From: Macrolepiota albuminosa
Taxonomy: Eukaryota > Basidiomycota > Agaricomycetes > Agaricales > Agaricaceae
Assembly (NCBI GenBank): GCA_027475525.1
Contig: JAMWFC010000091.1
Coordinates: 124,001-188,000, forward strand
Direction: 5' to 3'
Length of the DNA stretch: 64,000 nucleotides
Numbering within the stretch: the first letter of the stretch is position 1; the number at the start of each line of letters is the position of its first letter. The notes beneath the pieces are model-generated. The model was not told the origin of the DNA. It ran no database searches and worked only from the letters and a program-made list of their open reading frames with translations. The position numbers were made by a program, and so were the translations under genes. Below are positions 1 to 64,000 of the stretch, one piece after another.

Positions 1-40
1 NNNNNNNNNNNNNNNNNNNNNNNNNNNNNNNNNNNNNNNN
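1..40. other. Assembly gap (N run)
   Basis: Forty undetermined bases. The gypsy element that follows is already inside its pol region at base 41, so its 5' LTR and gag lie in or beyond the gap. Confidence 0.99.
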
Positions 41-627
41 AGCCTGAGGACTCAGTGGATGTATGCCCACCTATGTCCTCCTGAGTCAAGTTAGATGACT
101 TGAGGGACAGCAACCGAGAGGCAAAAGCCTCATACTGTGAGGACACACGGTCCTTATGGGAGCGACCAGCTCTCCTTCCTGAGTATGACTGGGCATACAA
201 TCCTCAAAGGCTGCAGGAATGGAACAAACTGGTGGCAGCCACATGTGCACAAAATGTGCACCAGCAACAGATGACCGTCACACCAGCGTATTGCCAGCCA
301 GCTTTGGACAAAGTGTCCATAGTGTATTCACTCATACATGAAGGGACAAGCCTTGTGGCTCATAAGGCAGCAGTAGTGAATCCCCTACTGAGACTGCATA
401 TACCCAATGACAGTGTTAATCAGGTGCTCACAATTTGCAAGCACTATGCACCGCAGCCTCAGCGACCATCAGAAATGGTGGAGGTACTTCCTCCAGTGCG
501 TTGGAAGGGGAAACAGAAGGCGACAAGCCTTCATGAGGAAAATATACCTCGGTTGCATCAGCAATGGCAAGAAGAATTCACTGATATGGTCAATGGGACC
601 AAGGAGGAGCTCCTGCCCTGGTGGTAA
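41..627 (+). pseudogene. Ty3/gypsy element G1: pre-RT part of pol
   Basis: An open stretch (about 100-627) precedes the reverse transcriptase and ends in a TAA. The next sequence in the same general direction (FTDMVNG, then a run ending IPKKEGT) resembles the linker between protease and RT in fungal gypsy elements. I see no protease active-site motif here, so gag and protease are probably in the gap. The element is clearly dead: the frame is closed by several stops before the RT begins. The identity of this part rests mainly on its position. Confidence 0.6.
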
Positions 628-2160
628 GTAAACCATGAGATTAATCTCATAGACAAGAGCAAGCAATACAAGTACCACTTGCCACGCTGTCCACACATAC
701 TCCAGGAGCAATTACGCGATAAAACTAATTGCTACTTAAACGCTCAGTAGTGGTCACCATGCACTACTGCTCAGGCTGCACCATTACTGTGCATCCCAAA
801 GAAGGAGGGAACCCTTTGAACAGCTCTTGATGCATGTCAGCACAATGACAATACCATAAAGGATGTAACACCTTTACCAGATCAGGAGGTGATCCAGGAA
901 GACATGGCTCGGGTGAAGTATTGCTCAAAGATTGACCTTACTGATGCCTATAAGCAGATGTGCATCCGCACCAAAGACATACCCAAGACCATATTTTCAT
1001 CAATCATAGGCACGTTCACAAGCAACATAATGCAGATCAGGGACTGTAATGGCCCCTGCAACCTTTCAGAGGCTCATGACCTCTATTTTTTGAGACATGA
1101 TAGGACACTTTATGCACATCTACTTAGATGATATATTCATCTATTCAGATTCCATGGAGGAGCATGAGCAGCACCTCAGAGTCGTGTTCAAACAACTACG
1201 CAAATACAAGTTGTACTTGAAGTGGAAGAAGTGTGAGCTTTACACTCAGAGTATAGACTGCCTAGGGCATGTCATCAATGAGCAGGGTATACACCTCGAT
1301 CAGGACAAGCTCGATCGCATTCGAGAGTGGCACACACCACGAAACTACAATGACATCCAACAATTCATTGGCCTTGTCAAATACATATCGAGCTTCTTGC
1401 CTGATGTCACTGTCTATACTGGGCCACTTATGGCCATGACACAGAATGGGTCACCGTTCACTTGGAGGCCGCTGCACCAGCGGTGCTTCGAAATGGTCAA
1501 ACAGATCTGTATGAAGACTTTGGTTATTTGACCAATTGACCCTAGATGGGATGAGCCTATATGGCTCATTTGCAACATGTCTAAGACAGGTGTTGGTGCC
1601 ATGTATGGCCAGAGGAGTAGCTGGCAGACATGCCACCCAGCAGGGTTCATGTCGAAAAAGTTCACGACTGCCCAGCAAAACTATGCTGTGCATGAGCTAG
1701 AGACCCTAGCTATACTTGAGGCCCTCCTCAAGTGGGAGGATAAGCTGACCAGCAAAACTATGCTGTGCATGAGCTAGAGACCCTAGCTATACTTGAGGCC
1801 CTCCTCAAGTGGGAGGATAAGCTGATGGGATACCCCATCCATATCATAACCAATCACAAGGCACTTGAGTTCTTCAAAACTCAGGTGAACTTGTTGCCAC
1901 ATCAGCGATGTTGGATCGACTACATGTCAAGATACCAGTTTGACATCACCTATGTTAAAGGTGAACTCAATAAAGTGGCAGACTGCTTGTCTCGCTACTT
2001 TGAGAGTGATGCAGTTGGGGAGGCTCATGAGCCTCACAAGTATGTGCAGGCAGACTGCCGCATAGATCCAGACGGGGAGGATTTACCTCTCCACTGGTAC
2101 CAGGAAATCAGGGAGCATGTCCTGGATGTATGCATGATGCACGACAATGAACAGAGGTGA
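628..2160 (+). pseudogene. Ty3/gypsy element G1: reverse transcriptase and RNase H
   Basis: The RT is recognisable from KIDLTDAYKQ (about 930-960) and the catalytic YLDDIFIYSDS (YLDD at 1121-1132). The thumb and an RNase H domain follow, with FMSKKFTTAQQNYAVHELETLA about 1650-1705 and the terminal DCLSRYF near 1981-2001. The reading frame changes several times and has internal stops, so no enzyme can be made. A perfect 77-bp tandem duplication sits in the RNase H part and causes one of the frameshifts. In life this polymerase would copy element RNA into cDNA. Confidence 0.9.
1672..1825 (+). repeat. Perfect 77-bp tandem duplication in G1 RNase H
   Basis: Bases 1672-1748 and 1749-1825 are identical, so the segment encoding HELETLAILEALLKWEDKL is present twice. 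Because 77 is not a multiple of three, the second copy is in another frame. The identity of the copies, in an otherwise decayed element, indicates that the duplication is recent relative to the element. Confidence 0.95.
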
Positions 2161-2499
2161 AGTACTTGCCTCAGGGAGCAGCGTGAAGAGCAGGACGTAG
2201 CTGCCCAACTGCTCAAAGAGCATGAAGTCATGGATTCAGAGTCATCTGGGGAACACGAGTGCCCCAATAGACCTGTTACTCTGGCTGAGATGCTTGAAGG
2301 CAAATTGCCTTTGTCCCAGCCCTCTAGCCTGGGCAATGACGACTTCTGCATAGAAGTGGTGCTGGCATATGGGCATAATTCTCTCTTCACTGAGATAATT
2401 GCTAACCCCAACAACCACCCTCAGTTCAGGCAGGGGCCTGGCAGACTGATCACGATGGAAAACCATCAAGGAGTGGCAGTGGTCTGCCTTCCTCATACG

Positions 2500-3496
2500 T
2501 GAACTATTACACGAATACTGGACCAGGCTCATGCACTGGTGGGGGGGGCACTTTGGTGCCGCATAAACGTTGGAATACATCCATAGATGGTACTGGTGGC
2601 TATGTATGGCCCAAGAGGTTACCAAGTTCTGCGCATCATGCACAGCATGTCAGAGGGCAAAGTTGCCCCCTGGAGCTCCTGCTGGGAAGTTACACCAGCC
2701 ACCTGTGCCGGTAAAACCTTGAGATTCCATCAGGATGGACTTTGTAGGTCCCTTCCCCAAGTCTAGAGGGTTTGATTATCTCTGGGTGGTGATATGTTGC
2801 ATGACAAGCATGGTGCACCTTATACCAGTGCGAACTATGCTGACAGCTAAAGAGCTGTCATGGATCTACCTAAGGGAGATCATTATGCTGCATGGGCTGC
2901 CTAGTACTATCATGAGCGACCATGACTCAAAGTTCACGTCTCAATAGTGGAGGGAACTTCACAAGCTGTTAGAAGCTAGACTCCTCATGTCAATGTCATT
3001 CCATCCTCAAACAAATGGGCAGACTGAAAGCCAGATCTTGAGGGTAGTTATTCGCCCTAATCAACAAGACTGGGTGGACTGGTGTCCATTCACTGAGTTT
3101 GCGATTAACCCAAGTATCTCAGATATGACAGGGTATGCACCCTTTGAGCTCAATGGAGGGTACTTGCCCTCCATGCTGCACGAAATTTGTGCAGATGTGG
3201 TGGCCCACCAAGGAGTTGTCAAGTTTGCCAGGCAAGCCCTGGAGAATATTGCAGCGGCACATGATGCCATCATTGAGACACGAGTCTTTCAGGTGAAAAA
3301 TGCCAATCACCATAGACGAACAGACCCGCCAATATCAGTAGAAGCGTTAGTCTATCTGTCAACATGTAACCTGAAACTTCCAAAGGGACAGGCAAGTAAA
3401 CACTGCCCAAAATGGGTAGGCCCATACCGCGTGCTAGACATGGAGCCAAGTACCTCCAACTATATGCTGGAGCTGCCTCAGGCACTACAGGAATGA
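2500..3496 (+). pseudogene. Ty3/gypsy element G1: integrase
   Basis: A zinc-binding CX2C (CASCTACQ, about 2630-2655) precedes the integrase core. The core shows MDFVGPFPKS (first Asp, 2735), VMSDHDSKF-like IMSDHDSKFTSQ (second Asp, near 2917) and FHPQTNGQTESQ (catalytic Glu region, about 3000-3035). A TAG at 2945-2947 interrupts the core. The downstream part (APFELNGG and a GPYRVLDME segment) is the usual GPY/F-type C-terminal module. The domain order RT, RNase H, integrase is that of Ty3/gypsy elements. Confidence 0.9.
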
Positions 3497-3517
3497 CAAA
3501 TTGTTCCAAAGTTCCAT

Positions 3518-3808
3518 GTGTTGCTGTTGTGCCCATATAGTGCATCTGACAACATGCTATTCCCTAACAGGGCAACCCCAGGCCCCTATGACTTTGGGGC
3601 ACGAGACAATGATGAATGGTTTGTTGAGTGCATCATAGGGCACTGGTGGACTGAGTGGAATACACTCGAGTTTGAGGTATGGTGGTTCCTTGGAGACACA
3701 ACATGGGAGCCATACTTCCATTGCTCCAAGTTGGTGGCACTTGACTGTTATTTGGAGTTGAAGGGTGTTAAGCGCCTGCATCAGTTAGGTAAGCATGCCA
3801 GCGCTTAA
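3518..3808 (+). pseudogene. Ty3/gypsy element G1: chromodomain-like C-terminus
   Basis: This stretch ends pol and contains EWFVECIIGHW, LEFEVWWFLG and TTWEPYFH. The pattern (E[WY]xVExI, then a strand with VxW, then [TD]TWEP) is that of chromodomains at the C-terminus of chromovirus integrases, which direct insertion towards modified chromatin. It follows the integrase after a frameshift near 3496-3518. G1 is therefore a chromovirus-type gypsy element. Confidence 0.75.
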
Positions 3809-3911
3809 TTTGATTGGCAGTGCCAATTGTGGCTTGGCTGAGTTGGTCAGCAACTGTGGCTGAGACATGTCTAAAATTTGAAATTTATTTTTTCCCTTCC
3901 TTTCCTCAACC

Positions 3912-4209
3912 ATGGACAACATGCCCGTAGATCCAAGTAAGCAGCAGCAGCAGCAGCAGTTTGAGTGTGCACCGTTGGTCTTACCGTTGGCTGAAGAGGG
4001 GGGGCAGATGACTCTCCCACTGACTCAAAATATGCCCCAGTGGGGACAATTGCAACATGCTGTGGGCTTCCCACAGCAGCAGCAACAACCAGTGGTGGGC
4101 TACCTGCCACAGCAGCCAGTGATCAGTGGCTATCCACCACAACAACTTATGCAGGGCAACTTTATGCCCCAAAATGCACCCGTGGGTGATTTTCCACCTC
4201 GTCAGACGG
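3912..4209 (+). pseudogene. G1 downstream sense ORF, part 1 (Gln-rich start)
   Basis: An ATG at 3912, 104 nt after the pol stop, opens a frame rich in Gln and Pro. It has a CAG-encoded run of six Gln at residues 11-16 and several GYxPQQP-like units. The frame runs into the solo LTR at 4210, which supplies an artificial C-terminus (stop at 4253). I read this as the 5' end of one extra ORF of element G1 that continues after the solo LTR (5167-6155) and after the G2 insertion (17486-19449). I do not recognise a protein family. Confidence 0.5.
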
Positions 4210-5166
4210 TGATGATGCCCAAATCGAGCTGGTGCTGCATGGACTATCACTAGTACAGCTACTTAGCTGATATAGCTTTGGGTGTGCTAAGTGTGTGTGA
4301 GAGTCCCGGACAGGTCCCAGAGAACACACAGTAGGCAAGAAGTTTGTGGCAAGGAAAGTAAGTGATTGGAGGCACTTGCATAAGGCTCCAAAATGTGGCT
4401 ACAGGGTGCTAAAAGTTGCTAAGGGGGAGCACTAAGAGCGTGGGAAAATTGCTAAGAAAGGCGCTAAGAGGTGTGGGAAAGTCGCTAAGGAAGGTGCTAA
4501 GTGTTAGCACCTAGAATGTGATAATAAAAAGATGAGATTGCTTAGCAGATCTAAGTACAAAAGCCAAGCTGTAGTTGCAAGGTGCTAGAGAGAGAGAGAG
4601 ATAGAAAACTAGAGCAGAGTCCCCTTGCTTGACATGGTCAACAAAAGGTAGTCTGTTGCATATGGTGACTAAAATGTTGGGATACGATCCCTACTGCCAA
4701 ATTGATTCCCCGTACTACTAACAAAAAGTAGGTATTTATAGTAAAGAAAGTTAGCCGACGCTAAGAGGTTAAGCGCCGCTAGAGGGTGGTGAACTGATAA
4801 AAATGTAAGTAAATGTGGTGAATTGAATTGTATAGTAAAAAAGGTCCATAATGATGCTGTCACGGAAATACTTCATCATTTCCTCTTGTAAGCGCTGCCA
4901 CTGGCTAAGAGCATTATTCTGGATTGACTGATGCCAAGTGTCTGTGTAAATGTATAGCCTTGGAGTGCAAGTGGCAAGGTGCGGCGAGGTGTCAATAGTG
5001 GTGCGGAAAATAAGTGGTGCCATAAAAAGTGGTCTGAAAGTAATTGGAGTCTGTAGCTGCGAGTTATTAGTGTAAAAATATGAGAAAAATAGTGCTGGAA
5101 GCACTAGAGCGTGGCGCTTCTGATGGTACTAGTGGGCCAATATGAGGTGCGGGTATTGGTGCTATC
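4210..5166 (-). mobile_element. Decayed solo LTR of the G2 family, reverse orientation
   Basis: On the plus strand this begins TGATGATGCCCAAA, the reverse complement of the G2 LTR end with one CpG transition. Other blocks match the reverse complement of the 951-bp LTR in the right order: GAGTCCCGGACAGGTCCCAG at about 4300-4319 and GTAGTTGCAAGGTGCTAG at about 4571-4588. The right end is less certain (about 5166, where TATTGGTGCTATC resembles the LTR start in reverse). No internal element sequence is present, so it is a solo LTR. Target-site duplication is not recognisable. It is much older than the full-length G2. Confidence 0.75.
4440..4506 (+). repeat. Two imperfect ~31-bp units rich in GCTAAG
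   Basis: Two adjacent units read TGGGAAA, then GCTAAG, AAGG and GCTAAG. They lie inside the old solo LTR. GCTAAG motifs are scattered through the rest of this LTR family as well. Confidence 0.5.
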
Positions 5167-6155
5167 TGTAGCCAGCCACGATGCAGGCTCATCAACAGCA
5201 CAGGGCGCTTATGTGCTACATCACGCTGAGGGCCAATCTCAACAGGCCCAGTACGGGGGGCTATTTAGCCCCCAAGCAATGTCAGGATGGAGGCAGCTTG
5301 CCCCTGTACTGGCAACAGGGACAATAGAGGTGCATCTTTTGCCCCAGTCTATGGGCCCAGCGTACTATCCTAGCGTGCCTGTAATGATGCCATACCCCTC
5401 GGCTTGGATGGGAGCTTGGGGTGCAATGCCCCAGTACAACACCTCATATGAGGCATTAGCCAAGGGAGGCAAGTCGGCTTCCCTGTCAACCACAGTATCA
5501 GCTGACAACCTAGAGGGACGCCAAGCATCTCTCAGGCAGGCCCATGTGGCCATTGAGAGCACAGAAACTCTCAATACAGAACAAGGCACCACCTCTTTGG
5601 CTGATGTGCTGACAGAGAGCCTGGTCAGGCTCTCCTTGTTACAGTGGCTGGAGATGCCGCACCAACCTGAGCCCAGCTTGGAACAAGAGTCGCATCCTCA
5701 ACGTGACAAAGGAAAAGCATGGGCTGTCAAGCCCAGTCTCAACCAGGACTTAGTCCTGGCTACCCTCCTCCAATGCCTGGGGGACAATGGGTATGACATA
5801 TCTGCAGAGTCATCATTCCTCTACAATGCAGAGGCTGTCGTCCTCATCAGCCGGATAATGGACAACATGGATCACATGCATGCTCAGCGCAAGACTGATC
5901 TCCTTGCCCTATCAGCTGCTCATAAGTGGCAGACTACACCCCTGAGTTGGGACACCAACTCCAGCAAAAGGGCGCATTGGCAAGGAGTGGAGGATGCGCC
6001 CTCCTGCTCCACTCAGTCAAGCGTTGCCATTTCTGGCCAGGAGGCTGGGCTAGGGCAGGATATTCTCTCCTATAAAGATGTCCCTGCTCCAGCCACCCCC
6101 TGGCTGATCTAGCGCCTTGCTAGTGGCGCATCTGAGGTCACATCCTCATGACCAT
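5167..6155 (+). pseudogene. G1 downstream sense ORF, part 2
   Basis: An open frame spans about 5111-6112; its first residues lie in the solo LTR, so the native part starts near 5167. It encodes a Gln/Pro/Ala-rich region (YYPSVPVMMPYPSAW, about 5360-5400) and then a helical segment rich in Leu and Asp with MDNMDHMHAQRKTD near 5860-5900. No zinc knuckle, protease or transmembrane segment is visible. The frame is cut by G2 at 6155/6156 and resumes at 17486. Function is unknown; its place between pol and the 3' LTR suggests an accessory protein of the element. Confidence 0.5.
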
Positions 6156-7106
6156 TGATAGGACCCCATACAGGTTAGGCGCATCAACGGCAGGCTCGGC
6201 ACCGGCTCCGGAAACCTTGCCGCACTCGTTCCGAACTTAGCGCACGCGTTCTACCCATTTTAAGCCATTTCTGACGGCCGCGCACGGCAAGAAGCAGATC
6301 CAATCAATGATAGCGCCGACGGCAGCAAGAATGACAACTGACAGATGGCATCAGTCACTGACGACAGCGCTTAGCGAGAAGCTTGATGATCTATCAAAAA
6401 CTGACGGACAGCTTGGCGTTTGACCTTGGCGTCTGACACCGCTTACCGTCTCGATTTGGCGCCCAACGTCGCTTAGGTGTTCTGACAGACAGAAGGGTGA
6501 TGGAGTGATGGTTTAGTACCGCGATCTGCCGCCTGGTGGCGCCAAGGGTCCTCAAAGGACGGTAGGGATCTGAAACCGTTGGAGCTACCCCTTTGAAATT
6601 TTCCAGTTTACCGCACTCTGGCGTCATTAGCCACTGGCGACGGCAAACTCATTGTAGTATAAAAGTACTTACCGACTTGTACATAGAAGAATAGCAGACG
6701 AATAGACCACAGTTTCCCCCTTACTTCAGTCTCCCTTACGCTCAAGAGCTCATTTACGCTACGGTCGGCAACGTCAAAACTCATCGGTAGTTACAGACGT
6801 TCGCCAACACTCGACATACTCGCGCCTTGCAACTACGGCAGGCATTATCGACGCTTAGAACCTCGCTAAGCTTATCGTGCTCTTGCCGCTCACCCTTGCC
6901 GTGTTCACTTACCGCATTTCCTTAGGCGCTTTACCTTAGCGCTTACCACTTGCCGACCCCGTTACCGACTTTTACCCTTTTTCACAGACGCGTTCTCTGG
7001 GACCTGCCCGGGACTCCTCAACACACTTATAGCGCGCCCAACGCACACTCTTGGTTAGGTAACACTTTAGCTACATTTGTTACTGACCAAACTTTGGGCG
7101 TCATCA
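6156..7106 (+). repeat. G2 5' LTR (951 bp)
   Basis: It has TG...CA ends and is near-identical to 16531-17481. A TATA box TATAAAAG lies at 6658-6665, so transcription probably starts near 6685-6695, giving a U3 of about 530 bp. Short ORFs inside it are not conserved coding sequence. Confidence 0.95.
6658..6665 (+). promoter_or_regulatory. TATA box of G2 LTR
   Basis: TATAAAAG lies about 500 bp into the LTR, a standard place for the Pol II promoter of an LTR element. The 3' LTR has the same box at 17033-17040. Confidence 0.6.
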
Positions 7107-7109
7107 AAT

Positions 7110-7126
7110 TGGAGCCCACCGCGAGG
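7110..7126 (+). promoter_or_regulatory. G2 primer-binding site
   Basis: TGGAGCCCACCGCGAGG starts 3 nt after the LTR. Its complement ends in CCA, as expected for pairing with a mature tRNA 3' end; I do not assign the tRNA. The decayed relative at the window end has the same site at the same 3-nt spacing with one CpG transition, which supports its function. Confidence 0.75.
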
Positions 7127-7486
7127 GATCTCTAGGGCAGAATTCCGCCAGAAACCCGTCTCCAGCGTAGGCGCCGCCTGCTAGACCAGTCGGCAGAAGG
7201 CATAGCTCCTTCCCACCCATCAACTCCACAACCACCTGGTGCCTTACCGGGTCTCTCTCTAGCCCAGGAACTACAGAACGCCACTGTAGACGCTTTTCCT
7301 GATCTCTTCCCGCACTCCCTCGATTATAGTGCCGACGACCCCTTAGCGTCGCCCTTTACCGTACCGCAGTCAATCACTCCCATTACTCCGCTAACGCCTC
7401 TTTCTCAACTCATTTCGCTTACCCCGTCGCCAATCTCCAGAACTCCTTCCCCACTACCGCTAACCGAACTCGCCAACACAGTCGCT
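7127..7486 (+). other. G2 untranslated leader
   Basis: About 360 nt between the primer-binding site and the gag ATG, pyrimidine-rich near its 3' part. I see no conserved ORF in it. Packaging signals of such elements usually lie here, but none can be recognised by sequence. Confidence 0.5.
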
Positions 7487-9799
7487 ATGGAACAACAAGT
7501 TCAGCGCATGCCGCCACGCAACCACTTCTCGGCACCGAAATGGGACGAGACCAAGCCACGGGAGCTCTCCCAGTATTTCAAGGAGTTGGAGTATTTATTC
7601 AGAGACTGTAACATTACCGACCACACGCAGATGAAGGAGTACGCGGCAAGATACGTATCGTACGACACGGCAGAGACTTGGACTGGTCTTTCCGAGTTTG
7701 CAGCGCTCGTTCCCGCCACGCCGACAGCTCCCGCCCAAGGCGCTTCGTATGAGGACTGGAAGACAGCAGTGATCCAGCTGTACCCTGGCGCTGAGGAGGC
7801 TACCCGATACACGGTAAACGAGTTACAGAAATTAGTTCAGGAATCTTTCGACAACGGCACTTCTTCTCTTGGCGCATTCTCTACGTATTACCGCGAATTC
7901 CAGAAAATCGCTAGGTGGCTTCTGCAGAACGGCAAGCTCTACATTAACGAGGAGCGTCGCCTATTTCAGCAAGGCATCCCGACTTCATTGTGGACTCGTA
8001 TTGCTCGTCGCCTAGAGATAGTTCACCAGGCTCATCACCCAGACGAGCCCTATAACGTTGCCGACGTCTTTGAAGCCGGTAAATGGGTTCTTAAGGGAAC
8101 GGACACTGGCGTTGGACTGCAACGCGCTAGGATGAGCCCACCCCCTGAGCGAACTAACGGTATCATTCCCATCCCGCCTCCTGTTGCCGACTTCGTTAAG
8201 AAAGAGGAGCTCAATGCTGCTATTACCGCCGCTGTCGCTTCCGCGATGACACGTATCGAAACTATGATTACCACCAACCTGACTGCTAACCGACCCGCTA
8301 ACGTACCCGCACCTGGCCCTTGCCACTTCTGTGGGGAAATTGGCCACACCATGACTAGAGGACGCTGCGCTACCCTCGAGAATTACGTTCGCCAAGGTAG
8401 AATTCGACGAGCTATCGACGGCAAGATAGTCCTCACCACTGGCGCCACCATCCCCAACTACCCAGACAAGAAGTCCTTCCAGGAGCGGGTAGATGAATGG
8501 CATAGGCGCAACCCAGGACAAATCGTTACCGGCACGCTATCTGGCAACGCTAACCCCGACCCCGAACAGGCGACCCAACAGCAGATGATTCACGAGGTCC
8601 TACATTTCGACAGCGTTGGCGACCACCCTACTTTTTCGCGGGAAGAGCGTATCGCCAAGCTGCAGCAGGAATTAGATTCGCTAAAGAACCAGGTCTTTGA
8701 TGGGGTTGAAGTTAAGCAGCCTAAACAACCTCTTAAAGGATACAAGCCGATGCCTCCCGCTAGCAAGTTACCGGCACCTGCTCCTGCCGCACCTCCTGCC
8801 ACTGCCCCTGCTCCTGCTCCAGAACCCTCGTCGTCCGCTACCGCTCCCGAACCGCCCTTGCCGCCTCTCCATCCCTACTCAGGGATTCCCGACCGTTATC
8901 ACGCTCCCACACAACGAAACTTTGCCGCTCCCGAGAAACGTCCTGAGGGTGGCTACCGACCTACTGCGCCAATATTCGATATCGAGAAATCCAACCACGT
9001 CTTTAACCGCATCATGAAAACCAATGTTACCTTATCAGTAGAAGAGCTTTGTAGTATTGCTCCCGACGTCCGCAACCAAGTCAAGACGGCAGTCACTCCC
9101 CGACGACCCTTGGCGACAGCTGTTGCCGAGGTTGACGAACTCGATGACGCGCTTCCTGGTTTCTCTGTTACCATCGACCCTCCCGACACTGAAGACACTC
9201 TTGCCGACCCCATCGCTAACGCCACCTCTGTGGACCCAGTGGAGACCTATCTTAGGTCAGTCGACCACGGCGAAGACCCGGCAATCCTTACCGTCGCCCA
9301 AGAATCACACGCTATCCGCTCGGTAGCGCTAACCGTAGACAACAAGCACGAAGTAGAGGCAATCGTGGATAGCGGGTCTCAGATTATTTCTATGGCAGCA
9401 GAAGTCGCTAATGATCTAGGCCTCATTTACGACCCTACGGTGATACTAAACATGCAGAGCGCTAACGGTACGGTAGACAGATCCCTCGGCCTCGCCAAGA
9501 ATGTGCCATGCACCCTTGGCGACATTACCTTTTACCTCCAGATACACATTTTACGCTCCCCAGCATACGACTTATTACTCGGCAGACCTTTTGACGTCTT
9601 GGCGCGATCAGTCGTCAAGACAGTTACCGACGAGGAAACGACCCTCACAATTAGCGACCCCAACTCCGGAATCCGACGAACGGTGCCAACGTTCCCTAGG
9701 GGACAACGAAAAGGCGCCCGCGCTAAGCCCCCGGAGTTTACCGACCAACACGCCAACGAGCCTCCCCACCGGTGTTTTCACAGACCATCGAGGAGGTGA
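7487..9799 (+). CDS. G2 Gag with fused aspartic protease
   Basis: This 770-aa ORF makes the capsid/nucleocapsid polyprotein with a C-terminal retropepsin. The N-terminal 200 residues form a Gag-like helical capsid region. A zinc knuckle variant CX2CX4HX6C occupies residues 279-294 (C279, C282, H287, C294), with six rather than the usual four residues before the last Cys. A Pro/Ala-rich linker follows at about 410-480. The protease active site is VDSGSQ (D628), with the distal LLLGRP near 690. The ATG at 7487 gives MEQQVQRMPP, which the decayed relative G2' also encodes. Pol follows in the -1 frame. The protein assembles cytoplasmic particles and cleaves the polyprotein. Confidence 0.93.
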   Translation: MEQQVQRMPPRNHFSAPKWDETKPRELSQYFKELEYLFRDCNITDHTQMKEYAARYVSYDTAETWTGLSEFAALVPATPTAPAQGASYEDWKTAVIQLYPGAEEATRYTVNELQKLVQESFDNGTSSLGAFSTYYREFQKIARWLLQNGKLYINEERRLFQQGIPTSLWTRIARRLEIVHQAHHPDEPYNVADVFEAGKWVLKGTDTGVGLQRARMSPPPERTNGIIPIPPPVADFVKKEELNAAITAAVASAMTRIETMITTNLTANRPANVPAPGPCHFCGEIGHTMTRGRCATLENYVRQGRIRRAIDGKIVLTTGATIPNYPDKKSFQERVDEWHRRNPGQIVTGTLSGNANPDPEQATQQQMIHEVLHFDSVGDHPTFSREERIAKLQQELDSLKNQVFDGVEVKQPKQPLKGYKPMPPASKLPAPAPAAPPATAPAPAPEPSSSATAPEPPLPPLHPYSGIPDRYHAPTQRNFAAPEKRPEGGYRPTAPIFDIEKSNHVFNRIMKTNVTLSVEELCSIAPDVRNQVKTAVTPRRPLATAVAEVDELDDALPGFSVTIDPPDTEDTLADPIANATSVDPVETYLRSVDHGEDPAILTVAQESHAIRSVALTVDNKHEVEAIVDSGSQIISMAAEVANDLGLIYDPTVILNMQSANGTVDRSLGLAKNVPCTLGDITFYLQIHILRSPAYDLLLGRPFDVLARSVVKTVTDEETTLTISDPNSGIRRTVPTFPRGQRKGARAKPPEFTDQHANEPPHRCFHRPSRR

Positions 9800-12700
9800 T
9801 TGGCGACGATCACGGAGATGTAGCGCTAACGCTGGAATATGACCATTCAACTGGTCTTGTAAATATTATATCTACCGCTTATCTTGACGAAGAAGTTTTG
9901 CTTTCCTCTACCGTTACCGACGCTGAGCTTTCTCAGAAAAACCCAGATATTACCGACTCAGCTCTAGCCTACTTGTACCTTACCGCTTCTGAATCATTTC
10001 AAAATATTGCGTCTACCGATACGTATCTCACTACCCTTCCCGGAGCCTCGTCTCCTGCCGTTCTTGGACTTGCCGCACCCCAGGCTACAGTTCCCCTTTC
10101 CACCTCTGTTTATAACCAGGCTAACGCTCCCAAAAGGAAAGGGGTTCAAGTTAAAAAGAAATATAAGCCAGTTGCGCTTAAAACAAAACCCATCGCTACG
10201 CACTCTCCCGAGACTTTCAGAATTGAGCGCCAGATCATTGGCGACCCTCTTGCCGACATGCCGGCCTTATCACCGAATCCGCCACCCTTTCAGCCCACAG
10301 GACGTTTTACCAAGGAACGCCAACAGCAGTTCGCCAAGGAGCACGACACAGGATTTTTGACCAAAGATGAGTTGAACGTCCTTACCGATCTTGTCGCTAA
10401 GCAAGACAAAGCCTTTGCTTGGGAGGACTCCGAACGCGGCAGTCTACGTACAGATTTCTTCCCGCCTGTCGTCATCCCGACCATCCCCCACGTGCCGTGG
10501 ACTGAGCACAACCGACCGTTACCGCCTGGAATCGAAGCCGAGGTCTGCCAGATTATTAGGACTAAGATACAGGCTGGCGTCTACGAGCCCTCTAATAGTT
10601 CTTACCGCTCCCGTTGGTTCTGTGTTCTCAAAAAGAACGGCAATCTACGCATAGTTCACAGTCTTGAACCGCTGAATAGAGTCACCATACGACACTCTGG
10701 CGTACCGCCTTTCCCTGACCACTTTGCCGAGTCCTTTGCCGGGCGTATCTGTGGCGCCACCCTTGATCTTTACGTTGGCTACGATGAGCGCTTGATTCAC
10801 CCTTCTTCCCGCGACCTCACTACGTTTCAAACTCCGTTTGGCGCACTGCGCCTAGTCACCTTACCGATGGGCTGGACAAACTCAGTCCCCATATTCCATG
10901 ACGACATCACATTCATCCTCCAACCCGAGATACCGCATAACGTCCTTAGCTTCATCGACGATGTTGGCGTCAAAGGCCCCAAAGACTGGCGACTCGTAAA
11001 CGGCTTACCGGCAACCCATCCCGAGAACTCCAACATTCGCTTAGCGCTATGGGACTTTTTCCAGCTGCTCAATCGAGTTCTCCAGCGTATGAAGTATAGC
11101 GGTGGTACGTTTAGCGGTCACAAACTCCTCCTATGCGCGCCAAGGTTCAAGATACTTGGTCACATCTGCACTCCCGACGGTCGTGTTCCCGACGAGTCTC
11201 GCTTAGCACTCCTAGAGTGCTGGGGTCCTTGCCGCGACTTATCTGAAGTTCGCGCCTTTCTTGGCACCGTTGGCGTTCTTAGGATATTCGTCAAAAACTT
11301 TGCCCATCGCGCACACGCCCTTAACCGACTCACCCGCGCTAACGAGCCCTTCGAATTTGGGCCAGACCAGGTCACTGCCCAACGCGACTTAGTAAAAGCT
11401 CTGCAGGACGCCAAGCCCCTAGTCCCCATCGATTATACCTCTGCCGACCCTGTTATCTTGGCGGTGGACACCTCGTACATTGCCGTTGGCTACTTCTTGT
11501 GCCAATGCCTTAGCGACAATCGAAAACAGCGACGCTACAACCGCTTTGGGTCTATCACGCTTAACGACAGAGAGTCTCGCTACAGTCAGCCTAAGCTGGA
11601 GCTTTATGGACTCTTCAAAGCCTTCCGGTCGCTAAAGATGTATTTGATTGGCGTGTGCAACCTTATTGTTGAAGTCGACGCTAGGTACATCAAAGGCATG
11701 CTGCAGAATCCCGACATCCAGCCATCCGCTAGTATGAACCGGTGGGTAGTCGCCATCCTCATGTTTCACTTTGAGTTGGTACACGTCAAGAGCTCCTTCC
11801 ACGGACCGGATGGACTTTCTAGGCGACCACGGCAGCCTGGCGACCCGGTAGTGGACCCTCAGGCTGATAGCGATTTCGAGGACTGGGTCGACCGACTACA
11901 TGGTTTCGTGCACCTCATACAACAACCGATTCCCCTACTACGACGGCAACAGCCTACCAGCATATTTTTGCATCCCATTGTCTCTTACCGCCCCGAGACC
12001 TTTAGCGCACCCTTCACATTCTACACGGCAAGCATTTTCAGTCAAAATTCGCCTCCAGTAAAAGTCGTACAAGAGCCCCATCCGCTAAGAGAAGACAGTA
12101 GAAACCTGACCTACGATGCCGTTCCCCGATCCGCCAAGGCAAAGGCGGAAGATAGTCGCTTGTTGGTAGTCGAGCAATGGATACAAGACCTTAAGCGACC
12201 CCCAGACCTTACCGACGAACAATACGCTACCTTTATCCGCTATGCTACCCATTTCTTCTTTACCGACAACCGACTTTGGCAACGAAATCGAGATGGCGCC
12301 CACAAGCTGATCATCAAGCCAGAAGGTCGCTTACGAGTCTTGCGCGCTATGCATGACGAGCTAGGACATAGAGGTCTGTACGCTACCCGAGCTTCTCTGC
12401 TAGAACGATTTTGGTGGCCACACGCTAGCGCCGACATCGCCTGGTACATCAGGACCTGCCACCTCTGCCAAATCCAACAGACACGCCAAGTGCTCATACC
12501 GCCAACCGTTGCAACGCCAGCTCCACTCTTCAGCAAAATCTACGTCGACACCATGCATATGCCCAAGTCTGGTCGCTACAAGTACATCATTCAAGGTCGT
12601 TGTTCGCTAATCCACTGGCCTGAATTTCGAATGCTTCAAAGAGAAAATACCGATGCGGTCGCCAAGTGGCTATTTGAGGACGTCATTTGCCGTTGGGGAG

Positions 12701-13521
12701 CGCTAAGGGAAATCGTCACGGATAACGGTGCGCCCATTATCAAAGCGCTAACCTATCTCGCCAAGAAGTACAACATTCACCACATTCGAGTATCTGGCTA
12801 CAACAAGCGCGCCAATGGCCTGGTAGAGAGACCACACTTTGACGTCCGGCAAGCTCTCTTCAAGGCGGTCGATGGCGACGAGGCTCGTTGGAGTGAAGCG
12901 ACATATTCAGTATTTTGGTCGGAAAGAGTTACTATTCGTAAGCGCATGGGTTGCTCTCCCTATTACGCGGCTACTGGCACCCATCCTTTACTCCCTGCCG
13001 ACATCATAGAAGCGACCTACCTTCAGCCAGCTCCCAACAGCATCTTAGCGACTACCGATCTTGTCGCCAGACGAGCTATTGATCTCCAGCGAAGGAAAGA
13101 AGATTTAGAGCGACTCCACGAGGTAGTCTTTAGCGCCCGTCGCCAAGCAGCCCTACGATTCGAAACCGAGCATAGCGCTACCATCAAAGATTACAACTTC
13201 CCGAGAGGAGCGCTAGTGCTCATGCGCAACTCCAAAATCGAAACCTCTTACAACAAGAAAATGCGCCCTCGCTATCTAGGACCTTTGGTAGTTATCTCCC
13301 GTAACCGTGGAGGCGCTTACGTGCTCTGTGAATTAGATGGTTCAGTACTACATCGACCTGTTGCCGCTTTTCGCCTATTACCGTATCTCGCCAGAGAACA
13401 AATCGACTTGCCGCTTGAAGCGCTAGATATCGACACCGCCAAGCTGAGAGAACTTGAAGAAACCGAACTATTGGACGATGATGACTTGCCGACTTTAGTT
13501 GAAGAAGAAGAAAACGATTAG
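9727..13521 (+). CDS. G2 Pol: RT, RNase H, integrase
   Basis: The pol frame is open from 9727 (after an in-frame TAA) and overlaps gag by 73 nt in the -1 frame. No canonical slippery heptamer is evident in the overlap. Numbered from the GTG at 9772 it is 1,249 residues. RT: NLRIVHSLEPLN near 286-297 and FIDD at 394-397 in place of the usual YxDD. RNase H begins at about LAVDTSYIAVGY. The integrase has an HHCC zinc region (CHLCQ near 12461) and catalytic D926, D984 and E1019, with Asp-Glu spacing of 35. The C-terminus has a GPY-like YLGPLVV but no chromodomain. All catalytic residues are present, so the protein looks functional. It copies element RNA and integrates the cDNA. Confidence 0.93.
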   Translation, partial: APGVYRPTRQRASPPVFSQTIEEVIGDDHGDVALTLEYDHSTGLVNIISTAYLDEEVLLSSTVTDAELSQKNPDITDSALAYLYLTASESFQNIASTDTYLTTLPGASSPAVLGLAAPQATVPLSTSVYNQANAPKRKGVQVKKKYKPVALKTKPIATHSPETFRIERQIIGDPLADMPALSPNPPPFQPTGRFTKERQQQFAKEHDTGFLTKDELNVLTDLVAKQDKAFAWEDSERGSLRTDFFPPVVIPTIPHVPWTEHNRPLPPGIEAEVCQIIRTKIQAGVYEPSNSSYRSRWFCVLKKNGNLRIVHSLEPLNRVTIRHSGVPPFPDHFAESFAGRICGATLDLYVGYDERLIHPSSRDLTTFQTPFGALRLVTLPMGWTNSVPIFHDDITFILQPEIPHNVLSFIDDVGVKGPKDWRLVNGLPATHPENSNIRLALWDFFQLLNRVLQRMKYSGGTFSGHKLLLCAPRFKILGHICTPDGRVPDESRLALLECWGPCRDLSEVRAFLGTVGVLRIFVKNFAHRAHALNRLTRANEPFEFGPDQVTAQRDLVKALQDAKPLVPIDYTSADPVILAVDTSYIAVGYFLCQCLSDNRKQRRYNRFGSITLNDRESRYSQPKLELYGLFKAFRSLKMYLIGVCNLIVEVDARYIKGMLQNPDIQPSASMNRWVVAILMFHFELVHVKSSFHGPDGLSRRPRQPGDPVVDPQADSDFEDWVDRLHGFVHLIQQPIPLLRRQQPTSIFLHPIVSYRPETFSAPFTFYTASIFSQNSPPVKVVQEPHPLREDSRNLTYDAVPRSAKAKAEDSRLLVVEQWIQDLKRPPDLTDEQYATFIRYATHFFFTDNRLWQRNRDGAHKLIIKPEGRLRVLRAMHDELGHRGLYATRASLLERFWWPHASADIAWYIRTCHLCQIQQTRQVLIPPTVATPAPLFSKIYVDTMHMPKSGRYKYIIQGRCSLIHWPEFRMLQRENTDAVAKWLFEDVICRWGALREIVTDNGAPIIKALTYLAKKYNIHHIRVSGYNKRANGLVERPHFDVRQALFKAVDGDEARWSEATYSVFWSERVTIRKRMGCSPYYAATGTHPLLPADIIEATYLQPAPNSILATTDLVARRAIDLQRRKEDLERLHEVVFSARRQAALRFETEHSATIKDYNFPRGALVLMRNSKIETSYNKKMRPRYLGPLVVISRNRGGAYVLCELDGSVLHRPVAAFRLLPYLAREQIDLPLEALDIDTAKLRELEETELLDDDDLPTLVEEEEND

Positions 13522-13950
13522 AAAAGAATATTATTGATAAGCTCCTTTTTCTATTACTTACTTTACTTATCTTGCTTGCCGATACTTACTATACTATATT
13601 CAACAGACATTTTCTTACATAGTCAAGCCGCAGCGCTAGCGTGTCGTCAACGCTTAGCGCATTGCGCAACTCTCGCCAGGGGTTTTTCGCCATGATGATT
13701 TACTGAGCGTTCCCCTTTTCTCAAAAATTTGTCTAAGTCCCACACCTACTACTCCTCTTGCTAAAACTTACTTTAGAATACTTACCGCTTGCTTTCTCTT
13801 TGCTTTACTTTCTTGGCTCTCTGCTGTTGCGCTAACTTAGGTTTTGGGACTTAACCTTTCACTCGAAAAAGAGGCGGCAAGAAAATAATATATGTAGACG
13901 GTAACAAAAAGAAAAATTTACATAAACGGCCTATCTACGCTAAGGTCCGT
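13522..13950 (+). other. Intergenic stretch between convergent pol and antisense gene
   Basis: About 430 nt, A/T- and pyrimidine-rich, with no supported ORF. It would carry the 3' end signals of the antisense transcript, since the antisense gene stops at 13951. Confidence 0.5.
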
Positions 13951-16361
13951 TTACTCGCTAACGTCGTCCATGGAGAGAGAATCGTCAGAAACCGGCAACG
14001 AAGAGTCGCGAAGGGGGAGAAGGTCGCCAGGAAGAATGTTGTTGGCCGCTTGCCAATCCATGGCTGCTTGGCAATCCCCCTGGTAATCGCGAAGTACGCG
14101 AAGGCTGCGACCCAGATTGGAGTAACGTAACCTTAGCGCCATCAATTGACCGCGGACTCGTTCCCGCTCCCGACCCATTGCTGCCTCCATCGTTGCCGCC
14201 CTACTTGAGAACCTCTCCAGCATCTCCCGTGGGTTAAGTGCCACCACCGGGTACACGAGGTCTTGTCCCAGCCACTGGAAAGCGTCGCCAGTAACCGTCG
14301 GCTCCGGCTGAGGGGTCCAGGCAGGATTGACCCTGGCGACCACGGGGTGCCTAGGCTCCAGGCCGGCAACGTCCTCGGGATCTGACACCTCCCAGGGGGC
14401 AACGTTACCGTAAGGCGGTAGCCACCGCCACTGAGGCTCCTCCCGGGCGACTTCTGCCGCTGCCTCCCCTTCTCCCTCTACTTCTGCCGCTACCGCCTCC
14501 TTGGCGGGGGCCTCCTCCTCGTCACCTTCGCGCTGGGTCGCCAAGGTCTCGTCTGGCTCCCCATCTGCGTCCTCGTCGCCAGCCATTGCCGAGGGGCTCC
14601 CTTCGCCCCTTGGTATCGCCACTATCGGTCCCGCCTCCTGAGGCTCTTCCCTTGGCGGCGGGTCCATTACCGCGTCGTCCTCGTCAGCGGCCGGCAGAGA
14701 AGGCCCCCTCAGGTGAATGGGAGAGAGCAACTTACTTGGCCCAGCCTCCGAGTCCCTGACCGGTAGGCGACTGGCAGCAAGCGCCTTCTCCAGCTCCTCC
14801 ATCTCCACGTCCTCGGGGGTAGGGGGAGGAGATTCTACTACCCGCGCACGTTTGGCCTTGCCCTTCCCCTTGGCGGGCGAAGGGACTTGTCGTTTTGAAG
14901 GGACCGTAGTCCCTTGGCGCTCTCCAGCGCCACGGTTGCCGACTGTTGCAGACTCGTCCCCTTGACGCGTCGGCAGCGCCAGGGAACTCTTACTAATCGT
15001 CGCCGCGTCGCCAGCGGCCTGCTTCTTCCTTTCCTCCTCAACGAACTCCCGCGCTCTCTTGACCAAGACGGCACGCTTAAAGGTCCGCTCCACTACCGCG
15101 TCGGGAGCCCCACCGCGTTCACGACTCTTGGCGCCGTCCAAAGTGCAAGCTCGTTTTAGCGTCCCGCACCGGTAACAGGGCTGGCCACCGGTGGGGTACC
15201 AACACCCCTCTGGGTCGTTGTCGGCCCAGCACTTATCGCACTACAGAAGTGTTAACAGACGCGGTAAGAAGAGCTACAACACTTACCGCTCCTTGGGAGT
15301 CCTTGAACTCCCGTCTTGCCGCCGGACTTGCCGTCTTCTTGTCCTTCATCTCCGGCAAGACCACCCCCGCCTCCATTCCTCCATCCAAAACCGCCTCATC
15401 TCGTCGTGCCACCAACAAACCCTTCAGCTCTGCGTCGCTAAAGGAAGTTTGCGTTGGCGCCTGTCAAATGGTTGGTTAGCAAGGAAAGTACCTTGGCGCA
15501 ACGAACTTACCGTGTAACGAGGGGCGGCAGCCTTACGAGACTGAGAGTGGGATAAGCAGAAGTCGCCAGCGGTAAGAACCCTCAAACTTACCTTCTTTTT
15601 CAAAGTCTTGCCAGGCTTGACCGGAGAGCCCGATTTGCTTGCCGGCAGTGCTGGGCTCTGGGCACTACCGGCGCGGGAATCCTTCACATCAGACATCTGT
15701 CTCCTGGCAACTGGCGACTTCTCGCTAGCAACCAGGGACTCGCCAACGACCTCTCGCTCCTCCAACGCCTTGGTCCTCTCCTTGGCGTCACGGGAGGCCT
15801 CTTCTAGCACGCTCTCGCGAATTGCCGCCATCTCGGCGTCCACCTGCAAATTGGCAAGAGGCGCTAACACCTCTTGTTTGCTATGGGGAGACAGATCAGA
15901 CCACAGCTAAGTTAGAAAGTACAGTTAGAGATACTCACTCAGGCGCTGGCGCGCTTACCGTCATTGGCAAGGCGCCAGAGAGGATGTCCTCCAGTTCGTC
16001 CTCAATGGTTGGAACAGGAGGAGGCGCCTAGGAACCCAATCAGCTAGCGACACGGCAAGAACTAGAAGCTACTTACAAATCGAGCATAGGGCGCTAGCCA
16101 CTCTGCGCCACGATGATCCAGGTACCGCGACCGGCACCACTCCCGAACCTCGATTTCGCGATCCCATCCCACGCCAAGAACGCGCACCTCCAGCCACCGC
16201 TCGTACAGCTTCATGACGGCAACCACCAAATTTACTGGCGCGTCCGCGCCAACGCCTTCGATCCGCTTAAGAAAATTGTTCGCCTTTTCGATATAGGCCG
16301 AGGCGGCGTCTTGAGCCTCACGGGAGGGAACAGGTGGCGGAGTTGGAATGCGGAAAGACAT
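13951..16361 (-). CDS. Antisense six-exon gene inside G2 (720 aa)
   Basis: I do not recognise this family. Six exons on the minus strand (16361-16077, 16027-15959, 15906-15592, 15540-15511, 15460-15287, 15240-13951) join into one 720-aa frame. The five introns are 49, 52, 51, 50 and 46 nt; all are GT-AG, all are phase 0, and donors are GTAAGT (four) or GTAAGC (one). CTAAC or CTGAT branch-like motifs are visible in several. The N-terminus is helical (MSFRIPTPPPVPSREAQDA). A Cys cluster CX2CX8CX8CX2CX6C lies at residues 292-323. Then come basic segments (GKGKGKAKRARV), a long acidic Glu/Ala-rich region and a C-terminal coiled-coil-like stretch (EMLERFSS onward). Basic patches and the Cys cluster suggest a nuclear, possibly DNA-binding protein; that is inference. 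The gene opens 170 nt from the 3' LTR, which may supply its promoter. Confidence 0.85.
15241..15286 (-). other. Intron 5 of the antisense gene
   Basis: A 46-nt GT-AG intron, GTAAGTGTTG at its start and CTTCTGTAG at its end on the minus strand. Removing it joins ...SQGA to CDKCW, completing the first CX2C pair of the Cys cluster. Without splicing a TAG closes the frame. Confidence 0.8.
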
Positions 16362-16518
16362 TTTATTTTAATTGAGCGCCAGGAAAAGATGGGGAGGAGA
16401 AACGAAGTCCACACTCATGCGCCAGGACTATAAACCAAATCTCAAGAACGCACGGGCCACTTGTCACAAAAACGGTAACGGTAGCCTTATTTGGTGACTG
16501 AGGACAGTCAATTTTTCA

Positions 16519-16530
16519 GTTGGGGGGAGA
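16519..16530 (+). promoter_or_regulatory. G2 polypurine tract
   Basis: TTGGGGGGAGA immediately precedes the 3' LTR, the place where plus-strand DNA synthesis is primed. Confidence 0.85.
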
Positions 16531-17481
16531 TGATAGGACCCCATACAGGTTAGGCGCATCAACGGCAGGCTCGGCACCGGCTCCGGAAACCTTGCCGCAC
16601 TCGTTCCGAACTTAGCGCACGCGTTCTACCCATTTTAAGCCATTTCTGACGGCCGCGCACGGCAAGAAGCAGATCCAATCAATGATAGCGCCGACGGCAG
16701 CAAGAATGACAACTGACAGATGGCATCAGTCACTGACGACAGCGCTTAGCGAGAAGCTTGATGATCTATCAAAAACTGACGGACAGCTTGGCGTTTGACC
16801 TTGGCGTCTGACACCGCTTACCGTCTCGATTTGGCGCCCAATGTCGCTTAGGTGTTCTGACAGACAGAAGGGTGATGGAGTGATGGTTTAGTACCGCGAT
16901 CTGCCGCCTGGTGGCGCCAAGGGTCCTCAAAGGACGGTAGGGATCTGAAACCGTTGGAGCTACCCCTTTGAAATTTTCCAGTTTACCGCACTCTGGCGTC
17001 ATTAGCCACTGGCGACGGCAAACTCATTGTAGTATAAAAGTACTTACCGACTTGTACATAGAAGAATAGCAGACGAATAGACCACAGTTTCCCCCTTACT
17101 TCAGTCTCCCTTACGCTCAAGAGCTCATTTACGCTACGGTCGGCAACGTCAAAACTCATCGGTAGTTACAGACGTTCGCCAACACTCGACATACTCGCGC
17201 CTTGCAACTACGGCAGGCATTATCGACGCTTAGAACCTCGCTAAGCTTATCGTGCTCTTGCCGCTCACCCTTGCCGTGTTCACTTACCGCATTTCCTTAG
17301 GCGCTTTACCTTAGCGCTTACCACTTGCCGACCCCGTTACCGACTTTTACCCTTTTTCACAGACGCGTTCTCTGGGACCTGCCCGGGACTCCTCAACACA
17401 CTTATAGCGCGCCCAACGCACACTCTTGGTTAGGTAACACTTTAGCTACATTTGTTACTGACCAAACTTTGGGCGTCATCA
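16531..17481 (+). repeat. G2 3' LTR (951 bp)
   Basis: Same length and ends as the 5' LTR, one difference seen. Followed by CCAT, the repeat of the bases in front of the 5' LTR. Confidence 0.95.
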
Positions 17482-17485
17482 CCAT

Positions 17486-19449
17486 TATCCATGGTATTCA
17501 CCATGCACTCTGGGGAGCAGAGTTTCCAGGGTGTCAGTACACGCCCCACTGAGGTGAAGGCCTCGCAACCCCAAAAGGATTGTCAGGGTAAGAACCCGGA
17601 AGGGCACCCATACGTTAATGTGCACTTCCCCAAGGATGCCCTGAAAGGGGCCCCAGAGGCTAACATCCTCTTCTTACCTGCTGTATTGGTAGAGGGCCCT
17701 CCTGCCCGATACCCTCAATGTGTGTGGGTGATGGACCCATGTTTGGAGATGACTGATCAGGAGAGGCTGCCATTCCCGCCCTCCAATGATAAATGGTATG
17801 AGGAGCCTGAAGAGGCTCCTATGGAATTCCTGGTGCCACACAAAACTGCAGCACAATGTATGGCACACGAGCAGTGCAACAGTAATTGACATGCCAAGAT
17901 GGACTGTTGGGCACAAGATAGCACCAAACGAGGAGCTGCCCTCCTCGAGGATGAGACTGGGTGCATCTCTGATGCGCTTGGCGTTGTGATCTATCATAAT
18001 CACACTATTGAGCGTCAGAACTTGTTCTTTGGTGCAGGGTTGTCTCTCCAATTCTATTGGTCACCAGTGACCAACACTATCTTCATCAGGCAGGAAGCCC
18101 ATGCAGCCAGGGCCTTCAAGGCCGACAAAAAGGGCAATGCCGTGCATACGCCCCATAACAGTAAGGTGTACCAAGTTGCACCTTGCAGGTTCCCCCGCAG
18201 CCCTCGAGAGCTCTGCAGGCTCCATGCACTGGTGAACAGCCAGTTTACGCTAATTCATCAGCATCAGTTGGGCTACCTCTTGCTCAAAGAATTCAAACGG
18301 GTGACTATGAATTGTCACCCCACAGCCTGAGACAGAACAATGTCTCAACTACTCGATGAGGTCCCATACAAGACCATTGCGGTACCTTTTGCGAGTTCAG
18401 AGGAGTGGGAGAAAGTCCTGTGGATGATTGCTCCTTTGCAGATCTACCGCTGCAAGTAAAGTGGGAGGCTGGTCTTTGTTGGCCTGACTCCCCCTGACCC
18501 AAAGCAACCTTTTGCTTTGGACTACCTGGGCTCATATGCCCTTCTCTATGGGTGTCCTGGGATGCCCAACATGTGGACTAGTCTGGCCATGGACTGTGCC
18601 ATGCGCATCCATTGGCACAGCCTCTTCGGGTTTGCACTTGTATGTGCTCTCTGTGTGAGCTGCCCCTCCAAGTCCACAATGCACAAGCACCTGGCTTATG
18701 TCTTCATATGGCCAGGCCTCTATAAAGAGGCTGTCACTGAATATGAGGTGGCTACGGAGCAATCCTTTGTGCCCCTTTCCACTGAGGACCCAAACTTTGA
18801 GGCTCGGGCTGTGGATATCCTGGAAGCTTCAGCTTCCGTCTTCACCACTTCAGACGTGTTACGCATCCTTTTTCACAATCAAATTCTGGTCAGCTGGGCT
18901 GACCATGCATACACCTATGGGGTCACCTACTTGGCCCACATTTTCTTCAGTGACAGCTGGCTCTACAACAAGGCAGCTGCCATCGACGATGAGAGGCTGC
19001 ACCGCCTCGATCACTATGGGACACCCCAGTCCCTTGCTCAGTGAAATGGGTGGCATGAAGCCACCATTGGCAACCACCAACGACTAATGCTCCAGCAACA
19101 GGAGAGTTGTCGTGCATTTGACGATGCATTCACCAAGGGGATGTATTTCCTCATCGGGCAAGACATTCATGCCTGAGAGATCTGGACATGCCAGTACCCA
19201 TCCGACAATGGGGATCTCCCTGATCCCCAACCTCCTACTCTGGGGCCAACTTTTGACCCCACTATTATGCTGTTTCCACTATGGGACTATGACGACTCCC
19301 TGTCTCTGGCAGGGCCATCAGGCACCTCTCATGAGCCTGCACCTGAGGATGAACTCCTCAACTACGATATGGACGACGCGACTGCCGATCTATTCTGGGA
19401 GCCTGGGGACTCTCCAATTGCCCCCGTTCCTGACTTACCAATGGCCTGA
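17486..19449 (+). pseudogene. G1 downstream sense ORF, part 3
   Basis: Past the G2 insertion a plus-strand coding region continues as open blocks: about 17490-17889, 17899-18330, 18517-19044, then 19045-19449. They are broken by single stops (17887-17889, 18328-18330, 18457-18459, 19042-19044 among them). The blocks follow one another in order without large gaps, so they look like one decayed protein. Visible features are a hydrophobic stretch at about 18620-18665 (HSLFGFALVCALCVS) and an acidic C-terminus (LLNYDMDDATADLFWEPGD). It ends just before the polypurine tract and LTR of G1. I do not recognise the family; an element-encoded accessory protein is the simplest reading. Confidence 0.5.
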
Positions 19450-19479
19450 CCATTGGAGTGTTTTGAGACCATAATTTGG

Positions 19480-19493
19480 TCTAATTGGGGGGT
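19480..19493 (+). promoter_or_regulatory. G1 polypurine tract
   Basis: AATTGGGGGG directly in front of the TG that begins the presumed G1 3' LTR. Its place after the long downstream ORF is what ties that ORF to element G1. Confidence 0.6.
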
Positions 19494-19494
19494 G

Positions 19495-19695
19495 TGTAGC
19501 GTAGTCTGCTATGTGGTGCTGGCCACATAGTGTTTACTTACTATATACTTAGAATATTATATTATATTTATTATAATATAATAATATTTACATAATTATA
19601 AATATGTACATACCTGCTGCTTAATAAGCAGCTTAATCTTGTTATACACTACATAGTCAATAGACCGGTCTGGTCTGATTCTGTTTTATGTGACT
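19495..19695 (+). repeat. Probable G1 3' LTR (end uncertain)
   Basis: Starts TGTAGCG after a polypurine tract and becomes very A/T-rich. It contains an inverted CTGCTGCTTAATAAGCAG and GACCGGTCTGGT-like sequence, then TTCTGTTTTATGTGAC. The LTR-like segment at 52375-52602 has a comparable order: an A/T-rich core, a palindrome with GGCTGCCTTATATAAGGCAG and TTCTGTTATGTGAC. The 3' boundary is lost near the start of copia element C1. Confidence 0.55.
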
Positions 19696-19739
19696 TAAGC
19701 TCTTTCAAAATCCATAACTCCATTACATTGGGACATCTT

Positions 19740-22607
19740 AATCCTAGGACAATCAGCAAAATGATGGATCAAGACCTCGTAATGGGCTTGAGAATCAAAC
19801 TACCTCAAGAATTCAATTGATTGTGTAGCAGATGTATCCAGGGAAAGTCAACTTGACCCCCTCTTCCCAAAGTAAGTACGAAAACCTACAACAAAAATGA
19901 ATTACTTGTCATGGACCTTATTAGACCCATGAACTTACCTACTTCTGATGGCAAGAGATACACTGTTGTAATCATCAAGGTAAGCTGCTGTTTTCCCAAT
20001 AGTTCTCTTTTGGAAAAGAAAGAAGAAATGGTGGAGGAGGTGCATGGAACTGTGGCTTGTCTTGAATGGCAGTCAGGCCAATTGGTCAAAATAATTTGAT
20101 TGGATAATGGCACCAAATTTGTTAACTCCACTATCGAAACGTTTTGCAGAATGAATGGTATAGTCTATGAAACCACCAATCCCTATAGGCCCAAGCAGAA
20201 CAGGATAGCAGAATGCATGATTGCCATTCTTATGGAGATGATGCAGAGCATGCTCCATGTCACAAACATGGATTTACAATACTGGGGCAAGGTGTTCATG
20301 TACACCACACATATTGGTTTGATCATGCCTACATCAGCTTTAAATGGTAAAATACCATTCACCAAATGAAGCAACTCACACAAAAAACGTGATGTATCCC
20401 ACTTGTGTGTTTTCGGATCTTTTGGATGGGCACACATCCTGAAGAAGGTAAGGCACAGGAAACTTGATTCTCATGCAGTGAGAGTCCATATGCTCAGATG
20501 GTGGGCAGGCAAAACTAAAGGATACAGGTTAGAAGATCTTGAGAATGGAAAGCTAATCACCTCCCAGGATGTACAATTCCATGAGGATGACATTCTGAGC
20601 AAGCTTGCACAGGTCAAGCATGACTCTAACAAAACAGGGTCAGAACCAGTTTATGACTCCATCAATACAACAACATATCCTGAAGACGATATGCCTTGTC
20701 AGATACATGTACCTACACACCCCTCTGACCTTAGTCAGCTGATTGAAGGCAATGACTACATGAGTGCACCTGAAGGAGACATCAGTGATGAGGAACCTCA
20801 ACCTATAATGATCTCTTGTCCCATTACTCCAGAGCAGGACATTTCTGATGCAGAGACCCCTGGTGCACCGAGAAAGAAGGCAAGGTGGGAAAACTTACCA
20901 AGGCATCAGCTTCCTGCTTGATCTCAGCAGATTCTGATCAGGTATCAACAAGAAGATGATAATGAAGCAGGTACTCATGTTGCACATGTGGCTGTATCCA
21001 GGCCATCAATGTGTGAAGCTATGCAAACATTGGAAGCAGATAGGTGGAGGCAAGCCATGCAAGATGAATACAACCAATTGATCAACAAAGGTGTTTTTGA
21101 GGAGATAAATAATTTACCTCTGGGTAAGAAGGCTGTGGGAAATAAAATTGTACTCAAAGAAAAACTCAACAGTCAAGGAAATCGTGTAAAGTTTAAAGCA
21201 AGAATTGTAGCCCAAGGCTTCTCCCAAGTCCCCAGGATTGACTACCACAATATGTTTTCTTCTGTCACAAAGTTCACTACATTATGAGTTTTTCTGACCA
21301 CAGCTGCCATGCTTAATCTGGAAGTACATCAAATTGATGTTGTCAGAGCTTATCTTGAAGCTGATCTGGATGAGGAAATCTACATGAAAGCTTCCAAGAA
21401 CTTCAATGGAGCAAGGTACTAGAAATTACACAAGGCCATTTATGGCTTAAAACAGGCTGGTCAGAAATAGAAGGAACATTTGCATGATGTGCTTATGTGT
21501 CTAGGTTTTAGACAATTATGAGCTGACAACTGCCTGTATATTCTCCGATCACAAGGCAAGATCATATCAATCATTCTAGTATATGTGGATGACATGGTGG
21601 TTGCCAGGAAAGATCTTGACCAAATCATCACCTTCAAAGACGACATGAGCAATGAGTTCAAAATAACTGATCTGGGCAAAATTCATTATATGCTTGGACT
21701 TCAAATTACTCATAACCAGAAGAATCAAACCATATGGCTTGACCAATTAGCCTACATCAACTCCATTCTGAACCATTTCAGGATGAGCAGCTGCCATGAA
21801 ATCGCAACCCTGCTCACCACAAATCACAATCTGTCATTATTCCAATCACCTAAAACTGCTGAAGATGCCGAGCAATATATGAAATATGCCAATGGGATCA
21901 ATTACCTATCAATGGTTGGGTCACTTCTGTATGTGACTCAAACTCACCTGGATATCCAGTTTGCTGTGAGCCTGGTGGCACAATTCGCCAACAATCCTGG
22001 CATACCCCACTTAATGGCATGCAAACGTATACTGTGTTATCTTAAAGGCACCAAAAATTATGGTTTAGTTTTGGGTGGGTCTGCTGATACTGAGGTGAAT
22101 CTAGTAGGGTGGAGTGACGTGAACTGGGCACAAGATCATTACAACCAAAAATCCGTCAGTGGCTGGTGCTATGAAATCAACAGAAGTGTCATATCGTGGT
22201 CTTCCAAAAAACAACTTGGTATCGCTATGTCAACAGTTGAAGCTGAATATATAGCTTCAGCAAATGCTACGAGGGAAGCAATTTGGCTCTGTAATCTGCT
22301 CAATGACCTCAATTTTGGACAAACCGGAGCAACCACTATTCACACTGACAGCGCTGGAAGTATCGCCCTCTCTAACAACCCTGTTGGTCACTCTCGTGCT
22401 AAACATATCGACATACATTATCATTTCATTCACGATCAAATCAAAAGAGGCAATATTAAACTACAATACATTTCGACACACGACATGATAGTCAACACCC
22501 TAACCAAGGCTCTGCCTCGCGAAACCTTTGTCAAATATCAAAACAAACTTCGAATCTTACCTCCTCCGTCGACGTCAAGTGGGAGTGTCGAGGAAAATGA
22601 CGTCTGA
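19740..22607 (+). pseudogene. Degenerate Ty1/copia element C1, pol region
   Basis: The region has a GAG-pre-integrase end (CSRCIQGKS, about 19825), an integrase core (MDLIRPMN at 19912; LDNGTKF about 20101; NRIAECM about 20199) and then the copia-type RT. RT markers are RIVAQGFSQ about 21203, YVDDMVVA with YVDD at 21582-21593, and HLDIQFAV near 21945. RNase H has STVEAEYIA about 22230 and HTDSAGSIAL about 22342. The last block (21585-22607, 340 aa) is open, but earlier parts carry several stops (for example after 20097, 20369, 21285 and 21420), so the element is inactive. Integrase ahead of RT identifies Ty1/copia. Gag and 5' LTR are missing. Confidence 0.92.
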
Positions 22608-22856
22608 CTACGGAAACCTACATCAACTCAGGATCACATATAATTCGTTTATGACGTACGTTCCATTTACTATACATTTCATTTTCTTTTTGTTACATCA
22701 TAAACTTCTATGAAATTCGAAATGTTTCACCCTCAAATATAAAATACATACAGATACCTGGAGTTCGAACTGTCTTCGACTTCGAACTTCAGGTAAGTTA
22801 TGCAAATACTAGTTTACTTATTTACTTATGCTAACCGTCTTCGACTTCGAACTTCA
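22586..22856 (+). repeat. Probable C1 3' LTR
   Basis: AAGTGGGAG at the end of RNase H serves as polypurine tract and TGTCGAGG starts the LTR. CTTCGACTTCGAACTTCAG occurs twice near its end (about 22776-22794 and 22838-22857). With a CA end the LTR would be about 271 bp. There is no second copy in the window to confirm the limits. Confidence 0.5.
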
Positions 22857-22892
22857 GTGTACTATATACGTGATACTTAAATATACTTTGTT

Positions 22893-23383
22893 CTACGTTA
22901 TGCTGCGACAACAGGTCTGATCATGCCAAAGATGGGAGAATGACACTTCCGTGGTTTTGCACTCAATGGACCTGGTGGCTTCGTGGCAGACGCTGTCAAG
23001 CGAGGGAGCTGACGAACATAACGTCGCAGCGTGAAAGCAATGCAGATCTTTCGCCAAGTGGAAAGCGTTGACCATACTTCAGCTAGGGTTGGGATGAAGT
23101 CCATGATGATCCAAACAGTTAAATTGCTTTCGACAACGCGGCGTACGCGTGGGACAGGGATAGTCGTCTCGGCAAACAATATATTTAGAGCGTTTGCTTC
23201 TGTTGCATCAAGGGTCGCGTGTAGGTCTTGGGAAGGCTTTGCAACGGTGTCGGCCGTCAACTTGAAAACATTGTGTTCGGATTGTAGACTAGGAGCTTTC
23301 TTCCTGAGTACAAGAATGTCCTCATCACTCAGAGAGTCGACAATGGACGGCTGGGTGATAAACTTGAGCGCAGCCTAAAGTGG
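22893..23383 (-). pseudogene. Truncated phosphotransferase (APH)-like kinase fragment
   Basis: The minus-strand frame encodes SDEDILVLRKKAP, TTIPVPRVRRVVES, IIMDFIP, STWRKICIAFTLRRYVRQL and PPGPLS. This run is typical of the N-terminal lobe of fungal aminoglycoside-phosphotransferase-like proteins (APH, PF01636-type), in which IPVPRV and the MDFIPG hinge are signature segments. The catalytic loop (HxDLxxxN) and metal-binding Asp are absent because the frame ends at TAA soon after 22893, beside the copia LTR. Upstream a TAG follows at about 23380, preceded by GTGAGT; a 25-nt gap between them seems too short for an intron, so the true 5' end is unclear. A non-functional fragment is likely. Confidence 0.65.
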
Positions 23384-23948
23384 TCAATGATGTACTCACG
23401 GAAATGCTCCTCTGAGGTCTGCTGTCCGGCAACAGATAGGTCAAGATGACATCAAGGACATCTGCTATCACTCCGAAGAAGGTGTAAAAGAACACTTTTA
23501 CATCCATCACGGAGGAATGTGGCAAAATTGTCATCGGTTTGGTGGTAGCGGGTGTAAATGGAAATACAGAGCTCGTTTCATAACGATAGACCCCCTTCGA
23601 CTTATCGTGTTTAGTTGTTTGTCTGATTGGCGTGAATTGCCAAGATTTGGTTGTAGCAAAAATCTCATGGCCATTTGGCTCCGCAAATTCTCTTGCACCG
23701 AGTTTCGCGGAACCTAGTCTAAAAATAGGCGAAATTGATCATCTACATAACGCGCTTTTTTGTACAATTACACGTGTAATCCTATCTTAACGTAGCTATG
23801 TCCTTGAAAGAATTAATATCAAGTCTAATTCCGACAAACCTTCACAGATTTTCAAAGCCTCGTTAAGGGAAAAGATTCCTTATCCACAAGAACCGACCAA
23901 AATCCTGATAGTTAGTGGCTGTCTTCTGTACGACGGCATTGGGTTTCA
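23384..23948. other. Spacer with weak minus-strand ORF
   Basis: A minus-strand frame (23534 to 23325) has a hydrophobic segment (FFYTFFGVIADVLDVILTYLL) and might be a 5' exon of the kinase fragment, but no consensus splice sites link them. The rest, 23540-23948, holds nothing I can support. Confidence 0.3.
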
Positions 23949-26160
23949 CTAATAACCTCTTCTCCCTGTGCCAATACTAATGCCAAGTCCCACCTGGCTA
24001 GAACTCTCTTCACTAGCTGTGGCGCATGGCTGAACCGATCCAGATGCAGAAAAAGTCACCGGACTAGGATCGTCAAGACCATCATCGCACGCACCCTCCC
24101 CCTCGTCGTTGATGTCATATACTCTGTTCTGAACCAAGACAGCAGTCCGTACGTATCCCGACTCCTCTGTCTCACAATTCTCCTTTCGCGCGCGGCCAGT
24201 AGTGTGTCGACGCCTTAAAGTCTGAAATTTTCCGCCATAGCGCGCAGCTTCCTTGTGGATCTCACTGAAATCACTATACACTTTGTTCTGGACCAATCCA
24301 CCAATTCGAGCGTGATCTTGTTCCTGGGTACGACAATTTTCCTTTCTCAATCGGCCAGTAGTGTGGCGACGCCTTAAAAGTTCACTGTTTCGGCCATGGC
24401 GCATAAATTTGCTGGATGAAGGCCGGACCCACTCTTCTTCCGATGCCTGTGCAGCATAGTAAGCATCGAAAGACTGGGACGGCGAAGTGTAGAAGTCCGC
24501 CTTGTGAGTCGGCAAAGAACCAGAAGGTAAGGAGATGAGAGACTTCCTAGGGGCGGTGGCGGAAAGGGTTGACTTCAAGGGCGGGTGTGGTGATTCTGCG
24601 TCCGAGGTCACCTCTGTAGATTCCGTAGCACTAGTCTGCGTAGTTGTAGAGGACGATGATGGCGGCGTAATTACTGATCGTTCAATATGAGGCTCGACTG
24701 TAGAGTCCGAAAGAGTAGACATTGATTCGACACGCTGTGACTCGGTAACATGGGCACCGGATGCTATGCAATGGGCGCGAGAAGTTGTATACAAATATGA
24801 AATATTGGAATCTGAGAAACGACGTTGTAATGGACGTGGACCTGGGGGAGGGGGAGCATCCACAGGCTTGCGCACGACTATGACCATAGACATGGGATTG
24901 ATTACTGAAGTTCGATGAGACGGTACGGCAATAAGATTCAATAGAAGAAAGAACGACAAAACGATGAGGGAGAAGATTGCGCAAGCGCAGTAGAAAAATT
25001 GAGCGTTCAAAAAACTAACAAGGGCTGCAAAACCGGGGGTAACTAGAAGTGAAAGGATGACTGTAATGGAGGTCGAGTTGCTGTCGCTGACAATCTCTGC
25101 CGATGGAGAGAGGATAATACTCGTGTTCGTGGCTAAGGTGGATGTGATATTGACGGTGTCCAATGATTCGACGTTTGAAGTCACTGGCGACGTGTCTATT
25201 GGCTGGCTATCAGGTACAGAGACGAGATCATTATACCTGTACGCAGAGTCAGCAATGCTAATGGAGAAAGAATGCGACGAACGGCGCGTCCATTGACTGG
25301 GTTGTAGGGTCAGAGATGCGATCGCTGTGCACGTGTGGATGGTATTCGAATGCGATAAGGTGAAGTGCATCTGAGCCCCCAGAACCTTGAATATAAATTT
25401 CAATCATCGGCGGCATTGATGACAGAAGCAAGTTCCTACTGTTAGAGGAGACCTGATAGGTGGGGGCGTTGTTAACCGGAGACAAACCTTCTACATGCTC
25501 GCCAACTGTGGCAGGGAGAATATCGGCTTTTTTGGCAATGACTATAGAAGAGTTTGTGAAATGTATGACGCAAGCAGGGAGAGATGTGTTTCCTAGTGAC
25601 TGTCGGATATATACAAACGAGTCGTTTGAATCGCCCGGAGAAGATGCGGAAGCCTGGTCAACGACGTCAACGGCTAGGGATGCGGCCAACGATTCGATCA
25701 CTTGCTCATTGACATAGGTAGATGGTGCACTTAAGTTACCAATCGTCGCTGAAATTGGTGGCGCAAAATCAGAATCAGTAGCAGCAAGAACACGACATAA
25801 CAGTGACATACTGTTCGAAGAGCCATTAGAGGTGATTTGGCCATCGAGAGATTCAAAGCGTCCGCCTTGAGACTCTTCGATGCGAGGTACATCTGGTACA
25901 CGCCGCGCATCTGGACGAGACAGGAGGTACCGGAGGTGAGCCAGCTGCTCGGGTGTAACAAGCTGTGGTAGTGACAACGAATCTTTGACTGTTCCAGTAT
26001 GAAAGTACCATGATCTAGCCACTCGGAAAGGCTTGTTTGCGAAAAGACTCTGAGCCGTCGGCGGAGGGTCTGGAGGGAGAAAAATCCAATACAGTGCGCA
26101 GAAGCCCGTTGTTGCAAGGGGAAGCACGACTTGGACAAAGAAAGTGTTGCGCATGGTCAA
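23949..26160 (-). CDS. Membrane protein with 53-aa internal repeat (copy A)
   Basis: Unknown family. Two exons (26160-25283 and 25236-23949) give 721 aa if the 46-nt intron 25237-25282 is removed: donor GTTCGT, acceptor GTACAG, branch-like GCTGAC 12 nt before the AG. Splicing restores one frame (MDAP|YNDLV), and the same layout exists in copy B. A first transmembrane segment lies at about residues 9-28 and a hydrophobic pair at about 350-396, with an Asn/Ser/Thr-rich possible lumenal region between. The C-terminal half is Ser/Thr-rich and contains two units with RRRHTTGR, RKENC and VQN[KR]VY, 53 residues apart. It is transcribed away from the 240-aa gene at 26431, with about 270 bp shared. 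The start ATG 26160 is supported by the first transmembrane segment. Confidence 0.7.
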
Positions 26161-26430
26161 AGAAATGGTACGGTTGAGGATAAACCTGAGGAAAGTCTGG
26201 CGAAAGCGCGAAATGCTCTATATACTTACCATTTACAACATCACATGATCGCGTTACATGGCGAGGTATGATGTCATTGGGGCGCAAAGTTTAGCAACAT
26301 TTCAGGGTCATTATAATTATAAGAACTATGAAAAATATGAACTTTGGGTGTCGCCTTGAGAGGATATTACGTACTCAGCAAAATTCGGTCGCGGTCATGT
26401 GATAACCACCTTTTCAGTTCTCGTCCAAGA
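26161..26430. promoter_or_regulatory. Shared promoter region of the head-to-head pair
   Basis: About 270 bp separate the ATG of the minus-strand membrane protein from the ATG of the plus-strand 240-aa protein. The region is strongly conserved in copy B, where two retroelement insertions now split it. No clear TATA box or repeated motif stands out. An in-frame ATG at 26344 exists upstream of the 240-aa start but is separated from it in copy B. Confidence 0.5.
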
Positions 26431-27153
26431 ATGTCCAAAAGAGCTACCAATTTTCTCTGCGCAGTATTTGTCGTAGCCTTTGTCATGTCCAGGCTGGATC
26501 CTTTCAAGAACTTCGTTATCGATGCTTCCTGTGTTCAAACCACTGCTCCTCTGGCGTACCGCCCAACTGCAGGCTGGCACCCCAAAGCCCCCATGGTTTC
26601 GGACGTCTACAGAAGTGAAGATGACTCTGTTTCATCACCATTCGATCCCGCCAAGCTCGAACTCGAAGAAGAACTCTGTGCCGTCATCAAAATGGTCGAA
26701 CCTGACGAAGCTCAAGGACCCCCTTGCTGCCTGGACAACTATAACGACGAAATACGAGCATACCTTCGAGTTGTAGTATATGATGCGAAGAAGAAACATC
26801 GAATGATCTCAGGAAACTCCAACGTCGTCTTCAGTACTCAGGCGACTCTCATCGAGGACGTTCAAAAGTTTATCCGACCATTAGAAGAGTGGAATCGTTC
26901 TAGCCCTGGTTTCTTCATGATTTTCAGTCTCGTGCTCCTAGTCTGTCTGTTCCTATGGAACGCGTTTGCTTCGTCTGCTGCCGACAATGAACCGCTTAAT
27001 CAAGATCAGTTCGATATGCTCCATAGCAATGATATCAAGCAAGATCCCCTCATAGTAATCAAGCTTGAGGAAGAGGAAGAGGAGGAGGTCGTTCGACTGC
27101 TCACATTCGGACCCTTTCTGAGGCAGGTCATCAAAGTGGAGGACCCAAATTAG
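26431..27153 (+). CDS. Small two-pass membrane protein, copy A (240 aa)
   Basis: Unknown family. The ATG at 26431 (MSKRATNF) is chosen because copy B is intact from the same codon, whereas the upstream ATG at 26344 is not linked to the gene there. It has an N-terminal hydrophobic segment (FLCAVFVVAFVMS, a signal or anchor), a soluble middle of about 130 residues and a second hydrophobic segment (FFMIFSLVLLVCLFLW, residues about 172-187). The acidic tail has seven consecutive Glu. Its neighbour transcribed the other way is also a membrane protein, and the two have been duplicated together, so they may act together; this is inference. Confidence 0.65.
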   Translation: MSKRATNFLCAVFVVAFVMSRLDPFKNFVIDASCVQTTAPLAYRPTAGWHPKAPMVSDVYRSEDDSVSSPFDPAKLELEEELCAVIKMVEPDEAQGPPCCLDNYNDEIRAYLRVVVYDAKKKHRMISGNSNVVFSTQATLIEDVQKFIRPLEEWNRSSPGFFMIFSLVLLVCLFLWNAFASSAADNEPLNQDQFDMLHSNDIKQDPLIVIKLEEEEEEEVVRLLTFGPFLRQVIKVEDPN

Positions 27154-28705
27154 CTTTGTGTCATAGTTTGCAGCGAGTTTGTGAGGTACAGTTGGTAAGC
27201 CTCGACGTCGTTAAATTTTCCCTGTCAGTCCTAACCTTGGTTATGTATAACAAATAGAAGATTGTAGCGGCGCAGTGTGCGCCGGTCCCCGACTCTTACA
27301 TGTTCCTTTTTCTTTTTTTATATTTTATTAATTTTATTTATTGTATGTATGTACTCTTCTCTTTGTTCTTTATTTTTTATATTACTTTATTATGTTATAT
27401 ATGGTTATTACAGCAATTTATGTATAGATATGGTCATGATAAGTGATATGATATGATACGTACATTGAGTGGTATGATACGATATACATAATATATTTAT
27501 ATATTATATTATTATAGAATAAAATAAATAAATAAATAAAATAAAATCTGTTTGAAAAAAACATATAGCGGATTGTAATCATGAAAAACATGAAAGTTAA
27601 CTTACCTATGAAAAGAAAGTAATACTACCTATTGATGTGTCGTTATCATTGTGTGTTGTAACAACATAAGTTCGAAGTAAGCTTGAAGAGTAAATGAAGA
27701 CTTACGATACTTTTCGAAGTTGTGTTGAAAATATGGTGTTGAGTTACATGGCTGAGAACGATGTGCTTGACGATAATATTTTCTGCCGTCCAGCTATATG
27801 AATCACCCAAATATGCATAAGTGAATGCTTCGTCAAGGTATTGATTGTTGTTGCTACGATGTATGTGAAAGGTGGTGACTAATTGTTGGTTCATATCGAA
27901 TCCTTTTAGGGTGAGGTGTCATGCATGCAGATTGCAATGGGTATAAGAGCTATGTAAAAAAAAAGCGCTAATATAAAGTAAAATGGGCCGAAAAACTCAC
28001 CAAAATGTTGAAGTCAGAGGGGTGTCAGCTCGTGACGCCCTCAGATTACAACAAGTACATACATCACTAGTTTAGTTCCGCACTGTTCCGTAGAAGATTA
28101 CTATTGTAGCCAATACACTCGCTTGCGGTCATTCGTGTTCGGCGCATCGTGTGCGTCTCTGTGGGCCTGAAAAGGTCTCTTGTGTCTCTCTCGTGTTCAT
28201 CTTGTGTCACTCTCGTGTTCCCTTGCGCAGTCTCGTGCCTCTCACGTTTATTTCCACAACATAAAATACTAAATTTTTGACGTTATAATGAGTTAGAACG
28301 TCAAGGTACTGTCTAGTGATGATGATGAAACCAACGTCTGCAATTTCTCTCATTTGTCTTCTGTGGAAGGAGTAGATAGATGTGCGCAGGCACCAATACT
28401 GTATATCATCAACGTGTGGAAGTCTAGACATGGATGTTATGTGAGTGAAGACGTTGTTCAACGTTTATACACTGAAAAAAAAGTAAATGTATATGAAGTA
28501 ATGTTGAGAGAAAATAATGATCGTGTATGGTTATTTTTGTATAAGTGAGTGAGTGTTCACTAAAGTCATACTTCACAATGTCAACTGAACATCTTGGTTG
28601 TTTTAGCAGGTTGGTATATAAGACTTTATTGCATAGTTGTTCAAGTAATACAACAGTTTTCCTATGGTCGCAGTTGCAGAAAATTTTTGTTTCAAGCTGC
28701 ATAAA

Positions 28706-28858
28706 TCCATAGATTGAACAGGCTGATGAAGTCGTACTTAAATTGTACTAATTGCCAGAATTTTACCTATTGAAGCATTCTATCCATAGATTGAACAGGC
28801 TGATGAAGTCGTACTTAAATTGTACTAATTGCCAGAATTTTACCTATTGAAGCATTCT
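28706..28858. repeat. Tandem duplication, unit about 76 bp
   Basis: ATCCATAGATTGAACAGG to GAAGCATTCT occurs twice head to tail with at most one base of difference. Noncoding. Confidence 0.85.
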
Positions 28859-29160
28859 AGCTTGCAATGAGTAGTAATAAGTACCAAGTTGAACCACAGT
28901 TGATTGATAGTGTTTGCCTCTAGTAGGTGTCCATTGGTGAGTATACGACAACATAGACTGACGGTACCAGTTTGTTATAGCAGAGGAAGCGACAAGGATA
29001 TAGCATTTCCAGAGTTGTGCAGCAACATGTCCTATGAGCAAGCTAGCGGTAAAATAGTTTGAAATCAAAAATTTTAAGAAAAGATAGGGAGGAAAGAAAG
29101 AGATGTATGTATTACATATAATCATTCCATACATACAATACAATAATGATAAGAATAAAA

Positions 29161-29260
29161 TCATTATGTAATTGTTTGTGGGGACAAACACTTATGTAAT
29201 TGTTTGTGGGAATGAACACTTGTGTAATCATTCATGGGGATGAACACTTATGTAATGGTT
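29161..29260. repeat. Four imperfect ~33-bp tandem units
   Basis: Units follow ACTTATGTAATTGTTTGTGG plus GGA[CT][AG]AAC, with substitutions in each. Noncoding minisatellite. Confidence 0.7.
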
Positions 29261-29794
29261 TGAGAATGAGAACGGTCAAGAGGACAACCATATATTATGA
29301 TGCACTGCAGGGGAGTCGAAACCACTGCTGGTGCACAATATCAATTTATAAATATAAATCTCCAAAAAGCTAAAATCTGTGTATCAGTAGCCTTTGAATT
29401 TTTTGTGCTTAATCCCAGCCTCAACCTCACTTCATTCGGTTAAGGCCTCAGTTTTCCTCAACTCAGTCCATTCTACAACTTTCAAAGCATTATTGTAGAC
29501 TAAATTGAATTTTTCTTGAATTTTTCAGATTTTATTAAGCATTTATAAATCTCCAAAAAAAAAAAAACTCAAATCAGTGTATCAGTAGCCTCTGAAATTT
29601 TCCTGATTTTATGGTGATTTTCCTTCAAATTTCTAAGCATTTTATACACACATCTACCAAAAAGCAAACGAAAAAGGCAAATATTTGTCAGCCTTAGTCA
29701 GAACTACATCATTTCCCAGGCGTCGTCGCATATACTATAGAAGAAGATAGATGGCTGTAAATGTCGAATCCACCCCTGTCTCTCGCACTCGCTC

Positions 29795-32781
29795 ATGTTT
29801 CAGTCAACTGCTCCGAGTTTTGTTCAGAAGCGTTCTCTGTCGCCTGGGACCCAGGATTCTGCTCCATCCGTAGAGAAGAAACAGAGATTGGCCGATGAAA
29901 TTCATGTTCAGAGTGACCGAGACATGAATTCATCAGAAAAACGATCCATCACCCAGATAATCTATAAGCTTTGGTCTACAGTCGCAGAGGCGGAACTGTC
30001 ATCTGAACACTCGCAGTCTCTCTCTGTGTTCCAAGACTTGCAACAGGGAAAGTATCTTGAGCAGACCGAGTTACGAGATATAATCGATCGATGTATTGCA
30101 AACGAGACGTGGAAAGAATTACGAGAACATGGTCCGTCCATTCTGTAATATCAGTATTGATCTTGCAGCCTCAGATCTTCCTAGGCTTGAAGTTTTTAGA
30201 AGAAGGTCCTTTGCCTGTAACAGGTGTCGAAGGTACGTATCTTAACCAAGGTAACAAATTTAGTCTGAGATCGTCCAAGCAACGGAACGTTCTTGGGGTG
30301 TTGAATATAAAGGCTTAGCATCCAAGGCCTTGGAAAAAATTATCCTATTATATGCACGGTCCCAAAATCCCCCCTTCTATGCACAAGCCATCCCTATTGT
30401 CCAGTCGTCGGGAACCGGAAAATCTCGCATGATTGATGAACTGGCCAAAAAGTTGGTTGTGATTCCTCTCAATCTCCGACCTCTTGGACGTACAGGCAAG
30501 GCAGTCGTATCTTTTCATCTTGATCTATGTTGTTCACCATGGTTCTCGGTTTTCAGGGTTTCCCCCACGTGACAGACAAGTTCAATCTTACTTGTCTGTA
30601 GGAGGCACGTCCAGCGTGTTGAGATGTCTTTTGTTCTTGTCAGCAGTCTTCACATGCACCAAAGAAATTCTCGAAAACATCGACAATGAAATACGCAAAA
30701 TTCCCGAGCACGATTCCTCACACGTGAACAGTTCAGCAGCAGCAAAGTTTAGATTTCTTATGACCGCTGGTTTATCCTATGAATCGCAAGGTAGTTACCG
30801 CGTCGAGTTCTATAACAAAATCTTGGACATGGCTGAAAGTCAAAAAAATGAGATCGATTCTTCTGCAAGTACTCCGCTTGTCACATCCATCGCTACCTGC
30901 TCACTGAATGATGCAGGAACAACTACTTACGACCAAAGCTGAAGAGTTGACCTCCTGCGCTAAAGATATGGGATACGAAGCTGTTGTCTTTGCATTTGAC
31001 GAAGTTCAGCTAACAGATGAGAAAGGAGAAAATGTCTTCCATTGCCTTCGAAGGGCGTTAAATTGCATCACCGGAGTGAAAGCTCTGGTTTCGGTGTTTC
31101 TTTATACTGCCGGCGAGCGCGAGAAGCCTAATTATGCCCCGCCTTCATACACGGATCCTGGTCGACGTGTCTTGAACGAGAGCTTCAAACTCATCCCTCC
31201 TTTTACAGACATCGGTTTCGACCAACTAGTAGTCGGAAAAGTGAGAAATGGCGAACATTTTCTTCGAGATATGGTTTCTACTGAATGGATGTGCCAGTTT
31301 GGCCGGCCACTGTATGTCAAGAGTCATCCCCTCTTTTGACAATTTTTGACGTGATGCACAGGTTTGGAACACGCTATAATGAAGGAGGGGAGAGCGAAAG
31401 GAATAGCATCGTGGAATTTGCCGCCATGAAGCTTCTGGGTGGCCGCGAAGTTAACCAAAAGACTAAACCCCTTCTAAACGTCTCACATTGGATCGGTAGG
31501 TTCCTCCCCGTCATTTCTATGTTTTGAGAGGATATTTATCTTACTTTTAAAGCAATCTTGTCCGCCCGGATTCCCTTATGCTTTAATCGCACGACGTTAG
31601 CATCACAAACGCTGGAAGTCAACCAGGTAGAGCATCACATGCGCCTTTGCCTTGCGATAAAAAATAAAAACGAAACGGTCATCACCATCGCAGTCTCGGA
31701 ACCTATTTTGGCGGAGGGTGCCCGTTACATCGTCCAAAATTTCGACCTTGATCCAGCCGGTCTTCTAAAAGAAGTGCTTGCAGGTCCCACTCTTGCCAAG
31801 GGCGATCGCGGTGAGATGGTAGCTCTCCTGCTGTTCATACTGGCACGTGATGCAATCGTCGGGGACGGCCTAAACATGAAGTTAACCAGCTTTCTGAACG
31901 CTTTGCTGCGGTCGGGCGGTCCAAGCACTAAAGTCACTGAAGGCCAAGGAGGACCCTACGTTGGTGCATCTCACCTTTCGAATATTCTTCAAGGGCGCCC
32001 AATGTTCCTACATAAATCCGACGAAGACGTCTCGCTTCAACGTTGCTTTGAGCATTCACAAGTGCATTTCAACCACTTCATCAGGATCGAGCACGCCTCT
32101 GCCATGAATCGCAACACTCTCTACGGACTCATTGCTCGCGGTGCTGCGATACTATGCCGTGAAAACCAACTTGGAGTGGATGTGGTAATTCCGTTCGTCT
32201 TCGATGCTCGGAAACCTGTTGGCCCAGACAACGTGTCTGTGATCCTTTGCCAAGTTCGAAACGCCTTCGAGTACACCACAAAAGTCGTAGGATACCTGTT
32301 TGAACCGAATATGGACCCGTTTGTACTAGGAGTTTTCAACCCTCCGGACAAACAGCCTCCCATTCCTTTCATAAGGATGGTCATGGCTCTGGGTTCTCCC
32401 GAATCAGGTATCTCTATATTGAGTCCACAACGGTCCAACCCTCTTCGAGACAGCAAGCCGGCCGACAAATACACTGCGTACGATATCTGGTGTGCCGGAG
32501 CATGTTCTTCGACTTTCAGAGTGATCGAATCAAATGAAAACGACACTTACCAAGACTTGCTACATTCAGACGAACTCGGAGTATATTCTTCTCAACATGA
32601 ATCTGTGAAAATACGGGAGATGGTTCGAAAGATCAGGAAATCGGAGAATCCGGGAGTTAGGGGAGATGACCGAGAACATTTACAATATCTAAACGTGAGT
32701 CTTGAGCCTCATCGTCCTTTGGTCAAGGCTGAAACTTTGAGTTTCTCAAGGAATTTTGTAACTGACATGTTAGACCTGTAA
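29795..32781 (+). CDS. P-loop NTPase with possible nuclease-like C-terminus (CR-effector-like)
   Basis: A multi-exon gene. Well-supported introns: 30490-30556, 31312-31361 (GTATGT...CACAG) and 31496-31552 (GTAGGT...AAAG); each restores the frame. Less certain: 30216-30263, 30880-30916 (donor GTCACA) and one between about 30130 and 30168. Exon 1 has a basic, nuclear-signal-like EKKQR. Walker A is QSSGTGKSRM (about 30400-30430), following QNPPFYAQAIPI; Walker B is VVFAFDEVQ (about 30983-31009). The long last exon (31553-32781) contains GVDVVIPFVFDARKP and ILCQVRNAF (about 32176-32270), resembling the D...Q-x-K core of PD-(D/E)XK nucleases, though Lys is Arg here. The NTPase-plus-REase layout is that described for CR (Crinkler-type) effectors of fungi and oomycetes. 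The product would be an intracellular or secreted NTP-dependent protein. No stops in exons; probably intact. Confidence 0.65.
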
Positions 32782-32941
32782 CTCATGCATTTCGTACTCC
32801 TCTGTGTTAACACAATATGCATGTATGAATAGTATCACCGCTGTCCGTAACCATACTCAATCGTTTGAATTTTTGTTTCATCTGCGAAAAAATCAAGGTC
32901 AGTAGATTCCTCGTCTCTCACCTCAGCACTTTCGGTTCGTC

Positions 32942-33074
32942 TCAGACTACTTGTTCATTAGAAGGCTCATGTTTGATGTACCAGTAGATGTACGCTGTTA
33001 CGCATGCAAAGATGGCGGATCCGATCCCACTTAAGACTGCCTTGTTAGGTGAACCTCTCAAAGACCAATCGATG
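32942..33074 (-). other. Possible 3' exon with one transmembrane segment
   Basis: Minus-strand frame between a TAA and a TGA, about 43 codons: RGSPNKAVLSGIGS followed by a hydrophobic AIFACVTAYIYWYI and a short polar tail HEPSNEQVV. It looks like the end of a tail-anchored or single-pass protein, but no upstream exon could be linked. Confidence 0.25.
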
Positions 33075-33215
33075 CATCTTTATGGTTCTACCAGATTGGA
33101 ACAGTCATTTCGACATAACATGATCAAAACATCCAAATTGGGCACACCAACGGCTTGATATTCATGAATATATATGTATACAGATCATCAAATGAGCAAA
33201 CATTCACTCTAACAG

Positions 33216-34060
33216 CTAGATAGAAGAGAGAAGTACAGAAAGGCCCATTTGGCAACAGTAGTTAACGGCATCAAAACGAAGGGACAAAGGTTGAAACCTT
33301 CTTCTTGAGTCAAACATCCGAAAGATATGGGTCTCAAGGAGCAAATCACTGCCCTCCTCAACGCCAATGCAGACATTGAGGAAGTTCTCAAGCGCGTTAC
33401 GCTGCCTGCTAGGGCTGTTCACGACCTCAGTACCAGGCTACTAGCGGAGCCTTCAACGTGTACGAAAGAAGGGAGAGCACCGAGTAGAGAGGCTTGAAGT
33501 CCTCAGTGGTCACTGAGCCAACGGCAAGGAGCTCCGTGAGGATGGTCAGATCCAGAATGAGAGGGGTCGCGAGCGACTCGTTAAAAATATTGATAGATGA
33601 GCGACCGCCACAGAAGATCTCAGAATAATATTCGACGATGGCGCGCTAGGAATCTCCAACGGCGGGGACATACTTGATGACGACGTGGTCCAGATGCTCG
33701 TTCTTACCCTTCTCACACGCGGCAGGAATCGGTTGGCATCGACCATATCGTCAACCACAGGGGACTTGGAAATATCTTTTGTTGAACGAAATTGGCACTC
33801 AGAGGACAAGTTGTGTCCGTAGTTGTCGCCAAGATGGTTGTACGACACAATGGATAGCGGCTTGATACCTGCATTGACGAGGAACCTCGGTGAGGACAGA
33901 CTTGAGCTTGGCTGGCCAGACTTGAGATCATCACCGCCGATGAAGGACTTGTGACCCTCAGCGAGGTCAAAAGGCATTCTGGGGAGCACCGTTGACGAAC
34001 GGTTCACCCTCGAGGATAGCAGTGACGGCAAAGGGAAACGAACATGCAAAGATTTGTTTG
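33216..34060 (-). pseudogene. INO1: Fragment of inositol-3-phosphate synthase
   Basis: Minus-strand reading gives [65 protein letters not shown] and, lower down, QRNALENFLNVCIG. These follow, in order, conserved segments of the C-terminal half of myo-inositol-1-phosphate synthase (INO1), the NAD-dependent enzyme that converts glucose 6-phosphate into inositol phosphate. The N-terminal NAD-binding half is absent. The frame shifts several times (near 33720 and 33560) and has no intact ORF, so this is a dead fragment. Upstream it abuts a PKS fragment with no spacer of note. Confidence 0.8.
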
Positions 34061-34084
34061 TGAGTCTTTTTTTCGCAAACGCGT

Positions 34085-34225
34085 GATCGGAATCTCATCG
34101 GCATCACCCCTGCATCCTCCGCTTTCATAGCGCATCTTTGCACCATCAGACGAACACAATAGGCGACGATGCGTAAGGCGTCCTCCACGGAAATAATAAA
34201 AATGCAGCATATTCTCCTAGGCTGG
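34085..34225 (-). pseudogene. PKS acyltransferase fragment, part 2
   Basis: Just beyond the LINE poly(A) the minus strand reads SLGEYAAF and, after a one-base frameshift, SVEDALRIVAYCVRLMVQ. These are the residues after the active-site GHS in acyltransferase domains of polyketide and fatty-acid synthases. Together with 38949-39091 it forms one domain split by the LINE. Frameshifted and truncated at the junction with the INO1 fragment. Confidence 0.75.
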
Positions 34226-34233
34226 GATATGTT

Positions 34234-34235
<2 letters not shown>

Positions 34236-34269
<34 letters not shown>
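34236..34269 (-). repeat. LINE poly(A) tail (T34 on plus strand)
   Basis: Thirty-four consecutive T on the plus strand at the 3' end of the minus-strand LINE. Confidence 0.95.
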
Positions 34270-34270
<1 letters not shown>

Positions 34271-34450
34271 GAGTAGCGTTTAGTAGTAGAGAACAACCGC
34301 CCTAGGCGTCCACCCTCTACCCGCAGTACCGCTCACCTGGGATTAAAACCAGGTTCCGATAAATCGGGCAGTTCATCAGATTTTGATCAATATCTCCGCG
34401 AGGAAATGCCTTTACGCACTAGTGTGGGGCTACGGGCCCGTGGTTAGACC

Positions 34451-37400
34451 TCAGCCTATACCCTCTTCCATTACGGGCCTATTACCCACTAAAACCCCGC
34501 TCTTAGCAGCAATGGTTAAGTCATCAATTATTTTTTCTGTGTCCACGATCCCTGTCTCTTCCCATGTCTCTATAACTAGTTTAATGGTCAGTGATTTCTT
34601 CCCAAGTTTTGTCTTCGTTAGTTTGAAATCTAAGTCGGCTCTTTTTGATATTGCCGAGCTCCATCTATTCATGACTTCGATTGCGGAATGGGGAATGTCG
34701 TTATTTTGGATCACTCTTTCACATCTTAGAGCCCAAATCATCTGTGCTGCTTCTACAATAAGGATTCTGTGTAACCTAGAAAGTCCCAGCGATCTACAGC
34801 CGTCTTCGTACTTAGTCATCAATGGACTTCCCAAAATGGAGCTTATATTCTGTTTCCTTAGGTCTTTCCTGGTCCTTTTTACCCATATCTCGTTTACCAT
34901 TTCCCACACGATGGATTGACCTGTGCATACACATTCAGTCAAAATGTGGTTCAGGGAATCCACTTCGTCATCATGTTTGCATGTGACTCTCGCTTTCAAA
35001 TCCGGATTCATATTTGGTCGGTCCCAGTATGTTCCGACCTTGTATGCGTCATGGGCACACTTCCACAGGAAAATTCTGAGTGGTTTGGAGAAGTCTTTAC
35101 TTCTGAAGCTGAGCCAAATTTGCTTGTCACTCAGGGCTTTTTTATTGACTTTTAGTATAGACTTCTTTATCTTCCTTATCATGGCGCACGTTCTCGGTCT
35201 CTGGGGTATTGATAAATCTCCCCTTATTTTCTTGTAAGCAATCGCTTGCGTGATCTTCATTAGTTTTGCACCAGTCAGATGAAGCTCTGTGGGTATTGGG
35301 GGAAGGGTGATGGGTCTGTCGTTGTTCATGGCACCTTTTGCCATTGTACTGGCGCTTTGCTCCCGTGAAGTTATTTGGGAATCAGATAAGTCATTAATAT
35401 ATATTGGTGCCATATGCATTCTTAGGCAACCGATCGTCGATATTATCAGGCCAGCGTTGTGGGAACCTATGAATCCTGTGTCCTCCTTTTCCTTCAGCTT
35501 GGTCGTCAAGTTATCAATGGTGTCTCCTGTTCTGATATGCAATTTTAACGGGGTTCTTATTCCTATTTTCATCGAGGCCAGCAGTATTGCTAGAAAATTT
35601 TTTCCGCCTCCAGTATCATGCTCTAGGCTGTACCACATACCGTTCGTATCCAGTTCTTCTTTATCTATGAAGGTAACACCAGCGCCCATGATACTTCCTT
35701 GTCTTACATCTTTATAAGCTTTGCTCGTGCCTTTCACAAAGGCTTCAATGGGTTGCATTGGAATTTCGGAGGGCTCACGACAGTATGTTTGATTATATAC
35801 AGGGCCCGAGGTGAAGATTCTAAATACTTCTGCAAGGGATCCAGCCGTTGTTAAGTTGGCATCGAAAATGTTTGATGAAGGGAGTTCTTCGATTAGTGCA
35901 TCCCTCTCAACTATTAGTCTACGATCATCTGGCTGTGGTGCTCTCGGGTTCCACTTTCCTGGCAGGGTTCCGATCATATCGTTCGCTCTGATAGAACAGG
36001 AATGTGGGTGGTTGCAGTTCTCATTGTTTTCCATTCTCATGCAGCTCAGACATTCACATTCATCTGTTTTGAGGTGGTTTATATCTTCGATTACACTCGC
36101 AATCCTCTCCGCATCCCCGACTTTAAACATTTTATGGTTAGATTTTAAACATTCAGCTATTTTTCCGTGGTTCATTCTTCTTAGCTTAGGTTGTGCAGCG
36201 TGATGGTACCAGATAGGCATGTTTCTCAGAATATCACGGTTGAAAGCCAGTCCTTCTGGGCGTACATTGTATTCTTTTGCGGTTTTGAAGAGTTTTGTCA
36301 GGTCAGGACATATCTCACCACGTGAAGATGTTTTGGGTCTCCATGTCTGGAGAAACGGGTTAATTTTTACTCTGTCATCTACATTCTCCTCAATCTTTGG
36401 AACATTTTTTGCTATGAGGACGTCTGCTACGTACGCCCATAACGGTCTATCGTCGTCGAGCCTAAGGTAGGATTTTAACCACATAATGTCTATTGCCTTA
36501 TTCCTCGTTTTGATATCAACCAAGGCTCTACCTCCTTCACTTAACGGTCTGAACATTGTTTGTTCATTTACCAGGGCATTGCCTCCTGCCCACATGAATT
36601 TGTTTGCTCTCCTCATGACAGACTTTTCAATGTTCGCAGGCATACCTTGTACCTGAGTAAGGTATTGTGTCATTCCTGCTATTACCATTTGTACAATTAA
36701 TCGTCTTCCTTCTAATGTAGGGTTTGATTTGGCCCAGTTTTCCAAGCTTTTGTCAATTTTTTCGAGGACATTAGACCATGGGGCACTTAGGTCAGACATA
36801 TTTCCAAACCACGCGCCTAGAATCCTAGTTGACGACCCTTCTTCCACTATGTGGATATTATCAGGGATTCTCGATTTGTCGGGTTTTGTCCTCCTTTCCT
36901 TTAGAACTTCCTTCCGGTAATCAGCTGTACCAATTGGGATAATTTCAGTCTTTGCTATATTAAAATTCGCTTTTGCTGCTATACACCAATCATCAAGGAT
37001 TTCGTTTAGAGACTCCAAGTCATCATCTTCGGAAAGGAAAGTCGTGGTATCATCAGCGAAAAGGCTTGCTATTAACTTCTCAGTGTGGCCTGAGATTGAG
37101 TACCCTTTGAGATTTGAGGCTCTCAGAGAGGCTGCAAGGGGCTCTATGGCCAGGTCAAAAAGTAGACATGACAAGGGGTCACCTTGTCTGACACCTCTAG
37201 TAATATTCCACGGGGAGCTGAGAACCCCATTAATCATTATACGTGTTTGGGCAGTTTTATATAGCGATTTTACTGTGTTTATAAATGTACTTGGAATTCC
37301 GAACCTCTCTAGAGTTTTCCATAGATATTCATGATCAATTTTATTGTATGCCTTTTCTTGATCTAGGGCAACTATTAGTCCATTTATTTCATTTGCTTCC

Positions 37401-38944
37401 GCATAGTGAATCATCATGCGTATTAGTTTTGTTTGGTCAGTAATGCTCCTACCCGTGATAAAACCTGCTTGGCTCGGGTGTATGAGATCAGTAATTACTT
37501 TTGAAAGACGGTTTGTGAGTGCTTTAGTGAACATCTTATAATCAGTGTTTAGGCAAGTAATCGGTCTATAATTTGCTATATCTGTTTTTTCATTCTTTTT
37601 GTAGAGAGGACACATCCAACCATCTGAGAAGGGGGAGTTATCTATTATACCGTATTGCTGTATATCTTCACACATCAGTCTAAGCAGTTCAATTAGATTG
37701 CAAGTCACTTTCTGGGAGCCTCCACCCCGGTTATGATTGTCATCATTAATGAACTGACCATTCATGGATTTCCAGAACTCATACGGAATTCCATCAGGGC
37801 CAGGAGCGGAGCTATTATTTGACGTCTTCAGGGCCGTCATGAGTTCTTGGAGTTCTATTAACCCAGCTAAGTCGTCACTCTGTGTTTCTGTAGTGTGGGT
37901 TTTGATTGTGTTTAGGACTTTAGTAATTTTTTCATTTCTGCATTCATTTATCACGTTACGACACTGAGTCTGTAGATGATCGTGGTACAATTTCCCGAGT
38001 TCTGCCATCTTTGCTGAATCTGTTTCATACGCTGATTCATGGATGCCTGGGTTAGGTTTTTTGAGAGCGAATATTAGGTCTCTCGGACGAGCTTGCTTGT
38101 TATTACTTGTCCAGTACTTGCACATGGTTTCGCCATTGACTCTGTTTTTCACTGCTATCGCCTCCCTCTTATACATGTGGTATTTGTGTTCTAGAGTGGT
38201 AAGTTCTTTTGTTATTTCTTTTAGTGCATTTCTCTTGTTGATGTCGTTTAGATTCTCGTTTAATAGAATACTATCTCTTTTATGGACTATGGATGATCTT
38301 TCCTTCCGATATTTGGGGACTATATTCCTGTCCCGCTCCCTTGCCATGGTGAGAGCATCTTCCTTCCACTTGTTGTATATTGTTTGGGGGTTCTTCTCAG
38401 GACTTCTATTTCCATTTAGTGCCTTTATCTCATTTGTTGCCGTCATACCCGTTTTCATTACAAACTTCCTAAATTTTTCATCTTTGATGATGTGCGCTTT
38501 CAGGGTCCACCTGCCTCTTCCAATTGTCGGGGCATTTGCGTGCGCAATTTGTACCGTTGTGAGGAGGTGATCAGTACCTGGTACTGCCGATGGAGATATG
38601 TTCCAGTTCCTAGCGGAGGCTGCTACATGATCAGCCATGTAGATTCTGTCGATCCTGGACATGGAGGAGGTTGCATCCTGGATGAACGTAAACGTTCTCA
38701 TTGTTGTAAATGTATCTCTCCAAGAGTCCCTCACACTTAGGTTTTGTTTTAGGTTATCAAGAGCATCTTTTGCATCGTCTGGATCAGTTCTCATAGGAGC
38801 CCTATCCTGCGCATCTTCTACCATGTTGAAATCACCCATAAGTATGTCTACATTGATTCGGGGGTTCCGGGCAAAGTATTGATTGATATCGTTCCAGAAC
38901 TTTGCATTTTCATTTTTGCAATTCACTAAGCACAAACAAGTCAC
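34451..38944 (-). CDS. LINE ORF2: endonuclease, RT, RNase H-like
   Basis: About 1,498 codons without a stop. The listed start is the element border, not a Met; a nominal Met at 39331 lies in the neighbouring gene remnant. Endonuclease: ILMGDFNMVED, SRIDRIYM and GTDHLLTT. RT: SAPGPDGIPYEFW, YRPITCLNTDYKMF, PSQAGFITGRS, ALDQEKAYNKID, GVRQGDPLSCLLF and the catalytic FADDTTTF (about 37048-37065). Near the C-terminus are an RNase H-like segment (about 35500-35720) and a degraded zinc motif (SLNHILTEC, first pair incomplete). The endonuclease N-terminus is missing. Domain order fits the Tad/I-like LINE group of fungi. The enzyme nicks target DNA and primes reverse transcription there. Confidence 0.88.
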   Translation of the reverse strand: MTCLCLVNCKNENAKFWNDINQYFARNPRINVDILMGDFNMVEDAQDRAPMRTDPDDAKDALDNLKQNLSVRDSWRDTFTTMRTFTFIQDATSSMSRIDRIYMADHVAASARNWNISPSAVPGTDHLLTTVQIAHANAPTIGRGRWTLKAHIIKDEKFRKFVMKTGMTATNEIKALNGNRSPEKNPQTIYNKWKEDALTMARERDRNIVPKYRKERSSIVHKRDSILLNENLNDINKRNALKEITKELTTLEHKYHMYKREAIAVKNRVNGETMCKYWTSNNKQARPRDLIFALKKPNPGIHESAYETDSAKMAELGKLYHDHLQTQCRNVINECRNEKITKVLNTIKTHTTETQSDDLAGLIELQELMTALKTSNNSSAPGPDGIPYEFWKSMNGQFINDDNHNRGGGSQKVTCNLIELLRLMCEDIQQYGIIDNSPFSDGWMCPLYKKNEKTDIANYRPITCLNTDYKMFTKALTNRLSKVITDLIHPSQAGFITGRSITDQTKLIRMMIHYAEANEINGLIVALDQEKAYNKIDHEYLWKTLERFGIPSTFINTVKSLYKTAQTRIMINGVLSSPWNITRGVRQGDPLSCLLFDLAIEPLAASLRASNLKGYSISGHTEKLIASLFADDTTTFLSEDDDLESLNEILDDWCIAAKANFNIAKTEIIPIGTADYRKEVLKERRTKPDKSRIPDNIHIVEEGSSTRILGAWFGNMSDLSAPWSNVLEKIDKSLENWAKSNPTLEGRRLIVQMVIAGMTQYLTQVQGMPANIEKSVMRRANKFMWAGGNALVNEQTMFRPLSEGGRALVDIKTRNKAIDIMWLKSYLRLDDDRPLWAYVADVLIAKNVPKIEENVDDRVKINPFLQTWRPKTSSRGEICPDLTKLFKTAKEYNVRPEGLAFNRDILRNMPIWYHHAAQPKLRRMNHGKIAECLKSNHKMFKVGDAERIASVIEDINHLKTDECECLSCMRMENNENCNHPHSCSIRANDMIGTLPGKWNPRAPQPDDRRLIVERDALIEELPSSNIFDANLTTAGSLAEVFRIFTSGPVYNQTYCREPSEIPMQPIEAFVKGTSKAYKDVRQGSIMGAGVTFIDKEELDTNGMWYSLEHDTGGGKNFLAILLASMKIGIRTPLKLHIRTGDTIDNLTTKLKEKEDTGFIGSHNAGLIISTIGCLRMHMAPIYINDLSDSQITSREQSASTMAKGAMNNDRPITLPPIPTELHLTGAKLMKITQAIAYKKIRGDLSIPQRPRTCAMIRKIKKSILKVNKKALSDKQIWLSFRSKDFSKPLRIFLWKCAHDAYKVGTYWDRPNMNPDLKARVTCKHDDEVDSLNHILTECVCTGQSIVWEMVNEIWVKRTRKDLRKQNISSILGSPLMTKYEDGCRSLGLSRLHRILIVEAAQMIWALRCERVIQNNDIPHSAIEVMNRWSSAISKRADLDFKLTKTKLGKKSLTIKLVIETWEETGIVDTEKIIDDLTIAAKSGVLVGNRPVMEEGIG

Positions 38945-38948
38945 TGAC

Positions 38949-39091
38949 CTGTGCCCTACAACTACCGCTGGTGAAACTCCCCAGGACATCCAAAGCCTTG
39001 CGAGAGCGTACTGAAGAACGAATATAGAAGCTTGATAGGCTTCGAACTCTTCTAGGTCTGAAAGACCACTCGCTGACGAATCGGCTGTGAG
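38949..39091 (-). pseudogene. PKS acyltransferase fragment, part 1
   Basis: The minus strand encodes FVLQYALARLWMSWG and SPAVVVGH, the segment leading to the GHSxGE active site of polyketide-synthase acyltransferase domains. The Ser itself and LGEYAA lie on the far side of the LINE (34225). Upstream, the sequence joins the membrane-protein pseudogene at 39091/39092 without a recognisable boundary element. Confidence 0.8.
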
Positions 39092-40506
39092 AATATGCAA
39101 TGGGCGCGAGAAGTTGTATACAAATATGAAATATTGGAATCTGAGAAACGACGTTGTAATGGACGTGGATCTGGGGGAGGGGGAGCATCCACAGGCTTGC
39201 GCACGACTATGACCATAGCCATGGGATTGATTACTGAAGTGGAAGCTGGATCTTCCCTTCGATGAGATGGTACGGCAAGGAGATTCAATAGAAGAAAGAA
39301 CGACAAAACGATGAGGGAGAAGATTGCGCAAGCGCAGTAGAAAAATTGAGCGTTCAAAAAACTAACAAGGGCTGCAAAACCGGGGGTAACTAGGGGTGAA
39401 AGGATGACTGTAATGGAGGTCGAGTTGCTGTCGCTGACAATCTCTGCCGATGGAGAAAGAATAATACTCGTGCTCGTGGCCAAGGTGGATGTGATATTGA
39501 CGGTGTCCAATGATTCGACGTTTGAAGCAACTGGCGACGGTCTATTGGCTGGCTACCAGGTACAGAGACGAGATCGTTATACCTGTGCGCAGAGTCAGCA
39601 ATGCCAACGGAGAAAGAATGCGACGAACGGCGCGTCCATTGACTGGGTTGTAGGGTCAGAGATGCGATCGCTGTGCACATGTGGATGGTATTCGAATGCA
39701 ATAAGGTGAGGCGCATCTGAGCCCCCAGAACCTTGAATATAAATTTCAATCATCGGCGACAGTGATGACAGAAGCAAGTACCTACTGTTAGAGGAGATCT
39801 GATAGGTGGGGGCGTTGTTAACCGGAGACAAACCTTCTATATGCTCGCCAACTGTGGCAGGGAGAATGCCGGCTTTTTTAGCAATGACCATAGAAGAGTT
39901 CGTGAAATGTATGACGCAAGCAGGGAGAGACGTGTTTCCTAGTGACTGTCGGATATATACAAATGAGTCGTTTGAATCGCCCGGAGAAGATGCGGAAGCC
40001 TGGTCAACGACGTCAACGGCGAGGGATGCGGCCAACGATTTGATCACTTGCTCATTGACAGAGGTAGATGGTGCGCTTAAGTTACCAATCGTCGCTGAAA
40101 TTGGTGGCGCAAAATCAGAATCAGTAGCAGCAGGGAGATGACATAACAGTGACATACTATTCGAGGAGCCATTAGAGGTGATTTGGCCATCGAGAGATTC
40201 AAAGCGTCCGCCTTGAGACCCTTCGATGCGAGGTACATCTGGTACACGCCGCGCATCTGGACGAGACAGGAGGTACCGGAGGTGAGCCAGTTGCTCGGGT
40301 GTAACAAGCTGTGGTAGTGACAACGAATCTTTGACTGTTTCAGTATTAAAGTGCCATAATCTAGCCACTCGGAAAGGCTTGTTTGCGAAAAGACTCTGAG
40401 CCGTCGGCGGAGGGTCTGGAGGGACAAAAATCCAATAGAGTGCGCAGAAGCCAGCTGTTGCAAGGGGAAGCACGACTTGGACAAAGAAAGTGTTGCGCAT
40501 GGTCAA
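39092..40506 (-). pseudogene. Membrane protein with internal repeats, copy B (truncated)
   Basis: Near-identical to 24766-26160, including the intron. It is broken in two ways. One base is missing relative to copy A at about 39540 (GACGGTCTATT against GACGTGTCTATT), which shifts the frame after VPGSQPID. The 3' half, including the two RRRHTTGR units, is replaced at 39091 by PKS sequence. The N-terminal exon (40506 to about 39630, with the first transmembrane segment) is still open. Confidence 0.85.
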
Positions 40507-40715
40507 AGAAATGGTACGGTTGAGGATAAACCTGAGGAAAGTCTGGCGAAAGCGCGAAATGCTCTATATACTTACCATTTACAACATCACATGATCGCGT
40601 TACATGGCGAGGTATGATGTCATTGGGGCGCAAAGTTCACCAACATTTCAGGGTCATTATAATCATAAGAACTCTGAAAAATATGAACTTTGGGTGTCGC
40701 CTTGAGAGGATATTA
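40507..40715. promoter_or_regulatory. Copy B shared promoter, left part
   Basis: Matches the promoter of copy A closely and ends with TATTA at 40711-40715, the target-site duplication of the solo LTR. Confidence 0.6.
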
Positions 40716-40813
40716 TGTTAGAATCTAGACAGTCACACTTGTAATTCCCGGAGGACCTAGTAATATAACACGTAAGTTAATTCCTCAGATCGTGTCAACG
40801 GACTTTATTGGTG

Positions 40814-40853
40814 AATACCTAGTAATATAACACGTAAGTTAATTCTAGGTATT
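40814..40853. repeat. Solo LTR hairpin 1
   Basis: AATACCTAG (40814-40822) pairs with CTAGGTATT (40845-40853), a perfect 9-bp stem. The left arm plus loop (40817-40844) is an exact copy of 40755-40782. Confidence 0.9.
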
Positions 40854-40894
40854 CTGATCAGTATGCGTATTCGTATGTAGGTAGCGTAGAAAAC

Positions 40895-40928
40895 GTACCC
40901 TCAGATCGTGTCAACGGACTGAGGGTAC
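40895..40928. repeat. Solo LTR hairpin 2
   Basis: GTACCCTCAG (40895-40904) pairs with CTGAGGGTAC (40919-40928), a perfect 10-bp stem. Bases 40899-40920 repeat 40783-40804 exactly. Confidence 0.92.
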
Positions 40929-41058
40929 TGGATGTATGTAGGTGGTTAATATATGTACGGTGTAACAAAGCAGTCGATGGCAAAGCGGTCAGTGGCCACT
41001 TTGGCCCTGGCATCGTGGCTGTGGTATTTTCTCTCGTCACAATATCACATCGCCAACA

Positions 41059-41093
41059 TATTACGTACTCAGCAAAATTCGGTCGTGGTCATG
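41059..41093. other. Copy B promoter sliver between two insertions
   Basis: Thirty-five bases matching copy A between the solo LTR and element G3. They begin with the TSD of the solo LTR (TATTA) and end with that of G3 (TCATG). Confidence 0.9.
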
Positions 41094-41306
41094 TGTAACG
41101 TTAGACCACCTGATTAGGCAGAGTAAGGTCACACTTAGAGTCTTGCGGTAAGAACTGGTTTAAGTCCTCGTGTTGCAAAAGCTAGCTACCTCTACAATAC
41201 AAGTAGCTTTAAATACTCCTCGGGGCGCCCCGGGTCGGATCCCCAGGAGGAGTGAAGTTTTCAGGAGAAAGGATTAGGAGTATGACGTAGTCACGCTCGC
41301 ACTACA
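41094..41306 (-). repeat. G3 3' LTR (213 bp)
   Basis: Plus strand starts TGTAACG and ends CTACA. It contains TTTAAATACTC (TATA-like on the minus strand) next to a G/C palindrome CGGGGCGCCCCG. Confidence 0.95.
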
Positions 41307-41414
41307 TACGCCCTCCAAGTCGAATACTGGTAGACGGCTTCCAGAGCCAAATAAAGTAATAAGTCGAGTAGGGTAGAATCAGAATACTTTTGGGAATGGG
41401 CTTCCTTGCCCCTT

Positions 41415-43088
41415 TTACTCGTTCTGCTTCTCCGGTTCCTTTGGTGATTCGGGGAAGTCCTCCAATTCGCTGTCTGCGTCCAGGTCGTCAGGTGGAACCA
41501 CCTCCGCCGGGGGGTCTACCTCCATAGCCGAGTCTTCCTTGCGGGTCTCCTTGACGGCCTTTTCTTTTCCCTTTCCGTTACTGGGGCGAGCTGGACCCTC
41601 GGTAGATACAGGGGTACGCTTGGTCAGGTACAACCCAGGCCGCTTATCCCGTCGTGGCGTCGATGGTCCCGCCACGGCTGAGTGATGTTCGTGAATACCG
41701 TGGCTCCTGTCTGCGATAGGGCTGGCCTGAGGACGAGTCTGAGCATAAGGACTCCGTGTCGCCGTCTGTCGAGCATGAAACTGTTTGATACGTTGGACCC
41801 GCTGTCCAGAGGGGGCCCGCCAAGCTTGAACGGCATCTTCCACCGTCTGTTTGTCCACATTGCCCTGATTAGTGATGAATCCCAGAGTGACTAAGAGCTC
41901 CAGGCATGGGTCGGTGAAGGTGGAGGGCAGGAATCTGGGCGGAAATAGTTTATTAACCTTTTCCCATCCCTTTTGTTCTTCGCTATAGACTGTCAAGCGG
42001 TATTGGCATTCCTCAACGGGGTCTGCCAAGTTGAGGATTTCGGCAAAGGTCTGATACCCCAGAGGCATAGGGCTAGTCGGCCGGCCTCTCATTTGGCGTA
42101 CTTCTAAGTTGAAAGCCAATAACAGCTGGATGTGGAGAGGGTGGGCGCTGAAGTTCTGGCCGGGGTTCTCGGGGTCGTGGATGGTGACGATCCCAGTGGA
42201 TGAGTCGATTGAGATGAAGGGATGCTGGTCGCCGGTCCCCTTTCCTGGATGCCTGGCCGAGTTCGGGTTCCCCATGAGAGTGAATGGAGAGAAGGAGTAC
42301 TTGTTGCGATTGGAAGTAAATGTTGGACTGGGTGATGGGAGTAGGTGAGCGCTTTTACAAGTGCCCAGGAGGTCAGTTGGGTCGTAATCAGTGTCCCAAT
42401 CCTCCTTATATACCTGGGCTCCCAGGCACCCCAGGAAAATTTGCGGATCCTCCTGAGGAGGCTGTCTGGTCCCGATCTCGATCAGTTCTTCGATTTTCTC
42501 GTGTCCCAACAACTCCAGGTATGGTACTAACAGGTTAAGGTCCCTCACCTGTTTGTAAGTCATCCAGGACTTGTTGCCTGCCTTCCATAGCACTTCAAAT
42601 AGAGCGTTAGTGCGCAATCCTCGCTCTGCTGCCCATTCCTGGGCCTCCGGCTCAACTACTTGTTCATCCAATCAGCCAGGGAATAATTGATCATCATTGG
42701 GCCAGTGGATCCGTAACAAGGCAGCATGAAAAACGTCATGGATGCCCCGTCGTTTCATATTGTTTGAGATCTCCACTCGGAAGGAGCAGTTTTCGAAGTC
42801 TTCACTGATCCTATATGGACCCTCATATTTGGGAATGAGTTTTCTGGGAAATCCTTTAGGGTAGTTGAAGTTTTTCGTTGATACATACACCATGTCATCT
42901 ATTGTGAAGGGAGCTACCTGTCTCCTTTGATTGGCATTGCGTGTCTGTTTTATCCTGGCAGCCAGGATACAATCGTGAGCTGCTATCAAGGCTAGTTTCA
43001 ATCTTTGGGCATATACCCTTACTCCCGGGAATTCATCCGTTTTAGCATTATCCCATACCATTGGTTGGGGAAGTCTTCCTGAATTCAA
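41415..43088 (-). pseudogene. G3 pol C-terminus: integrase end, chromodomain-like part, long tail
   Basis: Same frame as the rest of G3 pol. 43088-42675 is the end of the integrase module (TGYSPFFLNSGR begins just before it; PKYEGPYRI is the GPY/F motif). A TGA at 42672-42674 follows. Then a chromodomain-like segment (EWAAERGL, ALFEVLWKAGNKSW) occupies about 42640-42510. The remaining 350 or so residues have no counterpart in the standard layout. They include an ordered-looking part (FISIDSSTGIVTIHDPENPG; YRLTVYSEEQKGW) and a Lys/Glu/Pro-rich acidic end. The tail might be a separate accessory domain fused to pol. Confidence 0.75.
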
Positions 43089-43118
43089 AAAGAAGGGGGA
43101 GTATCCAGTACTCTCCGA

Positions 43119-46100
43119 TCATGCTGAGTTGATTGCGAATTCTATAGCAGGTAGTTTTGTTACCCAATCCTTGTGTCTAGTCCCCACACATTGCCTGATC
43201 ATTTGTACAATGGTGCAATTAGCTCGTTCCGTTGAGCCATCTGATTGGGGATGGTACGCTGACGACATCCTCAACTGTGTTCCGATTAATTCATGCAAGT
43301 GGGTCCAAAAGGTACTTGTAAAATATGAATCCCTATCACTAACAATTGCCCTGGGCAGCCCATGGTGTTTGTACACCTCCGAGAATACAAGTTCGGCCAC
43401 TTGTTTGGCGGTGTAGGTGGTTCGGCTTGGTACTAGGTGTACCATCGAAGTGAGTAAGTCAATGATGACAGTAATGGAGTCGTACGACCCATCCCTATCT
43501 TTTGTTTCAGGTAACGGGCCTACAAAGTCTATTCCTATCACTTCCCAGGGGGAAGTAGGAACCTTTAGTGGCTGTAGTAGTCCATAAGGTTTGTGGTTGG
43601 AATACTTGTTTCGGTTACAAGTAGTGCATGTGTTACAATATTCTTGTACGTCATGAGCCATGGTTTTCCACCAGACATGGTCATGTAGGTAGAGCAGTGT
43701 CTTCCTGGGTCCCAAATGGGCCAGAAGCAGATGTGCCTCTGAGATTACGATCTCTCTAGCGCTCCGTCCCCGTATGATAATGGCTGGTATGCATAGCAGC
43801 TTCTTCCCTTCAGACTTCAAGTAAATGACCCCATCCTTGGTTACTTCAAAGTTCTTATACTCCTTCGGTATTTCCAGGATTTCCTGGAACAGTTTATCTT
43901 CCTTATATCGCCCCTTACAGGCCGCTATCACGTCTATGGGTTCTTTGCCCATTTTTAGCAATTCCTCTAACGTGAGAGGAGTTAGATCTTCTAAGCCCAT
44001 CAATAGCTTCTGAGACCTTTCTGCCAGAGCCTCGTCGTTAAATCTCTCCCGTTGCTCCGTAGTGGACTCCTGGCTCTCAGCTGTCAGCAGGTCTTGGTCT
44101 TCTGATCCAGTCAATCTGTCATTAGGTAACACTGGCTTCTTTCGCACTGGCAGTTTGATAGTTAGCCTTTTTTCTTTTAGTTCTCCTTCCGTGTGGTCTG
44201 GGGTTGTGTCTGCAGGTTCTGCCTGCTCCCCCCCCTCGTTTCGTTCTCCTGGGCCTCTCAGGACGAAATGTGGCACCACCCTTGCAGCAAATTCCTTCGC
44301 TCTTTCTGGCCTGCCTGTCTCCGCAGGCAGCACCACCCGGCTCCGAGCAGTTTTCCTTGTTGCCTTCGCGGCCCCGTCTGGAGTCGTCTCTGTCCTCTCT
44401 TTAGTCAGCCAGTTGCTCCCGCCCTCCGAGCCAACCAGCACAGGCATTGTGATGAGGTGCCTATCCAGAGAATTGTTGTCTACCATGTCGAAATAAGTGT
44501 ATTCACTCCTTGACCGGATGGTGCCCAGCCGGTCGTTGGAGTATAGTCGTGACAGAGAGTCCAACAGGATGTTCTCCACCCCTGGCATGTAAATTATCTC
44601 AAAGTCGAATTCCGCTATCTTCTCAATCCATCGTGCCTGTCGTCCTGACAGATTCTTCTGACCCACCAAGTGGATCAACCCTTTGTGGTCCGTGTACCAC
44701 CGAAATCTCACGCCCTGTAAAATGTCCCTGTGGCACAGCATGGTCTCTACTCCTGCCAGCATCTCGATTTTGTGCACCGGGTAATTCTGCTGTGCAGAAT
44801 TAAGCTTCGCTGAATAAAAGGCAGCCACCTTGGCGGTCTTCCAGTCTTCACCCTGACTCACGACACCAGCAATCCCGGTGATACAGCCGTCCGTCACCAT
44901 ATTGACTGGTGGCGCACCCGGCCCATAATCCAGGGGCTTACGATGATGCTCCCTGCATATAGATGCAAGTCGCTTCACATCCTTGAATGCCCTCTGGTGC
45001 GTATACTCCCACCTGAAGGGCACCATGTCCCCTGTCAGAGTGTGCAATATGCCCATTGGGATTCGTACCCTATCAATATCCTCAGCCAGGTACCCTGCGG
45101 CTCCCAGGAACCCCCTCAGCAAGTCGCGATTGGTTGGTACCTTCCAACGGACAAGCGCATCCACCTTGTCCGGGTCCATCCTGATGCCTTCCTCATCCAC
45201 CATGCGGCCCAATACCTTCATTTCCCGACACAAAAAATGTAATTTGTGGGCACTGAGGTATAGTTTTTCCTTTTTCAGAATATCCAGCACTAACTTTACA
45301 TGTCGCACATGGTCTTCCAGACTGTTCGAGTAGATAATAATGTCATCCAGATAGACATCCATGAACACCCCAAGATAGGCCGCAAATAAGTGGTTCATCA
45401 ATGCCTGGTACGTCGTGGGGGCATTACAGTCCCCTTGCTGGATGACGTGACTAACCAGGGTACCATCCGGCGTTGTCATAGCTGTCCGGGGGACGTGGTC
45501 AGGTTGCACCCGAATTTGTTTGTACGCATCCTGTCCATCTATGATGGATCGATATTTGGCCCGGGCAGCCCGTCGGAGGATTCCCTCCATATCCGGCAGA
45601 GGAGAAGACTTCTTGTGGGTATTAGCATTTCTCGCCCTTAAATCACTGACTATTCGAAGCCAGGGCGGTTCCCCTGCCTTCCCCAATTTCTTTAGAAACA
45701 TCATTGGCACTGCGTTTCCTGCTGTGGTAACTTCCCACCGCCCAGTCTGTATGTAAGCCGCTTGCTTTGCATTCCACTGGGGCTTTAAGGCCTCCGGGCA
45801 TCTAGATGGGCGCCACGGGTAGATTTTTTCAGGATCTACCAAGGGTATCTCATGGTTTATCGCTCGTAAGGGCGGCAGTGGCGTCTCTCCCACTGTCTGG
45901 CAAAGAGGGGATGCGTACTCTCGTAGCTCTTCCCTGATCTTTGCCAGGCTGTTCTCATACAATTCAACAGCCCTAGAAGCCAGGCGGGCAACCGCTGCCC
46001 CCTCCTCCAAAGGCACGGCTGTCAGGGCCCCCACCAGCACCTGTGCTGGGTTCAGGCCGAAGGTCACCTTATGCTGGTAAATCCACGGAGTCCCCAATAT

Positions 46101-47477
46101 CATGTCATAGCCCTGTAAGTTCACGACGTCAAAATATTGGGGTTCCGCAATCTGCTGATACTGTAATCTAGCTGTGGCTCCATAGTTTATTCGCGACCTG
46201 GAGCCCTGCACCGCTGGCTGGACTGGCACCGGTTCACTCAGCTCAATTCTGCTGAGTTTCAGCTGCTCAACTACCGTAGTCAATACGAAATCTCCCAAGG
46301 ATCCCGAGTCCAACAAGGCCTGGACTGGGTGGCCATCAAGTTTCACTACGATGACCAGCGGCTTTGGAACGTGGCGGCCCACATCTCTTTTTTGGGACTG
46401 GTTACGCTGCAGGGCGGGGTATGTGCCCCTCTCCACCTGCTGACCACACAGGCTCAGGACAGAGACCCCTCGGTCGTCCCCCTCTTGGTCCTGAGCCTCC
46501 CACCCCGGAGGCCACAGACTGTCGCCCTCCAGGTCGTCCCTTCTTGTGCTTCGACGCCGTTCTTCCCGGGCCAATTGCTTGGCGTACCAGTTGCAGATGT
46601 CAAACCGACAGTTAAGTAAGTGCTTCTCCTCAATTGGGGCACTAAACTGAAGCATTGTATCCCTGACAGTCCACATCTCGGCCATGTCTCTGTCCAACCA
46701 GAATCTTTTTCTATTGTGTGGAGCTTCTTCTATTGCCGGGGTACAGTATGGAGACCCGAGCTGTAATACTTTTGTGGCGTTCCAGATCCCCATGTCCTTG
46801 GCTAGTGTGATGCGATAACGGTTCAGATCGAGGATGGGCACCCCCGTCCATTCCTGGCACATTAGGGCGTACCACCTCCCGGCCTCAAACCCCAGAGAAG
46901 CCACTTGCAGGATCGGGATCAGCAGTTCTCAGCCCCATACATGGTCCCACAGGCATAACTTCCCTCCGGCTATCTCGTAAGAGAAGAACCTCCACCCTTT
47001 AAACTAAAGGACGTTGGCAGGGTCCCCAGGGTAGGGCTGCATGAGCTCGAGCAAAAAGTCCAGCTTACGTGCGGGTGCTGAGCCCAAGTTCCTGGGTCTC
47101 CCAAATTCTCTTTCCTCTCTCCATACTAGGCTGACCTTCTCATCCGAGTTTCTCACTGCAAACGGGTAGGACCCATTTACAAAGTTCCTGCAGTTGGACC
47201 CTTTGGCCTCAACCGTCGATACCTCTGTTGAACCTGGGGCTCCCTCTTCCATGGATGAGTTCTCGGTGCCGTATGATATCATTCCAACTAATAATCCCTC
47301 AGTCGTCTTTCCCAAGGCCTCTTCTCTGAGCCTTTCGGCCTCCCACAGGTCTATCCACACACTGTAGGAGTTCAGCCCAGGGGGTTTCCCTGGAGTTGAT
47401 GAAGCAGCGGACTGGTTCTTTGGGCAGTTACGAGCCAGGTGGCCGGTCTCCCCACACTTGAAGCACCGCCCCTGGGC
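43119..47477 (-). pseudogene. G3 zinc knuckle, protease, RT, RNase H, integrase
   Basis: One frame with stops at 47004-47006, 46929-46931 and 43119-43121. It opens with a canonical zinc knuckle CFKCGETGHLARNC (about 47420-47465). Protease: ALLDSGSLGDFV (about 46280-46320). RT: MDVYLDDIIIYSNS (YLDD near 45340-45356). RNase H: TDHKGLIHL and LSRLYSND. Integrase: HLGPRKTL and CNTCTTC zinc residues, VIGIDFVGPLP (first Asp), IVSDRDSYF (second Asp), AYHPQSDGSTERAN (Glu). All catalytic residues are present, so the frame was functional until the stops arose. TAG at 47006 and the TGA codons are each one C-to-T change from Gln or Arg codons. Confidence 0.92.
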
Positions 47478-49407
47478 TCAGTATTCTGCCTCCTCCTCTT
47501 TGGTCAGTCTCTTTGGCTCCTCCAGCGGGGGCCTTTTCTTATGCGGTCTCTTCTTTCCATTCTTAGGGTCCTTCAGTCTCGAGGTGCCGCCCTTGGCCGA
47601 GTACTGAAGGGAGGTGTTTGTTTTCTTTCCTACGCCCAAGGGGGAGTCACTCCTTTTCTGTCCTGAGTTACTTCCTTGGTGTTTTCTATTTGAGTTTCTT
47701 TCGCCGGGGTTCTGCCCCTCTCTACGGAAGTTCATGGTTGATCCCTCTCCGAACTCTAGGTCAATTGATTCGGCCATTTCAATGAACTCAGCTTTTTGTA
47801 CCACTTTCCTCCACTTGGAGTTCTCAGGGTTCAAGCCGGCTCAGTACAGCTCCTTTTAAATAGACGGCCTAAACCCATTAAACAATTTGACGACTTTCTC
47901 CTTACGGTTCGTGGATTCCACAATCGTGAATAGCTCTTGTAGCTCTCCGACGTAGTCTCTAACAGTCCATTTTCCTTGGCGTAAATTCTGAAGCTTATTA
48001 CGCTGTTTATTTCGGTAGTTAATTGGAAAGCATTCGTTGAACAGTCCCTTCAAGAATTTCTCCAAGGCCCATTCCTCTGGTGCCCGCAATGCTTCCCGGG
48101 AATAAAAGGTCCATGCCCTCCTGGTTAGGAACTCCGAAACCACCAATACTTGGTGTTCCTTTTCCACTAGCCCGTATCTTACATAGGAAGTACAGTGGGT
48201 CATGAACTGTAAAAAAGCCTGTAGATCTGGCAACCCATTGTACTTCGCGGGGGGGGGGGTCGGGCGAATTATTGACTTATTCTTCCTTACTTCCCTCCGT
48301 TTTATCCTTTTCTTAGGTTTACATCTAGTTTTTCCCGTCTCCTCACCACTGGAAGACGAACTGTCTGAATAGTCCAATGAGTCGTCCTCACTCGACAAAT
48401 AAGGATCGGAGTCATCTTCTGAGCTCGAACCATCCGGGGAGGTTGGTGGCGTTGCGTCCGATGCCTCCGACAGCTCAGTATCGGTATCCTCCCTGATGCG
48501 CTCAAATGCCTGGCCCAGGGCACTTCCCTTCGTTACCTGGGACAGGGGCCTCATTTCCTGGCCCAATCCAGGCCTTGTACGGCCCCGATCTCTGCTTTCT
48601 CTCGTTCTCTCAGTGATTTGGCTGATCATATTCTGCAATTTCGGGGAGATCGGTTCAGATGTGGCGCGCCTGTTTTGCTTCTTTGCCCGCTCACTCCTTT
48701 TTATTTCTTTCTGCAGCCGTCGGATGTCTCTATCCAGATTTCTTTTCTGGCGCAATCGTTCCCGGAGCTCGTCCTGGGTAGGGGTTTGAGTTGCTTCTCC
48801 GGGTGGGGCCAGTGGCCCGTCTTCTGACTCAAGTCTTACGTTTGGGTTTCCACCCGGTATGTGGCTGAGTCTCGACTTCCCTACGATACTTGCGCTAGCG
48901 GGTTGGGCAGTCTGTGCCCCCCCCATTCTGGGCAGTTTCCTGCCTTGCCTGTTCCATATGATCGGTTCGCTGCTCCGATTGAGGTCCCGGTGAGCGGTGA
49001 TCATTGTTTCTAATTTCTACAGGCTTAGGAGGTAACAGAGTCTCTGCTATACTATCCTCCTCTCCTGACGATGCACTGGCCGGTGCCTCGTCCTGGTTTT
49101 CTTCGATGGTCGTTTGAAATGACGTCTCCAAGTCGATCTCAGTAAGGGAGGACTCTGCCGAGGCAGGTTCCTGAGACTCGTTCGCCGGAGCTGACAACGA
49201 AGGGGCGGCTGCCGGTGCAGGACCCTGTTCACTCATCCCCCCTTCACGGCTCTTGTCCCGCTGTGGCCTCAGGGCACTCGCGGGCTTAGATGTGTGAGGT
49301 GGTGTCGCACTCTGTGCACTCCCCCTTCCTCCCACCAATCCAGGGGGTTTTTTGGTGACCGGGGCAGTCGTTGCCCTCGGTCGGAGACTATATCTACCAG
49401 AATCCAT
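47478..49407 (-). pseudogene. G3 Gag
   Basis: Gag starts at MDSGRYSLRPRA (49407), runs to a G8 run at about 48917-48924 (C8 on the plus strand) and there must shift by one base to enter the main frame (49004 onward). The main frame has a charged coiled-coil-like segment (LRERLRQKRNLDRDIRRLQK), a Ser/Asp-rich stretch and the capsid-like part RRAWTFYSREALRAPEEWAL, GLFNECFPINYRNK and VRDYVGELQELFTIV. Stops at 47856-47858 (TAA), 47841-47843 and 47478-47480 (TGA) cut it before the zinc knuckle. The homopolymer shift could be a true mutation or an assembly error. Confidence 0.85.
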
Positions 49408-49533
49408 TTCAGTAACTTTCGGTCGCAGGCTGACTCACTACTAGGACGTTCACGGTTGATCAGACCGAGCAAGGCCCACAGTTTGCGAGTCGTGGTTGTT
49501 CTTGGTGTTTAGGACTTGTAGAAGTTCAAAATA

Positions 49534-49746
49534 TGTAACGTTAGACCACCTGATTAGGCAGAGTAAGGTCACACTTAGAGTCTTGCGGTAAGAACTGGTT
49601 TAAGTCCTCGTGTTGCAAAAGCTAGCTACCTCTACAATACAAGTAGCTTTAAATACTCCTCGGGGCGCCCCGGGTCGGATCCCCAGGAGGAGTGAAGTTT
49701 TCAGGAGAAAGGATTAGGAGTATGACGTAGTCACGCTCACGCTACA
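49534..49746 (-). repeat. G3 5' LTR (213 bp)
   Basis: Near-identical to 41094-41306 and followed by the TSD TCATG. Being the 5' LTR of a minus-strand element, it points away from the 239-aa gene that starts 37 bp further on. Confidence 0.95.
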
Positions 49747-49782
49747 TCATGTGATAACCACCTTTTCAGTTCTCGTCCAAGA

Positions 49783-50502
49783 ATGTCCAAAAGAGCTACC
49801 AATTTTCTCTGCGCAGTATTTGTCGTAGCCTTCGTCATGTCCAGGCTGGATCCTTTCAAGAACTTCGTTATCGATGCTTCCTGTGTTCAAGCCATTGCTC
49901 CTCTGGCGTTCCGCCCAACTGTAGGCCGGCACCCCAAAGCCCCCATGGTTTCGGACGTCTACAGAAGTGAAGATAACTCTGTCTCATCACCATTCAATCC
50001 CGCCAAGCTCGAACTCAAAGAAGAATTCTGCGCCGTCATCAAAATGGTCGAACCTGACGAAGCTCAAGGACCCCATTGCCTGGACAACTATAACGATGAA
50101 ATACGAGCATACCTTCAAGCTGTAGTATATGATGCGAAGAAGAAACATCGAATGATCTCAGCAAACTCCAACGTCGTCTTCAGTACTCAGGGGACTCTTA
50201 TCGAGGACGTTCAAAAGTTTATCCGACCATTAGAAGAGTGGAATCGCTCTAGCCCTGGTTTCTTCATGATGTTCAGTCTCGTGCCCTTAGTTTGTCTGTT
50301 CCTATGGAACGCGTTCGCCTCATCTGCTGCCGACAATGAACCGCTTAATCAGGATCAGCCCAGTATGCTCCATAGCAATGATATCAAGCAAGATCCCCTC
50401 ATAGTAATTAAGCTTGAGGAAGAGGAAGAGGAGGAGGTCGTTCGACTGCTCACATTCGGACCCTTTCTGAGGCAGGTCATCAAAGTGGAGGACCCAAATT
50501 AG
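49783..50502 (+). CDS. Small two-pass membrane protein, copy B (239 aa)
   Basis: Same protein as 26431-27153 with roughly 15-20 substitutions and one residue fewer (GPHCLDN against GPPCCLDN). The ORF is intact: N-terminal hydrophobic segment, soluble middle, second hydrophobic segment FFMMFSLVPLVCLFLW and acidic seven-Glu tail. Its native promoter has been split by the solo LTR and G3, whose LTR ends 36 bp upstream of the ATG. The gene is therefore either silent or driven from the LTR. Retention of the frame despite scattered replacements suggests either recent duplication or selection. Confidence 0.7.
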   Translation: MSKRATNFLCAVFVVAFVMSRLDPFKNFVIDASCVQAIAPLAFRPTVGRHPKAPMVSDVYRSEDNSVSSPFNPAKLELKEEFCAVIKMVEPDEAQGPHCLDNYNDEIRAYLQAVVYDAKKKHRMISANSNVVFSTQGTLIEDVQKFIRPLEEWNRSSPGFFMMFSLVPLVCLFLWNAFASSAADNEPLNQDQPSMLHSNDIKQDPLIVIKLEEEEEEEVVRLLTFGPFLRQVIKVEDPN

Positions 50503-50597
50503 CTTTGTGTCATAGTTTGCAGCGAGTTTGTGAGGTACAGTTGGTAAGCCTCGACGTCGTTGAATTTTCTCTGTCAGTCCTAATCTTGGTTATGTAT

Positions 50598-51049
50598 AAT
50601 AACAAAGAGACCTCGTGTGATCTTCCTTTGATCGGGTACTTTTGGAGGACATTAATTTTTTTTCTTTATGATGTCGGTTTACGGGAACTCTGGGTTTACT
50701 TGCAACACATTCTCCTCGTTCAATCTAAAGATACTGTTATCTCTACGTCAACATATTCATTCCAACTCCTTCCATCCTTGTAATGTTAGCGGTAAGACGT
50801 CCTCATCTGGATTTGTGAAGCGGGTGCCTTGACTTGATTTGGTGTAATGAGCCACTGGTAAATACAATAGAATTGAAATTGGCAACAACTTACATCTAAC
50901 ATAAACTGAATACCAAGAAGTTTCCTTTCTCTCAACTCAGGGTCTTGTGAAATAAATCTTGATGTGATTGCCTACCCTGGGTACAAGGAATGTCTTATTG
51001 CAGGGGAGAACAAATGGCATTGTTATCTGCATTCTTAGATATTCAATAT
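50598..51049. other. Spacer without recognised gene
   Basis: Beyond the end of the duplication. Short ORFs only; the last part may already be decayed gypsy sequence leading to the RT fragment. Confidence 0.4.
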
Positions 51050-51640
51050 CAAGTTCTCAATGTGTTGGTGAAGGCCTTCCTAGGCTTCACCAATTTCTAC
51101 TAGAGGTTCATCCACCTCTCCCACCATGCATGCCTGCTGTTTGACCTCACCAGAAAGGATATCCCCTGGACATGGGAAGAGCCAGAGCAGCAGGCTTTTG
51201 AAGCTCTAAAGTCTGCTGTCACTTTGAAGCCTGTGCTTACATTCCTAGACAACAACCTTCCTTTTTGAGTGGAGGCAGATAGTGTCAAAACCTTGTTGGA
51301 GGCGCTAGTGGTCCTGTTATAAATGGTGGTTAGACTCAGTGGAAAGGCAGAGAATAGCATGTCTTCGCAGGTAAAGAAGACAAAAATTGTAAGCAATGTA
51401 TACGTAAAGCCACAACCAAAATGTTCCCATGCTAATGCTGCAAAAGCGCACCTTCAACTCCTGACAGATAGTTCTAACTTTGTCATCAGTGCAGTTCTAT
51501 TTCAACAGTCCTAGGAGGATGGAAAGTGGCACCTTCTACTCCAAGAGCTTCAATGTCATGGAGTGGAAGTATGAGATCCCTGACAAAGAGATGCAATTTT
51601 GCTGGCTAATCATTATGCTGCCCTCTTCTATCCTCTTATC
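51050..51640 (+). pseudogene. Gypsy RT/RNase H remnant (G4)
   Basis: The plus strand reads VKAFLGFTNFY, RFIHLSHHACLLFDLTRKD and WTWEEPEQQAFEALKSAV (about 51067-51220), the RT thumb leading into RNase H. VEADS appears at about 51270. LLTDSSNFVISAVLFQQ (51458-51508) and FYSKSFNVMEWKYEIPDKEMQ (51536-51600) follow. The RNase H start appears twice, separated by about 170 bp of unrelated sequence (51290-51440), so something was inserted or duplicated here. Multiple stops and frameshifts. Confidence 0.8.
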
Positions 51641-51790
51641 TGCCTCTGCTCTTCTTTTCTTGTCCTCTCCTGGAGCTTCTGGCCTTATTCCATGGCTGCC
51701 ATGAAACATGCTGTAGGCCTGAAGACATGTTTGAAGGGGGTCTTTGTAGCAAGAGAGGACTTGGATTTAGCTCTTGATAAATAATGTCAG

Positions 51791-51820
51791 TGAGATCTTG
51801 GGGTTTGTTACAAGATCTCA
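51791..51820. repeat. Perfect 10-bp inverted repeat
   Basis: TGAGATCTTG (51791-51800), ten-base spacer, CAAGATCTCA (51811-51820). No associated element could be assigned. Confidence 0.85.
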
Positions 51821-51829
51821 CCTGTGCCA

Positions 51830-52374
51830 AGCACTGCCACTATTGGCTATCTCCTTGTGATCACATTTCTGCTAGTTGCATGCCTTGTGACTATGTTTTT
51901 TGGTTTGTCATTATATTGCTGGAGTTTTGAGGTAAGGCCTGGCATCTACAGTTTTCAATGCAATGCTTACAGTTTTCAGCATTTGTCTCTTTTTAAACAT
52001 GGAGTATATTGGAGAGCCATCAATACTTCTCTGTCTGCCTCAGTTTGAGGCAGACATATCACCTCACTCACACTGTATAATGACTGCCCTCTATCATTGT
52101 AGTAAACTCCATGCATCTTGCCTTTCTTCTCATCATTGCTCCCAGCAAAACTAAATTTTCCTCTCTTATTACAGATAAAAAAATAAATTTTTGCCTTTTT
52201 CTTCTTTTTTTGATGCTTGATCACACCTGTCCTGGGTTTTTGAATAAAACTCAGGCTGCTCACATTACAGTATAGCTCCTCCCAGTGCTCCCACTGCTCT
52301 TTGCAGGTCTGTGAACTCAAAACCATGCCCTCAAGTTGTCATTTTGACTCCTCTCAAACCAGCTGCTCTGCCAT
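51830..52374. other. Noncoding spacer
   Basis: Short frames with many stops; nothing supported. Probably remains of the G4/G5 region. Confidence 0.4.
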
Positions 52375-52602
52375 TGTAACATAGTGTATTGTTAGCATAA
52401 TTAATATATAAATATATTAATTACTTATTATTATACTTTACATTACTGCCTGGCTGCCTTATATAAGGCAGCCAATTTTACTGTCATATGTAGTACTAGA
52501 ATTGACTATTGATCTGGTTCTGTTATGTGACCGTAAGGCTAAGCTATTCTATTGACAATGTTTCACTTTTTTGAACCTTTTAGGTTCAATTCTGATACTA
52601 CA
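52375..52602 (+). repeat. LTR-like segment of element G5
   Basis: Begins TGTAACATAG and ends GATACTACA. It has an A/T-rich core, a palindrome TGCCTTATATAAGGCA and TTCTGTTATGTGACC, in the same order as the G1 LTR at 19495. A gag region follows on the plus strand, so it is best read as a 5' LTR. Confidence 0.55.
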
Positions 52603-54850
52603 GACAAAAACTACGTGTCTAGACTAATAGCTTAGACTGTGATTGCATCAAACAGTGCATCAACTTCTTTGACACACATTCCTGGATTAAAAGAGATGTA
52701 GCAATATCTGATTGGATAGATACCAATCAATCTTCTGAACTGACCCACAATGGTGAGACCATCAACCAGTCATTGCCTTATCTTCAAGCTGCTACAACTG
52801 ACCTGGGTTGGCCTGGGTCAGAATATGCTGAGGCTATAGTGGAGGAGCCCTCCTGACAGCCTCAGGGAATGCCAGGAGGAACACAATGGAGTGAAGTGTG
52901 GCTGACAGCTGCACCAAGTGGTGCAGCAAGACCAGGAGTAGCTGTGGAAAACCTGGACCAACACCCCAGCAGGAACCACGCATCTCCCATGCAGGCTGGG
53001 AGGTCAGGACAACAGTTTCAGAGCAGGAGTAGTGCTCAGAGTCCTACTGAAGGTCACAGACCTTCATCGTACTTCCTGGGAAAAATGCCAAGACCAGAAG
53101 CAGGCAGTTGGAGAGTACCAACTGAATCCACTCCAATGATGCAACATCAGCAGGGAGTTGGAGTGACTTAGGAAGTGGCAATTCCTGAGCAGAGAACTCT
53201 GGCAGTAAACTTCTGATGACAAGGAGAGTGGATGGAGCGAGTCTACTCTGCAGGTTCAGTGTGCAATGCTATGGAAAAGATACCCTAGCATTACTAAAAA
53301 TACAACATGCACTTGACTAGGACTGTATGTACTAAAGCACATATAGTTGATACAAGCTCAAGGTGACAATGTACCTCAGTTGCATACCATTGAATATATT
53401 ACTTTCTATGTTCAGATTCTTGAGCTTGAAGCCCAAGCATATATGTACTGCAAGGCTGATAGAGGGTCAGCCACCTCAACTCTAGGGGGAGCAAATTTGA
53501 TCCCAAATATACCCTCTTCAGCAAAGCCAGAGTTGTCTCCACATCTGGAGGAGGCAATGAGTAATATATATGTGCCCCAGCAAGCAGGGGAATCTGATGA
53601 GCAGTTTGCAGCAAGGTTTGCTGCAGCACAAAGGCAAAGCATGGTTCAGAGGTCAACCAAGGAGACCTCTGTCGATGGCTGGATTGGTATCTACCATCCC
53701 AGTGGTAGACAGTCACCTAGCTGAGGCAGAGGAGTCAGTGCACCCTCATGCAAAACAGGAATCAGTGGATAATACTCCACTGACAAATCAAGTGCCATTG
53801 GCAAATAAGTTTGCTGAGAGAGTGGCCTATCAGCACATGCAAAACCCAGACCTGAATGCCAGGGACACTCCTGGATTGATGACCAGGATATTGTATTCAA
53901 TGGGATAATGCCTATTGATGAGACAGCAATATGTCCAATGGACATGACAGCCTGACAGTGGAAGAGGGAATCCTCTCTTTTCAGAATCAAGTTGAGTTCC
54001 TGATCAACAGACAATGGAGAAATGAGGGGGACAAGAGGCCCCACTTTACTGAAATGAAGCAGGAAAATTGTACTATGCAGGTCAGTGACCTGTATGTGCA
54101 TGCATTCTCTATGCTGCCTCCTGCTGAAGGCAGGAATAAAACACCTAAAGTAACTGAGGCGACAAAGGTGTATACTGAGAATATGCACCAGCACCTCAGT
54201 AGTATCATTGATGATGCAGTAGGCATAGCATTGTGCCTATCCAAAGGTATAAAAGTGTGAAAGGTGGAGTCAAAACACATCAATCCATACAGAGAAGAGT
54301 CCAAGTTTAGCGACTTGGAAAATTGGATGATGGATGTGTGCAACCATCTGGCAGCATGCTAGTATGGTGGTGATTGTCTGGACAGAGAACGTGTATTTGG
54401 TCTTCTGGAGTTCTTGGGCAGACCTGCCAAGGCCTGGTTCTGACATCACGTCTTGCAATACAATTATGCAAGACAGCAATGGATATTCAAGGATGTAATC
54501 TTTGAACTATATAATAGGTGTAAGGGTGACCTCTAGAGGCTGTGGCTCAGTCACACAGCTGGCAGAGGGAGATCCAAAGTGTATTAGAATATATACTGAC
54601 AATATCATGGTAGCTACTCACCTGGCAGAAGGGGATCCAAAGAGAACAAGTCTAGGAATTTCCTATGCCAGGTTGGATGCTTCTGGGGCCTCTGAAGTGT
54701 GGGAAACAACTGTACAGTACAACAAAACCTTAAAAACTCAAAAATTGCCTACACAAACAATTGCACAAATAAGGGGCAAACTCTGGCAAACTCTGGCTTA
54801 TATAAGCAGTCTGGAAGCGGTGCTGAGGGGCCCACACTTGTCTGAATAGT
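52603..54850 (+). pseudogene. Gypsy gag region of element G5
   Basis: Three open blocks (52869-53171, 53347-53724, 53931-54260) are Gln/Ser/Pro-rich and lack clear motifs. The following stretch (about 54290-54500) reads FSDLENWMMDVCNHL, GLLEFLGRPAKAWF, then QWIFKDVIFELYNRC. This resembles the capsid core of fungal gypsy Gag proteins, in which an AxxWF motif and a final helix with [LF]Y[ND]RF are common. Multiple stops show it is dead. The protein would have formed the element's capsid. The 3' part ends at the G2' fragment near 54900. Confidence 0.6.
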
Positions 54851-54954
54851 AGCTAAAGAACCAGAGCACCTCAAGGGCTGAGAATAGTACTAACAGATAG
54901 TGTTGAAAGAATAGAAACAGTAAAATGAAATAATGTCAGAAGAAATAAGAGAAT

Positions 54955-55489
54955 TGTTTAGTGGTTTGAGGCTATGGACTATGCACAGGTTGCCATTTTT
55001 TTTTGAGGATACAGAATCATTGGAAGTGGTAAGAGCTGTTGGAGGGTTTGTAGACACCAGCCTGGATCTTGGTTCTAATGATTTAGCAGACCTTGGCTTC
55101 AATTTCTGGTGGTAATGGTCTATTTTTGTGCTCTGTCCATGGCACATGGAGAATGGTTGGAATTATGACAGGCAGGAAGAAATCTGTATAGAGGCTGCCA
55201 CATTCTGAATCTTCCCAAGCAAAAGCTTTGTTTTGCTTAGCAACAAGATTGGTAAGAACATCCAACTCATCTTTGATCAAGAACCCTGTATCATGCTCCT
55301 TAGCAAACTGTTGCTGGTGTTTGGTAGTAAAATGTCCCATGAACTGAAAGGGTGGTGGATTTGGTGATAAGGCTGGCATGTTGGCAAGCAAATTGCCAAT
55401 GATCTGGTGCTTGATTTGAAAGGTTTCAGGAGAGTGTATGGCAACTGGTTTTGTTTCAAGAGCAACAGGTTTGTATTTCTTTTTGACTT
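54955..55489 (-). pseudogene. G2' pol fragment (decayed relative of G2)
   Basis: The minus strand encodes MPALSPNPPPFQ, QQQFAKEHDTGFL, AFAWEDSE and KKNGNLCIVHSLKPLN, corresponding to G2 pol at about 10258-10680. It continues from 61043 across the C2 insertion (TSD GACTT 55485-55489). The copy stops near 54955, inside the RT, where unrelated sequence begins. Frameshifts and stops are present. Confidence 0.9.
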
Positions 55490-55841
55490 TGTTGGAACTG
55501 GTACCGGCTAGTTACAGGTGGATCACACCTAGATCAGATACATGTAAGTTATAATCCTCAGTTGTGTATAAACCAAACTGTGTTGTAAGTACCTAGATCA
55601 GATACACGTAAGTTATAATCTAGGTACGCTTTTAGTGAGTATTGTGCATGTAATGTGAGTTTATGTGCAACGTACCCTCAGTTGTGTATAAACCAAACTG
55701 AGGGTACTTTGCGTGAACGTAGACTATATGTATGTGTGCGGACAAAGCAGTGTAGTGGCCGGGTGGCCAGGTCAGTGCTCAATGACCATTGTTCGTGTAC
55801 TTATCACACTGGTCACATTATGACCTCATTGATTCCCAACA
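55490..55841 (-). repeat. C2 3' LTR (352 bp)
   Basis: Same as 60691-61042 except for about two bases. It has the same two-module plus two-hairpin design. Confidence 0.95.
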
Positions 55842-55890
55842 CTCCTCCTTACCACGAACCGATGGTCATTCTCCTCCTCGCATGGAGTCA

Positions 55891-57645
55891 TCAGCAGAGC
55901 CCGAGGATGTGCCGCAGTCGAAGGAAGAGTGGTTTGGGCAGGGCCTTCGTGAATAAATCAGCGACGTTGTCCCGCATGTTGACGTACTTTATAGTTATTT
56001 CTCCCATCTGGGCCCGCTCACGGATAAAGTGGTATTTAATGTTGAAGTGTTTTACCCTGGTGTGTGACGTTGGGTCTTCTGACAGCGTGATTGCAGCTTT
56101 GTTGTCGCAGAATAGAGTCGTGGGTTGCGTGGTGAAGTCCCAGCCAATCTCTTTCATTAGCGTTTGTAACCAGATGCACTCCTGTGTGGACTCGTAGATG
56201 GCCATGTACTCAGCCTCACAGGAGGAGCTTGCAACCGTCTTCTGCTTCTTGACAGACCACGAAACGGCCCCGGTGCCTAGGGACCAGGCGTATCTGCCGG
56301 TGCTCCTCCTGGTGTCCAGGCAGCTTGCCCAGTCGGCATCAGTGAACCCCCACAATACAGTTGAAGGACCCCCGAGCTGCAGCTTTAGGTCGCTTGACCC
56401 TTTGAGGTACCTGACCAACCGAATGCCTGCGTTCCAGTGGGTCCTGTCGTAATTATCTAGGAATTGGGATAACTGTTGGACAGAGTAGGAAATGTCGGGT
56501 CGGGTCGCTATCGCGATGTACAGGAGGCATCCGACTAGCGACCTATAGGGGAGTTTGGCAATGTCGTCGCGTTCGCTTTGTGTCTGGAGGTCTTGTTTCG
56601 GTCGTCTCAGCTTTAGGCCAGGTTCCATGGGGAGTGACAGGGGGTGTGCATCCTTTTGCCCGAACTGTTGTACTACGCGGTTTATGAATGCCGTCTGCGA
56701 CAAGGACACGGTTTTGTTGCCACGATCCCATTTGACTGAGACACTGACGAGGTATCTGGGCGTGCCCAAGTCTGAGATGCTCCACGCTTTGCGCATTTGA
56801 CTCTTGAAGCAATTGTTCTCCTCCTTAGAGCTGGCTATGGACAAGAAGTCGTCGACGTGGACGGCTGCTATTACTGTGCTGGTGTGCGACTTCCTGTAGT
56901 ACATGCAGGCTTCACATGCGAGTCGAGCAAAACCCCATGCCTTCATGCGCTTGTTGAGTGTCTGGTTCCATATCTGGCCAGCTTGTTTCATGCCATAAAG
57001 TTCCTTAACAAGTTCACATACCCAGTCCTCCCTTCCTGCTTCTTTGAAGCCGTCCGGTTGTTCCATATATTGTACCTCGTTGTCTGGCAGTATGCCGTAC
57101 AGGAATGCTGTCTTAACGTCAATCTGTGTGGCGTCCCAGCCTTCCGTTGCGGCGATGTGCAGCAGGATCCTCCACGACTCCATGCGTGCTGTCGGGAAAG
57201 TGGTTTTATTGTAGTCTTTTCTGTAGATTTGTTCATACCCCTTAAAAACTAGGCGCACCTTGTACCGTGAGGGGTTCCCATGTTCGTCTCGTTTGATTTT
57301 GAACACCGGGCGTCCTTTTCGAACTTTGTGTCCTTTCGGGACAGCTAAGCGGGGTACAAGTCGGTATACGCCCATGTCCTTTAGGGATTTGAGCTTGTCA
57401 CGGTACGCTTCTTCCCATCTCGACGCATCTGGCCCTTCCTGTGCTTCCTTCCATGTTCTGGGCTCCTCCTCAGTTCCAAGGGGGAGGGGCTCGATGTCAC
57501 CAATTTGCGATATTGCTGCCAGGACGCGGTCAGGATCGATCTCGATTTCAGGTCCATGATTTGTGGGCATGGGCGCTTGTCCGGTGGCTGTGTGTGGCTG
57601 TGATGGTAATACCTCCTCATTCTGTCCTCTCGCCGCTCTCTCCAT
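55891..57645 (-). CDS. C2 reverse transcriptase and RNase H
   Basis: A 584-codon open frame with the copia RT and RNase H. RT: WKEAQEGPDASRWEEAYRDK, DVKTAFLYGIL, ELYGMKQAGQIWN and the catalytic VHVDDFLSIA (about 56840-56870). RNase H: GFTDADWASCLDTRRSTGRY, SSCEAEYMAIYE, FCDNKAAITLSEDP and a final FTKALPKPLF. The frame is intact from the nominal Met at 57645 to the stop at 55891, 50 bp from the 3' LTR. It is the C-terminal part of a Gag-Pol polyprotein rather than a free gene; the upstream link (57646-58095) contains stops. Confidence 0.92.
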   Translation of the reverse strand: MERAARGQNEEVLPSQPHTATGQAPMPTNHGPEIEIDPDRVLAAISQIGDIEPLPLGTEEEPRTWKEAQEGPDASRWEEAYRDKLKSLKDMGVYRLVPRLAVPKGHKVRKGRPVFKIKRDEHGNPSRYKVRLVFKGYEQIYRKDYNKTTFPTARMESWRILLHIAATEGWDATQIDVKTAFLYGILPDNEVQYMEQPDGFKEAGREDWVCELVKELYGMKQAGQIWNQTLNKRMKAWGFARLACEACMYYRKSHTSTVIAAVHVDDFLSIASSKEENNCFKSQMRKAWSISDLGTPRYLVSVSVKWDRGNKTVSLSQTAFINRVVQQFGQKDAHPLSLPMEPGLKLRRPKQDLQTQSERDDIAKLPYRSLVGCLLYIAIATRPDISYSVQQLSQFLDNYDRTHWNAGIRLVRYLKGSSDLKLQLGGPSTVLWGFTDADWASCLDTRRSTGRYAWSLGTGAVSWSVKKQKTVASSSCEAEYMAIYESTQECIWLQTLMKEIGWDFTTQPTTLFCDNKAAITLSEDPTSHTRVKHFNIKYHFIRERAQMGEITIKYVNMRDNVADLFTKALPKPLFLRLRHILGLC

Positions 57646-58095
57646 CCTCGTTTCCTTTACTCTTTGTTCCCCCTCCCTTACCTCCTCTATAATCTCGTCG
57701 AGTCACGTCGGTGCTCTGCCTCCATTGGCGGCGGCTTTCTCTGTGGGTTGGCGGATCCTCGTTGATCTCCTTAGCGCCGGTTGTTGGGGTGCATCGTCGT
57801 CTAGCTGTGGTTGCTCCAATGCTGCGACTGGGTTAAAGGCTGTAGTTTTGAGCTCACCAAGGTCGTTGTCATATTCCTGAGGGGTTGTAGACGCAGATTT
57901 GTCGAGGTCATCTAGAGTGGGGATTGAGGGTGCATTGCTGTCAGCAGTGGACTGTGTGGGTTGCTTCAGCTGTTGTGACTCGTGTTTCTCAATGAACTTA
58001 ACGTGGTAGGTTTGGAAAACCTTATTTTCGCGTCTGTTCCAGCATCAATATGTTTTAGAGGTCAGTCCATATCTGATTAGGACACATTCGATGGA
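57646..58095 (-). pseudogene. C2 linker between integrase and RT
   Basis: Acidic, Gln/Pro-rich and containing RRSTRIRQP (about 57740-57770), as is usual for the spacer between integrase and RT in copia elements. Stops at about 58093, 58036 and 57705 interrupt the same frame as the RT or a neighbouring one. Confidence 0.75.
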
Positions 58096-58923
58096 TCACG
58101 GCTGTAGTTTGGGATTGTGAGTTAGGATCAGTACAAATGCGCGGCACCCAATTTCTCGCATGTAGGAGTAGTCAGGTTTGCGTCCGAACCATTTTTCGTA
58201 AGGGGTCTTTCCTCCAAGTGATTTGGTGGGTGTCTTTCCGTGTAAATGCGTCGCGGTCAAGTAAAACTCATCCCAAAGGTAGTCCGGACACTTCGACTCA
58301 ATCCTCATTGTCCTCGCCTTCCCCATGAGTGTCCGATGCATTTGTTTGACGCGTCCGATATGTGCCAATGTATAGGGTGCGCCTCGCTCCATCTGGATTC
58401 CTCTTGTTGCGAGCCAATTTTCCATTTTGCTGCTGTTTAGTTCCCCATCGAAGCCGGTTCTATATTTACCGACCCTCAGCCCAGCTTCATTCTTGTGGGT
58501 CTTTTCCCATGTCTTTAGTGCAGCGAAGGCGTCTCCCTTGGTTTTAAGAGGGATGGACCAGGGCATGTTGGTATAATCGTCTATGATGTCTAATACATAG
58601 TGGTTTCCTGATCTTGAGCGTACATTCACAGGTCCCATCAGGTCCACCCACACAATCTCAAGCTTTTGCGTCGCTCTTCTCCCTTCCTCCCGTGTCTTTG
58701 GAACTGACAATCGTGTCTGTTTCCCAAGGATACACGCGTCACATTTAGGTGGGGGCTGGTGAGGAAGGGAGGGCGCATCTTTGATCCTTTGATCGCGGGT
58801 TAACTGGAGGATCGCTTGATAATTGGCATGGCCCAGGCGGCGGTGCCATGTCTCCATGTCTGCTGCCTGGTGGACGGTATAGGCACGTTCGATTGCGGCG
58901 TGAGAGAGATTGATTGTATACAC
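58096..58923 (-). pseudogene. C2 integrase (catalytic residues altered)
   Basis: It has the GAG-pre-integrase zinc region (WHRRLGHANYQAI; CDACILGKQTRLS) and an integrase core starting IVWVDLMGPVN. The second Asp position, normally RTDNGGE, reads RTGFDGE. The Glu position, normally GRVER or GVAER, reads IGRVKQM. Both catalytic positions are therefore changed, the latter by what would be two G-to-A changes on the coding strand. The integrase should be inactive although the ORF is open. Confidence 0.85.
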
Positions 58924-59400
58924 CCTTTTCTTTAATCAGTGGGCCATCGGCGACGACGCCGTTTGTGCGGCGATCCACAATTTGAACTTCTTGGTTATCA
59001 AAGCGTGAGTACGTGTCGTTGTTTGTGGAGATGCGGCTGACGGAGACCAGGCAGACAGTGGAGTTTGGCACATATAGTGCTCTCTCTAGTGTGACCCACG
59101 CTCCTTTAGAGGTGTGCAGCTTTATGCATCCGACTCCCTGGGCTGAGATTGTTGATCCCCCTACCCCTTTTATGGCTTTAGGGGTGATCGGCTGAAGTGT
59201 GACGAAGTCGGAGCGGTATGGAGAAATGTGGACAGTGGCTCCAGAGTCAATAAAGAATGGGTGTTCTGTGGCAGTGATGAGGGCGACGTCAGGGTCATTG
59301 TTGGCACTCTTTGAGTTCTGATTTCAGTCGATCGAAGTTGATATCTCCTCCTGTACAACGGTGGCCATCCAGCCTTCCCATTCGGTGTCATCAACGGAGG
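58924..59400 (-). pseudogene. C2 protease region
   Basis: The minus strand reads HPFFIDSGATVHISPYRSDF (protease active-site DSG, about 59210-59265), then GGSTISAQGVGC and YVPNSTVCLVSVSRI. These pieces alternate between frames, so at least two frameshifts separate Gag from integrase. Confidence 0.8.
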
Positions 59401-60432
59401 ATGTGGATGGTAGTGTGTCTGTGGCTAGGCCAGCAAAACCTGCTGGGGCGGGAGCGCCGCTCAGGGTCTGCAGTTTACCAAGGTCGCCTTCCTCCACTAG
59501 ATAGACCTTGCCCTGCGGACCTGTCAGCTGCATGTAGACCTTTGTGGCAGCAGCAGCTGTCTGCTTCTGACCTTGGCCAGCCGCCACAGCATGAGCAGTG
59601 CCGACGCCCAACTTTTCCATGGCCCCACCTGGGTAGGTGCAGAATTGAGCATCATGCCCTGCGCAGGGTCGTCCCCGGGTGGCACACGTGGCGCAACACT
59701 TCACGCCCATGGGATGATTGTGCCCTGAGAGCCAAGGCTTGTTGGATTGGAATCGACCTTTTGTAGTGGCGGCAAGGGCGGTGTCCGTGGTTAGTTTTGT
59801 ACCGTCTCGAGGAGCTTCCTGATGTGATCGGAGCTGTAAGGGTGGTCCTTGGTTGCATCGGCAAGACCGTGGGAGACTTGGGCCTGAATAGGCTCGTACT
59901 GGGGGCCGTTGAGACAGTTCAAGAGAATAACGCACTTGAACAGGTCTTTATCGAGTGCTTGAATGGAGAAAATGCGGTTGACGATATCGCAGATCCGTCT
60001 GGCTGTTGCCGGCAGGGGTTCGGTGGGGGAGCACTGGATCTTCAGTACTTCCTGGATCAGGGTAATCATCCTGACAGGGCCCTCTCCCTCCGCGCGGGTC
60101 TTGACCTGACCATAGAGATTCGCGGCGGTCTTGGTTTCATCCAGACCATCGTACTCACAGTCGTCTAGGGCTGTTAGTATGACGGCGTGCGCAAGGTCAT
60201 CATTTAGGCACCAGTTCTGGTACGCGACTGGTGCAGTTAGAGCACTCGGAGGTGAGATGAGGGGTTCGAATATGTAGGGCTTTAAGCCGAGCAAGGAAAG
60301 ATGAATCTGGAGGTCCTTTGACCACTTGGAGAAGTTCGCGGTCGCAGAGTTCCTGTTGAACTTGTCGTGTTTCCAGTCAGCTCCACGAATGGAGATCGTG
60401 TGAATAGAGGGGGCGGCGGCGTCAGTGGGCAT
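59324..60432 (-). pseudogene. C2 Gag
   Basis: The ATG at 60432 opens a 213-codon Gag (NFSKWSKDLQIHLSLLG; QNWCLNDDLAHAVIL; YGQVKTRAEGEGPVR). It stops at 59791 and must shift frame to continue in 59935-59324. The second frame holds a Cys-rich motif CCATCATRGRPCAGHDAQFC, unlike the usual CX2CX4HX4C knuckle. The frame change at about 59800-59930 is either an inactivating indel or programmed; C2 has other indels, so the former is more likely. Confidence 0.8.
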
Positions 60433-60789
60433 ACTTCAAGACAGCTGGGGGGGGTCGGCGTTCAGCTCATAGAAAACAACGGTGATCTTATCTGTCCGGA
60501 TCGGGGCAAGACAAGGGGCGAGACAAGATGTCCCTGGCTGGAGACAAAAGGACGGATGGCAACTCCGTACAGCACAGTCCGACGCAATTGGCGTCGTGTC
60601 ACAAAGAAACAAGGGGGAGGTGGGCACGCGTTCCAACGAGCAGGTGGTACTTCGTCAAGTATTCTTCTGCTCTAGCAGCAGCCCATAACCTGTTGGAACT
60701 GGTACCGGCTAGTTACAGGTGTATCACACCTAGATCAGATACACGTAAGTTATAATCCTCAGTTGTGTATAAACCAAACTGTGTTGTAA

Positions 60790-60828
60790 GTACCTAGATC
60801 AGATACACGTAAGTTATAATCTAGGTAC
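60790..60828. repeat. C2 LTR hairpin 1
   Basis: GTACCTAG (60790-60797) pairs with CTAGGTAC (60821-60828). Left arm plus loop (60792-60820) repeats 60728-60756 exactly. Confidence 0.9.
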
Positions 60829-60872
60829 GCTTTTAGTGAGTATTGTGCATGTAATGTGAGTTTATGTGCAAC

Positions 60873-60908
60873 GTACCCTCAGTTGTGTATAAACCAAACT
60901 GAGGGTAC
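60873..60908. repeat. C2 LTR hairpin 2
   Basis: GTACCCTCAG (60873-60882) pairs with CTGAGGGTAC (60899-60908), the same stem as hairpin 2 of the solo LTR but with a different loop. The inner part repeats 60757-60780. Confidence 0.92.
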
Positions 60909-61042
60909 TTTGCGTGAACGTAGACTATATGTATGTGTGCGGACAAAGCAGTGTAGTGGCCGGGTGGCCAGGTCAGTGCTCAATGACCATTGTTCGTGTA
61001 CTTATCACACTGGTCACATTATGACCTCATTGATTCCCAACA

Positions 61043-63671
61043 GACTTGGACCCCTTTTCTTTTGGTAGTGTTAGCTTGATTATATACAGAGGTAGAAAGG
61101 GGGAAAGTAGCCTGAGGAGCAGCAAGTCTGAGAATGGCAGGAGACAAGGCTCCAGGAAGGGTCGTTAGATACCTATCAGTAGACATAACATTTTGAAATG
61201 ATTCGGAAGCAGTAAGGTATAAATACATGAGAGAAGAGTTGATAATGTTTTGGTTTTTCTGGTAAGGCTCAGCATTGGTAGTGGATAAGATAAATAAAAC
61301 TTCTTCATCAAGAAAAGTGGTAGACATGATATTTACAAGACCAAAATGATGGTCATTTTCAAGTAGTAGCATCACATTTCTGTAATTGTTGCCAATCACC
61401 TCCTTGATAGTTTGTGAAAACACCTGTGGAGTTGCTCATTGGCGTGTTGGTCAGTAAACTCCAGAGGCTTAGCATGGGTGCCTTTTTGTTGTCTCTTAGA
61501 GAATGTTGGCACAGTTCATCAAATTCTGGAATTTGAGTCGCTAATCGTTAGGGTTGTTTTGTCATTGGTAATGGTCTTGACAACCAATTGCGCTAAGATG
61601 TCAAATGGTCTGCCAAGAAGTAAATTGTATGCCAGGGACTGTAAAATGTGTATCTGAAGGTAGAAGGTGATGTTGCCAAGAGTACAAGGAACGTTCTTGA
61701 TAAGGCCTAAGGATCTGTTTACAGTGCCATTAGCGCTTTGCATATTCAGTATAATGGTAGGATTATAAATAAAACTGAGATCATTAGCAACTTTAGCTGC
61801 CATGGAAATAATTTGAAAACCACTATCCACAATAGCCTCAACTTTGTGCTTATTGTCTACAGTTAGCAAAACTGATCAAATAGCATGTGATTCCTAAGTG
61901 ACGGTAAGGATTGCCAGGTCTTTTCCATGTTCTACTGATCTAAGATAGGTCTTTACTGGGTCCACAGAGGTGGTGTTGGCAATGGTGTCAGCAGGAAGTT
62001 CATCAGTATCAGAAGAGTCAACGGTAATGGAAAAACCAGGAAGTGTGTCATCAAGTTCATTGACCTCAGCAACTACTATCACCAAGGATTGTTATGGAGT
62101 GACTGCCATTTTGACTTGGTTGTGAATGTCAGGGGCAATACTACAAAGCTCTTCCACTGACAAGATAACAGCAGTTTTCATGATATGACTAAAGATGTAG
62201 TTTGATTTTTCTATGTCAAATATTGGTGCAGTTGGTTGGTAGCCACCCTCCAGACGCTTCTTGGAAGTGGCAAAATTTCATTGCATGGGAGCATAATAGC
62301 AGTCAGGGATTCCTGAGTAGGGGTGGAGAGGCAGCAACAAGGGTTCGGGAGCGGTAGCTGATGAGGATGGTTCTGAGGTTGTTGCTGAAGGTGCGGCAGA
62401 GGCAGGAGTCAGTAATTTGCTAGTGGGAGGTATTGGCTTATATCCTTTGAGAGGTTGTTTAGACTGCTTAACTTCAACCCCATTAAAAATCTGATTCTTA
62501 AGCAAATCCAATTCCTTCTATAGTTTAGCAATACACTCTTCCTGCAAAAAGGTTGGGCAGTTTCCAATGCTATCAAAGTATAAAACCTTGTGAATTATTT
62601 GCTGTTGAGTTGCCTGCTCAGGGTCAGGGTTAGCATTGACAGAAAGTGTGCATGTAACTATTTGCCCTAGATTGCATCTATGCCATTCATCAACTCATTC
62701 CTGGAAGGACTTCTTGTCCAGGTAGTTGGAAATAGTAGCACCAGTAGTTAGGACTATCTTGCTGTCAATAGCCCTTTAAATTTGTTCTTGCTGAATATAA
62801 TTTTCTAAAGTAGCACAGCATCCTCTAGTCATTATGTAGCCAATTTCCCCACAAAAGTGGCAGGTGCATTAGCAGGTCAGTTAGCAGTGAAATTGGTAGT
62901 GATCATAGTTTTGATGCATGTCATGGTGAAAGCAACAGCAGTGTTTAAGTCTTCTTTCTTAATGAAGTTGGCAATAGAAGACAGGATGGGAATAATACCA
63001 TTAGTTTGTTTCAGAGGTGGGCTTGCCTTAGCACATTGCATTCCAATGCCAGTGTCCATACTCTTGAAAACCCATTTGCCAGCTTCAAAGATGTCAGCAA
63101 TGTTATATGGCTCCTCAGAATGATGGGTCTGCTGGAAAATCTCTAGGCAACAAGCAATGTGAGTCCAAAGTGAAGTCGGAATGCCCTGTTGAAATAAGTG
63201 ATGTTCCTTATTAATGTATAACTTGCTGTTTTGCAGAAGCCACCTAGCAATCTTCTGAAATTTGCAGTAGTACATAGAGAACACACCAAGGGAATATGTG
63301 CTGTTGTCAAATGATTCCTGTACCAGTTTCTGTAACTTGTTTACCATATATTGGGTAGCCTCTTTAATACCAGGATACAACTGGATTACTGCTGTCTTCC
63401 ATCCCTCATATGAGGCGCCTTGAGCTTGAGCCAGTTGTGTGCCAGGAACCAACAGAGCAAACTCAGCAAGGCCTGTCCAGGTCTTTGCCATGTTGTAAAA
63501 TATGTATCTTGCTGCATATTCCTTCATTTGTGTGTGGTCAGTAATGCCACAATCTCTGAATAAATACTCTAATTCTTTAAAATACTAGGAGAGCTCCCAT
63601 GGCTTGGACTTGTCCCATTTAGGTGCTGAGAAGTGATTGTGTGGTGGCATGTGCTGGACTGGTTGTTCCAT
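61043..63671 (-). pseudogene. G2' gag-protease and pol start (decayed relative of G2)
   Basis: From an ATG at 63669-63671 (MEQPVQHMPPHNHFSAPKWD) the minus strand follows G2 Gag along its length. It keeps the capsid part (63527-62877), a damaged zinc knuckle region near 62850, the protease (VEAIVDSGFQIISMAA, about 61800-61850; LLLGRPFD about 61600) and the pol start (FSQTIKEVIGN, about 61420). It then runs into the C2 insertion. Frameshifts and stops occur throughout. Many differences from G2 are transitions, several at CpG. It is an old copy of the same family. Confidence 0.92.
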
Positions 63672-63952
63672 CACGACTGTGGTGCTGAGTTCAATTAGCA
63701 GCCATGAGGAAGGGAAATAATGAGTTGGGAAAGAGGTGTTAAAGGAGTAGAGGGATAACAGGTTGTGGTAAAGCAAGTCGCAATGCTAAGAGGTCATCAG
63801 TGCTAAAATTGAGAGTGCAGAAAGAGATCTGGTAAGGCACCAGGTGGTTAAGGAGTTGATAGGTGGGAAGGGGCTCTGCCTTCTGCCAACTGCTCTAGCA
63901 GATGGTGCTTATGCTAGAGATGGGTTTCTGGCAGAATTCTGCCTTAAAGTTC
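63672..63952 (-). other. G2' leader
   Basis: Counterpart of the G2 untranslated leader; recognisable pieces include the reverse complement of GGCAGAATTC near the primer-binding site. No gene. Confidence 0.7.
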
Positions 63953-63969
63953 CCTCGTGGTGGGCTCCA
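63953..63969 (-). promoter_or_regulatory. G2' primer-binding site
   Basis: Minus strand TGGAGCCCACCACGAGG, one CpG transition from the G2 site, at the same 3-nt distance from the LTR. Confidence 0.8.
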
Positions 63970-63972
63970 ATT

Positions 63973-64000
63973 TGATGATGCCCAAAGTTTGATCAGTAAC
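63973..64000 (-). repeat. G2' 5' LTR, cut by window end
   Basis: Plus strand TGATGATGCCCAAAG onward is the reverse complement of the G2 LTR end. Differences in these bases are transitions (GACC to GATC, GCG to GCA on the element strand). Confidence 0.9.

Follow-up and report, generated by a model that had tools for sequence, protein, structure and literature searches.

The window analysed here, a stretch of 64,000 nucleotides, raises the question of how a retrotransposon could carry a protein-coding gene interrupted by introns, and what such a gene might do for the element. A sequence-only reading had placed an intron-bearing gene on the antisense strand of a recently inserted gypsy element, and the structure of the gene, the LTRs of the element and further copies in the genome all support that placement.

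The antisense gene and its host element

An 11.3-kb Ty3/gypsy element occupies 6156..17481 on the plus strand, as delimited by LTR comparison, and CCAT flanks it at both ends. The same comparison placed its 951-bp LTRs at 6156..7106 (5') and 16531..17481 (3'), both on the plus strand. They have TG...CA termini and differ by a single mismatch (6467/16842), so the earlier count of one difference in 951 bp, and with it the recent insertion, was borne out. A purine tract lies ahead of the 3' LTR. The two sense frames on the plus strand are both open: a gag and aspartic protease frame of 770 aa (7487..9799; DUF4100, gag-asp_proteas) and a pol frame of 1249 aa (9772..13521; reverse transcriptase (RT), RNase H and integrase). 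Pol residues 255-673 match the sequences of solved Ty3 RT/RNase H structures, and residues 828-1043 match those of PFV integrase. The element is assigned to Ty3/gypsy by its LTR pair with short flanking repeats and by a Ty3-related RT and RNase H that precede the integrase. The Pfam RT and integrase core models were absent among the matches to 9772-13521 at E values up to 10. Because these models missed a frame that the Ty3 RT and PFV integrase sequences match, the pol is diverged, and it is paired with a DUF4100 gag.

Between pol and the 3' LTR, recomputation from the sequence gave exactly the minus-strand gene first described, with six exons that encode 720 aa plus a stop codon. Exon 1 (285 nt, 16077..16361) opens with a start codon at 16361 and is followed by intron 1 (49 nt, 16028..16076), exon 2 (69 nt, 15959..16027; its length is equal in the distant locus L050), intron 2 (52 nt, 15907..15958), exon 3 (315 nt, 15592..15906), intron 3 (51 nt, 15541..15591), exon 4 (30 nt, 15511..15540), intron 4 (50 nt, 15461..15510) and exon 5 (174 nt, 15287..15460). 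Intron 5 (46 nt, 15241..15286), whose position is also shared with L050, ends immediately ahead of the first cysteine of a six-cysteine core. Exon 6 (1290 nt including the stop, 13951..15240) encodes this core, a disordered acidic part and a C-terminal helix. The length of every exon is a multiple of three, and all five introns are GT-AG, phase 0 and 46-52 nt long; the junction pairs given in the earlier reading (e.g. 15240/15287) are the exon bases that flank each intron. On the sense strand of 13522-16530, the frames contain 25-29 stops apiece, and the longest open run is 134 codons.

A related gypsy element lies on the minus strand at 54944-63671, with about 73-79% identity in gag and early pol. 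It is interrupted by an insertion with 300-bp repeats at 55490 and 60691, and the antisense gene was not found in it.

Copies in the genome and coding constraint

A search of the 100.1-Mb genome (129 contigs) with 14000-14400 of the window as query returned at least 40 full-length places at 86-100% identity among the best-scored candidates. This sample of 40 copies, the window's own and 39 others, was thus selected for its resemblance to a single part of the gene. The sequence-only reading had looked to other copies for conserved exon frames, and the frames are kept. The whole structure is retained in 26 of the 40 copies, which have a start codon, GT-AG borders at all five introns, every exon in frame and a length of 713-730 codons. 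The other 14 are broken (L013, L018, L019, L021, L022, L025, L028, L030, L031, L033, L034, L035, L042 and L043). In eight of these (L013, L018, L028, L031, L034, L035, L042 and L043) the last exon contains a tandem duplication of 77 bp. L015 and L041, which we counted as whole, have a 77-bp duplication that overlaps the start or stop region.

The length of these duplications is not confined to the gene. All 44 exact tandem duplications detected in L009-L050 (22 of 42 loci; periods of 40-199 searched) have a period of 77 bp, as do both window duplications, at 1672 and 28705. Because every period is exactly 77 bp, we suspect that the duplications that break the frame in these copies reflect an assembly fault with a 77-base overlap.

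L022 contains 100 N and was excluded from modelling. Five GT-AG introns of 46-55 nt were present in 37 of the 39 modelled copies, the exceptions being L013 and L028; L025 has a displaced donor at intron 2. No intronless copy was found among the 39, which is what one would predict if splicing never removes the introns from sense RNA. Because the gene lies antisense, its introns would go unrecognised in the sense genomic RNA and would pass through reverse transcription intact. The earlier claim that antisense placement protects the introns therefore stands as far as their persistence is concerned, and its reason is one that we infer as well. The element family may be considerably larger than this sample: when up to two mismatches were allowed, a 25-base motif next to the polypurine tract was counted 738 times and its reversed control not once, which suggests several hundred element ends in the genome.

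To measure constraint, we compared 12 whole copies that are less than 97% alike. The dN/dS test that the sequence-only reading had proposed found constraint in 66 of 66 pairs (0.08-0.19, median 0.13; Nei-Gojobori), with dS among copies of up to 1.5. Read in the other two antisense frames, the same letters gave median dN/dS values of 1.81 and 1.94, with stops present, and the sense frames gave 1.56, 0.26 and 2.10, with stops present in each. The sense frame with a value of 0.26 is the one whose third positions mirror the third positions of the antisense gene. Among the six frames, no stop-free and constrained frame other than the gene's own was found. Third codon positions are the most variable in every one of the six exons, and indels in the copies come by codons. 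Constraint is weakest in exon 4 (30 nt; pN/pS 0.59) and exon 3 (pN/pS 0.40). The introns, with splice signals removed, show about half the divergence of synonymous sites. On the copy comparison, dN/dS, the frame controls and third-position variation, the antisense gene is real and protein coding beyond chance, with its splicing predicted.

We considered whether the antisense RNA, and not a protein, is the functional product, controlling the element through double-stranded RNA. Retroelement antisense transcripts can act in this way, according to the text available of one source (PMC7264820). Coding constraint that survives the frame controls and indels that come by codons contradict RNA as the sole function, which makes this reading very improbable; an additional RNA role may exist beside the protein. 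The 40 copies in one genome show that a retroelement can keep a multi-intron protein gene under long selection by antisense placement.

Age of the gene and exchange of its parts

The sequence-only reading had further described a normal host gene transmitted recently with the element, and this part of it is not supported. A recent capture of a host gene by the window's element would agree with the youth of that element. It is contradicted by the presence of the gene in the 39 other copies and in nine loci further removed, and by dS of up to 1.5 under strong constraint, and we give it next to no credence. Three of the distant loci (L048, L050 and L056) encode a protein core only 42-47% identical to both core types of the closer copies (types A and B, below). 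In L048 and L050 the gene adjoins pol on the opposite strand, with about 85% identity across most of the pol end; no LTR resembling the window's was found in either locus, and no pol match was present in the stretch of L056 examined. The gene likewise adjoins pol on the opposite strand in L051-L055. L050 keeps the intron after exon 1, the 69-nt exon 2 with the intron that follows it, and the intron just ahead of the first core cysteine, three positions matched by eye at this single locus. Because dS is so high and a distant element type carries the gene with matching introns, we regard it as an old, diversified accessory gene of the element family and not as a recent capture.

Three protein searches returned 11, 15 and 37 homologues, all from the agaric genus Termitomyces, to which the fungus that carries the element is probably related; in the searches that gave 11 and 15, only the 7996 candidates sharing most words were scored. 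The predicted Termitomyces proteins have the N-terminal region and the core in common, and also the C-terminal region where they are complete.

Divergence is distributed unevenly along the element. When the window copy was compared with 16 others in 200-base steps, pol was 87-100% identical (L048 lower, at 65-76%) and the start of the LTR 80-100% identical where covered. Within 14500-15900, 13 loci whose cores are of other types were 53-74% identical to the window copy, against 82-100% over most of the stretch in three type-A copies. Grouped by core, the 39 copies (L022 excluded) comprise 15 of type A, including the window's, and 24 of type B, with a nucleotide difference in the core of 12% within types and 35% between them. 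Further core types are found in L049 and L054, which are about 71% and 66% identical, respectively, to A and B alike.

The difference between types is concentrated in the centre of the gene. Nearly all columns that separate A from B fall in 14450-15980, and we define an exchanged central cassette at 14470..15960 on the minus strand, with approximate edges, which is of type A in the window copy. In the LTR, the upstream block and exon 1, the difference between types does not exceed that within types. The C-terminal block differs by 15.8% between types and 13.6% within (0 of 1000 shuffles as large), and pol by 6.5% and 6.1% (31 of 1000 shuffles as large). Median dS is 0.94 in the gene and 0.23 in the last 400 codons of pol for the same 36 pairs from nine copies, and we found no clear correlation between the two (rho 0.24, p 0.15).

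In a core tree of 20 copies, type A forms a single clade with support of 100. This clade was rejected by trees of exon 1 (p 4e-24) and of the C-terminal block (p 1e-42), each from 20 copies, and was not rejected by pol (p 0.32, 19 copies) or by promoter/LTR (p 0.65). Since the pol and promoter/LTR trees do not reject the core clade and pol differs slightly by core type, tree conflict establishes exchange within the gene, and topology does not establish it between gene and pol. From these sequence comparisons we conclude that parts of the gene, chiefly the central cassette, were exchanged between element lineages. The window copy is itself a recombinant: among 12 copies it is closest to L011 for pol, core and C-terminus, but to L014 for exon 1 and promoter/LTR.

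Template switching between co-packaged RNAs would be a plausible route for such exchange, and gene conversion in the genome may be another. Joins made by the assembler may also produce a mosaic in single copies, but the recurrence of the pattern over many copies argues against them. An antisense gene of this kind can be the most diverged and most reshuffled part of an otherwise uniform element, which makes the element well suited to studying the carriage and reshuffling of additional genes by mobile DNA.

Putative product, precedents and upstream region

Five of the six core cysteines are invariant in an alignment of 30 rows (A3), and the sixth is nearly so. Their spacing is C-x2-C-x8-C-x8-C-x2-C-x6-C. 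The fungal Zn2Cys6 cluster (PF00172) follows the pattern C-x2-C-x6-C-x5-12-C-x2-C-x6-8-C, from which the core departs in its first loop, two residues too long; the remainder fits. In 13 and 28 homologues, no match to the PF00172 profile was obtained at E values up to 10. DUF3716 was considered as a domain and set aside, with best E values of 0.12 in 2 of 13 homologues and 1.1 in 1 of 28, neither significant. The protein matched none of the PDB sequences searched.

For the homologue P0001, the predicted structure is of low overall quality (mean pLDDT 56). It contains long helices at 125-195 and 541-603, mostly of high confidence, a helix behind the core (358-387) and an N-terminal helical part of lower confidence. 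The core is poorly modelled in both structure predictions, and because it is not confidently folded, DNA binding receives no structural support from them. Basic stretches, such as KGKGKAKRAR, can be read off the sequence. Taken together, the features of the protein would suit a regulator: its N-terminal part is helical, a helix comes after the Zn2Cys6-like core, basic stretches and a disordered acidic region are present, and a long helix lies at the C-terminal end. We therefore favour, as somewhat the better bet, a spliced antisense accessory gene whose product is a nuclear DNA-binding regulator of the element. This would be the most economical reading, and a nuclear regulatory role like that of HBZ (below) is our best guess.

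The same spliced gene could instead encode a protein that brings the integration complex into the nucleus or directs it to chromatin, with no part in transcription. Such a role has been proposed for plant antisense ORF proteins, in the text available (PMC7264820), and the basic stretches and coiled-coil-like helices would suit it; we consider it unlikely, though still worth weighing. A protein that counters host silencing, through small RNA or chromatin, as the sequence-only reading suggested, seems to us slightly less probable again. The core is strongly diverged between copies under constraint, which is compatible with an arms race, but dN/dS is low throughout (0.08-0.19), repeated amino-acid change was not seen, and Pfam searches of the 13 and 28 homologues gave no significant match, known silencing-suppressor domains included.

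Zhao et al. 2011, by its title, reportedly concerns an additional antisense gene in Boty. Antisense ORFs between pol and the 3' LTR have been described in the plant elements Grande, RIRE2, Retand and PvRetro13 and in Boty of Botrytis, and what such accessory genes do is named as an open question, in the parts available of PMC7264820. The present gene fits this kind, termed aORF-3R, by position and conservation, since its coding region runs antisense in the interval from pol to the 3' LTR and most copies keep it under constraint. The nearest fungal likeness is Boty/BcGypsy1 of Botrytis cinerea, also a gypsy element with an antisense gene, brtn, between pol and the 3' LTR (PMC7264820; gene name in PMC8365987 and PMC4227169). 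Boty, however, is an ascomycete element with a chromodomain, and brtn is likened here by description only (PMC4227169, as available).

Among the plant aORF-3R elements (Grande gene23, RIRE2, Retand and PvRetro13), Retand shares a putative DNA-binding domain with our reading of the present gene, and nearly all Retand clusters carry an antisense ORF with such a predicted domain (PMC7264820; PMC11963269, main text). The plant proteins have TRP28 and SMC-type domains in these accounts, in contrast to the six-cysteine core here; the main text of PMC11963269 makes no mention of introns, and exchange of diverged cassettes is undescribed in the plant accounts as available. The deltaretroviral HBZ and APH genes lie antisense at the 3' end, have spliced transcripts and encode mostly nuclear proteins that damp the 5' LTR (PMC10186651, as available). 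HBZ belongs to the bZIP proteins and has its start in the 3' LTR, whereas the present gene has five introns within the coding frame and gave no significant Pfam match. Grande, Retand and HBZ are precedents for antisense products that are nuclear or bind DNA. Among open-access titles and the beginnings of abstracts, we found no description of an intron-bearing antisense gene in a fungal retrotransposon. In the part of the literature covered, a multi-intron frame with conserved intron positions, the six-cysteine core and the exchange of diverged cassettes appear to be new.

If the product is a regulator, the central cassettes could be specificity alleles, with the regulator of each type recognising its own class of element; we hold this to be a long shot. 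Were it true, elements of different types would escape mutual repression, like phage immunity types, recombination would spread a new type over a successful gag-pol-LTR backbone, and the intron-bearing antisense gene would carry the specificity. Discrete core types within one genome would allow a direct test of which type acts on which elements. As candidate cis sites, columns 16472 and 16456 alone are strongly linked to type in the upstream region. They read T/C in 15 of 15 type-A copies; among the 24 type-B copies they read C/T in 21 and T/C in L014, and L013 and L028 are unaligned there. These columns are a weak lead, as the B letters also occur in L049 and L054, which are of other types, and the A letters in L052, whose core is B-like.

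The gene would probably be transcribed from a start of its own on the inner side of the 3' LTR, where the upstream block (16415..16530, minus strand) is a candidate promoter. Among 12 copies this block shows 97% identity and the LTR stretch beside it 95%, a difference too slight to serve as proof of a promoter. The upstream sequences of L048, L050 and L056 are alike with the window over just the 43 bp or so that adjoin the LTR. A perfect inverted repeat (TGACTG-AGGA-CAGTCA, 16495-16510) lies beside the polypurine tract, and the roughly 43 bp around it are 95-100% identical in these three loci, whose upstream regions otherwise differ. The repeat is a possible binding site, or possibly a part of plus-strand priming.
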